From positions 1 through 50,196 of the forward strand of contig JAAWAD010000044.1 of assembly GCA_022791995.1 (NCBI GenBank): a stretch of DNA of 50,196 nucleotides, read 5' to 3'. Source of the stretch: Lawsonibacter sp. (GTDB lineage Bacteria; Bacillota; Clostridia; Oscillospirales; Oscillospiraceae). Below, in pieces: positions 1 to 50,196 of the stretch. Below the pieces are notes generated by a model that saw only the letters and a list, made by a program, of their open reading frames with translations, made no database searches and was not told the DNA's origin. The stretch's first letter is position 1. Every line of letters begins with the position of its first letter. The position numbers and the translations under genes are program-made.

Positions 1-119
1 AGGGGAGAAAGGGCGGCATTGTGGTATTGGTTGTAATGTATTCAGCTATGGTTTGCACCTCCTGTCAGTGGCTTCTGTTACGCAATTAAAGCGGCTTTTC
101 CGGGGGTAAAGGATAAATG

Positions 120-142
120 TACCGCCTACCCGTTGAGGGCGG
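120..142 (-). terminator. Hairpin beside mobile-element remnant
   Basis: ACCGCC and GGGCGGT pair around a ten-base loop just downstream (minus strand) of the cysteine-rich remnant. There is no strong T-run, so it may be a structural piece of a decayed mobile element rather than an active terminator. Confidence 0.3.
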
Positions 143-158
143 TCTGAAAAGCCTTGAT

Positions 159-283
159 TTACGGGGGTTTGAAAGTTCCTAAATGCGTAGAAAGGCGGTA
201 TCTTTTCCGCTGCCTGTCGGCTTCTTTCCGGCGGCGCACTCTTGCGGCGCAGTCCGGGCAGTATTTCCCCCGGTTTGACTACT
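159..283 (-). pseudogene. C-terminal tail of a cysteine-rich mobile-element protein
   Basis: In a minus frame different from the neighbouring flavodoxin fragment, the sequence reads KYCPDCAARVRRRKEADRQ and continues as a basic tail to a stop at 159-161. A CxxC pair followed by an Arg/Lys-rich stretch resembles the end of small cysteine-rich proteins I associate with Clostridia integrative elements; that is family memory, not a search result. Only about 35 residues remain. They abut the truncated flavodoxin, so the two were probably joined by a deletion or insertion. Function is unknown. The fragment supports a mobile origin for the first 5.4 kb. Confidence 0.4.
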
Positions 284-284
284 G

Positions 285-559
285 TAAAGCTCTTGAAAAT
301 CGTCCTGTATCACACAGCGTCTAGCTTTTTTACAAAGTCCCAAACTATTTCCACAGGCTCTACAATGTTCTAAGTGAAACAGGTTTAAAAGTATTTCCTT
401 GACCTCATTTCTACTTTTTGAAATCCCCTGTATAATCTGACTTTTGGCAGTTGCCGTCAAGCCGCTTTTGTTAGGGCTTGACCATATTACTAAAATTTTC
501 CGTTCAGCATACTCATGTATTCCTCTGAACCAACAATAAACTCTTGCACCTCCTTTCAC
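285..559 (-). pseudogene. Truncated flavodoxin-family NAD(P)H-dependent oxidoreductase
   Basis: The minus frame reads KILVIWSSPNKSGLTATAK, the usual N-terminal FMN phosphate-binding start of NADPH-dependent FMN reductases, and further on CRACGNS..CKKARRCVIQDDF, matching the cysteine region of iron-sulfur flavoproteins. After about 90 residues the family match ends and the frame runs into unrelated sequence. The 5' end is damaged too: a well-placed ATG behind AGAGGAA at about 520 is out of frame with the body. The intact family is about 180-200 residues, so roughly the C-terminal half is missing and the protein is very unlikely to function. Confidence 0.6.
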
Positions 560-724
560 TCGTTTTAGACAGAACTTCTCGGAGTTTTAGCCGCATAACC
601 GTGATAGACGATGCGCTAACTGCCACAATGATAACTGCTATTGTCAACCGCTCTTTCCGTTGCATATTCTGGTAACAGAATCAGTTGGATCAGGCAGCTG
701 ATTAAGTGGATAAGGAGGGTTTTA

Positions 725-1246
725 ATGAATCAATTTTCATTCTGCAGCAACTCGAAACTTCATCTTCTCTCTGTTCTGCGCAGCAGGCCGACCGCAGTGG
801 CAAGAATGGCAGGCAGTGAAAGCTGCCCTGATATACTAGGGGTAGTGCGATTTTACCAAATAAATGAGGGTGTGATTGTTTGGGCTGAGGTCAACGGCCT
901 GCCTTTGCCTGAACGCCCCTGCCAGGAAAGGGTTTTTGGGTTTCACATCCATAAAGGAACTGACTGCAAAGGCAATATGGATGATCCCTTTGCCGACGCC
1001 ATGTCCCACTACGATCTGAGCGGCTGTGAGCATCCGTACCACGCCGGCGACCTACCGCCGTTATTTGGAAACAATGGATTTGCACTCTCAATCTTTTTGA
1101 CGGATCGCTTTTCTGTCAAGGAAGTAATTGGAAGAACGGTCATTATCCACGATCATCCAGACGATTTTGCCACGCAGCCGTCTGGAAATTCCGGTACGAA
1201 GATTGCCTGTGGAGTGATATGCAGCGCAACTGGTACTTGCCGATAA
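725..1246 (+). CDS. sodC: Cu/Zn superoxide dismutase family protein
   Basis: A 173-residue protein of the SodC fold, which dismutates superoxide to oxygen and hydrogen peroxide. Ligand motifs are in the right order: GFHIHKG (first two copper histidines), a histidine in AMSHYD, histidines and aspartate in EHPYHAGDLP (zinc site) and VIIHDHPDDF late in the chain. The start at 725 is chosen because AAGGAGGG lies six bases upstream; the longer frame from 641 lacks a site. No signal peptide is evident, so a cytoplasmic location is likely, as in other clostridial members. It is the only apparently intact gene among the decayed genes of the first 5 kb. Confidence 0.85.
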   Translation: MNQFSFCSNSKLHLLSVLRSRPTAVARMAGSESCPDILGVVRFYQINEGVIVWAEVNGLPLPERPCQERVFGFHIHKGTDCKGNMDDPFADAMSHYDLSGCEHPYHAGDLPPLFGNNGFALSIFLTDRFSVKEVIGRTVIIHDHPDDFATQPSGNSGTKIACGVICSATGTCR

Positions 1247-1341
1247 GCGTTGATGGATTCATATTCAACCCATTAAACACAAATACTGAAGATACAAAAC
1301 CAAACACATCCGCGGCCTCTCAGGCCAGAAAAGGAGCACCA

Positions 1342-1586
1342 ATGAGCAACCGCCTGAGCATGGCCCATGAATCCTTTGAGGACGAGGTGGCCCATGTGTG
1401 GCAGGAGGACCGGGCGGGGCTGGTTAAAACGCAGAAGAACGCTGGCGTCTTGGCGGCAAAGGTCCCGTTTACTAAAGACACCCCATTCCAAAGCAAGGGG
1501 CGCAGTACAACCTGTGCTGGGACGGGGCCTGCGCCAAACCCGTGGACATGCTCTCGAAGCTAGAAGCTTTCTGGAGACCAATCTGA
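1342..1586 (+). pseudogene. Frameshifted hypothetical protein
   Basis: The frame opens after a GGAGC site with MSNRLSMAHESFEDEVAHVW and looks protein-like for about 45 residues. It then degrades, while a different plus frame reads YNLCWDGACAKPVDMLSKLE to a TGA at 1584-1586 just before a terminator. Both halves read like one globular protein of about 80 residues split by at least one frameshift near 1450-1510. I do not recognise the family. The terminator directly behind it suggests a real gene once ended here. Confidence 0.4.
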
Positions 1587-1592
1587 TGGAAA

Positions 1593-1634
1593 GGAAAACT
1601 CCGCCCGAATTAAGGGTGGAGTTTTCCTGTTTTT
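1593..1634 (+). terminator. Rho-independent terminator
   Basis: GGAAAACTCC(GCCC) pairs with (GGGT)GGAGTTTTCC around a short A/T loop and is followed by TGTTTTT. It lies directly after the stop of the frameshifted hypothetical gene. Confidence 0.75.
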
Positions 1635-1690
1635 ATCCGAAGTGTCAAGTTTTGAGCCGAAAAAGCAGTATAGACGTCTATTTCTTCCTT

Positions 1691-1813
1691 ATATCTGGTA
1701 CTTCCTCATCTTCTTCCGGCAGTACACAGACCATGAAGAATCCAGACGGCAGTACCACCACCATCGTTATCAAAAAACAGGCTGGTACTGTTACCAAGAC
1801 TGCTGAGGTAGTG
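1691..1813 (+). pseudogene. Remnant of a Ser/Thr-rich surface-protein repeat
   Basis: The plus frame reads GTSSSSSGSTQTMKNPDGS and continues with TTTIVIKKQAGTVTKTAEVV. This is the NPDGSTTT-type linker and repeat seen in many clostridial S-layer-homology and cell-surface proteins. No start, signal peptide or flanking domain is present; the frame joins unrelated sequence on both sides. It is a fragment of about 40 residues with no likely function, one of several unrelated gene pieces here. Confidence 0.45.
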
Positions 1814-1832
1814 TTGTTTTGCCGCCACCTAT

Positions 1833-2253
1833 TTATTCTCGGTAATTCTCTCTGACAAAGGGATCATTGATATCTTTTGAGCAAAGAATTTCATATTTGC
1901 GAGGATGTCTATAAGCATTCCCATGAACCTCCTTTCGGCGATAGTTTCGAATCATATCCAGATCAAAAACCGCAATCCATATTCCTTCTGATTCATCTGC
2001 CTCCAAAATACAAGTATCCCTGGAACCTGAAAGCACAGGAAGATATGCGACACCATCAAAAGCGTTAGAGTGTCCGTTGCAGTCTGGAACGCTTTTGGGA
2101 TAATTACAGTTTGCTATTCCAAGCATATTTTCATATGCCCTTACCCGAAGCTGAGACACACGATTTATTTCCAGTGGGCAGACATTTGGCACAAGGTATG
2201 ATCTCAGCGCCTTTTAGCATAAGAATCCTTGCACTTTGTGGTAGGAACACGAA
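1833..2253 (-). pseudogene. Frameshifted C-terminal part of a nitrilase-family amidohydrolase
   Basis: The minus frame contains EINRVSQLRVRAYENMLGIA, then CNYP, then GIWIAVFDLDMIRNYR, which match the C-terminal half of carbon-nitrogen hydrolases (C-N amide or nitrile cleavage). Just upstream ARILMLKGAEII continues the same protein in another frame. One extra C near 2198 (CATACCTTG where CATACTTG would keep frame) explains the shift. Upstream of about 2253 the nitrilase ends abruptly at an oppositely oriented aminotransferase fragment. The Glu-Lys-Cys triad region upstream is mostly absent, so it is non-functional. Confidence 0.65.
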
Positions 2254-2272
2254 AGCGAATTGGGAGAAATTT

Positions 2273-2488
2273 TTCCTCTGGGTCACCCTGCCAGATGGGA
2301 TCGACACAATGGCACTGCTTCCAAAGGTATTGGAACGTAAGGTGGCGTTTGTCCTTGGCGGTCCCTTCTATGTCAGTTCGAGCGACAACGGCACTATGCG
2401 TCTCAATTATACCAATACAGACCCGGAGACAATTAATAAAGGCATTCGCCGGTTGGGAGAATTGCTGAAAGAGGATTATTGCCAATAA
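2273..2488 (+). pseudogene. Inverted 3' end of a PLP aminotransferase gene
   Basis: The plus frame reads FLWVTLPDGIDTMALLPKVL and later GGPFYV...TMRLNYTN...ETINKGIRRLGELLKE to a stop at 2488. This is the C-terminal small domain of class I/II PLP aminotransferases of the 2-aminoadipate/MocR-like type, including the NxTN/LNYTN region near the carboxylate-binding Arg (MRLN). The rest of what appears to be the same gene lies on the opposite strand at 2671-3467 and stops exactly where this piece begins (KPKGGIF then LWVTLP). The two halves share a TTTTC microhomology at the breakpoint. Confidence 0.65.
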
Positions 2489-2670
2489 CTCAGTCGAAAA
2501 CAGGTTCAGAGAACGAAGTAGAGGTGTCCAGCGATGCTCAGTTTGGTAGCGTCCAGGCTGCGCAGGAAGTTGGTGCAGATGGTTTCCACCTGCTTGTGGT
2601 CAAAGGATATCTTCGGAGCCGTCAGACGCTTTTTTACACAGTGTAGTCCAACAGAAAAAGATCTGAAATT

Positions 2671-3467
2671 GAAAATCCCGCCTTTAGGTTTGGTGTATTG
2701 GATGTTATCCGGGAAGTATTGGGCGATTACATCCATCATAGCTTGGGCCTGTTTTTGATACAGTTCTCGAATTTTGGCAATGTGTTCCTCGAAGCTGTTG
2801 TTTGTAAGATAGTCCCAAATCAAATATTGGGAAAAAATATTGGTATGCAGATCGCTGGATTCTTTCGCCATCGTAAAATAGCGCAAAAGTTCAGTGTTCT
2901 CGGAGATCATAAAGCCAGTCCGCATTCTCGGTGTGACGGTTTTGGAGAAACTGCCCAGAAGTACGCTGTTGGCCAGCCGGCCTGCGCCGATATAGGACAG
3001 CGGCTCGCCCTCAAAGCGCAGTTCTCCATAGGGATCGTCCTCAATCAGGACCACGTCCTGATCTTTCAGTAGTTCATAAATCTGCACCCGGTTTTCTCTG
3101 GAGTAAGTCAAGCCAGTGGGATTCTGGAAGTTTGGGATCAGGTAGAGAAATTTAATGGGATCAGCCGCATGATCCAGTACATCCTTCAATTGAGCAACAT
3201 CCAGGCCTTCCCCGGTCAGTGCAATGGAATAAAAATTAGGCTGGTGGATGGAGAACACCTGGATAGCCGCCAGATAAGTGGGCTTCTCCACAATGACACC
3301 GTCTCCAGCATCCAAAAGGCCAAGTCCAGCGCCTGCTGGGAGCCAGTGGTAATCACCACGTTGTCCCCCGGCAAAGGAGATGATCTCCGGATCGGAAGCC
3401 GCTTTAAGATGCTGCGGATCACAGAGGGAGAGGTGGCTTGAATACCGTTAGAAAGCAGATGTTCCAT
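2671..3467 (-). pseudogene. Broken PLP-dependent aminotransferase (5' and central part)
   Basis: Starts with ATG at 3467 behind TTGGAGGAACG. It reads MEHLLSNGIQATSPSVIRSI, then in a second frame LKAASDPEIISFAGG, then jumps to DNVVITTGSQQALDLAF (about 70 residues lost) and after another frameshift GDGVIVEKPTYLAA. The central fold is intact: IPNFQNPTGLTYS, LIEDDPYGELRF and SFSKTVTPRMRTGF, whose lysine binds PLP. At 2671 the family sequence stops; the C-terminal piece is found inverted at 2273-2488. About 180 bases between the halves encode nothing I recognise. At least two frameshifts, one deletion and one inversion mean it cannot make a functional enzyme. Confidence 0.75.
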
Positions 3468-3493
3468 AATCGTTCCTCCAAATTATGTTGTCG

Positions 3494-3568
3494 TATATCA
3501 AAGTATAAATCTCTGCATTTTAGCGGTCAAATATCAAATTTTTATCGCTTTTATATCAACTTGATATA
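3494..3568. promoter_or_regulatory. Likely operator: palindrome and half-sites upstream of the aminotransferase
   Basis: TATATCAA C TTGATATA at 3552-3568 is a perfect 17-bp palindrome. The half-site ATATCAA recurs near 3495 and 3530. All lie in the AT-rich 5' region of the broken aminotransferase. The repeated half-site suggests a transcription factor site, perhaps of a MocR-type regulator, now orphaned. Confidence 0.4.
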
Positions 3569-3711
3569 GCGGCATAATTTACAGTCTCACCAAAGCGTGG
3601 TAAAGGAATAACCAGAATAAAAAACAGCCAGGGGATCAAATGATTTTCTGTGTATTTTTCCCAAAAAAGATAAGAATTTCCCCTTTCGCCTCCAGCTTCT
3701 GTGTCAGGGAA

Positions 3712-4147
3712 CTGGGCCAAGGAGACAACCGCGCGGTAAAGACGGGCTTTTTCTCTGGGGTCAAGATCAACATGTGCTTCAACCTGGTGATCAGCAGCAG
3801 TATCTTTTTCTTTGCTCTAAGGGTAATCAATCTAACTGTTTTTGACAGAGATTAGCACGGATACCTTGCATGGAGGCGTGACCTATCTGCGGTATATGTC
3901 CCTGTTTTATATTGCGGTCAGTTTCACACAAATGCTGCAAGCCCTTTTTCGGGGATTGGGAAAATTGTGGGTCACAATCATCAACACGATTTTACAGATC
4001 TCTCTCCGTGTCGGCTTTATTTATTTGTTTATTGGACGCCTTGGAATTGCGGCGGTCTGTTGGGGAACCTTGATTGGGTGGCTGGGTATGGTAATTTACG
4101 GCGGCTTTCACGCCATCCGGTATTTTAACAAAGAAGCCTCGATTTGA
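3712..4147 (+). pseudogene. C-terminal fragment of a MATE-family efflux transporter
   Basis: The fragment begins around GQGDNRAVKTGFFSGVKIN, typical of the loop and helix after the conserved AQN segment of MATE cation/drug antiporters. It shifts frame near 3840 (TVFD to STDTLHGG) and continues through YLRYMSLFYIAVSFTQMLQA and three further hydrophobic helices to a stop at 4147. The intact family has about 450 residues and 12 helices; only about five remain. The 5' half is absent. Confidence 0.65.
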
Positions 4148-4371
4148 ACTATCTTGTTCTGCCGTGCAAGCTTGCAGGGAATGCAGGGGGCAACCACCCC
4201 TATCACAAGGGCCCCGAGGATGCCTATATCTGTCTGGCCGCGAAGCTGGCCACTGTGGAAACTATGATTTGATTTCTCTCTTTCTTCTTTCTCCCTTTGC
4301 AGACGGGCAGTTCCAACGGACTACCCGCCTGCGCATATAGGAAACTCATTGACACAAGCATGGAGGTTGTA

Positions 4372-4572
4372 ATGAAAAAAAAGCAGAAACCGCTTCTTCT
4401 GTTGGGCATATTAGCGGCGTTGATTGTTCTTTTATTAATCATTTATTTTGCAGCACGATCTGATACCATATAGAGCAGCAAAACGATTACGGTGGAAGTG
4501 ATTCATCAAGGCGCCAGTTCCAAGTCATTCACATACCAATCAACTGCCGAATATTTGGGTGATGGTCCATGA
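4372..4572 (+). pseudogene. DUF4430-type anchored protein with an in-frame stop
   Basis: Starts behind GGAGGTTGT with MKKKQKPLLLLGILAALIVL, a membrane anchor, then meets an in-frame TAG at 4471. The same frame continues with SKTITVEVIHQGASSKSFTY and AEYLGDGP to a TGA at 4570-4572, the opening of DUF4430 domains that often accompany ECF vitamin transporters. The intact protein is about 130-150 residues, so the C-terminal half is lost as well. Its end overlaps the start of the ECF S-component as ATGA, which shows an original operon. Confidence 0.6.
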
Positions 4573-4795
4573 AGCTTCAAACAAAAGAGCTTGTTCTATT
4601 CGGGATATTGGGCAGTATGACGTTCGGAGCCAAGGTAGTAATAATGGGGCTTCCGATGGATTAATGTTTGCGGTAAATTGGTGGATCAGCGGTATCCCCT
4701 ACGACTTGCTGCATTGTGCTGGAAATTTTACAATAGCTCTGGTATTATTTGTACCAGTAAGACAGCTTCTGGAGCGATTAAGAGCGCAATATTGA
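4569..4795 (+). pseudogene. ECF transporter S-component with an internal deletion
   Basis: ATG at 4569 overlaps the DUF4430 stop. The frame reads MKLQTKELVLFGILGSMTFG then AKVVIMGLPMD and stops. In the next frame NWWISGIPYDLLHCAGNFT then IALVLFVPVRQLLERLRAQY follows to the stop at 4795. The first part is helix 1 and the second the last two helices of an energy-coupling-factor substrate-binding membrane protein of the type found beside DUF4430 proteins. About 90 residues between them are deleted, so it cannot transport. The vitamin substrate cannot be assigned. Confidence 0.6.
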
Positions 4796-4809
4796 AAGTG
4801 AGGGTATAT

Positions 4810-5138
4810 ATGAAATTTGCTGCGAAGAATCCGGATTATTTCCCTGTTTCCCATTGTGGCAACGGGGACGAGAGGACATTGTATTTGAGCTTATGCGGCT
4901 TAACTATAAATGTCTGATTAAAAGTGTCAAGCTAACCGCTTTGCCCAAAGGCATCTTGGGGATGTTTATCAACGAGGCATCTGTTTCGATTATGAAGTCG
5001 AGGGGCATTGATATTTGCAGGGAAAATGGGGAATACCATACACTTGCAGTAGATGGACCGATTTTCCAGACACCCCTGCACTATGTGATAGGGGATATTA
5101 TTGAATTAGGAGAACATGCGGTTATAGATATTCAATAG
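4810..5138 (+). pseudogene. C-terminal part of a Dph6-like ATP pyrophosphatase
   Basis: From about 4838 the frame reads FPLWQRGREDIVFELMRLNY, then KCLIKSVKLTALPKGILGMF, then ENGEYHTLAVDGPIF to a stop at 5138. PLW...RE and ENGEYHT..VDGP are hallmarks of the diphthine-ammonia ligase (Dph6/DUF71) family of ATP pyrophosphatases. The N-terminal PP-loop SGGKDS is missing; a short MKFAAK start in another frame at 4810 may be its beginning, joined by a deletion. It follows the decayed DUF4430-ECF pair at close spacing, consistent with one lost operon. Confidence 0.6.
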
Positions 5139-5262
5139 CAGTCTCAAGAAAATAGAAGTGCCTTTTCCTTCAAAATACTATGTATTTTGTCCTCCATTTG
5201 AAATAGTGGCTTTAGTCGGTACTCGATCCTATAACCTGCTCGGCAGACGGCAATAACAATAA

Positions 5263-5442
5263 AATTTGTATATCACTGGCGTTAAATTCCCAAATATTAC
5301 TCCGGCCTTGATTCAGAGTTTTTACAATGTCAAGTTAGATGCGGGGCTGCCCCCCAACACAGTGCGTAAGTACCAGGCGAATATCCACAAGTGCTTCAAC
5401 TATGCCGTCCTACTGGGTATCATCATCAGAAATCCTTTTTGA
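5263..5442 (+). pseudogene. Tyrosine integrase fragment beside the tRNA cluster
   Basis: The plus frame reads NITPALIQSFYNVKLDAGLP then PNTVRKYQANIHKCFNYAVL and LGIIIRNPF before a stop at 5440-5442. This is the SAM-like core-binding domain that precedes the catalytic domain in phage and ICE tyrosine recombinases. No catalytic domain follows. It lies 50 bases from the end of the tRNA cluster, a preferred integration site for such elements, and so marks the probable edge of a decayed integrated element covering 1-5.4 kb. Confidence 0.65.
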
Positions 5443-5454
5443 TAGAAAAGCAAA

Positions 5455-5494
5455 AGAAGAAGTCCCGAAACCTGACGATTTCGGGACTTCTTCT
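5455..5494 (-). terminator. Terminator of the tRNA transcript
   Basis: AGAAGAAGTCCCGAAA pairs perfectly with TTTCGGGACTTCTTCT around an eight-base loop. In the minus direction it follows the tRNA-Val 3' end and is followed by TTTGCTTTTC. Confidence 0.8.
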
Positions 5495-5569
5495 GGTGGA
5501 GACAACAGAACTCGAATCTGTGACCTCTCGCGTGTGAGGCGAGCGCTCTACCGGCTGAGCTATGCCTCC
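5494..5569 (-). tRNA. tRNA-Val(CAC)
   Basis: A 76-base cloverleaf on the minus strand with encoded CCA. The anticodon stem CTCGC/GCGAG encloses CTCACAC, giving anticodon CAC. The acceptor GGAGGCA pairs with TGTCTCC with one G-U, and the T loop reads TTCGAGT. The terminator touches its 3' end. Confidence 0.92.
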
Positions 5570-5591
5570 ATAACAGGGACGGCAAAAGTGG

Positions 5592-5666
5592 TGGTGACCC
5601 GGACGGGACTCGAACCCGTGTTGCCGCCGTGAAAGGGCGGAGTCTTAACCGCTTGACCACCGGGCC
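5592..5666 (-). tRNA. tRNA-Glu(TTC)
   Basis: A 75-base cloverleaf with encoded CCA. The anticodon stem CCGCC/GGCGG encloses CTTTCAC, giving anticodon TTC. The acceptor GGCCCGG pairs with CCGGGTC with one G-U. Confidence 0.92.
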
Positions 5667-5713
5667 GTCAAAGGATATAGAAAAAATTGGTCATAGAGCC
5701 CAAATTTTAACAC

Positions 5714-5790
5714 TGGTAGCGGCAACTGGATTTGAACCAGTGACACCGCGGGTATGAACCGCGTGCTCTAGCCAACTGAGCTATGCCGCC
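5714..5790 (-). tRNA. tRNA-Met(CAT), elongator type
   Basis: A 77-base cloverleaf with encoded CCA and acceptor GGCGGCA. The anticodon stem CGCGG/CCGCG encloses TTCATAC, giving anticodon CAT. The overall sequence resembles the elongator tRNA-Met of Firmicutes and lacks the three-GC anticodon stem of initiator tRNA. A tRNA-Ile2 precursor (modified C34) cannot be fully excluded. Confidence 0.9.
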
Positions 5791-5918
5791 GTAGGGTGCC
5801 CTCATATTCCGCAAGGGCAAGTGATAGTATATCCGATTTCTCTCCATTTGTCAACAAAGAATTTAAAAAAATTGACATACAAAATCCATCGAAACGCAGG
5901 GGAAATTTGGATAGTTTT

Positions 5919-6566
5919 TCATATCCGCAGACAGCGATGGATTTGCTTCTGCTGGCCCAGAATCAAAATGGAGTTGTCCGTCCGCAGTGTGGTCTCCGGC
6001 GTGACACACATGTCCAGTTTTCCTGATTGGCGAATACCCAGAACATTGATACCATATTTTTTCCGAAGATCCAACTGGAGAATGGTTTTTCCGTGCCATT
6101 CCAGAGGGATAGACAGTTCAAAGATCGAGTAATCCTCATCCAGCTCAATGTAGTCCAGGATGTGCTCTGAGGTGCAGCGGATGGCGGTCCAGGCTGCCAG
6201 CTGCTTTTCCGGGTAGACCACCTCGTCCGCACCGCAGCGCAGAAGGAACTTTTCCTGGACCCCGCGGGAGGCCCGGGCAATCACCTTTTTGGCGCCCAGC
6301 TCCTTCAGCAGGTCGGCGGTTTCCAGGGAATTTTGAAAGTTGTCTCCAATGGCGACGATGCAGGCGTCGAAGTTTCGTATCCCCAGAGAGGATAGAAAAT
6401 CCCGGCTGGTGCTGTCGCCGATCTGGGCGTTGGTCACATAGGGGAGAACGGCATCCACCCGCTCTTCGTCGCTGTCCACAGCCATCACCTGATGGCCCAA
6501 ATCATAGAGCTTCCGGGCTACATGCTGGCCGAAGCGCCCCAGTCCAATCAGCAAAACAGATTTCAT
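5919..6566 (-). CDS. ktrA: KtrA/TrkA potassium uptake regulatory subunit
   Basis: A 215-residue cytoplasmic gating ring protein for the KtrB potassium channel. It begins MKSVLLIGLGRFGQHVARKL, the GxGxxG nucleotide-binding start of RCK_N, then AVDSDEERVD, IGDSTS and ACIVAIGDNFQNS. A C-terminal RCK_C (TrkA_C) domain fills roughly residues 135-215 (ELSIPLEWHGKTILQLDLRK). Length matches KtrA at about 220. The start at 6566 is preferred over upstream ATGs because GAGGTG sits just ahead. It lies 41 bases after ktrB, so the two are probably one operon. Binding of ATP/ADP, and possibly c-di-AMP at RCK_C as in the family, would gate uptake. Confidence 0.92.
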   Translation of the reverse strand: MKSVLLIGLGRFGQHVARKLYDLGHQVMAVDSDEERVDAVLPYVTNAQIGDSTSRDFLSSLGIRNFDACIVAIGDNFQNSLETADLLKELGAKKVIARASRGVQEKFLLRCGADEVVYPEKQLAAWTAIRCTSEHILDYIELDEDYSIFELSIPLEWHGKTILQLDLRKKYGINVLGIRQSGKLDMCVTPETTLRTDNSILILGQQKQIHRCLRI

Positions 6567-6607
6567 ATTACAGCACCTCATAGGTTTTGTTTCGGGAAAA
6601 GGAAAAC

Positions 6608-7936
6608 TCACCCAACCATCAGCTTCTCCCTGGGCAGTCGGGCGGGGCTCCCTCTGTTGTCGGACAGGGCGGCAAAGACCAGGGTCAGCGCCCCCACCCG
6701 GCCGGAGTACATCAGGAAGACCAGGATACAGCGGGACAGCAGGCCTACCTGGGTGGTGATACCCAAGGTGAGGCCGGCCGTTCCAACGGCGGAGGCACTC
6801 TCAAACAGACAGGTAAGGAGCGGAAGTCCCTCAATCCGGCTGATGAAAAAACCGCCAAGGAAGAACAGGGCCAGGTACAGGGTGAGAATTGCCATCGCGC
6901 TGCGCACTGTGTCCTCGTCAATGCGTCTGCCAAAGAAGTGGGTATCCTCCTGGCGGCGAAAGACGGCCAGGGCAGTGGACAGCATCACCGCCAGGGTCGT
7001 CACCTTCATCCCTCCTGCAGTGGACCCAGGGGCTCCACCGGTGAGCATCAGAAGCATCATAACCCCCTGGCCCCCTTCGCTCATCCGGTTCAAATCCAAG
7101 GTATTGAAGCCAGCGGTTCGGGCCGTCACCGACTGGAACAGGGAGACCCAGAATCGCTCTCCCAGAGGGAGGTCGGAAAACTCGAAGCAGAAGAAATACA
7201 GGGCAGGCAGTGCAACCAGCAGGCAAGTGGTCACAAGGATGACCTTGGTCTGCATCCGGCAGCGCCGCAGCTTCAGACGGTTGGACTTCAGATCGTCCCA
7301 AGTCATAAAGCCCAGGCCGCCCACCACAATCAGAGCCATAATCACCGGATTGACCAACGGATGGGCCGAGAAGGCGGTGAGGGAGGAGAAAGGGGTTTTT
7401 ACGCCCATCAGGTCAAAGCCTGCGTTGCAGAAGGCGGATACTGCGTGGAACAAGCTGTACCACAGCCCCCTGCCCAGACCGAGGGCCGGGCAGAATACAA
7501 AGGCCAGCGTAACGGTTCCCAGCAGCTCCAGCAGGGCGGTGGCGGCGAGAATAAAGCCGGTGAGCTTGACAATACCGCCAATCTTTGGGGCGGCAATAGC
7601 CTCCTGCATCGTGCCCCGCTGCCACAGCGAGATTCTTTGTCCGGCTGCCGCTGCGATCACCACGGCAAAGGTAATCACGCCCATGCCGCCGATTTGGATC
7701 AGCAGCAGGATGATGCTCTGACCAAAGAGGCTCCAGTAGAGGGCGGTGTCCTGAATCACCAGACCGGTGACGCATACCGCTGAGGTAGCGGTGAACAGCG
7801 CGTCGGAAAAGGGGGCGCCTTGGCCGTCTTGGGTGGAAATTGGCAGCATCAGCAGCAGGCTCCCCAGCAAAATGACGGCGGCAAAGCCCAGGAGAATCAC
7901 TTGGGAAGAAGAGAAGTTCCAGTGTTGTTTTCTCAT
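6608..7936 (-). CDS. ktrB: KtrB/TrkH potassium channel subunit
   Basis: A 442-residue integral membrane protein of the Trk/Ktr/HKT family, importing potassium (probably with sodium) together with KtrA. Four MPM-type repeats are visible with selectivity-filter glycines in ATSAVCVTGLVIQDT, HAVSAFCNAGFDLMG, QSVTARTAGFNTLDL and ESASAVGTAGLTLGI. Long hydrophobic helices lie between them, for example VILLGFAAVILLGSLLLMLP. The ATG at 7936 is chosen because AAAGGACC precedes it; the longer frame lacks a site. It is the first gene of ktrBA, behind a promoter at 8070-8097. Confidence 0.92.
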   Translation of the reverse strand: MRKQHWNFSSSQVILLGFAAVILLGSLLLMLPISTQDGQGAPFSDALFTATSAVCVTGLVIQDTALYWSLFGQSIILLLIQIGGMGVITFAVVIAAAAGQRISLWQRGTMQEAIAAPKIGGIVKLTGFILAATALLELLGTVTLAFVFCPALGLGRGLWYSLFHAVSAFCNAGFDLMGVKTPFSSLTAFSAHPLVNPVIMALIVVGGLGFMTWDDLKSNRLKLRRCRMQTKVILVTTCLLVALPALYFFCFEFSDLPLGERFWVSLFQSVTARTAGFNTLDLNRMSEGGQGVMMLLMLTGGAPGSTAGGMKVTTLAVMLSTALAVFRRQEDTHFFGRRIDEDTVRSAMAILTLYLALFFLGGFFISRIEGLPLLTCLFESASAVGTAGLTLGITTQVGLLSRCILVFLMYSGRVGALTLVFAALSDNRGSPARLPREKLMVG

Positions 7937-8069
7937 GACGGCGGTCCTTTGACAGTTCAATGGATTCTGCGGCACTCACACAAATGGCTGCCACGGCTTC
8001 TGCCCTCTTCCGGGGACGGAAGTGAAAAGAGCTAAAATTGCAGCGGTTCGTATGCTGGAATGCTGCTAT

Positions 8070-8097
8070 ATTATAGCACAAAAATGAGAGGAAGCAA
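8070..8097 (-). promoter_or_regulatory. Promoter of ktrBA
   Basis: Minus strand TTGCTT, a 16-base spacer, then TATAAT, about 130 bases upstream of the ktrB start. The -10 is a perfect sigma-A match. Confidence 0.6.
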
Positions 8098-8104
8098 CCA
8101 GGAA

Positions 8105-8133
8105 CCCTCCCGCCCTTTGAATGGGCGGGAGGG
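8105..8133 (-). terminator. Terminator of the hydrogenase operon
   Basis: CCCTCCCGCCC pairs perfectly with GGGCGGGAGGG around a seven-base loop, 19 bases past the hydrogenase stop. The T-run is weak, so it may also act mainly as an mRNA 3'-end stabiliser. Confidence 0.7.
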
Positions 8134-8151
8134 AAGAGTGTGTCTGCTGTT

Positions 8152-9888
8152 CTAATCTGGCATGGACCAGGCTTTATGGTTGGTATGGAGCAGCTCCTCC
8201 GCCTTTTCGCTGAGAGGTGCGCCCAGAAATTCGCGGTACAGGACTTGAACCTGGGAGTTTTCATGGGAGAAGCGCATGGGATTGACCCGATCCAGGTCGT
8301 ACAGCCGCTGGCCCCGGACGCCGTAACGCTCCTCGTCCTCCACAGAGACGGGCTGGCCGCCGCCACCAACGCAGCCGCCAGGGCAGGCCATAACTTCAAC
8401 AAAGTCATACCGGACCTTGTTGGCCCTCAGCTGCTCCACCAGCTGCCGGGCGTTGCCCAGACCGCTGACCACGGCGCAGCGCACTGGAACACTGGCAATC
8501 TCAAAGGTGGCCTCCCGCAGGCCGGGGCCTGTGCGGACAGCGGCAAAGGCCTCCGGGTCGGGGTTTTCTCCTGTGAGCACATAGGCGGCTGTACGCAGGG
8601 CCGCCTCCATCACGCCGCCGGTGGCCCCAAAGATGACGCCGGCGCCGGAGTGGACCCCCAGGGGGTCGTCCAGCGGCTCCTCTGGAAGGTTGGCGGGGTC
8701 CAGCTTGTCCGCCCGGAGCATCCGCACCAGCTCTCGGGTGGTAAGGACCAGATCCACATCCGGGCCGCACGCCGTCGCCATCGTGGGCAGCTCGCACTCT
8801 GCCTTCTTGGCCACGCAGGGCATCACGGACACGCAGAAAAGCTTCTCTGGTGCCACCCCCAGCTTCTGGGCAAACCAGCTTTTCACCACGCTGCCAAACA
8901 TCTGCTGGGGCGATTTGGCTGTGGACAGCTGCCCCACCAGCTCAGGGAACTGCCCCTTGAGGAAGCGCACCCAGCCAGGGCAGCAGCTGGTGAACATAGG
9001 CCACCGGGTGAGGCCACCGGATTTCAGCCGATGCAGAAATTCGTTGCCCTCCTCCAGAATGGTCAGGTCGGCGGTGAAGTTGGTGTCGAAAATGTAGTCA
9101 AAGCCCAGACGGCGCAGGCAGGCGGCCATGCGCTCCATGGTGGCCTCCTCCGGTTTGAGATCGAAATACTCGCCCCAGGCTGTGCGTACGGCGGGGGCCA
9201 CCTGGACCACGGTGATTTTGTCGGGGTCGGCCAGGGCGGCGAAGGCTTTTGGCGTGTCGTCCCGCTCCCGCAGGCCGCCCACGGGGCAGTGGGTGATGCA
9301 CTGGCCGCACAGGGCGCAGTCCGAGTCCTTGATGACCCGGTTGCTTGACACGTCGATGGTGGTCCGGCCGCCGGTGCCCGCCACGTCCCAGATATTCAGC
9401 GTCTGAATCTTGTCGCAGATCTGGACACAGCGCATACACTTGATGCACTTGTTGTAATCGTGGTACAGAGGAAAGGTAGTAGTCCATTTTCCCCGTATGC
9501 CTTTGGGCAGCTGGGTCTCGTAGGGCAGGGAGAGAATGCCCAGGTCGTTGGCGATGGTCTGGAGCTGGCAGGTTCCGCTGCGCACACAGGTGGCACATTT
9601 GCAGTCGTGCTGGGACAAAATCAGCTCTACATTTGTGCGCCGGGTTCGCCTTGCCCTGGGGGAGTTGGTGTGGACGGTCATGCCCTCCTTTACCGGACTG
9701 TTGCAGGCGGTGACAAGGACGCGCTCCCCCTCCACCTCGACACAGCACACCCGGCAGGCGGCGATTTCGTTGATATCCTTCAGGTAGCACAAGTGGGGAA
9801 TGCGGATCTCTGCGCTCTGGGCGGCCTCCAGAATGGTGGCCCCTTCGCGGGTCTGGACGGTCTGGCCATCGATGGTCAACGTTACCAT
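8152..9888 (-). CDS. hydA: [FeFe] hydrogenase catalytic subunit
   Basis: A 578-residue soluble [FeFe] hydrogenase that reversibly makes H2. Domains in order: a [2Fe-2S] ferredoxin (cysteines in HLCYLKDINEIAACRVCCVE, about 33-62), a His/Cys [4Fe-4S] site (HDCKCATCVRSGTC, 94-107), two [4Fe-4S] clusters (CIKCMRCVQIC near 148 and CALCGQCITHCP near 191), then the H-cluster domain. The H-cluster ligands are all present: TSCCPGW at 300-306, MPCVAKKAE at 356-364 and VMACPGGCVGGGGQP near 490-510. This is the group A architecture found with NAD(P)H-linked partners. Its start overlaps the upstream flavoprotein stop by a few bases, so translation is coupled. Confidence 0.95.
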   Translation of the reverse strand: MVTLTIDGQTVQTREGATILEAAQSAEIRIPHLCYLKDINEIAACRVCCVEVEGERVLVTACNSPVKEGMTVHTNSPRARRTRRTNVELILSQHDCKCATCVRSGTCQLQTIANDLGILSLPYETQLPKGIRGKWTTTFPLYHDYNKCIKCMRCVQICDKIQTLNIWDVAGTGGRTTIDVSSNRVIKDSDCALCGQCITHCPVGGLRERDDTPKAFAALADPDKITVVQVAPAVRTAWGEYFDLKPEEATMERMAACLRRLGFDYIFDTNFTADLTILEEGNEFLHRLKSGGLTRWPMFTSCCPGWVRFLKGQFPELVGQLSTAKSPQQMFGSVVKSWFAQKLGVAPEKLFCVSVMPCVAKKAECELPTMATACGPDVDLVLTTRELVRMLRADKLDPANLPEEPLDDPLGVHSGAGVIFGATGGVMEAALRTAAYVLTGENPDPEAFAAVRTGPGLREATFEIASVPVRCAVVSGLGNARQLVEQLRANKVRYDFVEVMACPGGCVGGGGQPVSVEDEERYGVRGQRLYDLDRVNPMRFSHENSQVQVLYREFLGAPLSEKAEELLHTNHKAWSMPD

Positions 9889-11717
9889 TCTGTGGTCCTC
9901 CCTCCTTTAAAGCTTCCATATCCGAAGTGGTCGCAGCGCAGGCAGCGGCTGGACTCCTGGTGGGCCTCCTCCGGGGTCATCCCTTCCTTCAAAAGGGAGA
10001 AGTCCCCCCGGTAGCTGGACAGGTGCCGGTTCTTCAGATTCACCCGGCCGCAGGGGGGCGTGTTGGTGAAGTGGGCGGGGGGGATCTCTGCGTCCAGGCT
10101 GATCTTATGGTCGAAGCCCAGGAAGTTGTCAATGTTGGCGGCGGCCACCTTGCCGGCAGCCACGGCCCGGATGACAGTGGCGGGGCCGGACACCGCATCG
10201 CCCCCGGCAAAGACGTTGTCCACCCCGGGAACCGAGCTGGTCAAATCCGCCTGAATGGCCCCCCGGCTGGTGGTGATGCCGATGGCCTCAAAGGGCTGTG
10301 CCACGATGGCCTGACCAATGGCCACAATGACATAGTCGCAGGGAATGCGGAACTGCCTGGTGTCGGCGCTGCCCGGTCTGGGCCGCCCGTCCTGGCCATA
10401 GGGGCCGATCAGCTGGGGCTGGGTCCACAGAGCGGCCACTTTCCCCTCCTCGTCCACCTCGATACGGGCAGGGGCCTGGAGAGGAAGAATCTGGCAACCC
10501 TCGGCCATAGCCTCTTCAATCTCCTCGGACATGGCCGTCATGTCCTCCACCCGGCGGCGGTAGACGCATGTCACATGGTCCGCTCCCAGGCGCAGAGCGG
10601 TGCGGGTAGCGTCCATGGATACGTTGCCGCCCCCGATGACGCACACTCGCTTGCCGGTGAAGTCCGGGACCTTTCCCTCTCCCACGCCCCGGAGCAGCTT
10701 CACGGCGCTGATGACATTTTCCGCATTCTCTCCCTCCAGACCCAGTTTCTTGTCGGTGTGGGCCCCGATGGCGATGTACACCGCGTCAAAGCTGCTGCAT
10801 ATGTTCTCCATGGAGAGATCTCTGCCAATGGACACACCGGCATGGACATGGACGCCGGCAGAGGTGATATGTTTGATATCCCGGTCCAGGATCTCCGGCG
10901 GCAGGCGGTAGTCGGGAATGCCGTAGCGGAGCATTCCGCCCAGCTTGGGTCGCTGTTCATAGACCGTCACGTCATGGCCCATAAGGGACAGGTAATAGGC
11001 CGCTGTCAAGCCGCCGGGGCCTCCGCCGATGATCGCCACGGTCTTTCCGGTGGATTCTGCCTTTCGCTCCACCGGCACCGGGGCGGAGTGGTCCACTGCA
11101 AAGCGCTTCAGTCCGCAGATATTGACTGCGTCGTCCACCATCCGCCGGCGGCACTGGCTCTCGCAGGGGTGCTCGCACACGTAGGCACAGGCGGAGGGGA
11201 AGGGGTTGTCCTTCCGAATCAGGGACACCGCCTCGTTGTACCGCCCCTCCCGTACAAGGGCGATGTAGCCGGGCACATCCACATGGGCCGGGCAGGTAGA
11301 CACACAGGGCACTGGATGGCTCAGACCGCAGATACACCGGCCGTGGAGGACATGCTCCTCATAGTCTTCCCGGAAGCCCCGCACGCCCCGCAGTACCATA
11401 TTGGCCGCCTCGTATCCGATGGCACAGTCGGCAGAGTCCGCAATGACTTGGGCGGTGTCTTCAATCAGGTCGATGGTCTCAGGCGTGGCTGTGCGGTCCA
11501 GCACCTGCTCAATCAGCACTGCCAGCTGGCTAAGTCCTACCCGGCAGGGCACGCATTTGCCGCAGGTCTGGGCGTGACACAGCCGCAGAAAGTTCAAGGA
11601 CATGTCCACCGGGCACAGGCCAGGCTGGCTGGCACTGATCCGCCGCTCCATGTCCCGCTGTAGGTCGCCCAGTACCGTCTGGGCGCGCCCTGGTATTTCG
11701 ATTGACAGTCGGCTCAA
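9882..11717 (-). CDS. NuoF-C/NfnB-like FAD- and NAD(P)-binding partner of the hydrogenase
   Basis: A 611-residue flavoprotein with three parts. An N-terminal SLBB-less NuoF C-terminal module binds [4Fe-4S] (QTCGKCVPCRVG near residue 50). A GltD-type cysteine domain follows (CPAHVDVPGY, CAYVCEHPCESQCRR). The rest is a glutamate-synthase small-subunit-like FAD/NAD(P) module with IIGGGPGGLTAAYYLSLMGH (FAD) and VIGGGNVSMDATRTA (NAD(P)H). The NuoF FMN/NADH domain is absent, so the NfnB-like flavin is the likely pyridine nucleotide site. The TTG start at 11717 is chosen because AAAGGAGG lies seven bases ahead. The protein probably passes electrons between NAD(P)H and HydA; electron bifurcation is possible but not shown. 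Confidence 0.85.
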   Translation of the reverse strand: MSRLSIEIPGRAQTVLGDLQRDMERRISASQPGLCPVDMSLNFLRLCHAQTCGKCVPCRVGLSQLAVLIEQVLDRTATPETIDLIEDTAQVIADSADCAIGYEAANMVLRGVRGFREDYEEHVLHGRCICGLSHPVPCVSTCPAHVDVPGYIALVREGRYNEAVSLIRKDNPFPSACAYVCEHPCESQCRRRMVDDAVNICGLKRFAVDHSAPVPVERKAESTGKTVAIIGGGPGGLTAAYYLSLMGHDVTVYEQRPKLGGMLRYGIPDYRLPPEILDRDIKHITSAGVHVHAGVSIGRDLSMENICSSFDAVYIAIGAHTDKKLGLEGENAENVISAVKLLRGVGEGKVPDFTGKRVCVIGGGNVSMDATRTALRLGADHVTCVYRRRVEDMTAMSEEIEEAMAEGCQILPLQAPARIEVDEEGKVAALWTQPQLIGPYGQDGRPRPGSADTRQFRIPCDYVIVAIGQAIVAQPFEAIGITTSRGAIQADLTSSVPGVDNVFAGGDAVSGPATVIRAVAAGKVAAANIDNFLGFDHKISLDAEIPPAHFTNTPPCGRVNLKNRHLSSYRGDFSLLKEGMTPEEAHQESSRCLRCDHFGYGSFKGGRTTEW

Positions 11718-11771
11718 AGCAATTCCTCCTTTGCTGCAATCCATAGGCCCTTTTGTTGACCTTCTCCCTTT

Positions 11772-11800
11772 ATCATAGTCCATATTTCCCAAAAGCACAA
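11772..11800 (-). promoter_or_regulatory. Promoter of the hydrogenase operon
   Basis: Minus strand TTGTGC, a 17-base spacer, then TATGAT, about 55 bases upstream of the TTG start of the flavoprotein gene. Confidence 0.5.
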
Positions 11801-11863
11801 GTCTTTTTTACACTATTCACAAAAAAAGTGAAAAGGGCAGCGGTTTCCCCGTGCAAAAAGGGG

Positions 11864-11898
11864 AAGACCCCCGGCAAATTGCATACCGGAGGTCTTTC
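11864..11898 (-). terminator. Terminator after the sigma-factor operon
   Basis: AGACC(C)CCGG pairs with CCGG(A)GGTCT around an 11-base loop. On the minus strand it is followed by TCCCCTTTTTG. It separates the sigma-factor pair from the hydrogenase promoter. Confidence 0.7.
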
Positions 11899-11920
11899 CG
11901 TATTTTACGGCTCAGTTGTT

Positions 11921-12559
11921 TTATCGATCTGCTGTAATAAACCCAACCGTGTTTCCGTCACAGGTAAAGCTGCTGACATAGGAGCCGTCCTCCGAAGGAA
12001 TCGGAGCGGTAGGGGCGCTGCTGCTGCCGTTGCCCGCGCTGTCGCTGGAGAAGGTGTAGACTGGACCGTCCGGGTTCCCGATCGTCACATCGGCCGTCCA
12101 GTTCTCCGCCGTCCCCTCCACCCGCACAGTCAGGTGGGTCCCCTCCTCAGAGATGCTATCATAGGTATAGAACCCCTGGCCCTGGAGGGCATCGGTGATG
12201 TCGGCGGTGTCCTTGCCGTCAATCACCAGGATGGCCCGTCCGCTGCGGTTTTCCACACTGGCCTCAGGGATAAAGAACACCGTCACTTTCTCTCCATCTG
12301 TGGTAGTCAGCTCCTGACGGTACTGGTCCACTTGGATAATGGAGGCGATGTTGTAGAACAGCTCCTGAACGCCCTCCGGGTTGGCGGCGCCGACTCCCAC
12401 CACCATCACGGCCAGCACAGCGGCGGCCATCAGCGCGGCACGGAGAGGCCGCAGTCTCTTACTGGAATTTTCCCTGGTCATGGCAATAACCTCCTCAATT
12501 TTGTCCGGGGAAGCGTGCAGCTCCCGGCACAGCTCCCGATAAGTATTTGGTTCAAACAT
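11921..12559 (-). CDS. Membrane-anchored protein encoded with an ECF sigma factor (possible anti-sigma factor)
   Basis: A 212-residue protein. An N-terminal cytoplasmic stretch of about 45 residues (MFEPNTYRELCRELHASPDK) is followed by one transmembrane helix (AALMAAAVLAVMVVGVGAAN, about 40-60) and an extracellular part of about 150 residues with a Ser/Gly linker near its end. This is the topology of DUF4179-like anti-sigma factors. It starts at 12559, overlapping the sigma-factor gene end at 12552, so the two are co-translated. By analogy it would hold the sigma factor at the membrane until an envelope signal arrives. Sequence alone does not prove that role, and I see no HxxxCxxC zinc motif. 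Confidence 0.65.
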   Translation of the reverse strand: MFEPNTYRELCRELHASPDKIEEVIAMTRENSSKRLRPLRAALMAAAVLAVMVVGVGAANPEGVQELFYNIASIIQVDQYRQELTTTDGEKVTVFFIPEASVENRSGRAILVIDGKDTADITDALQGQGFYTYDSISEEGTHLTVRVEGTAENWTADVTIGNPDGPVYTFSSDSAGNGSSSAPTAPIPSEDGSYVSSFTCDGNTVGFITADR

Positions 12560-13049
12560 ACCCCGTTTCCTCCTTTCCGTCCTCCACAGCCAGCTCTTTG
12601 CGCAGGCGGGCGCGGGCCCGCAGCAGCCAGGTCTGCACGGTGGAGGGCTTTGCGCGGAGGGCGGCAGCGGTCTCCGCCACCGTACAGCCCTCATAGTAGA
12701 AGAGATAGATGGACAGGCGATACTTGGCCTCCAGGCCCATCACCGCCCGGAACAGATCGGCTCGGTCCGGGTCCTCCAGCACTGGGCCGTCCCGCCACTC
12801 CTCCAGAGGGACCGCGTTGCGCCGCCAGAAGGAACGCAGCGCCTTTCGGCTCTCGTTCACCGCCACACGCAGAAGCCAGTGCTTCAGGTGGTCCTCGCTG
12901 TCAAACTCCTTGCCGCTCTCAAACAGGCGCAACAGCACCGTCTGCATCACATCCTCTGCGTCCGCCCGGTTTTTCAGGGCGTGGTAGGCAATCCGGTAAA
13001 TGGTATCCCCATAGGCCCGGGCCGCCTGACTGAACGCCTCCTCTGTCAA
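12552..13049 (-). CDS. ECF-type RNA polymerase sigma factor
   Basis: A 165-residue sigma-70 family protein with only regions 2 and 4. Region 2 includes YRIAYHALKNRADAEDVMQT and VLLRLFESGKEF; region 4 carries a helix-turn-helix (YLFYYEGCTVAETAAALRAK and PSTVQTWLLRARARLRKEL). The TTG at 13049 fits best, with AAGGAGGT eight bases before; the longer upstream frame has no site. It directs polymerase to a small regulon, probably including its own operon. The co-encoded membrane protein is the likely inhibitor. Confidence 0.9.
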   Translation of the reverse strand: MTEEAFSQAARAYGDTIYRIAYHALKNRADAEDVMQTVLLRLFESGKEFDSEDHLKHWLLRVAVNESRKALRSFWRRNAVPLEEWRDGPVLEDPDRADLFRAVMGLEAKYRLSIYLFYYEGCTVAETAAALRAKPSTVQTWLLRARARLRKELAVEDGKEETGYV

Positions 13050-13088
13050 GGGCGTACACCTCCTTTGGAATATGTTGTGGAAAGGCCT

Positions 13089-13117
13089 TTCATAAGGAAT
13101 ACCCCTGAGAGGGTCAA
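13089..13117 (-). promoter_or_regulatory. Likely promoter of the sigma-factor operon
   Basis: Minus strand TTGACC, a 17-base spacer, then TATGAA, about 40 bases upstream of the TTG start. It resembles a sigma-A promoter rather than an ECF-type one. Confidence 0.45.
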
Positions 13118-13178
13118 AAAATCCCAGGGTGCGCCAAAAATTTTTCACTTCGTTTTCTGCACGCACAAGAGCGGACAA

Positions 13179-13211
13179 AAAACCCGCCGCAGCTTGAACT
13201 GCGGCGGGTTT
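13179..13211 (-). terminator. Terminator of the tryptophan ABC transporter operon
   Basis: AAACCCGCCGCAG pairs perfectly with CTGCGGCGGGTTT around a short loop. In the minus direction it is followed by TTTTTTG. It directly follows the ATPase stop at 13215. Confidence 0.85.
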
Positions 13212-13214
13212 CTT

Positions 13215-14018
13215 TCACTCGGACAGGAGGATCCGGTCGTTGTCCAGCGCCTTTCCGGCCCCGGTCCTGAACTTTTCCAGCAGGCCGCTGACGGTAAGCC
13301 CCTGCCGTTCTTTTCCCTTGAGGTCCAGCACAATGCGCCCTCCGTCCATCATCAAAGTGCGGTTGCCCATCTCCAGGGCCTGGTGCATGTTGTGGGTGAC
13401 CATCATGGTGGTGATGTGGTACTCTGCCACAATGTCCCGGGTGAGTTGGAGCACCTTCTCTGCGGTAGCCGGGTCCAGAGCGGCAGTGTGCTCGTCCAGC
13501 ATAAGCAGCTTGGGCGGAACCAGGGTGGACATAAGCAGGGTGAGAGCCTGGCGCTGTCCACCGGACAGCAGGCCCACCGGCTGGGACATACGGTCCTCCA
13601 GGCCCATATCCAGCAGAGCCAGCCGGTCCCGAAACAGTTTCTTCTCTGCCTTGGTGGTCCGGCTGAAGAAGGCATACTGGTGCTTGGAGGTGCGCAGGTA
13701 GGCCAGGGCCAGGTTCTCCTCGATGGTCATGTGGGGGGCGGTGCCCCGCATGGGGTCCTGGAACAGGCGGCCCAGCTCCCGGCTGCGCCGGAACTCGGGC
13801 TTGAAGGTGACGTCCTCCCCTCCCAGGATCACGGAGCCCTTGTCCACATAGAAGGCCCCGGCGACCGCGTTGAACATGGTGGTTTTTCCCGCCCCGTTGG
13901 AGCCCACAATCGTGGCGAAATCCCCCGGCTCCAGGTGGAGGGACAGCCCCTCCAGGGCCTTTTTCTCGTTGACCGTGCCGGGGTTGAAGGTTTTGGAGAT
14001 ACCGTTCAGCTTCAGCAT
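13215..14018 (-). CDS. trpZ: ABC transporter ATPase, probably tryptophan uptake (TrpZ-like)
   Basis: A 267-residue nucleotide-binding subunit. Walker A is GSNGAGKTT near residue 40, the signature LLSGGQRQALTLLM near 148 and Walker B KLLMLDEHTAALDP near 168, with the switch histidine in VTHNMHQAL. The D-loop/Walker B region reads LDEHTAAL, with the histidine common in this PF04392-linked transporter group. It is last in the operon, a base or two after the permease gene. The substrate is inferred from the upstream T-box with a UGG specifier. Confidence 0.88.
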   Translation of the reverse strand: MLKLNGISKTFNPGTVNEKKALEGLSLHLEPGDFATIVGSNGAGKTTMFNAVAGAFYVDKGSVILGGEDVTFKPEFRRSRELGRLFQDPMRGTAPHMTIEENLALAYLRTSKHQYAFFSRTTKAEKKLFRDRLALLDMGLEDRMSQPVGLLSGGQRQALTLLMSTLVPPKLLMLDEHTAALDPATAEKVLQLTRDIVAEYHITTMMVTHNMHQALEMGNRTLMMDGGRIVLDLKGKERQGLTVSGLLEKFRTGAGKALDNDRILLSE

Positions 14019-14019
14019 G

Positions 14020-14961
14020 TCAGTCTCCTCCCTTCACAGCGGTCTGTTTTTTGTAGTGCAGCCGGCGGGAGATGGTGGGCCACTGCTCCCTCAGATAGGG
14101 CCCGGAGATGGCCAGCACTACGATGACCGAGGAGACCAGCCGCAGCATGAAGGAGGGCATATCCAGCCGCAGGGCCACGGCGTACACCAGCCGGAAGAGG
14201 AAGGAGCCCACCACCATGCCAATGGCCCGAATCAGGATACCACCCCGGCCCAGGATGGTGCTGCCGATAAGCAGGGAGGCGAGGGCGATGGTCACCATCC
14301 CCTGACCCAGGTTGACCTCCATGGACTTCTGAGACTGCCCCAGCAGACACCCGGACAGGGCGGTGAAGGCGTTGGCAATGCACAGCCCCACAATGGTGGT
14401 GAAGGCCGGGTTGATGGAGGAGGCCCGCACCATGTCCTGATTGTCCCCTGTGGCCCGGATGGACAGGCCCAGCCGGGTGTTCAGGAAGAAGGTGAGAAAG
14501 GCCACCACCAGAGCAACCGCCAAAACAGCGACAACAAGCTTGGACTGTCCGGCCAGAGGGGTGCCCTCCAGCAGGTCCCGGACCATGGTAAAGATCGTCT
14601 CGGTCTTGTTCATATTGACCAGGGAAGACCCACCCATGACCGCAATATTCACCGAATAGAGTGCGGTGTTGACAATGATGCCCGCCAGCAGGCTGTTGAT
14701 GCCCAGCTTGGTCTGGAGCAGGGCGGTGACAAAACCGGAGCACACCCCCGCCAGCATAGCCGCGGGGATAGACAGCAGGGGATGGCCGGAGACGGCTACC
14801 ACGGCCCCCACCGCCGCCCCCAGGGTGAAGCAGCCGTCGGTGGACAGATCGCACACGTTGAGCATGGAGTAGCTAAGGAACAGGGCCAGCACAGTGAGAG
14901 AACAGATCAGGCCCAGCTCCAGCGCGGTCTGTCCCAGGCCAAGAACGGAAGAGAGGTCCAT
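14020..14961 (-). CDS. trpY: ABC transporter permease, probably tryptophan uptake (TrpY-like)
   Basis: A 313-residue membrane protein of the BPD_transp_2 (LivM/H-like) fold with about eight to nine hydrophobic helices. It has the typical start LSYSMLNVCDLSTDGCFTLG, INSLLAGIIVNTALYS and the coupling-helix area NTRLGLSIRATGDN. This permease class pairs with PF04392 substrate-binding proteins. It overlaps neither neighbour but is tightly spaced between the binding protein and the ATPase. Confidence 0.88.
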   Translation of the reverse strand: MDLSSVLGLGQTALELGLICSLTVLALFLSYSMLNVCDLSTDGCFTLGAAVGAVVAVSGHPLLSIPAAMLAGVCSGFVTALLQTKLGINSLLAGIIVNTALYSVNIAVMGGSSLVNMNKTETIFTMVRDLLEGTPLAGQSKLVVAVLAVALVVAFLTFFLNTRLGLSIRATGDNQDMVRASSINPAFTTIVGLCIANAFTALSGCLLGQSQKSMEVNLGQGMVTIALASLLIGSTILGRGGILIRAIGMVVGSFLFRLVYAVALRLDMPSFMLRLVSSVIVVLAISGPYLREQWPTISRRLHYKKQTAVKGGD

Positions 14962-14977
14962 AGAAGCGTCTCCTTTC

Positions 14978-16060
14978 TCAGCTGTTCTCTAAATCACGAA
15001 AGCTTTCCGCTGTGAGGATGGTCTGCACCTTGGTACACAGGGGAGAGATGGCGGCCTCCACCATGTCAAAGTCCAGTCCCAGGGCCTCGCAGGTCTGGGT
15101 GTTCACCGTGGCGGTGCCGTTGTCGAAGGTCTTGACTGGCATGGCTGCGGGATCCGCACCGTTCAGAAGAATATCGGCAATCATGTCGGCGGTCTCCCGG
15201 CCCAGGTTGGCATAGTCCACGCCATAGCCCAGGAAGGCGCCGTTCAGGGCAAAGGAGTCGGCTCCGGTGTAGTGGGGGATGCCGGCGTCCATAAGGGTCT
15301 CGCAGATGGCCAGCTCGGCAGTCATGATGGTGTTGTCGGTGGGGGTGAAGATAGCGTCCACGCCGTCGGCCACCAGGGCCTGAGCAGCCAGCATGACCTC
15401 GTCAGTGGTGGTACCGTTGCGCTCCACGTAGGCGATGCCCTTGGCGTCCAGATACTCCTTGGCGTGGGCGATGGGGGTGGCGGAGGAGTCCTGCCCGATA
15501 TCATAGAGCAGGCCGATCTTCTGGGTATCTGGGTTGACGGCGAGAATCAGGTCCATGATGGCATTGGTATCCAGATAGTCCGAGGTGCCGGTGAGGTTGG
15601 CTCCCGGCTTTTCCAGAGACTCCACCACGCCGGTGCTCACCGGGTCCGAGACGGCGGAGAAGACCACCGGAGTCTTGCCGTCGTCCGTGGCAGCCTGCAT
15701 GGCCATGGCCACCGGTGTGGCAATGCCCACCATCAAATCCACGCCGTTGGCCGAGAAGTTGGAGATAACCTGGTTCATGATGGTGGAGTCGCCGTTGGGG
15801 TTCTCATAGTCGATGGAAAATGTGACCCCCTTCTCCGCGCCGATCTCCTCCAGACGGGCCTGGATGTTCTCGTTGATCTGGTTCAGGGAGGCGTCGTCCA
15901 CGTAGTTGCAGATGCCGATTTTATAGGTGGTGCCCGTCTGAGAGGCGCCGCCTGTCTGGGAGCCGCTGGAGGCTCCGCCGCCACAGGCGCACAGGGGCAG
16001 GGTCAGGGCCAGAGACAAGGCAGCGGCCAGCAGCTTTTTCATGGTGTGGTTCTTTTTCAT
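14978..16060 (-). CDS. trpX: ABC transporter substrate-binding lipoprotein, probably tryptophan (TrpX-like)
   Basis: A 360-residue lipoprotein. The signal peptide MKKLLAAALSLALTLPLCAC ends in a lipobox, followed by a Gly/Ser linker and an ABC_sub_bind (PF04392) fold: TYKIGICNYVDDASLNQINE, GIATPVAMAMQAATDDGKTP, VFSAVSDPVSTG and GVDYANLGRETADM. The ATG at 16060 follows GGAGGAACT. The gene is first of three under a T-box, so expression should rise when uncharged tRNA-Trp accumulates. PF04392 proteins bind aromatic or other amino acids, and the UGG specifier points to tryptophan. Confidence 0.88.
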   Translation of the reverse strand: MKKNHTMKKLLAAALSLALTLPLCACGGGASSGSQTGGASQTGTTYKIGICNYVDDASLNQINENIQARLEEIGAEKGVTFSIDYENPNGDSTIMNQVISNFSANGVDLMVGIATPVAMAMQAATDDGKTPVVFSAVSDPVSTGVVESLEKPGANLTGTSDYLDTNAIMDLILAVNPDTQKIGLLYDIGQDSSATPIAHAKEYLDAKGIAYVERNGTTTDEVMLAAQALVADGVDAIFTPTDNTIMTAELAICETLMDAGIPHYTGADSFALNGAFLGYGVDYANLGRETADMIADILLNGADPAAMPVKTFDNGTATVNTQTCEALGLDFDMVEAAISPLCTKVQTILTAESFRDLENS

Positions 16061-16147
16061 TTTGAGTTCCTCCAAATTTTTAGATTTAGGCGGCAGATGA
16101 GGGGGCCTTGCCAAGACCCGGATTTGTTGGAGTACAGCTGCCGGGGG

Positions 16148-16440
16148 ATAAAAAAACAGCCCCTTATCCCACATGGGACAAGAGCTGCACTCCTGCGATA
16201 CCACCCAAATTGACGTTTTGGAAAACGTCCGCTCGCTTCACGCGCCATCACGCGTGCCCGGTGGATAACGGGTGGGTTCCCGTCGGCATCTACTTGGCCT
16301 GATATGTATGCAAGCCGTTCAAGCCGCCCTCGGAAGGCCATTCACCTGGCCGCTCCCCACCCTGATTCCACCACCCAGGGCTCTCTGAAGGTTCGCCGCG
16401 CCGGTTACTCATCTTCCTCATCGGTTTTTCCTATTGACGG
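16148..16440 (-). promoter_or_regulatory. T-box riboswitch with UGG (Trp) specifier
   Basis: On the minus strand the leader ends in the T-box core TGGGTGGTATCGCAGG (16191-16206), a variant of AGGGTGGNACCGCG. It is followed by a terminator hairpin (AGCTCTTGTCCC with GGGATAAGGGGCT) and seven Ts at about 16149. In stem I the distal arm CCCTG/CAGGG precedes GAA, TGG and CCTTCCGAG. By alignment to the known spacing of glyQS (GAA, N, specifier, six bases, GAG), the specifier is TGG at 16338-16340, the Trp codon. Uncharged tRNA-Trp should allow read-through into trpXYZ. Confidence 0.88.
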
Positions 16441-16444
16441 GGTT

Positions 16445-16473
16445 ATTATAGCCGTATTTCACCTCCTTGTCAA
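16445..16473 (-). promoter_or_regulatory. Promoter of the T-box/trpXYZ operon
   Basis: Minus strand TTGACA, a 17-base spacer, then TATAAT: a perfect sigma-A consensus placed just ahead of the T-box leader. Confidence 0.85.
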
Positions 16474-16554
16474 GTCCTTTTTTGGATCCCGTCAATTTTT
16501 TATTCCCAGTCCGTTTTTGTGCTCCTTCAAACGGAATCACGGCAAAGGAAGTAG

Positions 16555-16581
16555 AACGTTTGGAAAAACAAAACGTTTGGA
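16555..16581 (+). repeat. Direct repeat upstream of the GHKL gene promoter
   Basis: AACGTTTGGA occurs twice (16555-16564 and 16572-16581), 17 bases start to start. The second copy ends just before the -35 hexamer, overlapping its first base region. This placement suits a dimeric activator or repressor site; the factor is unknown. Confidence 0.45.
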
Positions 16582-16610
16582 TTGACAAATGAAAGCGGAT
16601 ATGGTATAAA
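16582..16610 (+). promoter_or_regulatory. Promoter of the GHKL ATPase gene
   Basis: TTGACA, a 17-base spacer, then TATAAA. The predicted start near 16617 lies at the foot of the first leader hairpin. Confidence 0.75.
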
Positions 16611-16616
16611 AAAGAA

Positions 16617-16794
16617 GAAGTTCTGTAAGAGTCTCGTGGCACAGTTTCACGAGAACAGAAAAGCAGGATTGTCGATGATATTTTAAAATGGTTCTGCATG
16701 TTTCGTCGTTGGATGGGAGACATGCAGCTGTTGTAACATATCCGATAAGAATGTTTTTGGAGACCTTACAGTTTTTGTAAGGTCTCTTTCTTTT
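16617..16794 (+). ncRNA. Structured leader RNA with intrinsic terminator ahead of the GHKL gene
   Basis: Three perfect helices follow the promoter. First: TTCTGT/ACAGAA plus TCTCGTG/CACGAGA with a five-base bulge (16621-16660). Second: CTGCATGT/ACATGCAG with an 18-base loop (16694-16727). Third: GAGACCTTAC/GTAAGGTCTC followed by TTTCTTTT (16760-16794), a strong terminator. The coding start is 35 bases beyond. Termination here would yield an RNA of about 175 bases. I do not recognise it as a known riboswitch; it could be an attenuator or a stand-alone small RNA. Confidence 0.55.
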
Positions 16795-16829
16795 CAGAAC
16801 AACACACGATGATTGGAGGTTGTTACAAA

Positions 16830-18569
16830 ATGACACAAGAGCTGAAGTATGTATCCCCGGAAGAAGACGTTTCCCTCGTTCGGATTGACCAGGTGTACGA
16901 ATCTCTGCGCTTTAACGACTATTTGGCGCAAAACGGAATTGGAGAGATTGTCGATAATTCCATTGAAGCCAGGGCCGCCAATATTGAGGTGAGATTTACG
17001 GTAGAAAAGGCGCAAAAAACAGGGAAAAAGAAAGGATCAAACAAAATTACAGAGATTGCAGTGATTGATGACGGCATTGGCATGGACGCCGGCACTGTCC
17101 ACAGGTGCCTTGTGTTAGGGGAGTCTATACGTGTGTCAAAAGATGGCCGGCGGGGAATTGGGCGGTTCGGTGTTGGAATGACGTTGGGCGGCATATCATT
17201 GGCAAGGCGGATGGAGGTTTTCTCAAGGACACATGGGAACGACTGGTTTCTTTATACCTTCGTTGATTTGGACGACATTCAGCAGAGAAGGCTGAACTGC
17301 GTTCCCGTCCCCATTCCCCGCGAACCGCCAAAGGAGTATGGGGAACTGCTGAAGGATTCCAGTGGCACAATCGTAATTTTGAAAGATTGTGACCGTGTCA
17401 ATGGAGACCTGGAAGGGCTGTCCAATTATCTTGGCCGGACTTATAGAAAGTTTATTGAACGTGGGATTAAAATTAAATTAAACGGCGAGCTGGTGTATTT
17501 GCATGACCCCCTTTATCTGTCTGGCCCGACCGTATTTGATAGCCAGAAGCTCAAAGAGAAAGGCATAGGAGACCCCAAAGCCACACTTCTTGGGGAAAAT
17601 CGGATTTCATTGGATATTCCTGATTCACCCGGAAAGACAGCCGATGTTGTCATCCGTATGTCACTGCTCCCGAAGGAGTGGCGCATGGAGGCGGGAGCAG
17701 GCGGCGGCGCGGAAGCGAAGAAACGCAAAATTGACCAAAATGAAGGGGTTTCAATTTTGCGAGCGGACAGAGAGGTCCGGTATGCGCATATTCCCTACAT
17801 TACCGGAAAGAGGGGCGTTGCTCGGCCGCTTGATATCGACCGGTGGTGGGGGTGTGAAATATCCTTTCCCCCGGAACTGGACAGTTACTTTCAAATCAAG
17901 TATATAAAACGTGGCGCAGAGCCTGTTCCGTCCCTGCGGAATCAAATTCGGGAGGTGATTTCCGCAACCGTGAAAACGGCTCGCAGCATAATACGGGAGG
18001 ATTGGGCGAAAGAACAGGCCGCCAGGGAAGCAAAAACCGGCTTTTTTGAAAAGGCGGAAAAAGCAATGGCGAGCGCCGAGTGGAATTTGCCCCAAGGCAG
18101 GCAGGGGAAAAATTTGACGGCAAAAGAGAATGAGACCAAGCTGGATGCCCTGGCCTCTGCCGCACTGGGGGCGGAGAAGAATAATTCGGATCAAAAGGAG
18201 CAGAAAAAAACGGAGATTCGGGAAAAGCCTTACTCGATTGAGCTTGTCTCCAATTCCGAAACCATTCTTTTTGAAACCGTGCATTTGCTGGACAATATTG
18301 TAATTCAGTTAAATGTAAACCATCCATTCTATGAAAAAATATTGCAGCCGCTGTGCGGGAATTTTGAGGAAGATGCGGAAGAAGGCCTCGCCTCCCAACA
18401 GTTCAGGCAAGATGTGAAAAATGCGGTTTTACTCCTGCTGTTCTCCTATGCAAAGGCGGAGTCCATGTTTGAGGATCATCAAGGGTGGCTTGCGAATCTG
18501 CGCACGTTCTGGGGGGTGGCCCTGAAAAGCGCGTTAAACGAGTATGACCGGAAAGACAGCCCGTCCTAA
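16830..18569 (+). CDS. GHKL (Hsp90/MORC-like) ATPase, defence-associated
   Basis: A 579-residue protein with an N-terminal GHKL ATPase domain: the N box NGIGEIVDNSIEA (E39, D42, N43), VIDDGIGM (D81, G82, G84) and the lid glycines GIGRFGVGM at 109-117. The middle part (residues 150-390) resembles an S5-like transducer and the C-terminal third is helical and charged. The ATG at 16830 follows GGAGG; the ATG at 16809 lacks one. GHKL ATPases work as ATP-driven clamps; what this one binds is unknown. It faces the BREX operon tail-to-tail and shares its terminator. A role in defence is inferred only from this position. Confidence 0.75.
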   Translation: MTQELKYVSPEEDVSLVRIDQVYESLRFNDYLAQNGIGEIVDNSIEARAANIEVRFTVEKAQKTGKKKGSNKITEIAVIDDGIGMDAGTVHRCLVLGESIRVSKDGRRGIGRFGVGMTLGGISLARRMEVFSRTHGNDWFLYTFVDLDDIQQRRLNCVPVPIPREPPKEYGELLKDSSGTIVILKDCDRVNGDLEGLSNYLGRTYRKFIERGIKIKLNGELVYLHDPLYLSGPTVFDSQKLKEKGIGDPKATLLGENRISLDIPDSPGKTADVVIRMSLLPKEWRMEAGAGGGAEAKKRKIDQNEGVSILRADREVRYAHIPYITGKRGVARPLDIDRWWGCEISFPPELDSYFQIKYIKRGAEPVPSLRNQIREVISATVKTARSIIREDWAKEQAAREAKTGFFEKAEKAMASAEWNLPQGRQGKNLTAKENETKLDALASAALGAEKNNSDQKEQKKTEIREKPYSIELVSNSETILFETVHLLDNIVIQLNVNHPFYEKILQPLCGNFEEDAEEGLASQQFRQDVKNAVLLLLFSYAKAESMFEDHQGWLANLRTFWGVALKSALNEYDRKDSPS

Positions 18570-18576
18570 ATCGAAC

Positions 18577-18613
18577 ATGCCCCCACTGGAAAAAGCATTT
18601 CCGGTGGGGGCAT
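18577..18613. terminator. Bidirectional terminator between the GHKL gene and the desulfurase
   Basis: ATGCCCCCAC(T)GGAAA pairs with TTTCC(G)GTGGGGGCAT around a short loop, followed by TGTTTTG on the plus strand. It serves both convergent genes. Confidence 0.85.
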
Positions 18614-18620
18614 TGTTTTG

Positions 18621-19757
18621 TTATCCCTGGTTATCCTTAATTTTCCTGTAGGCGCTACAGACTGCCTTTACAAGCGGTTGGACGTCCTCCGATGTATTGT
18701 AGCGGCCATAGGAGATCCGAATGGCCGATTTGGCCTGTGATTCTGTCTGTCCCAAGGCGAGGAGCACATGGGATGGGGCGCCATTTCCTGCGGTGCAGGC
18801 AGAGCTGGTAGATACGCAAATCCCTTTCAAATCCAGCAGGTGCATCAGGGATTCCCCGGAAACTCCATCAAATCCAAGGTTGACGGTACCCGGCAGACGA
18901 ACGGAATCCCCTCCGTTGACCCGGACCGTGGGGATGACGCTTCGAATGCTGTCAATGGTTTCCTGTACCATCGCCCTTAAACGTTCCGCTTCTCTGTCCA
19001 TAATTTCCACGCTCTCTGTAATGGCGCAGCCTGCGGATACGATTCCCGCTGTGTTTTCTGTACCTGCGCGGAGGGCCTGCTCCTGTTCGCCGCCATAGAT
19101 CAAAGGCGACAGCGGCACTCCATTCCGTTTATACAGAGCACCGGTTCCCTTTGCGCCATAGAACTTGTGGGCAGAGATGGACAGAAAATCCACACCCAGA
19201 TCCAAAACACAAACAGGAATATGGCCGACCGCCTGAACCGCGTCGCTGTGAAACAGGATGCCTGTTCCCTTCAGAAACCGCCCGATTTCCTCAATCGGCT
19301 GAATGGTGCCAAGCTCGTTGTTGGCCAGCATAATAGACACCAGTTTTGTATGCGGCCGGAGCGCTGCTTTTAAATCCGCGGGGTTTACCCGCCCATTTGC
19401 GTCCACTGGCAGGTAGGTCAGCTCTGCGCCGTGCGCCTCCAGCATACGGCAGGTGTTCAGAACAGCGGAATGTTCAATGGTGGAGGTAATAATATGCACA
19501 GGTGTGTTTTGGTGTATGACACTCTGCAAAACCCAGTTATTTGCTTCGGAACCGCCAGAGGTAAAGATGATTTCGGACGACTCTGCGCCGATTGCCGCCG
19601 CAATCTGACGCCGTGCCTGTGCAATCCCGTGTCGGGCCTGCACTCCCAGGGAGTATTGACTGGACGGGTTTCCATACTGCGCCTGTAAAAATGGAAGCAT
19701 TTCTTTGAGTGCGCCATCGGATATCCGGGTCGTTGCAGCATTGTCAGCATAAATCAC
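18621..19757 (-). CDS. Cysteine desulfurase (NifS/IscS/DndA-like)
   Basis: A 378-residue PLP enzyme that takes sulfur from L-cysteine as a persulfide and releases alanine. Key sites: MIYADNAATTR at the start, IIFTSGGSEANNW, the active-site lysine in SISAHKFYGAKGTG (K198) and the catalytic cysteine in STSSACTAG (C321) in a short flexible loop, as in NifS-like enzymes and DndA. It is the last gene of the BREX-type operon, 12 bases after the zinc-ribbon gene. No iscU, thiI or mnmA gene lies nearby, so the context points to sulfur supply for BrxP. A housekeeping role in Fe-S or tRNA thiolation is the alternative. Confidence 0.9.
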   Translation of the reverse strand: MIYADNAATTRISDGALKEMLPFLQAQYGNPSSQYSLGVQARHGIAQARRQIAAAIGAESSEIIFTSGGSEANNWVLQSVIHQNTPVHIITSTIEHSAVLNTCRMLEAHGAELTYLPVDANGRVNPADLKAALRPHTKLVSIMLANNELGTIQPIEEIGRFLKGTGILFHSDAVQAVGHIPVCVLDLGVDFLSISAHKFYGAKGTGALYKRNGVPLSPLIYGGEQEQALRAGTENTAGIVSAGCAITESVEIMDREAERLRAMVQETIDSIRSVIPTVRVNGGDSVRLPGTVNLGFDGVSGESLMHLLDLKGICVSTSSACTAGNGAPSHVLLALGQTESQAKSAIRISYGRYNTSEDVQPLVKAVCSAYRKIKDNQG

Positions 19758-19769
19758 AGGTCCATCTCC

Positions 19770-19970
19770 TCAAAACAATTTGCAGCCCTGCTCTTTAAAC
19801 TCCTCCACTTTGGCTAGGAGAAATTCGGTATCAACCTCCAGGTATTCCGCAAGGCAGTCCAGGCAGTAAAACCGCTGCGTGTCCTTATCCAGAAGCTTTT
19901 TGGCCAGCCCGATTTCGTGCCGGCTCAGATTTTCCTTGCCGCAGAAGTAACAGTTTTTTTTCCTGACCAC
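19770..19970 (-). CDS. Small zinc-ribbon-like protein
   Basis: A 66-residue protein with CYFCGKE near the start and CLDCLAEYLEV in the middle: two CxxC pairs 26 residues apart that could hold one zinc or accept a persulfide. The C-terminal third is a charged helix ending in QGCKLF with another cysteine. It sits between brxL (two-base gap) and the cysteine desulfurase, so it is translated with them. I do not recognise the family. A desulfurase partner or sulfur relay is a guess based only on position and cysteine content. Confidence 0.7.
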   Translation of the reverse strand: MVRKKNCYFCGKENLSRHEIGLAKKLLDKDTQRFYCLDCLAEYLEVDTEFLLAKVEEFKEQGCKLF

Positions 19971-19972
19971 AG

Positions 19973-21469
19973 CTACTGCGCTCCCTCTATATTTGATCTG
20001 ACACGGAATACAGGGAGATCCTTTCCCTGGTATTCGATATCCAACAGGCCCAGCTGATATTTGATGGTATCCCGCATGTTCCTTGCACGATCCAGACAGT
20101 ACCGCTTGAATTCACGGACAGGAAGATCGCCTGCACTCCGAACATGAGGGAAAAGCAGCTTCAAGTATGCGGTTGTAATACGTTTCACTGCCTCAGTATC
20201 GCGTGTATCCGCCGATTCTGGAACCTCAACCAGTTCATCCACAACGGCGCGATAACTCATATCCTCCCGAAGCTCGTGCATGATGGAGGAGAAGTATTCC
20301 GAATTGAGAGCCCAACCGGAAATTTTGAGATCGTCGTTCATTCGTGGGATATTCCAGCCCTTGATAAAACCATGGAAGCGCTCGATTAAGGCGGACTCAT
20401 GGAAAACAGAGGGAAGCTCCTCGAACATATTCCCAAATCCATCTTCGTCCATCAGCTCTTTCCTGATATTCCCACAGAGGATAACCCCCGCTTCAGCCGT
20501 TCCCTCGTAGCTGCCAACCGTGAAAATTCCTGATTCAAGGTAGCCCTTCAGCGCGGCTCGCATCTCATCCACGTTTGTAAAGGAAACCGTCTGGACCTCA
20601 TCCAGCACAACGAAATCATGGCCGGAGACCAGTCCCTCAGCCCGTTTGCTCTGATCGTAGAACATTTTCGCACGGCTCATCACGCCCCCGCTGGAGAGCC
20701 AGCCAAACCGGCTGACACGGCCAAACAGATAGGATTTGCCCGTTCCCTTCGGCGCCAGCTCAATCAAATTCAAACGCTTTTCTACAAACGGCAGCAGTCT
20801 GGTCAGCATCGTGAGCTTCTTCTCCTCGTCCCCCAGGTACCCCTTCGCGTTATAGTCCACAGCGCCAAGGAGCACATCCAACCATTCCGCGGTGGTAAAC
20901 TCCCGCCTTACGTCTTTAAAATATTCCAAATCAATCGTATACGGGCAAAAGGGATGGAAAGCGGTCAGTTTTATTTTGCCGTGTCCTGCTTCTCTGGCTC
21001 TGCCGGCGGAAGGCTCCGCGCCATAACCGGAGCAATGGTCAGGCGGGCGATAGCCGATTTCAACCATTCCCCATGTCTCGCGGCTGTGCAGCAGGTCCTC
21101 CTTACAGGCCTGCCACACGGTGTCCTCGATGATGGTATCTCGGCTGGACAGTCCAAAATCAGGCAGAGAAAAAGACACTTCGCCGGTTTTGATATCAATG
21201 TTGATCGAAATTTTCGCCAAAAACTTAACCCGCTCGTGCTCCACGACCACCCGGTTTTTGATTGCGGTCCAGTCGTCCTTCCGCGGCAGATAGACCCGGA
21301 TGAAGCGGGCCAGCTCATCCGGGTCGAAACGGCCCGCCTCATCCTCAAATTTTTTCAGAAGCCAGTCGCGCATGAAGGATGGCAGGCTTAAAGCGGAGAA
21401 AAAATTGCTTTTCTGCAAATCCTTATATACGACCATCTCATCAAAACAGTTTCGCAGCTTCTCAATCAT
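19973..21469 (-). CDS. brxL: BREX protein BrxL (AAA+ Lon-like ATPase)
   Basis: A 498-residue AAA+ protein conserved in BREX types 1 and 4. Recognised by Walker A APKGTGKSYLF (239-249), Walker B DFVVLDEVQTVSF (about 285-297) and the family-specific stretch FHESALIERFHGFIKGW (about 345-361). The N-terminal 200 residues match the BrxL DNA-binding region. The Lon protease tail of longer homologues is missing, so proteolysis is unlikely; the family includes such short forms. BrxL multimers are known to bind DNA in type 1 systems. ATG at 21469 is chosen because AGAGG lies eight bases ahead; a GTG at 21478 is possible. Confidence 0.9.
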   Translation of the reverse strand: MIEKLRNCFDEMVVYKDLQKSNFFSALSLPSFMRDWLLKKFEDEAGRFDPDELARFIRVYLPRKDDWTAIKNRVVVEHERVKFLAKISINIDIKTGEVSFSLPDFGLSSRDTIIEDTVWQACKEDLLHSRETWGMVEIGYRPPDHCSGYGAEPSAGRAREAGHGKIKLTAFHPFCPYTIDLEYFKDVRREFTTAEWLDVLLGAVDYNAKGYLGDEEKKLTMLTRLLPFVEKRLNLIELAPKGTGKSYLFGRVSRFGWLSSGGVMSRAKMFYDQSKRAEGLVSGHDFVVLDEVQTVSFTNVDEMRAALKGYLESGIFTVGSYEGTAEAGVILCGNIRKELMDEDGFGNMFEELPSVFHESALIERFHGFIKGWNIPRMNDDLKISGWALNSEYFSSIMHELREDMSYRAVVDELVEVPESADTRDTEAVKRITTAYLKLLFPHVRSAGDLPVREFKRYCLDRARNMRDTIKYQLGLLDIEYQGKDLPVFRVRSNIEGAQ

Positions 21470-21481
21470 AGGCGGCACCTC

Positions 21482-23722
21482 TTAAAACAACTCATCAAAA
21501 GCATCGTTTACCTTGGCGCTTTTTCCCTGCACGTGTATCGCAACCTTTCCAATCAGCTTGTCCCCTGCATAGACATCCGCAGGATAACAGCCGGCCCGCT
21601 TGATATCCGGGAGAGACACGTGATAATGGTTTTCATCCACTTGCAGTGCCGGATAGGACGTCCCGTTTCGCAGCAGAGAGACATTTTTCACGGCAGCATT
21701 CAGAAACAGCGTAATTTCTGTGCCGGTGCGGAAATCTGCAACCACTTCTTCCTCTGCCAGCTGAACAAGAATGCTGCTGTCACTCAGTGAAAGCTCAATG
21801 ATGGGAATCACAGCCTCCTCCAGGGTGGCGCCTCCGTGAACTTCTACATTCGCCCCGCGGCTGCCCTTGAAGCGCCCATAATCTGCAAGCACAAGATAAC
21901 CGTTCTCCTCCGCAGCAAAGGGCAGGTCGCAGGGTGTAAACGCTTTGCAGCAGCGCCCGGAATGTTTGCCGGGCGTGTCGCTGTCATACTTCTCCTCCTT
22001 GCGCCGCAAAACCGCAAGCCTGGAGGCGCCGTGGTCGCTGACAATCAGAAATCGTTTGCAGCGTCTGTACGCCAGCTCTGCCGCCGCCCGCTCCATCACC
22101 TCCGTGATGACCTTGAGTTCGGCTGCAAGGTGGATGGGGAGTTGATTGTTTTCAAAATTGTACCCCCCGTTCTCATGGTGCTTGATATCATCCAAATCCC
22201 CGTTTTTTCGCTTTTGCCCAGGCCAGGAATCAAAGAAATCGCGGTTCATAGAAGTGATGGTCGGCAGCTCTGCGCGTGCAATCGAGACAGAAATGGCCAA
22301 TCCCTTCTCCTGCGCCAAAAAATCAATGAGACTTAGGTACTCCACACCAAGCGCATCGACCCAGTAAAGAAAGGTCTCTTCCTTTTCCAGGCGCTCCAAA
22401 ATATCGTTGCGCGTTGGCAGCCGGTTAAAGCACCGCTGAAGCGCAAGCGCATCGACCCGTTCCAAAAAATCGGGTTCCAGTCGGTTCAGGACCTTTTGCC
22501 GCTTATAGGAATCAAAATAGTCTGTCAGCAATTCCGCAAGGTCCTGGCACTTGAAGGTGTATTTCTTTAGATAAGCCACCAGCGCCGGGTAGATGGTTTC
22601 AAGCTCAGGAAGCAGGCCGTTGTCCGTAATCCAAGCAATGACCTCTTCCCGCTCGGCCTTTGTGCGGTCTGTCAGCTTGTAAATACTCTCAGAAATCACC
22701 CTGCGGTTATTTACAACAAAGCTGGCCGCGTCTGACTCCGGCACTTTTTCAAGCAGCTTCCTGCGCTCTTCGCAAAAGCGTGAGAAATTTGGATCGGTAT
22801 GGGGGATATCAATAATCGTATCCAGGAGGTTGCAGGGAAAATCCTCAAAGCAAGAGGTCCTCTCAAGGACAAGCTTTAAATAGCGGTTCTCCAGCCGGTT
22901 TCGTTCGTGGTTCAGATAGAGAAAGCAAATCCAGCTTTGGTAGCTATGCCCGGCAATGGCGGGGTAGAAATCCGACGGATCAAATTGGCTGAACCCATAC
23001 GCTTCAAACACAGCGTCAAGGGAATCGGAGGCATCTCTCAATTCCGACAGCAGCGCCGTCCACTGCGCATCCGTTCCCAGCGTGCGAGGCAGAGAAAAAT
23101 CATGGGCAAAAAACCGAATCCCCTCATAGGCGTCGGCGATGTGGTGAATTGTGAACAGTGAGTGCTCAAAATTAACCGTGGACGCAAAGATAAGATTCCC
23201 GCTTGCGCCTGCCTCCAACGCCTGAAGCAAAGACTTGACGCCCGGCTCTGAAGAAAACGCTTGAGGGGAGGGCATATGCGTAAAGGACAAATTGCATTCG
23301 CCCCGGTCAATGACGCTATATCTGTGGCTGTCAAAGCGGGGGTCGCTGGTCAGATCTGCAAGTCGCGACAGAAGTCCCCGCAGAATCAAGACGACCTTTT
23401 TGCTGCCAATCCTGGCATTTTTCAGCCTTGACAAGGTACGTTTCGCCTCTGCTGCACCGCACAGCGCAAGAAATTCACCAAGGCCTGTAACCGCCAGCCG
23501 CTTACCAGCCGCGGCAGGGTCAGAGGATTCGATTTCGTCAAGCAGTTCATCCAGGTCAGGCACTTTGTCTTCACCAGCGCAAAATCCACTCAGAGGGAGA
23601 AGCTGCAACCCTCGGATCTGTACCTCGTCAATGACTGCCTGATACTGTCCATCGCTTACAAACAGAAAATAGGGAGAGCTGGCTTTGGAAGTCAGATAGT
23701 TTTTAATCCAATCAGATGGCAT
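21482..23722 (-). CDS. pglZ: BREX alkaline-phosphatase-like protein PglZ
   Basis: A 746-residue protein defining BREX systems. The C-terminal half is a PglZ alkaline phosphatase-superfamily domain: the metal-binding Asp in FLYWVDALGVEY (D456), the nucleophile-position Thr in AELPTITSMNRDF (about T490) and FLIVSDHGASRLA (D563, H564), with a downstream ADYGRFKGSR and VEVHGGATLEEAVIPII histidine. In other BREX types PglZ is required for modification and defence and forms a complex with the methylase; here no pglX exists. ATG at 23722 follows AGGGG and starts five bases after the brxC stop. Confidence 0.92.
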   Translation of the reverse strand: MPSDWIKNYLTSKASSPYFLFVSDGQYQAVIDEVQIRGLQLLPLSGFCAGEDKVPDLDELLDEIESSDPAAAGKRLAVTGLGEFLALCGAAEAKRTLSRLKNARIGSKKVVLILRGLLSRLADLTSDPRFDSHRYSVIDRGECNLSFTHMPSPQAFSSEPGVKSLLQALEAGASGNLIFASTVNFEHSLFTIHHIADAYEGIRFFAHDFSLPRTLGTDAQWTALLSELRDASDSLDAVFEAYGFSQFDPSDFYPAIAGHSYQSWICFLYLNHERNRLENRYLKLVLERTSCFEDFPCNLLDTIIDIPHTDPNFSRFCEERRKLLEKVPESDAASFVVNNRRVISESIYKLTDRTKAEREEVIAWITDNGLLPELETIYPALVAYLKKYTFKCQDLAELLTDYFDSYKRQKVLNRLEPDFLERVDALALQRCFNRLPTRNDILERLEKEETFLYWVDALGVEYLSLIDFLAQEKGLAISVSIARAELPTITSMNRDFFDSWPGQKRKNGDLDDIKHHENGGYNFENNQLPIHLAAELKVITEVMERAAAELAYRRCKRFLIVSDHGASRLAVLRRKEEKYDSDTPGKHSGRCCKAFTPCDLPFAAEENGYLVLADYGRFKGSRGANVEVHGGATLEEAVIPIIELSLSDSSILVQLAEEEVVADFRTGTEITLFLNAAVKNVSLLRNGTSYPALQVDENHYHVSLPDIKRAGCYPADVYAGDKLIGKVAIHVQGKSAKVNDAFDELF

Positions 23723-23727
23723 TGACC

Positions 23728-26700
23728 TCACCCCTCATTTCCCAGGATTTCCATTCCTACCGTTATACTGTCCTTAATCAGCCGCTTTAGATATTGTTTT
23801 AACTGAGCATCATCCATTTTGTCAATTTTCAGCAGAACCCGGTCACTTCCTCCTGCGTTATACTCAGCGTCTGCCAGCTGTTGAATCTTTGCCTTCACAC
23901 TTGGGTGATCCCGCCAATCATAGGCATCCACAGGAAGCCGTTCCAGTGCGTCCCGCACCTGATTCAAATCGGAAAGGACGGGAACATAGATTCCAATCAT
24001 ATCGCGCTTGAATGCCTCGGTGTGCTTGGCCGGATCGGAAAGCGCTTCAAACAGGTTTGTCCTCTGGAGGTATTCAAGTGCACTTCTGACCGCCTCATCA
24101 TCGGTGCTTCCGATGCGATTTAGCGTGTCAAACGCCATTTTCGCCTGCTGGAATTCCCCTGGCGGCACAATACACAAAATTGGCGTGCGATAGCGGCTTG
24201 ACCATTCACGGGGATCTTTTGTGTTGGTTTTTTCCCTCCACAGCGAGAACAGTTGAGATTTCAGCTGTTCCTTGCGAAATTCCTCCGCAGCTGTCTTAAC
24301 TTTCTGGTTGCACACTGTCTTCGGCAGTTCAAAAAGTCCCATTCCAACCCTGGTTTTTATAACAGCGATGTCATCTGGGCTGAGAGCCTCCAGGTATGGC
24401 TGGTAAACTCTTCCGAACATCTGCTGGTCCTCCATCAGCGCTCGGATTTCTCCGCCATGGGCCAGGAGGTCCTCGTGCAGTGTCTGCACCTGCTCGGGCA
24501 AAATATCCGTCTGCTTATAAAGCGTCAAAAGCGTATTCAGAACTGCTGCCAGGGAGGGATACTGTTGCCGCAGTTCCTCCCAGGAAATGCCGATAAACCT
24601 GAGCCGTTCCCGCCATTCCTGATAGGCCTCATGCAAAGAATGCGTCTGTGCAGCCAGGATAAGATTGCTGTCCTTGACAACCTGGTACTCTGCCATGAGC
24701 TTGCGGATCTCTTCCTCGCCTGTTTGCTTGTCCCACAGGCAGGAATGCTTGATGCTGAATATCCGGCGGATATCCGCCAGCACACTATCCTCTACGCCGA
24801 TAAACGACGCAAGCTCGAGAACCTGCCCATTTTCAAAGCTGCGGAGATATTCCCACATGCCGTCCTGGCAGTTCCTGCTGGTTACAAGCGCTGCCACACG
24901 ACCGCCCAGGCTGCTGTTTTTGCGTGCAATCTCACCGATTTCAATCGCCTTTTTGTGGGCGGTATTTCCCTCCGTCTGCACAAGCTCAATGTATTTTTGT
25001 ACAATTTCAAAGGCACCGGAGGTATCCATATTTTTCAAGCACCATACCGGAAAGTTAAGGCCGCGCATCTTTTTGGTCACTTCGATTGCCGCCTGCCCCG
25101 CAGAAGAGCAGCTGTTCGCCGGTATGCTCCACACCTTTTCCGTCAAGTCATAAAAAGCCATCTCGTCCGCGGTCATCTTGACAATATAAGTGGGTTTCGG
25201 CTTTTTTCCGATATGATTTGAAATCATTTCGGCCAGCTTGTCCGGGGTCATCGGTTCGTGTCCGCCAGAGGAGTCACTGTACCGGAAGGGATCCTGGCGA
25301 TACTCTTTCAGCAGAAAACCTGTGAGGAAAGAGGAGAGGTTGCAGGGTGCAAAACCATATTCCCTTTCCAGGAAACTGTAGATTTCTTCAATGGAAATCT
25401 GCCCGTCACGGGCAAAGGCCGCTTCAATCAGTTGATTCACGCCTACCTTAATCCGAGAAACCGGCAAGGACTTCATCTGTGAGGTTTCCCAATAATTTTC
25501 CACGTTCCAAACATCGGGAAACAGAGTCTTTTCAATTCCAACCATAACGCCGCTTGTGGACTGCAAAATGCCGGCCTTTGCGGACTGCTTCAAAGCGGGA
25601 GTGATCTTGAGCTGGTTCTCAGACAGCCCTCTGGCAAAGTCAAAGGCATAACAAAACTTTTTTGTTACCCGCGTTTGCAGAATGCTTGCAACTCCCTGGG
25701 CGTTCCCCAGCTTCTCTCCCTCTGGGTTATCGTAGGTGTATACGATAAAAGCCCCGTTATAGATTCGATTTTTCCAGTCCTGATCCAAAACATGCTTCGC
25801 TTTGTCTGCTCTTTCCCGTGACGGTTCATTTTGGTTCCCTTGGTAATAGAGGGCCATAGCAGAAAAATCCACATATTGCTCAAACGCACTTGTCCCAAGG
25901 GGGGTCGAGAGGGCGTCAAGAAAGAGGATATCCCGATACCGTTCCTCTGCGGCAGCGGCCTTTACCATTTTACGGAAGCTGCTGGCTTCATCTTCATCTT
26001 TCGCAAAGGCAATAACCGCATGGAAATGCCATACTGAGGGTTTTTCACAGAGGCTATTGATGGTGCGTGTAAAATCTATGATGGTAACAGGGGTAATTTT
26101 TCCTGTGCCAGGCTCCGTTTCAAAACGCAGACGCAGTGGCGCGGTCAGTGGCAATACAGACGCCAAGCCCCCTTCTGTCACGAGCTTTGCAGTTGTACAG
26201 TTTTCCCGTACATCTTTTTTATGGCGGTCAATTTTCGCCTGGTCGCCTGCAAGGATTGCCGCCGCATAGGTGTAACGTCCTCCACCAAGCGGATTCGAGA
26301 CCAAAATCCCACGGTTTTTTAACCCTTTTGCAATATTTTCTGCCTTCGTGCTTCCCTCCAGATTGGGAATTCCTTCAAATACATAACTCAGGTTCTGCCC
26401 GCTTGGCTTGAGGAGATCAACCGTCCCGCCCAGCCGCTGGTCAATGGCCTGCATGATGAGCACAGCTTTTAAGACGGCCTTTTCGTCTTCCCGCAGGTTC
26501 TGCTGCTGGGGGTATGTATCTAAAATCAGTCGGATATCCGGCGTTAAATCATCCCGCCCCTTTTCATAAAAAAAGTTCCAGAGCATATCAACCGTCAGCA
26601 GAGGATGGGCGTCAAACGGTCCGGTGTGTTCAATAAACCACTGGAATGCCTGCACGTCATCCGCGTTCGACGACTTGATAAAATCAAACATGCTCCGCTG

Positions 26701-27882
26701 GTTGGACTTAAAAGCGGCCGCAATATTTTTCAGCAGAAACGCCGCCATCGGGTGAAGGGGCATGATGTTTTTGATCACCTGCGGATCGGTAATTTTTGCG
26801 GCGTTCATCACCTGGGTCCGGGCATTTTTGACCCGTTCATTCAAATCATCCGCCAAAACATTCCAATCCTGTTTGGCGGCTTCCTTTTCTTTGAAGGCGT
26901 GACCAATCAGATCAAAGGCAATATTATCCGGCAGCAGAATTTCGATCCGAACAAAGCGGTCTCTCAGTTTTTTCCATTCCTTGTCATTTTCACTGAAACC
27001 GTGCCCCATCTCGTGGGCAATCACGATAAAATAGAAAGGTTTGCTCTGTACCAAGGAAATAATTTTTTGAAATTCTGTCAAGCTTTCACGATTGTTTTTG
27101 AAATAATCAGAAAACTCATCCCAGATAAAGACGAGTTTGATGTCATTCTGCTCGATAATATCCGTCAGCCACGTGATGAGCCTGTCCGAGTCAATGGTTA
27201 AAGCCGTGATGCCCTCTTTATTTGCGAGGCGGAAAATGTGCTCCACCAAATTTTTCACTTCTCCGCCCTTGCGGAGCTTGTTTAAAATTTCATCGGCATT
27301 GGATTGTGCGAACAGCGCCCGCCATTCCTTGTCAGGGTTTTGCAGAAGGCTGTTCATCATCAGCTTATGATCGCTGTCCTCCAGCCAGGTGATGATGCTT
27401 TCCTTTAGTGTATTCTCCCCAAGATACGGAATATTTTGCCGCACAAGGGCCTCTTTCACACTTTCCTGTACTGCAAAAAAGAAATCGCGGGGGGACATGA
27501 TCCCACCGGCCGCATAGCGGTGGGCGACCACAATGCCCTTGCGTTTGTGTCCGATCAGCTTCTCACGAAGATCCACCTTGGACTTTAATGCGTCATAGCG
27601 GTCCCAATAGGCATAAAACTCCTCTTCCGGTACCTCAAGCAGCTTGCGTAAGGCAAAGGCACACTGCGACTTTCCGACTCCATATGGCCCCTCAATCCAC
27701 AGAGTCCGGCCGCCATTCTGGCGTGAGAGCGCATGTTCCATCTCGGTCAGCATTTCAAGAAATGTGGTATGGGGATAGGTTGTCTCCCAGCGGGCCCCTG
27801 CATCAATGGCCGCATCGTCAATACAGGGGAAATAGGTTTCGTCAAAGTCGAAGTACTCCTTGTAGTTGTTGGAATCAAGCAT
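23728..27882 (-). CDS. brxC: BREX ATPase BrxC/PglY
   Basis: A 1384-residue P-loop ATPase, the largest BREX component. Walker A GPYGVGKSQ at 65-73 and Walker B LVFIWDEFSDYF around 250-261 are clear, and the DUF499-like body follows. The C-terminal 500 residues are helical. The role in BREX is ATP-driven and not fully understood. The ATG at 27882 lies inside the end of brxP (8-base overlap), so the two are translationally coupled; the longer frame from 28008 would overlap brxP by over 100 bases and lacks a site. Confidence 0.92.
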   Translation of the reverse strand: MLDSNNYKEYFDFDETYFPCIDDAAIDAGARWETTYPHTTFLEMLTEMEHALSRQNGGRTLWIEGPYGVGKSQCAFALRKLLEVPEEEFYAYWDRYDALKSKVDLREKLIGHKRKGIVVAHRYAAGGIMSPRDFFFAVQESVKEALVRQNIPYLGENTLKESIITWLEDSDHKLMMNSLLQNPDKEWRALFAQSNADEILNKLRKGGEVKNLVEHIFRLANKEGITALTIDSDRLITWLTDIIEQNDIKLVFIWDEFSDYFKNNRESLTEFQKIISLVQSKPFYFIVIAHEMGHGFSENDKEWKKLRDRFVRIEILLPDNIAFDLIGHAFKEKEAAKQDWNVLADDLNERVKNARTQVMNAAKITDPQVIKNIMPLHPMAAFLLKNIAAAFKSNQRSMFDFIKSSNADDVQAFQWFIEHTGPFDAHPLLTVDMLWNFFYEKGRDDLTPDIRLILDTYPQQQNLREDEKAVLKAVLIMQAIDQRLGGTVDLLKPSGQNLSYVFEGIPNLEGSTKAENIAKGLKNRGILVSNPLGGGRYTYAAAILAGDQAKIDRHKKDVRENCTTAKLVTEGGLASVLPLTAPLRLRFETEPGTGKITPVTIIDFTRTINSLCEKPSVWHFHAVIAFAKDEDEASSFRKMVKAAAAEERYRDILFLDALSTPLGTSAFEQYVDFSAMALYYQGNQNEPSRERADKAKHVLDQDWKNRIYNGAFIVYTYDNPEGEKLGNAQGVASILQTRVTKKFCYAFDFARGLSENQLKITPALKQSAKAGILQSTSGVMVGIEKTLFPDVWNVENYWETSQMKSLPVSRIKVGVNQLIEAAFARDGQISIEEIYSFLEREYGFAPCNLSSFLTGFLLKEYRQDPFRYSDSSGGHEPMTPDKLAEMISNHIGKKPKPTYIVKMTADEMAFYDLTEKVWSIPANSCSSAGQAAIEVTKKMRGLNFPVWCLKNMDTSGAFEIVQKYIELVQTEGNTAHKKAIEIGEIARKNSSLGGRVAALVTSRNCQDGMWEYLRSFENGQVLELASFIGVEDSVLADIRRIFSIKHSCLWDKQTGEEEIRKLMAEYQVVKDSNLILAAQTHSLHEAYQEWRERLRFIGISWEELRQQYPSLAAVLNTLLTLYKQTDILPEQVQTLHEDLLAHGGEIRALMEDQQMFGRVYQPYLEALSPDDIAVIKTRVGMGLFELPKTVCNQKVKTAAEEFRKEQLKSQLFSLWREKTNTKDPREWSSRYRTPILCIVPPGEFQQAKMAFDTLNRIGSTDDEAVRSALEYLQRTNLFEALSDPAKHTEAFKRDMIGIYVPVLSDLNQVRDALERLPVDAYDWRDHPSVKAKIQQLADAEYNAGGSDRVLLKIDKMDDAQLKQYLKRLIKDSITVGMEILGNEG

Positions 27883-30262
27883 TCTGGCCGTCCCCCTCAA
27901 ATAAAGCGAGCACATCGGCGGAGGTCCGGTCCTCAGCCAGTGTAATTTTCTCCAGGTCGTGTGTAAAAGAAGCAGAGATGAACTCAGGGTACCTTGCTGA
28001 GAGGCCAAGCAGAATGGGGATCATGTCCTCCCGGTTCAAACCAAAAATGCGGGTGGGGCTGATACCGTCCCGGTCAATGCTGTCATTGAGCAGGGTGGCC
28101 AAGGTAAATTCCTTATAGTCGTTGCACTCCTCCGCAAATTTGAACAGACCATACAGGATCACACGGGGGTCACTAACGGTGCATTTGGTTCGGACAAGCT
28201 CCCCTGCCTCTGTCACAAAGCCCCAATGCAGGCTTGTACCAAGCGGAAGCTGAACTAATTTTCCAAACGCGCTGTAAACAAATTTGACAATGTTCTGACT
28301 GCTGTTGCTCTCCAGGAGCATCGAAATAACCGTATCACGCGGATAAACTTCTTGTACATCAAGGTGCGTTATATACCATTTGATCTGCGGGTTACTGGCA
28401 ACAAGGTTAATCAGAAGTATTCCCCATGCAGTTTCCGTTTCCCAGCCCAAGCTGCAAATCAGGTCTGTGAGAGGGGAAACGGACTTTTTTTCGGATAACC
28501 CCGCGTCTCTCAAAAAGCGCTTGAATGTTTTCAGTTGATTTGGTCCAAGCCCATGCATCTCCCAAAAACCATCTCTTTCGCTGAAAAAGCGTTCAAACCA
28601 GTCGGTTTTAGGTAAAACAGAATCAAAACAGTTGATTGACATATTTTTCTCCTCAACAGGTATTCTTAAGGAATGGAACGCGTGACACCCGCCTTCAATA
28701 TTATGGCATTGCAGACAATGGGTACAATCTGTAATGTGTACAGTGTCGTCAAATTTCAAACGGCCGGCGCTGCAATTTGCCTGACATACCCTGCATTTCA
28801 GGCAATACGCAGATTTGCGAAAAACTTGCTTGAACAGCTTTCCGCGGACTGGATTTTCTTTCAGATAACGTTCGGGCAGTTTCACGATATAGCCATCTTT
28901 TTTATTTTCGACTGTGAACGGGATATCTTCAGCATCCGCAAGCGTTTTGATCCACTCATGCCAGTCGGTTTTTGGGTTCGTTACCGTAATGGTGAGGATC
29001 CCGTTCTTTATTTTTTCAGAATAATTCACTTCATTTCCGATTAAGTCCCGGCCGCTTCTCCGGGAGACCCAACCGCCGCCAGAGATATAGGAATCGACGC
29101 CAAAATTTCGGCCGCTGGATTTTTCAATGAGGCCAATGTACAGTTCAAGCTCTTTCGGGTAAACAGCCTGTTTGATATAATCCGATTTTCTGACCGACAT
29201 CGGACAAAAGAGACAGCCAACCCTTGAGTTTCCCTTTTTATATGCCGCGTTGATTGGAACATCATTTGCATATATGTAAAGCCATATTTCAGCGGATGTC
29301 CACTCTAATATGGAATTGTGGCTGAGCTGTCCCCTGATTTTTTTCCCCTCGTTAAAATAGTCATATTCTGCTCTGGCTGCGCTCTCATGGGCCCTGACCC
29401 CAACAAAAGCCAATCCAGAATAGTCCGCTTTTCCAGTAATCTCCCTTAATCTCAGGGTCTGCGGCGCACCTTTAAGCACAGAGCAGCACCACCGCAAGGT
29501 ACGCGACGGCGGGCCAAACATTGCCCATGACTCTTTGGGTGTCAGATGTGATTTCGCAACATAAAACGGGATATCTTCCTCTATGCACTGCCGGCGTGTG
29601 ATGCTTACAATTTCATTGGTATCTGGAAATTCCATTCCAGTGTCGCCGAAGACCACAACATAACTTCCTTTCGGCAGGGACTTCTTCACCAGATCCAGCA
29701 GAACGCAGCTGTCTTTCCCGCCGGAAAAGGCCACATGGAAGAGATCCAGCTTATCCCGGTATTTGGAATAGGTCTGAATGATTTTTTTTACGGTGGTCTG
29801 TTCAATAATCTCCAGAATATCCTGGTTTGCCTCCACCATCGCACCAAGATCGACGGGACGGAGAGGAGTTCCGTCCGGTTCAGGCAGCGCATAGGTGCAG
29901 AGAATTCCGTTTCCATCGAAATCCACATTGTGGAATGACCTGGTCTGTGCCGGAATCCATACCTGCTTCCATTCCTGCTTGTCCAAGGTTGTATCACAGG
30001 CCAGCGCGGGCACCTGAATTTCGGGGGCGGTATATACATTTCCGCCCTTTAGCTTTGCGACCAACGTTCCAAAATAGTAGTAATTGTTTGCCTCTGCCCA
30101 CATATAGGGGGCATCCGTTTGTTTGTCGTACTCCCAGTATTGGTCGAAACCGAGTATGTCCATCTCCGGCGCATAAACGGGACGGGGTTCTTTGGAAACG
30201 CCTGTAGGGGACAGGTTTAAAAGGAGACCACCCGTCGTTTCATCATAGGTATACGAATACAT
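27875..30262 (-). CDS. brxP: BREX type 4 PAPS-reductase-like protein BrxP
   Basis: A 795-residue protein that replaces the PglX methylase in type 4 BREX. An N-terminal domain of about 165 residues precedes a PAPS reductase/ATP-pyrophosphatase domain with PP-loop FSGGKDSCVLLDL (S180-S185) and FGDTGMEFPDT. Cysteine pairs C259-C260 and C350/C353 resemble the Fe-S ligands of DndC-type proteins. A ferredoxin-like cluster follows, CLKCRVCQANC (487-497) and CTHCLQC (513-519), then a helical C-terminal third. DndC uses the same PP-loop chemistry for DNA phosphorothioation, so sulfur modification is the leading hypothesis. The start at 30262 follows AGAGGAACG. Confidence 0.9.
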   Translation of the reverse strand: MYSYTYDETTGGLLLNLSPTGVSKEPRPVYAPEMDILGFDQYWEYDKQTDAPYMWAEANNYYYFGTLVAKLKGGNVYTAPEIQVPALACDTTLDKQEWKQVWIPAQTRSFHNVDFDGNGILCTYALPEPDGTPLRPVDLGAMVEANQDILEIIEQTTVKKIIQTYSKYRDKLDLFHVAFSGGKDSCVLLDLVKKSLPKGSYVVVFGDTGMEFPDTNEIVSITRRQCIEEDIPFYVAKSHLTPKESWAMFGPPSRTLRWCCSVLKGAPQTLRLREITGKADYSGLAFVGVRAHESAARAEYDYFNEGKKIRGQLSHNSILEWTSAEIWLYIYANDVPINAAYKKGNSRVGCLFCPMSVRKSDYIKQAVYPKELELYIGLIEKSSGRNFGVDSYISGGGWVSRRSGRDLIGNEVNYSEKIKNGILTITVTNPKTDWHEWIKTLADAEDIPFTVENKKDGYIVKLPERYLKENPVRGKLFKQVFRKSAYCLKCRVCQANCSAGRLKFDDTVHITDCTHCLQCHNIEGGCHAFHSLRIPVEEKNMSINCFDSVLPKTDWFERFFSERDGFWEMHGLGPNQLKTFKRFLRDAGLSEKKSVSPLTDLICSLGWETETAWGILLINLVASNPQIKWYITHLDVQEVYPRDTVISMLLESNSSQNIVKFVYSAFGKLVQLPLGTSLHWGFVTEAGELVRTKCTVSDPRVILYGLFKFAEECNDYKEFTLATLLNDSIDRDGISPTRIFGLNREDMIPILLGLSARYPEFISASFTHDLEKITLAEDRTSADVLALFEGDGQNA

Positions 30263-30264
30263 TG

Positions 30265-31728
30265 TTACGTTCCTCTTTCATAAAGTGCTCGAGCCCTTTC
30301 GATAATTTCTCCCACGGAAGCGTTTGTTTTTCTGCCAATATACCCATTTTTATACAAAAACGCACAGACCTGGGAATTCTCCAGCGGGACGCCGGAGGCT
30401 GCCACGGCGTCTGCCATAATCTCTACATAACGCATGGTACAGCGCCGGCGGATAACCGCGCCAGCGTTTTTGGAGTTCATTGCCGGGGCGTCAAAGCGGA
30501 ATGTTTGGCTGAACCTGCGGCAGTAGCTCTCCAAAAGGAACAGGTTCCAGGACTGACCACAGTCGGGGAGTATACCAAAAGCGGAAAATGATTGCAGCGG
30601 CAAATATTCTCCAGGGATCATCTTGTCCATCATTCTGTCAGTTTTCTCGACATCAAAGTGAACATATTGCTCTGCGACAAAGCAATCTTTACCGGTGCGG
30701 ACCATGACGGCATGTCCAGCCTTGAGCGCGATTTGGTGCTTTGTTTCACCAATCAAATCTTTTTCATACTGCAAAAGGTCTTTCAGGGAGCATTGCTCAA
30801 GTGTTCGGCAATACGCCTTCATAATTTCCACCGCGTCAAATGTGTCCCCCCGCCGGACAATGATTTTCCCGTTTCGGTCGTATTGATCCTGGAGGCAGGT
30901 GCGGTAAACCGCGCTGTAGACAGCGGAAATCGACAGTGTGTCGTTTTGTGCCCGAACCTCCTCCAGGGGGAGCTCAAGAAATGTTGTGTATCCGTCTATG
31001 CTGCATTTTTCCGCCGCAGCGGCTTGAATCGCTTCCCGGTCCTCTGCACGGATTTCGACTCGGCTCAGGTGGGAAAAGGTTTCCGCGCTGTTCCATATGA
31101 AATCATGATTCTGCGCAAGAAACCCTTTGATTCGCTCCAGTGGGATATAGGGCAGTCTCTCAGAGAGTTCTGTATAGGTTAACAGTATGTCATTGCCCCA
31201 GACACGTAAAATTTCGCGCTCTAAGACATCGGCAATCGACGCCTGCACAGTTCCAAAATAGGTTCGGGTGAAGAAAAAATGTGGGAATAAATCAAGGACA
31301 ATTTTTGTAAGGATGTCCTCGGAAACCACATTTTCCTTGAACAGCCAGCTTTCATTTTTTTTGTAAAACTCGTCATAAAAAATAACCTGGGCGCCGCCGG
31401 AAAAGTAGGACGCAGCAGTGTCCCGTATACTTTTCCTGGCTCCGCTAGAGATAGCGTAAACCTTTTCGTCACATATAATTCCGCAATCCAGGATATGCGC
31501 CCTCAGCTCTTCATCGGAACAAGGAATCTCCATTTCCATATCCTCTGTGGCAAAGGAACGAAAACGCCTCAACTCAATGGGTGAATGGAGACGGAATCCA
31601 TTTGAAAAATGTGTAAATAAAATGGTTTCTAATTTTGAGCAGAGCGCTTCATCTTGCCCGTGAGACGTTGTATCGGCGAGCAAATCAAAGCCGGGAAGTT
31701 TGGCTGCCCTGGTGATTTCCGGTTCCAT
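30265..31728 (-). CDS. Uncharacterised first gene of the BREX type 4 operon
   Basis: A 487-residue soluble protein of unknown function, translated two bases ahead of brxP. The sequence is helix-rich and shows winged-helix-like stretches (LLTYTELSERLPYIPLERIK near 200; LENSQVCAFLYKNGYIGRKT near the C terminus). A conserved-looking aromatic segment, LDLFPHFFFTRTYFGTVQAS, lies in the middle. No catalytic motif, membrane segment or signal peptide is visible. The start at 31728 follows AGGGGGCAG; the longer frame from 31797 has no site. Likely roles are DNA recognition or operon regulation, inferred only from its HTH-like parts and its place. Confidence 0.75.
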   Translation of the reverse strand: MEPEITRAAKLPGFDLLADTTSHGQDEALCSKLETILFTHFSNGFRLHSPIELRRFRSFATEDMEMEIPCSDEELRAHILDCGIICDEKVYAISSGARKSIRDTAASYFSGGAQVIFYDEFYKKNESWLFKENVVSEDILTKIVLDLFPHFFFTRTYFGTVQASIADVLEREILRVWGNDILLTYTELSERLPYIPLERIKGFLAQNHDFIWNSAETFSHLSRVEIRAEDREAIQAAAAEKCSIDGYTTFLELPLEEVRAQNDTLSISAVYSAVYRTCLQDQYDRNGKIIVRRGDTFDAVEIMKAYCRTLEQCSLKDLLQYEKDLIGETKHQIALKAGHAVMVRTGKDCFVAEQYVHFDVEKTDRMMDKMIPGEYLPLQSFSAFGILPDCGQSWNLFLLESYCRRFSQTFRFDAPAMNSKNAGAVIRRRCTMRYVEIMADAVAASGVPLENSQVCAFLYKNGYIGRKTNASVGEIIERARALYERGT

Positions 31729-31846
31729 GCGTCTGCCCCCTATATTTCCAGTCCCAATTCTTTTTCGTGTCCCACCCCCCTGCGGGGCGGGAATCACAAG
31801 GGTATTTTCACCGGTAAAATCATACTTTCCAATACATCATTGCTCC

Positions 31847-31875
31847 ATTATACTATTTGCATGTCCTGATTTCAA
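31847..31875 (-). promoter_or_regulatory. Promoter of the BREX operon, with leader hairpin
   Basis: Minus strand TTGAAA, a 17-base spacer, then TATAAT, about 110 bases upstream of the first gene. The leader contains a GC hairpin (TCCCGCCCC/GGGGGGTGGGA, about 31768-31795) that may stabilise or attenuate the transcript. No other gene lies in 31729-32039. Confidence 0.7.
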
Positions 31876-31984
31876 CCAAAAGTATTCACAAAATCAGCTC
31901 CCGCATCCGCTCAGACGCTCGGGTCCGATAGAACTATGGCTTTTATTATAGCACAGCCGGCGTACAGCGACAACAACATAACAG

Positions 31985-32030
31985 AGAAAGCCCGAGCCGC
32001 CAGGACATGCCATGGAGGCTCGGGTTTCCA
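31985..32030 (-). terminator. Terminator of the PilZ gene
   Basis: AGCCCGAGCC pairs with GGCTCGGGTT around a loop of about 20 bases, ten bases past the PilZ stop. On the minus strand CTTTCTC follows. Confidence 0.65.
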
Positions 32031-32039
32031 GTCAGCCTG

Positions 32040-32732
32040 TCAGGAAGAGCCCCGCTTCTTCCTCTGGACTGCAAAAATGTTCTGTGTAATCTTCTCCTGG
32101 TCGGTCTCATTCAGCTCCAGGAAGCGGCACCCATACTCATAGTTTCCCTCTCCCCGCACTGTGATGCGTAGGATCTGGCAAAACATAGTTGATACATCCC
32201 GGTCTTCCAAAAGTTTTACTTTCAGCAGAAAGGTATCCTGTGTATGGTACAGGTACTGTGAGCCAATGCAGGCCCCGCCCACGCTGATATTCAGTAGCTT
32301 GCAAGGTTTCTCTCCCGCGCCAACCCCGCGGAAGGTGGTGGCGGTAGCGTCAAGATTTGTGTCCAGCCGGAAAAAGGCGCGATCATTTCCTGTACTGGTC
32401 ACAACCAGCCCGTCAACCTGCCACACATGCTTCGGTTTCTGTGTGATTGTGCCGTCCATGAAGACGGCCTTTCTTGTGCGGTCGTTGTAGCCCCGAATTT
32501 TCACCGGGATGGGCTCAAAGCTTTGGGGTAGCTCCCCCTCGATATACTGGTACAGCTCTGCGGTACCGTCCCGCAGGTTGGCCAGCTTGCCGGCAAACAG
32601 CATTTTGCCCTCCAGAGTGGTCACCTCCACCCGCATCCCGGAGTAGACTGTATCCTCTGCGCTGTCCTGCTCTGCCGCGTTTACTGGTTCTGTCTTTGCT
32701 GGCTTTCGGAAAAAATCAAGGAATCCCATCAC
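32040..32732 (-). CDS. PilZ-domain c-di-GMP receptor protein
   Basis: A 230-residue protein. An N-terminal YcgR-like (PilZN) beta domain (VEVTTLEGKMLFAGKLANLR) is followed by a PilZ domain with both c-di-GMP motifs: RAFFR (RxxxR) near residue 118 and NISVGG (N-x-S-x-x-G) near residue 148. It should bind c-di-GMP and alter a partner, typically in motility or surface behaviour. No flagellar or cellulose genes are nearby, so the output is unknown. Start is GTG 32732 or ATG 32729 behind AGAAGG. Confidence 0.88.
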   Translation of the reverse strand: MMGFLDFFRKPAKTEPVNAAEQDSAEDTVYSGMRVEVTTLEGKMLFAGKLANLRDGTAELYQYIEGELPQSFEPIPVKIRGYNDRTRKAVFMDGTITQKPKHVWQVDGLVVTSTGNDRAFFRLDTNLDATATTFRGVGAGEKPCKLLNISVGGACIGSQYLYHTQDTFLLKVKLLEDRDVSTMFCQILRITVRGEGNYEYGCRFLELNETDQEKITQNIFAVQRKKRGSS

Positions 32733-32756
32733 GACACCTTCTCTATGAAATTCAGA

Positions 32757-33939
32757 TTATGCCCCGCCTTGGGGCGTTGCTGCGGGCGTCAGCTCCCACA
32801 CATGGTCTGTGCGGTATTTTCCGTCGCTGTAGCGGCTGGAGCCCGATTCAAACAGCACCAGGATTTTGCCCTCCCGGCTCAGGCACAGCCCCTCTGTCAT
32901 GGGCATGGCGGTAATATTTCCAACCTGTCTCTGGCTGTCCAGCACATAGGCGGGAATGCTGTGTCCAGCGACATCCAATGTGAGGTCAGGCGTCTCCTCC
33001 TGGGAGTACTGGTAGGACAGCAGGGCGGAGTTGGCCCCCCGGCCAGTAGGATTGGCTCAGCCAGATTGTGATATTCTGACGGTCCGCCAGTGCCGTCACC
33101 CCCTGGATTTTATCCGGGGCAACCAGGGTAAGGACAGGGACGGGGTACTTTTCTCCATCGGGAACGGCAATTTTTCCGCCTTCTGGCACCGCATAGCCCA
33201 GGATGTAGCAGCCGGCCTCGCCGTCCGCCGTGGGAGTGGTGAAATTCATCTCCTTGGAGAGGTTGTAGTCCCCCTTTAGATGGTAGAAATTCCCTACCCA
33301 CAGGGTTCCCAAAGAGTAATTCAGAAAGGAGGGGGAAACCGGCTGGGAAATGATCTCCTCCACAGGAATGTCGTGGCTTCCCTCGGTGGGCAGGCGGTCC
33401 ATGGGGAGGACGGCAATGCTGTAGCTGCCGTCGTTGTCCAGTTTAGCGGACACATAGAGGTACCCCTCTGCGGCGGCAATGCCGCCCACGTGGCTGGTGA
33501 AGGGTGTGCCATCCGGCTGGAAGAGGTAGTACTCCGCAGCGATTTCTCCTGTGGTCAGGTCCACCGCGCTGATGGCGGAGGGCGTATCCTGGATCGCATA
33601 GGAGGTGATATAAACCAGGCCGGTGTTCTCGCTGAAGGTGATTCCCTGGGGAGTCATGGCCTGATTCAGGCCCGGGATGAGAAAGCTGGATTCTGCCACA
33701 GCAAGGAAATCAGCAAACTCCTCCCGTTCACGAAACTTCTCGTTGCGGACGCTGCCCTCCTGAGTCATGCGGAAGGCAGCGGGCGGCGTGTTGGCGTCCT
33801 GCGAGGATCCCTGGGAAGAGGAGACGCTTGCCGCCCCTTCCACGGGCAGGCTGCTGGCCGCCCCACCGGGCTGTGGAGAACAGCTGGAAAGGGTCAGGGA
33901 AAGAAGCACGGCAGCGGCCACTATGTAACGCAGCTTCAA
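32757..33939 (-). pseudogene. Secreted lipoprotein with a frameshift in a C6 (G6) run
   Basis: TTG start at 33939 behind AGGAGGAA, then a lipoprotein signal (VAAAVLLSLTLSSC). The body reads like a beta-propeller of unknown role (GLVYITSYAIQDTPSAISAV, GGIAAAEGYLYVSAKLDNDG). At 33035-33040 a run of six G on the coding strand shifts the frame after SYWPG and stops it near residue 317. With five G the protein would continue ANSALLSYQYSQEE to HVWELTPAAT at 32757, about 394 residues in all. The homopolymer suggests either a recent mutation, phase variation or a sequencing error. It may be a healthy gene in the real genome. Confidence 0.65.
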
Positions 33940-34047
33940 GGTAATTCCTCCTATTACAATAAGATTTACGGGTTAAGGCACGGCAGCCGTGTCTTTTTCC
34001 GCATTGTTGCCAAAGCTGTTAGAATGAGCGCGTATTGGCCTGACGTA

Positions 34048-35814
34048 TTACTCCAAGGACTTTTTCTGATAGCGAGCCTGTGTCTGATGGTAATATCCCA
34101 ACTGGAACGCGCCCTGCTGGGGCAGGCTCAGGCGGTCAGGAAATTCTTCTTCCAGTTTGGCGGTCAGCTCGGTCAACTGTTTGCTGTAGGAGATGCTCCA
34201 GCCCTTGTCCAGCTTCCGCAAATGCTTCTGTGCCAGGTTGATCAGCGTGGGAAACACCCGGCTGGGCGTGGCGGAGGCGGAGTTGAAGTATTTGTCCTTA
34301 ATGGTAGTGTTGATGCCCGGATTAGCTGAGGACTGGATGGCTTCCAGTACTGAGAACAGCCGGCCCAAGACGTAAGGGATATTAGTGCTGTCCGGATTCA
34401 GGGACACAGTTAAAACCTCCTTTGGCATATCAGAATGGGGACGCTTTAGGTAGTAGGCCTTCAATATGGCGGCACGCTCCCGTGTCATTTTGAACGGTTT
34501 ATCTGGATGATCTTTGTCACGTTGCTCTGCACGAATACGCAAGACCGTGCCATTCAGCAGGGAAGCGGGATATGGCGTATTATTTAGAATAGCGCGAAAG
34601 GTCTCACCGGCCATTCCGGGTGAAGGGGATTTATCACGAGATTTTTGGTTGACTGTTGCATCCAGCAGTTTCCAGAGGGGAAGTGTTTCAAACTTGTCAA
34701 AGGAGGGGCGAACGATCTCCAGCCGCTCCTGGTGGGCTTGAATATTCTGGATAAAGGCACCAAAGGAGTTTTTCAGGAAGAACCGCACCGACAGCCGGGC
34801 AGCATTAGGGGACAGCCCCAGGACATAAAATGTGGTGCTGGGGTCCAGCTGTGTTTCCTCAAACAAGACAGACTTTCCCTGGCAAAGGTCTAGCATCATT
34901 TTTTGCAGGTCGGAAGCCGAGTAGGCGGTGGGAGCTCCAAACAGGCTTGCCACAGAAAAGCTCTGATAGGCCCGCTGGCCACCTGACGCCCAGAACAGAA
35001 CCGTGGTATCCCCAATTCGCCCCACATAATCTCGCTCCGCCAGAAGATGGTTCAGCGCACTGGTGTAGGCAAAGGCAGCGTACTTGCTGGTGGGGGCGTT
35101 GTAGCTTTGCTTCCGGCCATAGGAGCAGAAGGCATCGCCATTAAAGGAAACCAGTGCCGCACCGCTGGACTGCGCCCCGGCCACCCCCTTGACGGAGGGA
35201 TGGACCGGCTCCGCCGGCCCCTTCTGTCCGGTAACCAGGCATAGCAGTTCCAGACCGTCCCCAGCGAAATCATAGTGGTCTTGCCATACCTCCTGGATAC
35301 GAGGATCATCCTGAAGAAAAGCTCCATTGTACCGGAAGACCATATTAGCACCTGCCAAGATGTCCTCCAGCTTGTCCGCCAGCGCGGGATGTTCTCTGGC
35401 CGTTCCCGGGTCCCAGCGGTCAAAGAAAGCCAGCACTGCCTGAGCCGCCAGACTGTCCACATCATCCAGCAGTTTGTGGTGAAAATCCCTGCTTCCCTGA
35501 AAACTTTTTATACTTTGTTCTGCTTTTCCCTTGTTGTCAATTCCTAAAAGGTACTTGGAATTATCCCAAAGAAATGTTGGCTTGATAGCGAGAGAAGTAC
35601 GACCAGTGGGGGGCGACGGAAGCCTTTTTTTCTGCGGCTTTGGCTTACCTTTCCCGTCCTCTGGAATTTTCCTGATATCAGCTACCTGTTCCAGTTCCCC
35701 AGCATCGTTGATGTACAGTGCGTAAGAGATTTTGGCGTCGCTCCATCCAGGGTGGGCCAGCGTTCCTTGCGCGGCAAGGTCCTCGTAGTGCTCCACAAGC
35801 GCCTGTAAGATCAT
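34048..35814 (-). CDS. cas8c: Type I-C CRISPR large subunit Cas8c (Csd1)
   Basis: A 588-residue Cas8c/Csd1 protein, the PAM-sensing large subunit of type I-C Cascade. Family features: the start MILQALVEHYEDLAAQG, FLWDNSKYLLGIDNKGKAEQ, the ALNHLL..D.VGRIGDTTVLFWA region and FYVLGLSPNAARLSVRFFL. Length matches the family at about 570-600. The start ATG 35814 overlaps the cas5 stop as ATGA. In normal type I-C loci cas7 follows at once; here the next gene is an unrelated lipoprotein 108 bases away. Confidence 0.93.
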   Translation of the reverse strand: MILQALVEHYEDLAAQGTLAHPGWSDAKISYALYINDAGELEQVADIRKIPEDGKGKPKPQKKRLPSPPTGRTSLAIKPTFLWDNSKYLLGIDNKGKAEQSIKSFQGSRDFHHKLLDDVDSLAAQAVLAFFDRWDPGTAREHPALADKLEDILAGANMVFRYNGAFLQDDPRIQEVWQDHYDFAGDGLELLCLVTGQKGPAEPVHPSVKGVAGAQSSGAALVSFNGDAFCSYGRKQSYNAPTSKYAAFAYTSALNHLLAERDYVGRIGDTTVLFWASGGQRAYQSFSVASLFGAPTAYSASDLQKMMLDLCQGKSVLFEETQLDPSTTFYVLGLSPNAARLSVRFFLKNSFGAFIQNIQAHQERLEIVRPSFDKFETLPLWKLLDATVNQKSRDKSPSPGMAGETFRAILNNTPYPASLLNGTVLRIRAEQRDKDHPDKPFKMTRERAAILKAYYLKRPHSDMPKEVLTVSLNPDSTNIPYVLGRLFSVLEAIQSSANPGINTTIKDKYFNSASATPSRVFPTLINLAQKHLRKLDKGWSISYSKQLTELTAKLEEEFPDRLSLPQQGAFQLGYYHQTQARYQKKSLE

Positions 35815-36482
35815 CCGATCACCTCCCCGCTGTCCTGGGCGGGAACTTCCAGTACGCCGTCTTGGAGCACCGCCCGGAAAAACAAAGGAACAATATTCTC
35901 TGGGTCGGAGTAATCCAAATCCCAGAGCATGTACCCCAGGTCCCGCACCCCCTTTAGCTCCTCTGGACAGGGCGGCAGGGCCTGGCACGCCTTGAACTGC
36001 GCGGGAAATTCCCGACAGCCAAAATAGGGCTGGCTGTAAAACTGCCCCCGCTTGATCCGCCGCTTGATGATGTCCTGAAATTTTCCGGCATTGTCACCGT
36101 CCGCCGCTTGCGCGGTTATGTCAAAGTGGGCGTCGATGACATAGCGCACATCCCGCAGCAGCATGGCGGCCCGCTGCTGGATATCCTGGGAGGTGACGAG
36201 ATACAGCTCTCCTTTTCCTCGCTCCATTACCGTCCGGGCCAACCGGGCGCTGACGGTGGACTTTACTTCGTTGCGCCGCAGGTTGGTAAAACGGATGGGG
36301 GCGCAGACGTGGATGCGGTCAATAGACCAGCGCAGGCCAGGGTGCCAGTATATGGATTCCAGCAACCCCCGGGCGGCGGAGGGCGTCATCACATCATAGC
36401 TGACCCGCTCCGTTTTCATTTCTGGACGGGTGAAACAGGCGTAGTCCCCCCAGACCTCCAATGAAATTGGCACAGCGTTCAC
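35811..36482 (-). CDS. cas5c: Type I-C CRISPR protein Cas5
   Basis: A 223-residue Cas5d/Cas5c protein, which in type I-C is the pre-crRNA-processing endonuclease and 5'-handle binder. Recognised by ISLEVWGDYACFTRPEMKTE, RVSYDVMTPSAARGLLESIY and FYSQPYFGCREFPAQF. GTG at 36482 is too close to its AAGGGA site; GTG at 36473, eight bases from it, is the better start (220 residues). Sits between cas3 and cas8c in standard order. Confidence 0.93.
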   Translation of the reverse strand: MNAVPISLEVWGDYACFTRPEMKTERVSYDVMTPSAARGLLESIYWHPGLRWSIDRIHVCAPIRFTNLRRNEVKSTVSARLARTVMERGKGELYLVTSQDIQQRAAMLLRDVRYVIDAHFDITAQAADGDNAGKFQDIIKRRIKRGQFYSQPYFGCREFPAQFKACQALPPCPEELKGVRDLGYMLWDLDYSDPENIVPLFFRAVLQDGVLEVPAQDSGEVIG

Positions 36483-36550
36483 TCCCTTCTGTTTTTTCCA
36501 TTATACCATACGCCATATCCTATAAACAGGACTATTTTCAAAAAAGCAAA

Positions 36551-38692
36551 CTAAATCGAAAGAAATTTCCCTTCGTCCACTGTCAGCGACAGCCCTACAG
36601 CGTTGTCATACAGCGCCAGGTTGGTTAGAACTGTGCTTCCGTCCTCTAGGACCTCCAAGTCTCCTGCCAAATCCAAGGCTTCAAAGTGGTGCGGATAGAC
36701 AGACACACCGTACTGGCCCAGTGCCCGGAACAGCGCCCTGCTATGCTCGCCAGAGCGAAGCCGCCGGACCAACGCCTCCCCTTCTCCTAGGGGGATGTAT
36801 ACAGTTTTGGTTTCATTGTCAATCAGGTGGAACTGCTCCGCAATTTTTCGGAAGGGCATATACTCCCGCTCCATCATGGTGAGGATGCCCTTGTGATCCA
36901 GCGCCTCTGGCCCTTTCAGGTCCAGAAGCTCCTGGAAATAACAGTGGATGGCCTCCGGGCTGTCCGGTTGGTCATGGCAGTTCAGTGCCTGACGCCCTGC
37001 GGCCACGGGAATTTCAAACAGGGCTGGAGGAGGGGTTTCACCCTGGAAGATGGTAACCATGCTCTCTCCGGCAAGACGTTTCCCCTCTCGGTTGCACCGG
37101 CCCGCCGCCTGGAGGATGGAATCCAGGCCCGCTTCCTCCCGAAACACCGCAGGAAAGTCAACATCTACCCCAGCCTCGATCAGCGAAGTGGACACCACCC
37201 GGCAAGGCAGGCCGTCCTTCAGCCGCTCCCGGATTTCTTTCAGCTTCGCCTTCCGGTGGGCAGGATACATGAGGGTAGACAGATGAAAGGCCCCCTCCGG
37301 GTTCAGCAGGCTGTATATCTTTTGCGCGCTCTTTCGGCTGTTGACAATGCACAGGGACTGTTTTTGCCCGCTGATCCGCTCCGCCACGGTCTCCCAGGAC
37401 AGCTTTCCCTCCCGCTGGAACGTGACGCGCTGGAATATTTCCCGATGGAACATCTCCTGGGGGCACAGCTCCACAGCGTGCCGTTCCGGCAAAAATTCCT
37501 GGAACATCCCGTCCAGTGCAGGCTGCGTAGCGGTACATAGCACAGCGGAGACGCCATAGCCTTTCATCAACTGAGCAATGGCAAATACACAGGGACGAAG
37601 ATAGGGGATGGGCAGCATCTGCGCCTCATCAAAAATAATGACGCTTTTGGCCAGATTGTGCAGCTTACGGCATTGAGAGGACCGGTTGGCAAAGAGAGAC
37701 TCAAAAAACTGTACTGCCGTGGTCACCACGATTGGCATATCCCAATTCTCGGTAGCTCTGGCCAGTCTGGCATTCTCCGGCGTGGCCTCGTCCTCGATGT
37801 CGTACAGAACACCGGAATGATGCTCCAGAACATTTTCTTCTCCCAGAATATCCCGGAAAATCTGGGCGTTCTGCTCAATGATGGAGGTATACGGGATCAC
37901 ATAGATCACCCGGCGCAGTCCGTGGGCCCGGGCATGGCGCAAGGCAAAGGCCAGAGAAGCCACCGTCTTGCCGCCCCCGGTGGGGATCGTCAGTGTGAAC
38001 AATCCCGGTTTCTGCGTCTCCCCCTGCTCCAAACAGCGTTGAAGCACTGCGCACCTCTCCTGATTCAACTCTGTTTTGGGTGGAAACCAACCGGAAATAT
38101 AGCCCTGGAGTCTGTTCTCCAGGACTTCCATCGGGTCTCCGCCGCCCCGCTCCTGTTCCTCACCTGCCATAAAGGTCTCCGTGTCCAGAAAATCCGCATC
38201 TGTCAAGCAGGAATAGAGCATCCGGGTGAAAAACATCTCCTCCAGCGAACTGGAGAACACCGGCGGATGAACTGCAGGCAACTTAATTTCCGTCTGCCAG
38301 GCCTCATAAGATTCCTGCTTTCCCAGGACGGCCCTCTTCATGCGGCCACAGAAGGTCTTGTCCTCGTAGTGGTCCCCCTGTCCGCCGCCGTCGGGCAGGC
38401 CGCCGTGGTGACCCGCAACAGCAAAGGCGGCGCTACTCTGTCCCAGTTTAGCACATTCCGCCGCGCCGGCAGTGGCGTGATCCACCCGCTCTGTGCTCCC
38501 CCGAATTCGGCGCTGGAATGCGGCGGAATACTTTCCCAAGTCGTGTGCCAGCCCGGCCAGCCGTCCCTGGCCCTCAGCGCCAAAGGCTGCGGCAAAACCG
38601 GCGCACAGATCTGCCGTCCCATTCAGGTGCTCTTGGATCGTCTGCTCTCTTTTGTCTTCCGTCTTATGGGCAAGGAATTTTTCTCCCACCAC
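36551..38692 (-). CDS. cas3: CRISPR-associated helicase/nuclease Cas3 (type I-C)
   Basis: A 713-residue Cas3. The N-terminal HD nuclease has LAHDLGKYSAAFQRR and GHHGGLPD; the SF2 helicase follows with TIPTGGGKTVASLAFALRHA (motif I), IIFDEAQMLP (motif II, DEAQ rather than DEAH), LCTATQPALDG, VVSTSLIEAGVDVDFP and ILQAAGRCNREGKR (motif VI). It unwinds and degrades the target DNA strand after recruitment by Cascade. All catalytic motifs look intact. GTG start at 38692 behind GAGAGGAG. Without cas7 it can act only if a complete Cascade is supplied elsewhere. Confidence 0.94.
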   Translation of the reverse strand: MVGEKFLAHKTEDKREQTIQEHLNGTADLCAGFAAAFGAEGQGRLAGLAHDLGKYSAAFQRRIRGSTERVDHATAGAAECAKLGQSSAAFAVAGHHGGLPDGGGQGDHYEDKTFCGRMKRAVLGKQESYEAWQTEIKLPAVHPPVFSSSLEEMFFTRMLYSCLTDADFLDTETFMAGEEQERGGGDPMEVLENRLQGYISGWFPPKTELNQERCAVLQRCLEQGETQKPGLFTLTIPTGGGKTVASLAFALRHARAHGLRRVIYVIPYTSIIEQNAQIFRDILGEENVLEHHSGVLYDIEDEATPENARLARATENWDMPIVVTTAVQFFESLFANRSSQCRKLHNLAKSVIIFDEAQMLPIPYLRPCVFAIAQLMKGYGVSAVLCTATQPALDGMFQEFLPERHAVELCPQEMFHREIFQRVTFQREGKLSWETVAERISGQKQSLCIVNSRKSAQKIYSLLNPEGAFHLSTLMYPAHRKAKLKEIRERLKDGLPCRVVSTSLIEAGVDVDFPAVFREEAGLDSILQAAGRCNREGKRLAGESMVTIFQGETPPPALFEIPVAAGRQALNCHDQPDSPEAIHCYFQELLDLKGPEALDHKGILTMMEREYMPFRKIAEQFHLIDNETKTVYIPLGEGEALVRRLRSGEHSRALFRALGQYGVSVYPHHFEALDLAGDLEVLEDGSTVLTNLALYDNAVGLSLTVDEGKFLSI

Positions 38693-38744
38693 TTGATTTC
38701 TCTCCTCTCAATTCATTTAACAGATAAGCATGATAAAAGCCGGG

Positions 38745-38808
38745 GGTCGCTTTCGCGCGCCCCGGCCAACGAACACCGCCCCGCAGAGCGGGTCGGGGCT
38801 TTTTCATA
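38745..38808. terminator. Paired GC-rich hairpins upstream of cas3
   Basis: GCCGGGG...CCCCGGC (about 38740-38766) and CCCGC/GCGGG (about 38780-38792) followed by CTTTTTC on the plus strand. The block looks like a terminator for plus-strand transcription, or a structural remnant of a mobile element. It is a single copy, not a CRISPR array. Confidence 0.4.
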
Positions 38809-38919
38809 GGTGGTCGGTTTTACCCTCTATCTACTGTCTTAGGTGCAAGAATGAAGAAAAACGGCGAGAAAACCGCCTAGTTTCAGCATTCCGCAAGGTG
38901 GCTGTCACAGAAAGTAGAA

Positions 38920-39060
38920 ATGAAGACGCTCCTGCCCGAGCATCTGAAAGCCTACCTGGACGCAGCCAACATCAGAGGTGTCCTGCCTATGTTCTATCTG
39001 GAGCTGGTCAGCGGACTGCGCAAGGGCGAACTGGTGGCGCTCCTCTGGAGCGTCCTGTTT
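38920..39060 (+). pseudogene. Tyrosine integrase catalytic-domain fragment
   Basis: The plus frame reads MKTLLPEHLKAYLDAANIRG, then VLPMFYLELVSGLRKGELVA and LLWS before losing family similarity at about 39060. SGLRKGELVALLW is the first catalytic-arginine motif of tyrosine recombinases. Only about 45 residues are left; the HxxR and Tyr regions are gone. Together with the integrase stub at 5.3 kb it shows two separate past integrations. It lies next to the truncated CRISPR locus and could mark the event that cut it. The sequence 39060-39204 holds nothing I can assign. Confidence 0.6.
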
Positions 39061-39204
39061 ATCCTGCGGAAACAGCAGAGCAATCCTTCTGCACAACTCT
39101 ACGACAATCGCGGTCACTTCCTGTCTGGTATGCCTGGGATGTCCTCCTCCCTCCAAATAATGTTTCCTGTTGGGCATATCAATGTTTTCAAACAGGACCA
39201 AATG

Positions 39205-39924
39205 TCATTCCGAAGGATTTTCATCAACAGATCGTGCGATGTTCTCCCGCAGATCCTCTTGCACCTTATCTAAGTGAGCACGCATTGCGGCTTCAGCGCC
39301 GTTTCCGTCCCGGCCCTGGATCGTCTGCATAATCTTTTCATGTGGCTGTACCACGTTCAAGATATTCTGCGGCACTTGGAAGGTCTTAGACCGGAACATT
39401 TTCATTCCCTGGATGATCTGCTGATTGATGGCGATGAGCAGTTGGTTCCCCGTCCCCTCCAAAATAGCACTGTGAAAATCCTCATCCATCTGGGCGATCT
39501 GTCCGGCGTCTTGGAGTTGGACCGCCTCCATCATGCGCGTATGAAGGGTCTTCAGGCGCTGGATCGCCTCATCGCTGCCCTTCTCCGCCATGCGACGGGC
39601 AGCCAGCGGCTCTAAGTCATGGCGGATCTCGATGGCGTCCTGTAGCGTGGACTCATTTTGGATCAGCCACTCCACAACACCGCCGTTGAGATCTGGGATC
39701 CGTTCAGCGACAAAAGCTCCCCGGCCCGGCTTGATCTCCACATAACCGCGAGCCTGTAGCAGACGGAACGCCTCTCGGACAGTGCCCCGGCCCACGCTCA
39801 TCTGCTGGCAAAGCTCCTTCTCGACCGGAAGCTTCTCTCCTGGTTTATAAATGCCGCCTTCGATCAGGTCCAGTATTCGATTCTCTACCTGTTGAACGAT
39901 CGGAACACGTCGAACTGGTTCCAT
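39205..39924 (-). CDS. GntR-family (FadR/FCD) transcriptional regulator
   Basis: A 239-residue regulator. The N-terminal winged helix reads GEKLPVEKELCQQMSVGRGT then VREAFRLLQARGYVEIKPGR; the C-terminal FCD ligand domain keeps the metal-site residues in MDEDFHSAIL, VQPHEKIM and AMRAHLDKV. FCD members usually sense organic acids or sugar acids. Divergently transcribed from the TRAP/aldolase operon, with a perfect 18-bp palindrome over that operon's -10 region, so it most likely represses the operon until its substrate is present. Confidence 0.9.
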   Translation of the reverse strand: MEPVRRVPIVQQVENRILDLIEGGIYKPGEKLPVEKELCQQMSVGRGTVREAFRLLQARGYVEIKPGRGAFVAERIPDLNGGVVEWLIQNESTLQDAIEIRHDLEPLAARRMAEKGSDEAIQRLKTLHTRMMEAVQLQDAGQIAQMDEDFHSAILEGTGNQLLIAINQQIIQGMKMFRSKTFQVPQNILNVVQPHEKIMQTIQGRDGNGAEAAMRAHLDKVQEDLRENIARSVDENPSE

Positions 39925-40146
39925 TCTTCTGCCTCCTAAAGCCCATAACCTTCTGTATTGTTGTCATTTTTGTTTATTGTACTGTCTTTTTCCAGCCTCG
40001 TCAAGAGAACAGACCGCCCTTTTTTGAAAAAATGTCCTTCAGTTTCACAGAAGGAAACGTGGTGGGCTGCTCGAAGGCAAAAGAAAAAACGCAGGACCTT
40101 GGCATATTATACAAATTTGAGCAGGCATTTTCGTTGCCCTTGCGAA

Positions 40147-40174
40147 TTGACACAAATCGAAAAAAGACTATAAT
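40147..40174 (+). promoter_or_regulatory. Promoter of the TRAP/aldolase operon
   Basis: TTGACA, a 16-base spacer, then TATAAT, about 92 bases upstream of dctP. The rest of 39925-40265 holds only regulatory sequence. Confidence 0.8.
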
Positions 40175-40175
40175 T

Positions 40176-40226
40176 TTGTATGATGTCATACAATTAATAT
40201 TTGCGGCGGATTGTATGATATATCAA
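40176..40226. promoter_or_regulatory. GntR/FCD operator sites
   Basis: TTGTATGATGTCATACAA (40176-40193) is a perfect 18-bp palindrome directly after the -10 hexamer, covering the transcription start. A second, imperfect copy begins TTGTATGA at 40211. The form TTGTATGA-TG-TCATACAA suits FadR-type dimers, and occupancy would block initiation. Confidence 0.7.
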
Positions 40227-40265
40227 GCGGCAGTAATCCTGCCCGAAAATTAAGGAGGAAGAAAC

Positions 40266-41351
40266 ATGAAGAAGATCGTATCTGCTCTATTGGCGGGCGC
40301 TATGATGCTCTCCCTGGCCTCATGCGGCGGGGGCGGCGCAGCCAGTAACCCCAACGCCGGCACCAGCAACCCCAACGCCGGCACCAGCCAGCCCAGCACC
40401 GGAGGCAGTTCCGCTAACGACAGCATCGACCCCATCACTCTGACTATCTACTCCCCCGGCAACGAGAACGCCGTACCCACCAAAACCATCGTGGAGTATG
40501 CCCGCCTGGTGAGCGAGGCCTCCAACGGCGCGATCACCTTGGACGTCCACCACTCCGGTGAACTGGGCAACGACGCCGAGGCCATCGAGTCCACCCGTAT
40601 GGGCACCATCGACCTCATCTTCGCTGGCACCTCCGGCTTCACCGCTTTCTATGAGCCCGCCAAGGTGCTGGACCTGCCCTTCCTGTTTGACAGCGCCGAG
40701 CAGGCCTACGAGGTCACCAACAGCGAGATCGGCGAGCAGATCTTCGCCAGCTTCGGCGATTTCGGCCTGGTCTATCTGTCTGAGGGCGACAACGGAATGC
40801 GCCACATCTCCACCACCACCAAGCCCATCCACAGCGCCTCCGACGTGGCCGGCCTGAAGATCCGCGTCCCCACCAGTCAGCTGTATCTGGACGTGTGGGA
40901 GGCTCTGGGTGCCACCCCCGTGGCTCTGGCCCTGAACGAGCTGGCTCTGGCCCTGTCCAACGGCACCGCCGAGGCTCAGGACAACGCCACCTACCATCTG
41001 GTCGCCAATGCCACCTATGACAGCATCAAGTACTTCTCCAACATCAACTATATGTGGATGGGCTGCACCATGGCCGCCAATGCGAATACCTGGAACAAGC
41101 TGGACCCCGCTGTCCAGGCCATCCTGAAGGAGCAGGCCAAGGTAGCTGCCAAGTACAGCTTCGACACCATCGCCTCCGACAATGAGAGCGCCACCAAGAC
41201 CCTGCAGGACGCCGGCATCGAGTTCGACTTTGAGCCCGACATCCAGTCCTTCAAGGACGCTCTGGGCGGTGACAGCTACTACGACCGCTATAAGAACGAG
41301 GTCTGGTACGATCAGGCCCTGCTGGATTCCATCCTGGCCGCCGTGCGCTGA
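40266..41351 (+). CDS. dctP: TRAP transporter substrate-binding lipoprotein DctP
   Basis: A 361-residue DctP/SiaP-family binding protein. A lipoprotein signal (MKKIVSALLAGAMMLSLASC) is followed by a low-complexity linker with two NPNAGTS units. The fold is typical: TIDLIFAGTSGFTAFYEPAK, LDLPFLFDSAEQAYEV and LKIRVPTSQLYLDVWEALGA, where the Arg of KIRVP binds the ligand's carboxylate. A carboxylate-bearing ligand such as a sugar acid is therefore expected. RBS AAGGAGGAAG. First gene of the operon and separated from dctQ by a partial terminator, which would give excess binding protein. Confidence 0.93.
   Translation: MKKIVSALLAGAMMLSLASCGGGGAASNPNAGTSNPNAGTSQPSTGGSSANDSIDPITLTIYSPGNENAVPTKTIVEYARLVSEASNGAITLDVHHSGELGNDAEAIESTRMGTIDLIFAGTSGFTAFYEPAKVLDLPFLFDSAEQAYEVTNSEIGEQIFASFGDFGLVYLSEGDNGMRHISTTTKPIHSASDVAGLKIRVPTSQLYLDVWEALGATPVALALNELALALSNGTAEAQDNATYHLVANATYDSIKYFSNINYMWMGCTMAANANTWNKLDPAVQAILKEQAKVAAKYSFDTIASDNESATKTLQDAGIEFDFEPDIQSFKDALGGDSYYDRYKNEVWYDQALLDSILAAVR
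40347..40388 (+). repeat. 21-bp tandem duplication in the dctP linker
   Basis: Two perfect adjacent copies of a 21-bp unit (AACCCCAACGCCGGCACCAG plus C) encode NPNAGTS twice just after the lipobox. It probably lengthens the linker without changing binding. Confidence 0.85.
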
Positions 41352-41370
41352 TCCAAACGTCTTGACACAC

Positions 41371-41412
41371 AGACAGATGCATAGGGCTTCCCCTGTGCAG
41401 CTGTCTCTTTTT
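41371..41412 (+). terminator. Intercistronic partial terminator between dctP and dctQ
   Basis: AGACAG...CTGTCT with an inner TGCA-AGGG/CCCCTGTGCA helix, followed by CTTTTT. It probably reduces expression of the membrane subunits relative to dctP. Confidence 0.6.
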
Positions 41413-41491
41413 AGACCTTTTCCGTTTAAGTATGAAAGGCGAGAGGAAATGCTGTTTTTCCCACTGGAAAAACTTTTCACAAGGAGGTCCC

Positions 41492-41995
41492 ATGAAATTA
41501 TTTCGAAAGATCACAGACGCGATCGCTAAGATCAGTGAGATCGTCTGTATGGTGATGATCTCCGCACTGGTCCTTCTGATCGTCACTGAGCTGTTCCGGC
41601 GCAACTTCCTGAACCAGTCCTACCGCGGCACCATCGAGCTGTGCGGCATCTGCTTCCTATGGATGGCCTTCATCGGCATCATCCCCCTGTATCACGACAG
41701 CGGACTGATGCGGCTGGACTTTTTGGTCTCCAAGGCCAAAGGCCCCATAGGCGAGGCGATCTATTTCGTCAATAAGGCGTTCAGCCTGATGCTGGGTATC
41801 GTAATGATTATCGCCTTTACCGCCCAGTTGGAGTTCGTAGGCACCCGCTACTACTCCACCTTCACCCTCAAAATCCCCTACACGATACAGTACATTCCCA
41901 TGGCGTTCGCCGGGGCGTACATCGCCCTGACTTCCGTTCAACATATTTTGGAACGTATCCTGGAACTTTCCGGGAAACAGCCCAAAGAAGCGTAA
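41492..41995 (+). CDS. dctQ: TRAP transporter small membrane subunit DctQ
   Basis: A 167-residue protein with four hydrophobic helices (EIVCMVMISALVLLIVTELF, GICFLWMAFIGIIPLY, AFSLMLGIVMIIAFTAQL, MAFAGAYIALTSVQHIL), the DctQ topology. The RIM motif area ELFRRNFLN is present. It stabilises the large subunit in the sodium-driven TRAP carrier. Start at 41492 behind AGGAGG; a longer frame lacks one. Confidence 0.9.
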   Translation: MKLFRKITDAIAKISEIVCMVMISALVLLIVTELFRRNFLNQSYRGTIELCGICFLWMAFIGIIPLYHDSGLMRLDFLVSKAKGPIGEAIYFVNKAFSLMLGIVMIIAFTAQLEFVGTRYYSTFTLKIPYTIQYIPMAFAGAYIALTSVQHILERILELSGKQPKEA

Positions 41996-42010
41996 AGGAG
42001 GACAACAGAT

Positions 42011-43282
42011 ATGGTAGTTTTCTTGCTTGGATTTGTAGTTCTCCTGATTATCGGCGTGCCTATCAGCATCTCCATCGGCGCTTCCGCCATTCTGGGTTGT
42101 ATATCCCTGAACTATCCCCTGGTGGTCATCGGACAGAAGATGGTCAGCGGCGTGGACTCCTTCCTGCTGATCGCCGTCCCTCTGTTCATCCTGGCTGGCA
42201 ATCTGATGAATGCCGGTAAGATCACCGAGAAGCTCTTTGACACCGCCAAAGAACTGGTGGGCTGGATCCCCGGCGGTCTGGCCCACGCCAACGTGGTGGC
42301 CAGCATCATCTTTGCCGGCATGTCCGGCTCCGCCGTGGCCGACGCCGGTGGTCTGGGCGCCATCGAGATGGAGGCCATGAAGACCAATGGCTACGATGAG
42401 GACTTCTCCGGCGCTGTCACCGCCGCCTCTTCCGTCATCGGGCCCATCTTTCCGCCCTCCATCCCCCTGATCATCTACGGCAGCGTGGCCAGCGTCAGTG
42501 TAGACAAGCTGTTCATGGGCGGTGTGGTCCCTGGCGTGCTCATGGGCGTGCTACTGATGATTATGATCTTCATCTTCGCTGTGGTGCGCAAGTATGAGCG
42601 CCACCCCTTCAATTTCATGAAGCTGATCCGTCAGTTCCTCTACTCCATCCCGGCGCTGGTCACCCCGCTGATCATCCTGGCCGGCTTTACCGTGGGCTGG
42701 TTCACGCCCACCGAGGCGTCCTCTATCGCGGTGATCTACTCCCTGCTCATCGCCCTGCTGGTCTACCGCACCCTGGACTTCAAGGTGTTCCTGAAGTGCC
42801 TGAAGGACTCTGCCACCTCCTCTGCCAACACTCTGTTCATCATCGGCACCTCCACCCTGTTCACCTATGTTATGGCCATGGAAGGCATCTCTCGCCAGTT
42901 CTCCGGCTTCATCCTGGGCATCAGCGACACCCCCGCTGTGATCCTGCTGGTGATCAATATCCTGCTGCTGGTGCTGGGCATGATTATGGAGCCGGGCGCC
43001 ATCCTCACCCTGATGCTCCCCGTGCTGCTGCCCATCGCCCAGAGCCTGAACCTGGACCTGGTTCACTTCGGCGTAATGGTGGTCCTGAACCTGATGATCG
43101 GCCAGGTTACCCCGCCCTTCGGCGTGTGCCTGTTCGTCATCTCCGACGTGAACAAGATCAAACTGGAGCGATTGTACAAGGGTATTCTGCCCTTCCTGGT
43201 CCCGCTTGTCGCAACCCTACTACTGGTCACATATGTGCCCAGTCTCGTCACATGGCTGCCCTATACGCTGCTGGGCACATAA
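42011..43282 (+). CDS. dctM: TRAP transporter large membrane subunit DctM
   Basis: A 423-residue DctM-family carrier with about 11-12 helices that couples substrate entry to the sodium gradient. Family signatures: SFLLIAVPLFILAGNLMNAG, IIFAGMSGSAVADAGGLGAI, IGPIFPPSIPLIIYG and GMIMEPGAILTLMLPVLLPI. It follows dctQ by 15 bases behind AAAGGAGGA. Full length. Confidence 0.93.
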   Translation: MVVFLLGFVVLLIIGVPISISIGASAILGCISLNYPLVVIGQKMVSGVDSFLLIAVPLFILAGNLMNAGKITEKLFDTAKELVGWIPGGLAHANVVASIIFAGMSGSAVADAGGLGAIEMEAMKTNGYDEDFSGAVTAASSVIGPIFPPSIPLIIYGSVASVSVDKLFMGGVVPGVLMGVLLMIMIFIFAVVRKYERHPFNFMKLIRQFLYSIPALVTPLIILAGFTVGWFTPTEASSIAVIYSLLIALLVYRTLDFKVFLKCLKDSATSSANTLFIIGTSTLFTYVMAMEGISRQFSGFILGISDTPAVILLVINILLLVLGMIMEPGAILTLMLPVLLPIAQSLNLDLVHFGVMVVLNLMIGQVTPPFGVCLFVISDVNKIKLERLYKGILPFLVPLVATLLLVTYVPSLVTWLPYTLLGT

Positions 43283-43319
43283 ACATAAGGGCGTATTTTA
43301 GAGAGGAGTCTTTTTTATC

Positions 43320-44153
43320 ATGAGTGATCAACTGTTCAGTGTTGAAAATAAAATCTGCATTGTCACCGGCGGTCTGGGCCAGATCGGCAAAAATTTCGTC
43401 CAGGAGTTGTGGGCCCGTGGGGCCAAGGTGGCTGTCTGGGGCCGTACCGTCAACGATGAGCGCATTGCCAAGGCTCTGGGCGAGAAGGCCCTCAGCGATC
43501 CCAGCCTGCGGTTCTACTCCGTGGACATCAACAAGAAGGACACCCTGAACGCTGCTCTGGACGACATGGAGGCCGCCTGGGGCGACGCCCCCGATGTGCT
43601 GGTGAATAACGCCGGCATCGACACCCAGCCCTCCGCCCCCCCGGAGGTCTCCGGCCCCTTCGAGCAGTTCCCCGAGGAGGTGTTTCGTGAGGTGGTGGAC
43701 GTGAACCTGGTGGGCACCTTCCTGGCCTGTCAGGCCGTGGGTGCCCGGATGGTCAAGGCCAACAAGGGCGGCTCCATCATCAACGTAGGTTCCATCTACG
43801 GTATGCTGTCCCCCATCCAGGACATCTACGCCTATAAAAAGGAGCGCACCGGCGTGCCCTTCATCAAGCCGGTGGCCTACTCCGCCGCCAAGTCCGGCAT
43901 CTACAACCTGACCCGCTATCTATCCACCTACTGGGGCAAGTCGGGCATCCGGGTAAACACCCTCACCCCTGCTGGCGTGTGGCGTGACACCCAGGACGAA
44001 ACCTTCATCCAGAACTTCACCGCCCGTATGCCCATGGGCCGCATGTCCCAAGAAAGCGAGTACAACGGGGCGCTGATCTTCCTGGCCTCCCAGGCATCCT
44101 CCTTCATGACAGGCTCCAACCTGGTGATTGATGGAGGCTGGACGGCATGGTAA
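43320..44153 (+). CDS. SDR-family sugar (acid) dehydrogenase
   Basis: A 277-residue short-chain dehydrogenase. It has the Rossmann motif TGGLGQIG (a variant of TGxxxGIG), NNAG, the catalytic Ser in INVGSIYG, and YSAAK (Tyr and Lys). The end SNLVIDGGWTAW is typical of KduD/gluconate-5-dehydrogenase relatives. The insert YKKERTGVPFIKPVAY before the active site is seen in some sugar-acid SDRs. Probably interconverts a hydroxyl and keto group on the imported sugar acid, placing it first among the catabolic genes. Overlaps the aldolase start by seven bases. Confidence 0.85.
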   Translation: MSDQLFSVENKICIVTGGLGQIGKNFVQELWARGAKVAVWGRTVNDERIAKALGEKALSDPSLRFYSVDINKKDTLNAALDDMEAAWGDAPDVLVNNAGIDTQPSAPPEVSGPFEQFPEEVFREVVDVNLVGTFLACQAVGARMVKANKGGSIINVGSIYGMLSPIQDIYAYKKERTGVPFIKPVAYSAAKSGIYNLTRYLSTYWGKSGIRVNTLTPAGVWRDTQDETFIQNFTARMPMGRMSQESEYNGALIFLASQASSFMTGSNLVIDGGWTAW

Positions 44154-45040
44154 ATGTGAAGCCGGAACAGTTCCAGAAGATCTGGTCCGCCCTCATCACT
44201 CCCACCCGCGAGGATGAGAGCGTCAACTACGAGGCGCTGGAGCGCATTGTGGAGCTCCAGCTCCAGGACGGGGCCGAGGGCTTCTACTGCTGCGGCTCCT
44301 CCGGCGAGGGTCTGCTCCTCTCCCTGGAGGAGCGCAAGCAGGTGGTGGAGCATGTGCTGAAAGCGGTGGACGGCCGGGCTCCGGTGGTGGCCCATGTGGG
44401 CACCATCCGCACCAGGGAAGTGATCGACCTGGCGGACCACGCCATGTCCGCCGGGGCCCTGGCAGTGTCTATGATCCCCCCCTACTATTATAAATTCTCC
44501 ATGGATGAGATCATGGGCTACTATGAAGACGTGATCCGCGCCCTGCCTAATGTGCCCGCCATCGTGTACAATATCCCCCAGTTCACCGGGGTGGAGTTCA
44601 ACAAGGACAACGCCGGCCGGCTGCTGGCTAACGAGAACATCGTGGGCATCAAGCACACTTCCAACAATCTATATGCCATGGAGCGTATGGGCCAGGCTTT
44701 CCCAGGCAAGGCCCTGATCAACGGCTTCGACGAGCAGCTGCTGGGCGCCCTGTCCATGGGCTCCATCGCCACCATCGGCACCACAGTCAACCTTTTTGCT
44801 CCTCTGTTCCACAGGGTACGGGACGCCTTCGACCGGGGCGACATAGCGGAGGCGTACCGCTGGCAGCACGCCATCAATATGCGGGTAGAGGCCACCGTCA
44901 AGGTAGGCATCTTCAACGCCATGAAGTACGGCTGGACCCTGAGGGGGGTGGACTGCGGCTTCTGCCGGGCTCCCTTCAAGCCCCTGGACGAGGCTGCCCG
45001 GAAGGCCATGGCCGACCTGATGGCGATGCCCCTGGAATAG
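44147..45040 (+). CDS. DapA/NanA-family aldolase, possibly Kdo or 2-keto-3-deoxy sugar acid aldolase
   Basis: A 297-residue class I aldolase of the dihydrodipicolinate synthase/N-acetylneuraminate lyase superfamily. Key residues: CCGSSGEG at 48-55 (pyruvate carboxylate binding), Tyr141 in VYNIPQFTG and the Schiff-base Lys169 in VGIKHTS. Such enzymes split or form C-C bonds with pyruvate. With a TRAP importer, kinase, SIS isomerase and mutarotase around it, cleavage of a 2-keto-3-deoxy acid to pyruvate and a free aldose is most likely. True DapA is less likely because no lysine genes are near. Confidence 0.85.
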   Translation: MVNVKPEQFQKIWSALITPTREDESVNYEALERIVELQLQDGAEGFYCCGSSGEGLLLSLEERKQVVEHVLKAVDGRAPVVAHVGTIRTREVIDLADHAMSAGALAVSMIPPYYYKFSMDEIMGYYEDVIRALPNVPAIVYNIPQFTGVEFNKDNAGRLLANENIVGIKHTSNNLYAMERMGQAFPGKALINGFDEQLLGALSMGSIATIGTTVNLFAPLFHRVRDAFDRGDIAEAYRWQHAINMRVEATVKVGIFNAMKYGWTLRGVDCGFCRAPFKPLDEAARKAMADLMAMPLE

Positions 45041-45063
45041 ATCCGGAAAGGAGCGTTCCTTTT

Positions 45064-46059
45064 ATGTTGAAAAAACCCAAGATCCTGGTGGTCGGCAGCT
45101 TTATGATGGACCTGATCGCCAGCACTCCCCGGGCGCCCCAGTCCGGCGAGACGGTGGTAGGCTTGAAATTTCAGACCGCCCCCGGCGGCAAAGGAGCCAA
45201 CCAGGCGGTCCAGTGCGCCCGTCTGGGCGCCCAGGTCACCATGGTGGGCCAGGTGGGAGAGGATGCCTTCGGCAAGATCATGACCGACACCGCCGCCGCC
45301 GCCGGCGTGGATGTCTCCCATGTCTCAGTGGATAAAAATGAATCTTCCGGCGTGGGTCACATCACCTTGGAAGTCACCGAGCACGGGGCCCAGAACCGGA
45401 TCACCGTCTGCCCCGGAGCCAACTTTACCATGACCTTGGCGGATGTGGCATGGCTCAAGGATGAGATCGGCCAGTACGACCTTGTGATGATGCAGTTCGA
45501 GCTGCCTATGGAGGTGGTGGAGACAGTGGCCCAATGGGCTCATGACGCGGGCGTGATCGTGATGATCAACCCAGCTCCCGCCGCGCCTATGTCAGATCGG
45601 CTGCTCTCCTGTGCCACTTACCTTTCCCCCAATGAGCACGAGGCGGCCACCTTGGCCGGCCACACCATCCGAGTGGACAATGGCATCGACTTTGGTGATG
45701 TGGAGATCGTCTCCCAGGCCTTCCAGGCTCGGGGGGTGGAGAACCTGATTATCACCATGGGAGAGAACGGCTCCATCGTGGCTGGTAAGGGCGGCATCCA
45801 TCACACGCACTGCGTGAAGATGGAGCATGTGGCCGACCCTACCGCCGCCGGCGACTCCTTCGTCGCTGCCTTCTGCACCGGACTGACTGCCGGCCTGCCT
45901 CAGGGAGAAGCTCTGGCTTTCGCCAGTCACACTGCCGCCATCACGGTCTCCCGTATGGGTGCCATGCCCAGTCTGCCCACAGTAACGGAGGTGCAGGATC
46001 TGCTCCGGGAGCGGAGCTATACCGGCTTTGATCCAACGGAACTGGACGCGTTGAAATAA
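45064..46059 (+). CDS. PfkB-family sugar kinase (ribokinase-like)
   Basis: A 331-residue ribokinase-type kinase. Substrate-binding signature TAPGGKGANQAVQCARLG (39-56), the N-terminal start ILVVGSFMMDLIAS, NPAPAAPM, ITMGENGSI and the catalytic DPTAAGDSFVAAF near residue 263 (base Asp in AAGDSF). Transfers phosphate from ATP to a sugar hydroxyl. Ribokinases accept pentoses including D-arabinose, which would link the aldolase to the SIS isomerase next door. GGAAAGGAGCG precedes the start. Confidence 0.9.
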   Translation: MLKKPKILVVGSFMMDLIASTPRAPQSGETVVGLKFQTAPGGKGANQAVQCARLGAQVTMVGQVGEDAFGKIMTDTAAAAGVDVSHVSVDKNESSGVGHITLEVTEHGAQNRITVCPGANFTMTLADVAWLKDEIGQYDLVMMQFELPMEVVETVAQWAHDAGVIVMINPAPAAPMSDRLLSCATYLSPNEHEAATLAGHTIRVDNGIDFGDVEIVSQAFQARGVENLIITMGENGSIVAGKGGIHHTHCVKMEHVADPTAAGDSFVAAFCTGLTAGLPQGEALAFASHTAAITVSRMGAMPSLPTVTEVQDLLRERSYTGFDPTELDALK

Positions 46060-46065
46060 AAAAGT

Positions 46066-46101
46066 GGAGGGCTGGTCAGCTGTTGGCCCTCCTTATATTT
46101 T
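46066..46101 (+). terminator. Mid-operon terminator-like hairpin
   Basis: GGAGGGC pairs with GCCCTCC around a loop with further pairing (GGTCAGCTGTTGG), followed by TTATATTTT. It lies between the kinase and SIS genes and may lower downstream transcription. Confidence 0.55.
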
Positions 46102-46118
46102 CGATTAGGAGTGATCTT

Positions 46119-46733
46119 ATGCTGAAGCAAAAGAGCAAACAGGCAGTGGAACAGTTTTTCTCCAGGGTGGATACAGAATTCAATACTTTTCTGAAAGCGC
46201 GCACCACTGACGAGTATGAGGCTGCGGCCCAACTGATCCTGGACTCCCAGTCCAAAGGAGGCCGGATGCACATCACCGGTATCGGAAAGCCTGGCCATGT
46301 CTCCGCCTATATGGCTTCCCTATTCTCTTCCACCGGAAACCCCTGCTATTTCCTCCACGGCACCGAGGCGGTCCACGGCTCCTGCGGCCAGCTAGCGTCC
46401 GGGGATGTGGTCATCTGCATCTCGAATTCCGGTGAGACCGAGGAGCTGAAGTCCACTGTACTGGCCATCAAAAATAACGGCTGCAAGGTAATCGGAGTGT
46501 CTGGAAATCCGGACAGCTGGCTGGCCAAGGAGAGCGACGCTTTCCTCGCCGCTGGCGTGAACGCTGAGGGCGGTCCCCTGAATCGAGCTCCCCGAAATTC
46601 CATCCTGGCCGAGACTCTCACGCTCCAGGCCCTGTCTGTGGCCCTCCAGGCGGAGAAGGACTGGGATCCGGTGAAGTATGTCCGCTGCCACCCTGGTGGA
46701 AAGCTGGGCGAGCTGCGGGAGAATGAAAAATAA
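46119..46733 (+). CDS. SIS-domain sugar phosphate isomerase (KdsD/GutQ-like, no CBS domains)
   Basis: A 204-residue single SIS domain protein. Motifs: HITGIGKPGHVSAYMASLFS, FLHGTEAVHG with the active-site histidine, and GDVVICISNSGETEELKS (phosphate-binding Ser). These match D-arabinose-5-phosphate isomerases (KdsD/GutQ), which interconvert arabinose 5-phosphate and ribulose 5-phosphate, but the CBS pair is absent, as in catabolic forms. 6-phospho-3-hexuloisomerase is the main alternative. ATG at 46119 follows AGGAGTG. Confidence 0.85.
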   Translation: MLKQKSKQAVEQFFSRVDTEFNTFLKARTTDEYEAAAQLILDSQSKGGRMHITGIGKPGHVSAYMASLFSSTGNPCYFLHGTEAVHGSCGQLASGDVVICISNSGETEELKSTVLAIKNNGCKVIGVSGNPDSWLAKESDAFLAAGVNAEGGPLNRAPRNSILAETLTLQALSVALQAEKDWDPVKYVRCHPGGKLGELRENEK

Positions 46734-46746
46734 GGAGGCGTCCCCT

Positions 46747-47154
46747 ATGCTGAAGGGAAAACTGATCCATCCAGATATCATTGCGGCTCTCGCTCTCTGC
46801 GGTCACGGGGACAAGGTCCTTATCGCCGATGGCAACTACCCTCTGGACTCCAAGACCGGCAATGCCGAGCTGGTCTATCTGGGCCTGGCTCCCGGCCTGC
46901 CCACTGTTACCGACGTGCTGGAGGCCATCCAGAGCGCAGCGAACCTCGAAAAAGCCGAGGTGATGGACCCCGCCGACGGCTCCACCCCGGATATCTTCGG
47001 TCAATTCCAGACCATGTTGGGTGGCATGGAGCTGGCCAAGCTGGGCCGCTATGAGTTCTACGACGCCTGTTGCCAGCCCGGCGTCCGTCTGGCTATCTCC
47101 ACTGGTGAGAAGCGGACCTTCGCCAATTTGCTGATCACCATCGGTGTTGCTTGA
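46747..47154 (+). CDS. RbsD/FucU-family sugar mutarotase
   Basis: A 135-residue mutarotase interconverting sugar anomers. Catalytic region LALCGHGDKVLIADGNYPLD (His20) and the C-terminal FYDACCQPGVRLAISTGEKR/TFANLLI are family hallmarks. It helps give the kinase or transporter the right anomer of a free aldose. That a mutarotase is present implies a free sugar intermediate inside the cell. RBS AAGGAGGCG, 13 bases after the SIS gene. Confidence 0.9.
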   Translation: MLKGKLIHPDIIAALALCGHGDKVLIADGNYPLDSKTGNAELVYLGLAPGLPTVTDVLEAIQSAANLEKAEVMDPADGSTPDIFGQFQTMLGGMELAKLGRYEFYDACCQPGVRLAISTGEKRTFANLLITIGVA

Positions 47155-47202
47155 CAAGATAGGTCATACCTTATTATACATCATCAGAAAGAAGGCAGCA
47201 CT

Positions 47203-48048
47203 ATGACAGCCACAGAAAAAAAGCAGCTGATGACTGCGGCCTGCAAGGTGCGCATGGGCGTCATTGTGGGGACCCATGGGGCCAAGGCAGGCCACCCCGG
47301 CGGCAGTCTGTCCGCCGCGGACATGCTTACCTATCTGTATTTCAAAGAATTGAACATCGACCCCAAGGACCCCAAAAAGGAGGACCGGGACCGCTTCGTG
47401 CTGTCTAAGGGCCACACCGCGCCGGGGCTGTACGCCGCCCTGGCGGAGCGGGGCTTCTTCCCCGTGGACGATCTGCCCACCCTGCGCCACATCGACAGCT
47501 ACCTCCAGGGCCACCCCAACATGAACACCGTCCCCGGTGTGGACATGTCCACCGGCTCCCTGGGCCAGGGCGTCTCCGCCGCCGCCGGTATGGCCTTGGC
47601 CGCCAAGCACCAGGGGAAGACCTGCCGGGTCTACACCCTGCTGGGCGACGGCGAGATTGAGGAGGGTCAGGTGTGGGAGGCCATGATGTTCGCCCATCAC
47701 TACAAGCTGGACAACCTGTGCGCCGTCATCGACAACAACGGCCTGCAGATCGACGGCCCCATCGACAAGGTTATGAGCCCCTACCCCATCCCCGAGAAGC
47801 TGAAAGCCTTCGGCTGGAACGTGGTGGAGATTAACGGCCACGACTTCGACCAGATGGAGTCCGCCTTTGCCCAGGCACAGGAGACCAAGGTCGTTCCCAC
47901 CGCCATTGTGATGAAGACCATTAAGGGTAAGGGAGTCAGCTACATGGAGAACCAGGTGGGCTGGCACGGCAAGGCCCCCAACGACGAGGAATATGAAATT
48001 GCCATGGCTGAGCTGCGCGCTCAGCTGGCGGAAGTGGAGGGGAAGTAA
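47203..48048 (+). CDS. Transketolase N-terminal subunit
   Basis: A 281-residue half-transketolase with the thiamine diphosphate/Mg domain: GAKAGHPGGSLSAADMLTYL, SKGHTAPGLYAALAERGFF, STGSLGQGVSAAAGMALAAK, LGDGEIEEGQVWEAMMFA and LCAVIDNNGLQIDG (GDG...N motif). Split transketolases are common in Clostridia. Transfers two-carbon ketol units between sugar phosphates. One base before the C-terminal subunit gene. Confidence 0.93.
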   Translation: MTATEKKQLMTAACKVRMGVIVGTHGAKAGHPGGSLSAADMLTYLYFKELNIDPKDPKKEDRDRFVLSKGHTAPGLYAALAERGFFPVDDLPTLRHIDSYLQGHPNMNTVPGVDMSTGSLGQGVSAAAGMALAAKHQGKTCRVYTLLGDGEIEEGQVWEAMMFAHHYKLDNLCAVIDNNGLQIDGPIDKVMSPYPIPEKLKAFGWNVVEINGHDFDQMESAFAQAQETKVVPTAIVMKTIKGKGVSYMENQVGWHGKAPNDEEYEIAMAELRAQLAEVEGK

Positions 48049-48049
48049 G

Positions 48050-48994
48050 ATGGCGGATGTGAAAAAGATTGCCACCCGTGACAGTTACGGAAATGCCCTC
48101 AAGGAGCTGGGCGCACTCCACAACGACCTGATCGTCTTTGATGCCGACCTGGCCGGCGCCACCAAGACAGCCACCTTCAAGAAGGCCTTCCCCAACCGCC
48201 ACTTCAACTGCGGCATCGCCGAGGGCAACATGATCGCCGTGGCCGCCGGTGCCGCCGCCATGGGTCTGGTGCCTTTTGCCTCCTCCTTCGCCATGTTCGC
48301 CGCCGGGCGTGCCTTTGAACAGGTGCGCAACTCCATCGGCTACCCCCATCTCAATGTGAAGATCGGCGCTACCCACGGCGGTATCTCGGTGGGTGAGGAC
48401 GGGGCCTCCCACCAGTGCTGTGAGGATTTTGCCCTGATGCGCTCTATCCCTGGCATGGTGGTCATGTCCCCCTCCGACGACGTAGAGGCCCGGGCCGCGG
48501 TGAAAGCCGCCTATGAGCACCAGGGCCCCGTCTACCTGCGCTTTGGCCGCCTGGCCGTCCCCGTCTTCCACGACGAGGCTAATTTCAAGTTCGAGATCGG
48601 CAAGGGCGAGGTCCTCCAGGAGGGCTCCGACATCGCCATCATCGCCAACGGCCTGCTGGTCAACGAGGCGGTGGAGGCCGGAAAGGCCCTGAAGGGGGGC
48701 GGCATCAACGCCAGAGTAATTAACCTATGCACCATCAAGCCCTTGGACGAGGCGCTGGTGCTCAAGGCCGCCCGGGAGTGCGGCAAGGTCATCACCTGCG
48801 AGGAGCACTCCGTCATTGGCGGCCTGGGGGAGGCGGTGTGCGCCCTGCTCAGTGAGAAGTGTCCCACCCCCGTGCGATGCATCGGTGTCAACGACGAGTT
48901 CGGCCATTCTGGCCCCGCCGCCACGCTGCTCGATCAGTTCGGTTTGTCGGCGGAGCATATTCAAAAAAACGTGATGGAATTTGTCAAACGATAG
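48050..48994 (+). CDS. Transketolase C-terminal subunit
   Basis: A 314-residue partner with the pyrimidine-binding and C-terminal domains: ATRDSYGNALKELGALHNDL, HFNCGIAEGNMIAVAAGAAA (the Glu that activates thiamine), GATHGGISVGEDGASHQCCE and a C-terminal LCTIKPLDEALVLKAARECG. It forms the active enzyme with the upstream subunit. The ATG at 48050 overlaps nothing and follows the stop by one base. Last gene of the operon before a hairpin. Confidence 0.93.
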   Translation: MADVKKIATRDSYGNALKELGALHNDLIVFDADLAGATKTATFKKAFPNRHFNCGIAEGNMIAVAAGAAAMGLVPFASSFAMFAAGRAFEQVRNSIGYPHLNVKIGATHGGISVGEDGASHQCCEDFALMRSIPGMVVMSPSDDVEARAAVKAAYEHQGPVYLRFGRLAVPVFHDEANFKFEIGKGEVLQEGSDIAIIANGLLVNEAVEAGKALKGGGINARVINLCTIKPLDEALVLKAARECGKVITCEEHSVIGGLGEAVCALLSEKCPTPVRCIGVNDEFGHSGPAATLLDQFGLSAEHIQKNVMEFVKR

Positions 48995-49007
48995 AATATG
49001 GCTGCTC

Positions 49008-49038
49008 TGTCCCTGTGACTTCGATAGTCACAGGGACA
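49008..49038 (+). terminator. Operon-end hairpin
   Basis: TGTCCCTGTGACT pairs perfectly with AGTCACAGGGACA around a five-base loop, 14 bases past the last stop. No T-run follows, so it may protect the mRNA end or end transcription weakly. Confidence 0.6.
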
Positions 49039-49810
49039 TCAAGATATCATGTAAGCAGAGAATGATTACCTTAAAAACTTGCAAGACTTGGTTTTGGGAA
49101 ACGAGCAACGCCAGCGGAAAAACGCAGTTCGATGGACAACAAATAAGAACGCAGCATACAGCAGGCCGGTCTCGGTCGTGGTCCGTGAGACACGAAGTGC
49201 CACAGCTTTGGGGCATTTTGTCAAGCCTTTTTCTCTCTGGCTCTCTTGCTCTTTTCCCAAACCCGGAACGCTCCAATCTCTTTGCAGGTGCGGCCCTTCT
49301 CGTCGAAGGGACGGTCGCAGTTTTGTTGGCAAGATTGATTAATAGCATTCACTATATGTCTCCAGGACCTCATCCTTACCAACTGCCATGTCAATATTTT
49401 TTACATATTTTTCGCTTGTTTATAGCAGTTTTGTTCCATTTCATTTGTTTTCCAACACTCTTTGCAACCAGTGTTTCCGTGTATTCCACGTCTGTCTGTG
49501 GCTGGTTATGTGGTCAGAAGCCCTTGCGGCACTTGAGGTTCTAAACCAGGAGCAATATTATTCCAGCTCAAAGAAGTGGTCAAATTTGAATCAGACTACC
49601 TTAAACCGGCAGTCAACTCAGGGGAAGTATCAAGCGATGAATTGCACCTCCGTCTACAATGATAAGCAGATTTCTTAAAGTCCTATCACACAAGGACGGT
49701 GTGTAATTTGCCTGCTTTTCACCTCTGTATTTCTCCGTTTATCCCAATCGACTTCTGTCTCCTATTTCGGTATTGTGTTGCTTGCGAAAACCCCACAAAA
49801 TACTAAAATT
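49039..49810. other. AT-rich intergenic stretch without a clear gene
   Basis: No frame here has a site and a family match. One plus frame at about 49546-49656 reads AILFQLKEVVKFESDYLKPA and continues VNSGEVSSDELHLRLQ to a stop; its composition is protein-like but it lacks a start, so it may be a gene remnant. I recognise no riboswitch or other RNA gene. Confidence 0.4.
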
Positions 49811-49823
49811 AGGAGGAAAAAAT

Positions 49824-50196
49824 ATGACCAGTGTAAAAAAGCATATTGCCACCACATTAACAGCAGCCATCCTCGTAGCCACTCTCGCCATCCCCGCCAC
49901 GGCGGAGGAGACCCCGGCCATCCGCGTGAGCAGCTACAAGGGCAGTACCTTGGAAGTCGGAGAGCGCAGTGGCCTCATCATCGGCCCAAGCGGCACGGAC
50001 TACACCGTCACCTCCAGCGACCCGGACACGGTGGCGGTGGAGCAGGTGCTGACCTTCTGGGTGGCTGTCGCCAAGGCAGAGGGGAGCGTGGAGATTACCG
50101 CATTCAAGAGTGCCGAGGAGTGCGGGAGCATGACACTAACGGTCAGCTCCGCTGACTCCGCCCCACTGGAGGTCCCCGCCAGCGGGGACAGCGCCG
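49824..50196 (+). CDS. Secreted Ig-like-fold protein, cut by the window end
   Basis: ATG at 49824 follows AGGAGGAAAAAAT. The product begins MTSVKKHIATTLTAAILVAT with a signal peptide (cleavage probably after LAIPATA). The mature part, RVSSYKGSTLEVGERSGLII, SGTDYTVTSSDPDTVAVEQV and GSVEITAFKS, resembles bacterial Ig-like (BIG-type) beta domains, with the SSDPDTVAVE turn typical of them. The frame is open to the last base, so length, anchor and further domains are unknown. A surface or adhesion role is likely for the class, but no cell-wall anchor can be seen here. Confidence 0.75.
   Translation, partial: MTSVKKHIATTLTAAILVATLAIPATAEETPAIRVSSYKGSTLEVGERSGLIIGPSGTDYTVTSSDPDTVAVEQVLTFWVAVAKAEGSVEITAFKSAEECGSMTLTVSSADSAPLEVPASGDSA

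Follow-up and report, generated by a model that had tools for sequence, protein, structure and literature searches.

BREX is a bacterial system of phage defence, and its type 4 is thought to put a sulfur mark on the host's own DNA. Seven minus-strand genes between positions 18621 and 31728 of a 50,196-nucleotide stretch of Lawsonibacter sp. DNA (contig JAAWAD010000044.1; the whole stretch analysed is called the window below) raise the question of which genes belong to such a system besides the named ones, and in particular what the unnamed first gene contributes. A first-pass annotation had described a tightly packed set in the order orf1, brxP, brxC, pglZ, brxL, a zinc-ribbon gene and a desulfurase gene, and this layout was confirmed. 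All seven reading frames were open, with gaps of 2 nt between orf1 and brxP, 3 nt between pglZ and brxL, 2 nt between brxL and the zinc-ribbon gene, and 12 nt between the zinc-ribbon and desulfurase genes; brxC and pglZ overlapped by 4 nt, and brxP and brxC by 8 nt, given a brxC start at 27882, where an ATG codon was confirmed. The BrxC protein used in the scans started four residues upstream of this inferred ATG. The longest open reading frame over orf1 began at 31797, compared with the ATG at 31728 used here.

Table 1. Genes of the operon in transcription order, with positions in the window and the basis of each assignment
Gene	Position	Strand	Product or feature	Basis
orf1	30265..31728	-	487 aa from ATG at 31728; unnamed first gene	
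brxP	27875..30262	-	PAPS-reductase-like PP-loop enzyme, 8 conserved Fe-S-type cysteines, C-terminal domain	PADLOC, Pfam
brxC	23728..27882	-	ATPase related to SspC; start inferred	PADLOC
pglZ, type 4	21482..23731	-		NCBIfam NF033445
brxL	19973..21478	-	BrxL_N and BrxL ATPase domain	Pfam PF20442, PF13337; TIGR02688
zinc-ribbon-like gene	19770..19970	-	66 residues; putative zinc binding	conservation, position beside brxL
cysteine desulfurase	18621..19757	-	NifS/IscS group, BREX-specific lineage	PADLOC, NCBIfam, tree

The G+C content was 47–52% at approximately 16–33 kb of the window, against 59–63% at 8–16 and 43–49 kb. It was also low in the first 6 kb (46–47%), and it was 54–57% at 33–43 kb; composition alone is therefore no proof of an acquired island. 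A search for CRISPR repeats at positions 33900–42000 of the window found none.

The four named BREX proteins all matched their family models. BrxP matched the PADLOC BrxP model (3.5e-266) and Pfam PAPS_reduct (5.1e-31), and it had the PP-loop SGGKDS at residues 180–185 and eight cysteines within residues 487–526, each kept in at least 95% of 76 BrxP proteins, in agreement with the PP-loop and Fe-S cysteines that had been pointed out from the sequence. Residues 553–787 of BrxP matched the short PADLOC BrxP model PDLC02511 (1.6e-5), and DUF4007 gave no Pfam match in BrxP up to E=1. BrxC matched the PADLOC model PDLC02485 with E=0 and 2003.8 bits. PglZ matched its PADLOC model (1.4e-242) and scored 511 bits with the NCBIfam BREX-4 PglZ model NF033445 (cut-off 140), which identified it as type 4, and BrxL matched its PADLOC model (9.6e-225) and scored 388 bits with TIGR02688 (cut-off 329), which identified it as BrxL. 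There was no Lon protease domain among the Pfam matches of the operon BrxL. No PglX-type methylase was found among 18 window proteins scanned, eight of them with PADLOC, Pfam and NCBIfam and ten with Pfam; the sole match to a PglX model, 13.9 bits against a cut-off of 500, was at chance level and came from a neighbouring HATPase protein. The proposed type 4 assignment and the proposed absence of PglX thus both held. The operon is almost certainly a type 4 BREX, of which it is a good but ordinary member, and family membership is established for five of its seven genes: those of BrxP, BrxC, PglZ, BrxL and the desulfurase.

To compare the operon with others, loci were gathered with a PglZ alignment, giving the best 80 of 307, to which 15 further stretches and the window were added (96 in total); the sample was thus selected by similarity to the window PglZ, and the genes in it were found with iterated profiles. 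The 80 loci cover 17 named phyla, two archaeal ones among them; Bacillota account for 50 loci, and 3 loci have no phylum given. All seven genes were present in 50 of the 96 loci, the window counted, and many others end at contig edges. Wherever the set was full (50 of 50 loci) the genes stood in the same order on a single strand, which excludes chance; a search for this seven-gene order in other genomes had been proposed as a check on the first reading, and it found the order. Downstream of brxL, 78 loci offered 1.7 kb or more of sequence (two copies left out); among them we counted the zinc-ribbon gene in 72, the desulfurase in 56, and the zinc-ribbon gene without a desulfurase in 18. Two of the six loci scored as having no zinc-ribbon gene (L054 and L120) do contain a match; its open reading frame had been predicted too long and fell outside the allowed spacing.

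The desulfurase fitted the PADLOC models of DndA (5e-135) and SspA (7.8e-135) equally, with 448 bits each. Its scores with the NCBIfam models of NifS (446 bits, cut-off 531) and DndA (TIGR03235; 334 bits, equivalog cut-off 480) stayed below both cut-offs. Against PDB sequences, it scored 291 bits with a mitochondrial desulfurase, 262 with the IscS-type 1p3w, 219 with SspA, and 208 with DndA. Of the earlier label, NifS/DndA-like, the membership in the NifS/IscS group stood; NifS scored above DndA, and identity with neither family was reached. A tree was built with 60 desulfurases linked to BREX and 46 that are not. For the latter, the window's own genome and those of 26 of the 80 loci were searched, 40 of 41 matches outside the loci were retrieved, and 25 of 71 candidate rows were dropped as BREX copies again or as shorter than 250 aa. 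The BREX label changed twice on this tree, against a mean of 34.7 after shuffling, and the best BLAST match within the set was another BREX copy for all 60 BREX desulfurases. This comparison with other genomic copies, also proposed earlier as a check, thus gave no grouping with housekeeping enzymes and bore out the claim that the desulfurase is built into the operon. By the tree, the BREX desulfurase is a dedicated lineage and not a housekeeping copy, with probably two such lineages. Very probably it acts as a dedicated sulfur donor.

The desulfurase followed the core loosely. Over 48 loci, and with shared ancestry uncorrected, its distance matrix correlated with those of PglZ, BrxC, BrxP and BrxL at r = 0.31, 0.30, 0.28 and 0.27, which suggests exchange or repeated gain of the desulfurase; on the same basis r was 0.43 with Orf1 and 0.38 with the zinc-ribbon protein. 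Since 18 of the 78 loci have the zinc-ribbon gene and lack a desulfurase in the 1.7 kb that follow brxL, a linked desulfurase seems dispensable. The description of the operon as a complete sulfur-based BREX was therefore right about the built-in desulfurase and overstated in the word complete. As a part of the operon the desulfurase is not new either: section 34 of PMC12839542 already reports type 4 BREX with a desulfurase and a small zinc-finger gene.

The same section likewise disposes of the novelty claimed for the zinc-ribbon protein. The alignment of this protein had cysteines at positions 7, 10, 36 and 39, which point to zinc binding, and an invariant C-terminal tail of the GCxLF type. 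No Pfam or NCBIfam model matched it above its curated cut-off, the fold search gave nothing significant (best Foldseek E 4.3), and the profile found no match among PDB sequences (best E 0.23). Strong matches (E below 1e-20) occurred in 11 of 398 genomes of the phylum, ten of which had a type 4 PglZ and the eleventh a decayed BREX locus. Weaker paralogues were found in four genomes (G160, G233, G317 and G164), at loci with no match to BREX or desulfurase profiles; their neighbours, judged by eye, look like sugar hydrolases or esterases. The protein could be imagined as a sulfur relay from the desulfurase to BrxP by way of its C-terminal cysteine, since cysteine 63, in addition to the four zinc-type cysteines, was invariant in 87 of 87 loci and the gene keeps its place beside brxL, including in the loci without a linked desulfurase. 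However, the paralogues outside BREX and desulfurase loci have similar tails (GCTLF, NCVLF and NCALF), which makes the tail a property of the family and counts against a role of cysteine 63 in sulfur transfer only, and we consider the relay quite improbable.

The main novelty of the earlier reading being already published, the first gene is the remaining lead. An Orf1 match was present in 71 of 79 loci having brxP. Where 700 nt or more of upstream sequence was available (76 loci), an Orf1 homologue preceded brxP in 69 (67 of 74 once L091, which repeats the L046 contig, and L083, a strain whose Orf1 is identical to that of strain L081, are set aside). Orf1 lay on the brxP strand in all 71 loci with a match, and in 59 of them the distance from its end to brxP was between -4 and +10 nt. 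Complete copies ranged from 479 to 1195 aa (the split copy of L065 left out), and that of the window was among the shortest. In the phylum, a strong match to the Orf1 core (E below 1e-30) was found in 8 of 398 genomes, with two further weak matches; seven of the eight stood beside a type 4 PglZ on the same contig, and the contig of the eighth ends 175 nt after orf1. Conversely, 14 of the 398 genomes had a type 4 PglZ above the cut-off, 7 with Orf1, 6 without, and one (G148) with broken contigs, so that Orf1 was found at 7 of 13 type 4 loci in this wider sample, compared with 69 of 76 in the PglZ-selected set. The mean pairwise identity of Orf1 (0.30 over 48 loci) was the lowest of the seven operon proteins, and its distance matrix correlated with those of PglZ, BrxC, BrxP and BrxL at r = 0.90, 0.87, 0.78 and 0.74 (48 loci; shared ancestry uncorrected). 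The first gene is thus co-inherited with the BREX core, and Orf1 is very probably a core component and not a passing neighbour.

The seven loci without Orf1 differed in what they had instead; six of them, all but L093, are the type 4 loci without Orf1 of the phylum sample. In L048, a full sigma-70 factor, comprising regions 1.1 through 4, lay 28 nt before brxP, and, outside these seven loci, in the decayed BREX operon of L236 a sigma-70 factor with the same regions lay 27 nt before a brxP fragment. The L048 factor was 76% identical to that of L236 and 45% identical to the best-matching other protein of the L048 genome, and therefore looks dedicated. L043 had, after brxL, a gene resembling the N-terminal part of the L048 sigma factor, and L053 had a HARE-HTH protein that is related to long Orf1 proteins (phmmer 9.2e-35 with the one of L113) and is recognised only faintly by the Orf1 profiles. 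Nothing evident took the place of Orf1 in L041, L042 and L045. The seventh locus was L093, in which brxP stood in a fragment on the opposite strand.

Orf1 itself matched no model of Pfam, NCBIfam, PADLOC or PHROGs, and its profile found nothing among PDB sequences up to E=1. In the Orf1 of the window, Pfam detected no sigma-70 region up to E=1 and no alpha-CTD domain; among 53 Orf1 members, four Pfam models matched, each in at most three members, with the best match (4.7e-6) to a SAM-like integrase N-terminal domain. An AlphaFold2 model from an alignment of 53 sequences had a pLDDT of 90.8 and was uncertain at residues 1–46, which agrees with a later start. By our reading of its secondary structure, the model appears to consist of about six helix-helix-wing units, and the predicted fold resembles a tandem winged-helix array. 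Foldseek and VIA-align matched it to winged-helix proteins, arrays as well as single domains (UFL1, SelB, ESCRT-II and Z-alpha), none strongly enough for a family name. The best-conserved stretch was residues 407–446 (F407, P411, W417, N418, S430 and G446), and no catalytic motif was seen in Orf1. A relationship to the C-terminal domain of BrxP was considered and found no support (hhalign probability 2.4).

Distant relatives of Orf1 also occurred in non-BREX loci. Two of these (L177 and L178) contained pbeA and pbeC, accompanied in L178 by dndB and dndC; in a third, L176, where the Orf1 match was weak, no BREX profile other than that of Orf1 found a match. A pbeA match was present in 30 genomes of the phylum, and in 21 of them, L177 included, the gene before pbeA was examined; in 18 of the 21 loci it had no Orf1 match. 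With the Orf1 profile, this gene matched firmly in L258 (2.6e-8; hhalign probability to Orf1 82.7) and weakly in L257 (2.4e-4), where the hhalign probability of 12.3 was hardly a match. The relative in L177 was a weak match in the phylum Orf1 search (hhalign 95.0) and was unmatched in the profile search of pbeA loci. L178, from a genome outside the pbeA sample, matched firmly (5.5e-28; hhalign 98.5); it was found through its own Orf1 match and is therefore no independent case. Pfam RNA_pol_A_CTD and Sigma70_r4 were detected in the relatives of L178 and L258, and sigma region 4 in that of L177. The protein of L256 had alpha-CTD and sigma-like matches near the cut-offs and no link to Orf1 (hhalign 4.6). 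Since PbeB is a 66-aa protein (PMC6459918), the Orf1 relative before pbeA is not PbeB.

If the operon works as published for phosphorothioate systems, the desulfurase would draw sulfur from cysteine and pass it to BrxP, BrxP would insert it into the DNA backbone, BrxC and the DNA-binding parts would choose the sites, and PglZ, BrxL and BrxC would attack unmarked DNA. Orf1 may be a core subunit in this scheme, its winged-helix array docked on the BrxC/PglZ complex and reading DNA for a site or a foreign state; its place as the fastest-changing component might then reflect a changing target. The desulfurase would be a dedicated yet exchangeable donor, replaceable by other desulfurases of the cell. 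We lean slightly towards this explanation as a whole, and we give even chances to the narrower statement that Orf1 is a recognition or scaffold subunit and not a regulator. The main rival, which we regard as rather unlikely, makes Orf1 a transcription regulator dedicated to the operon, like DndB for dnd, with the sigma-70 factor doing the same job in the same slot. Its place as the first gene, the predicted winged-helix fold, the full and dedicated-looking sigma-70 factors before brxP in L048 and L236, and the Sigma70_r4 match in the Orf1 of L044 all favour regulation; what speaks against it is that the divergence of Orf1 follows PglZ and BrxC about as tightly as the core subunits follow one another. 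In our judgement, moreover, a regulator would be exchanged more frequently, and 480–1200 aa with some six winged helices would be unusual for one.

The sigma factor in the same slot can also be taken to mean that Orf1 is a transcription-derived defence module, which would meet invading DNA at promoters or transcription bubbles by polymerase-like contacts. The RNA_pol_A_CTD and Sigma70_r4 domains of the relatives before pbeA in L178 and L258 fit such an origin, as does PglW of type 2 BREX, in which PMC12839542 describes three winged helices after an alpha-CTD-like domain. Against it, the Orf1 of the window has neither domain by Pfam, L258 is the only firm profile match among the 21 pbeA loci (L257 and L177 being weak and L256 unlinked), and L178 adds no independent instance, and we consider this module improbable. 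That orf1 is a chance neighbour in a shared defence island is far less probable still: defence islands have a mixed gene content, and the gene is missing from seven loci of the selected set and six of the phylum sample, but its constant position and spacing, its co-divergence with the core and the confinement of its strong homologues in the 398 genomes to type 4 BREX, apart from the one cut off by its contig end, are hard to reconcile with chance. A more speculative synthesis, in our view unlikely, sees Orf1 as an unrecognised type 4 BREX core subunit from a family derived from transcription initiation and common to some Pbe phosphorothioate systems, steering marking or attack, perhaps to promoters or melted DNA; if it were true, two unrelated defence machineries, BREX and Pbe, would use one recognition module.

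The first-pass suggestion that the first gene is a new part has thus become a real lead, since the gene is co-inherited with the core and undescribed in the literature found. No mention of Orf1 was found in literature searches, in the abstract and section 34 of PMC12839542 or in passages of PMC10853773, PMC11931770, PMC6459918 and PMC12707154; the gene lists for type 4 BREX in the two papers found to give one consist of brxPCZL, without Orf1. Work restricted to the four genes brxPCZL may overlook site choice, restriction or regulation if Orf1 belongs to the core. Orf1 is a concrete candidate for the choice of DNA where the mark sits on the backbone, and possibly a part common to BREX and Pbe phosphorothioate systems.

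Compared with known systems, the operon shares all named components of type 4 BREX as given in section 34 of PMC12839542, including the desulfurase and the zinc-finger gene, and differs in being headed by Orf1, which that section and other passages of the paper do not mention. PMC11931770, citing Yuan et al., lists brxPCZL as one of three gene families known for phosphorothioate synthesis. With Ssp (SspABCD), the operon shares PADLOC matches of BrxC to SspC (3.4e-24), BrxP to SspD (3.4e-11) and, as given above, the desulfurase to SspA, whereas it has PglZ and BrxL, and its gene set and order are those of BREX. With Dnd (DndABCDE), it shares a desulfurase and a PAPS-reductase-like enzyme, but the desulfurase is below the DndA cut-off, BrxP scored 29.5 bits with DndC TIGR03183 (equivalog cut-off 290.4), and PADLOC gave no DndD or DndE match among the operon genes. 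PglW of type 2 BREX is likewise a BREX protein described with several winged helices in a row, as in the predicted fold of Orf1, and differs from Orf1 in its kinase, nuclease and iSTAND parts (PMC12839542). The PbeABCD-linked phosphorothioate systems (PMC6459918) have, in a few loci, a distant Orf1 relative directly before pbeA; they differ from the operon in their effector genes and in Orf1 relatives that are longer, some of them with alpha-CTD and sigma region 4.

The first-gene slot of the type 4 BREX operon, directly before brxP, encoded a sigma-70 factor in two of the compared loci, and proteins resembling Orf1, a predicted tandem winged-helix protein of the window, were found directly before pbeA, a gene of PbeABCD-linked phosphorothioate systems (table below). 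The operon in L236 (genome G382) was in decay: brxP and brxC were fragmented, brxL was short, and no match to pglZ was found in the locus, and the zinc-ribbon gene was intact. Zinc-ribbon paralogues located apart from BREX occurred in L237, L238, L239, and L240, with a C-terminal tail similar to that of the BREX zinc-ribbon protein.

Features by locus
Feature	Locus and positions	Strand	Context
Sigma-70 factor, regions 1.1 to 4	L048:16227-17708		First-gene slot, type 4 BREX operon
Sigma-70 factor, regions 1.1 to 4	L236:1978-3423		First-gene slot, type 4 BREX operon
Orf1-like protein with alpha-CTD and sigma region 4	L178:8598-11264		Immediately 5' of pbeA
Orf1-like protein with alpha-CTD and sigma region 4	L258:2639-6046		Immediately 5' of pbeA
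HATPase_c_3 protein	Window 16809-18569	+	Convergent with type 4 BREX operon
cas8c (Csd1), cas5, cas3	Window 34048-38692	-	Type I-C-like CRISPR system

The type I-C-like system of the window appears truncated. Next after cas8c came a gene judged by eye to be lipoprotein-like and a PilZ protein gene, and a search of window positions 33900-42000 for CRISPR repeats found none. Among 95 other loci searched, the window HATPase_c_3 protein had a homologue only in L116 (2.3e-215), where it was placed downstream of that locus's own type 4 BREX operon. The window protein showed a faint likeness to MzaB.
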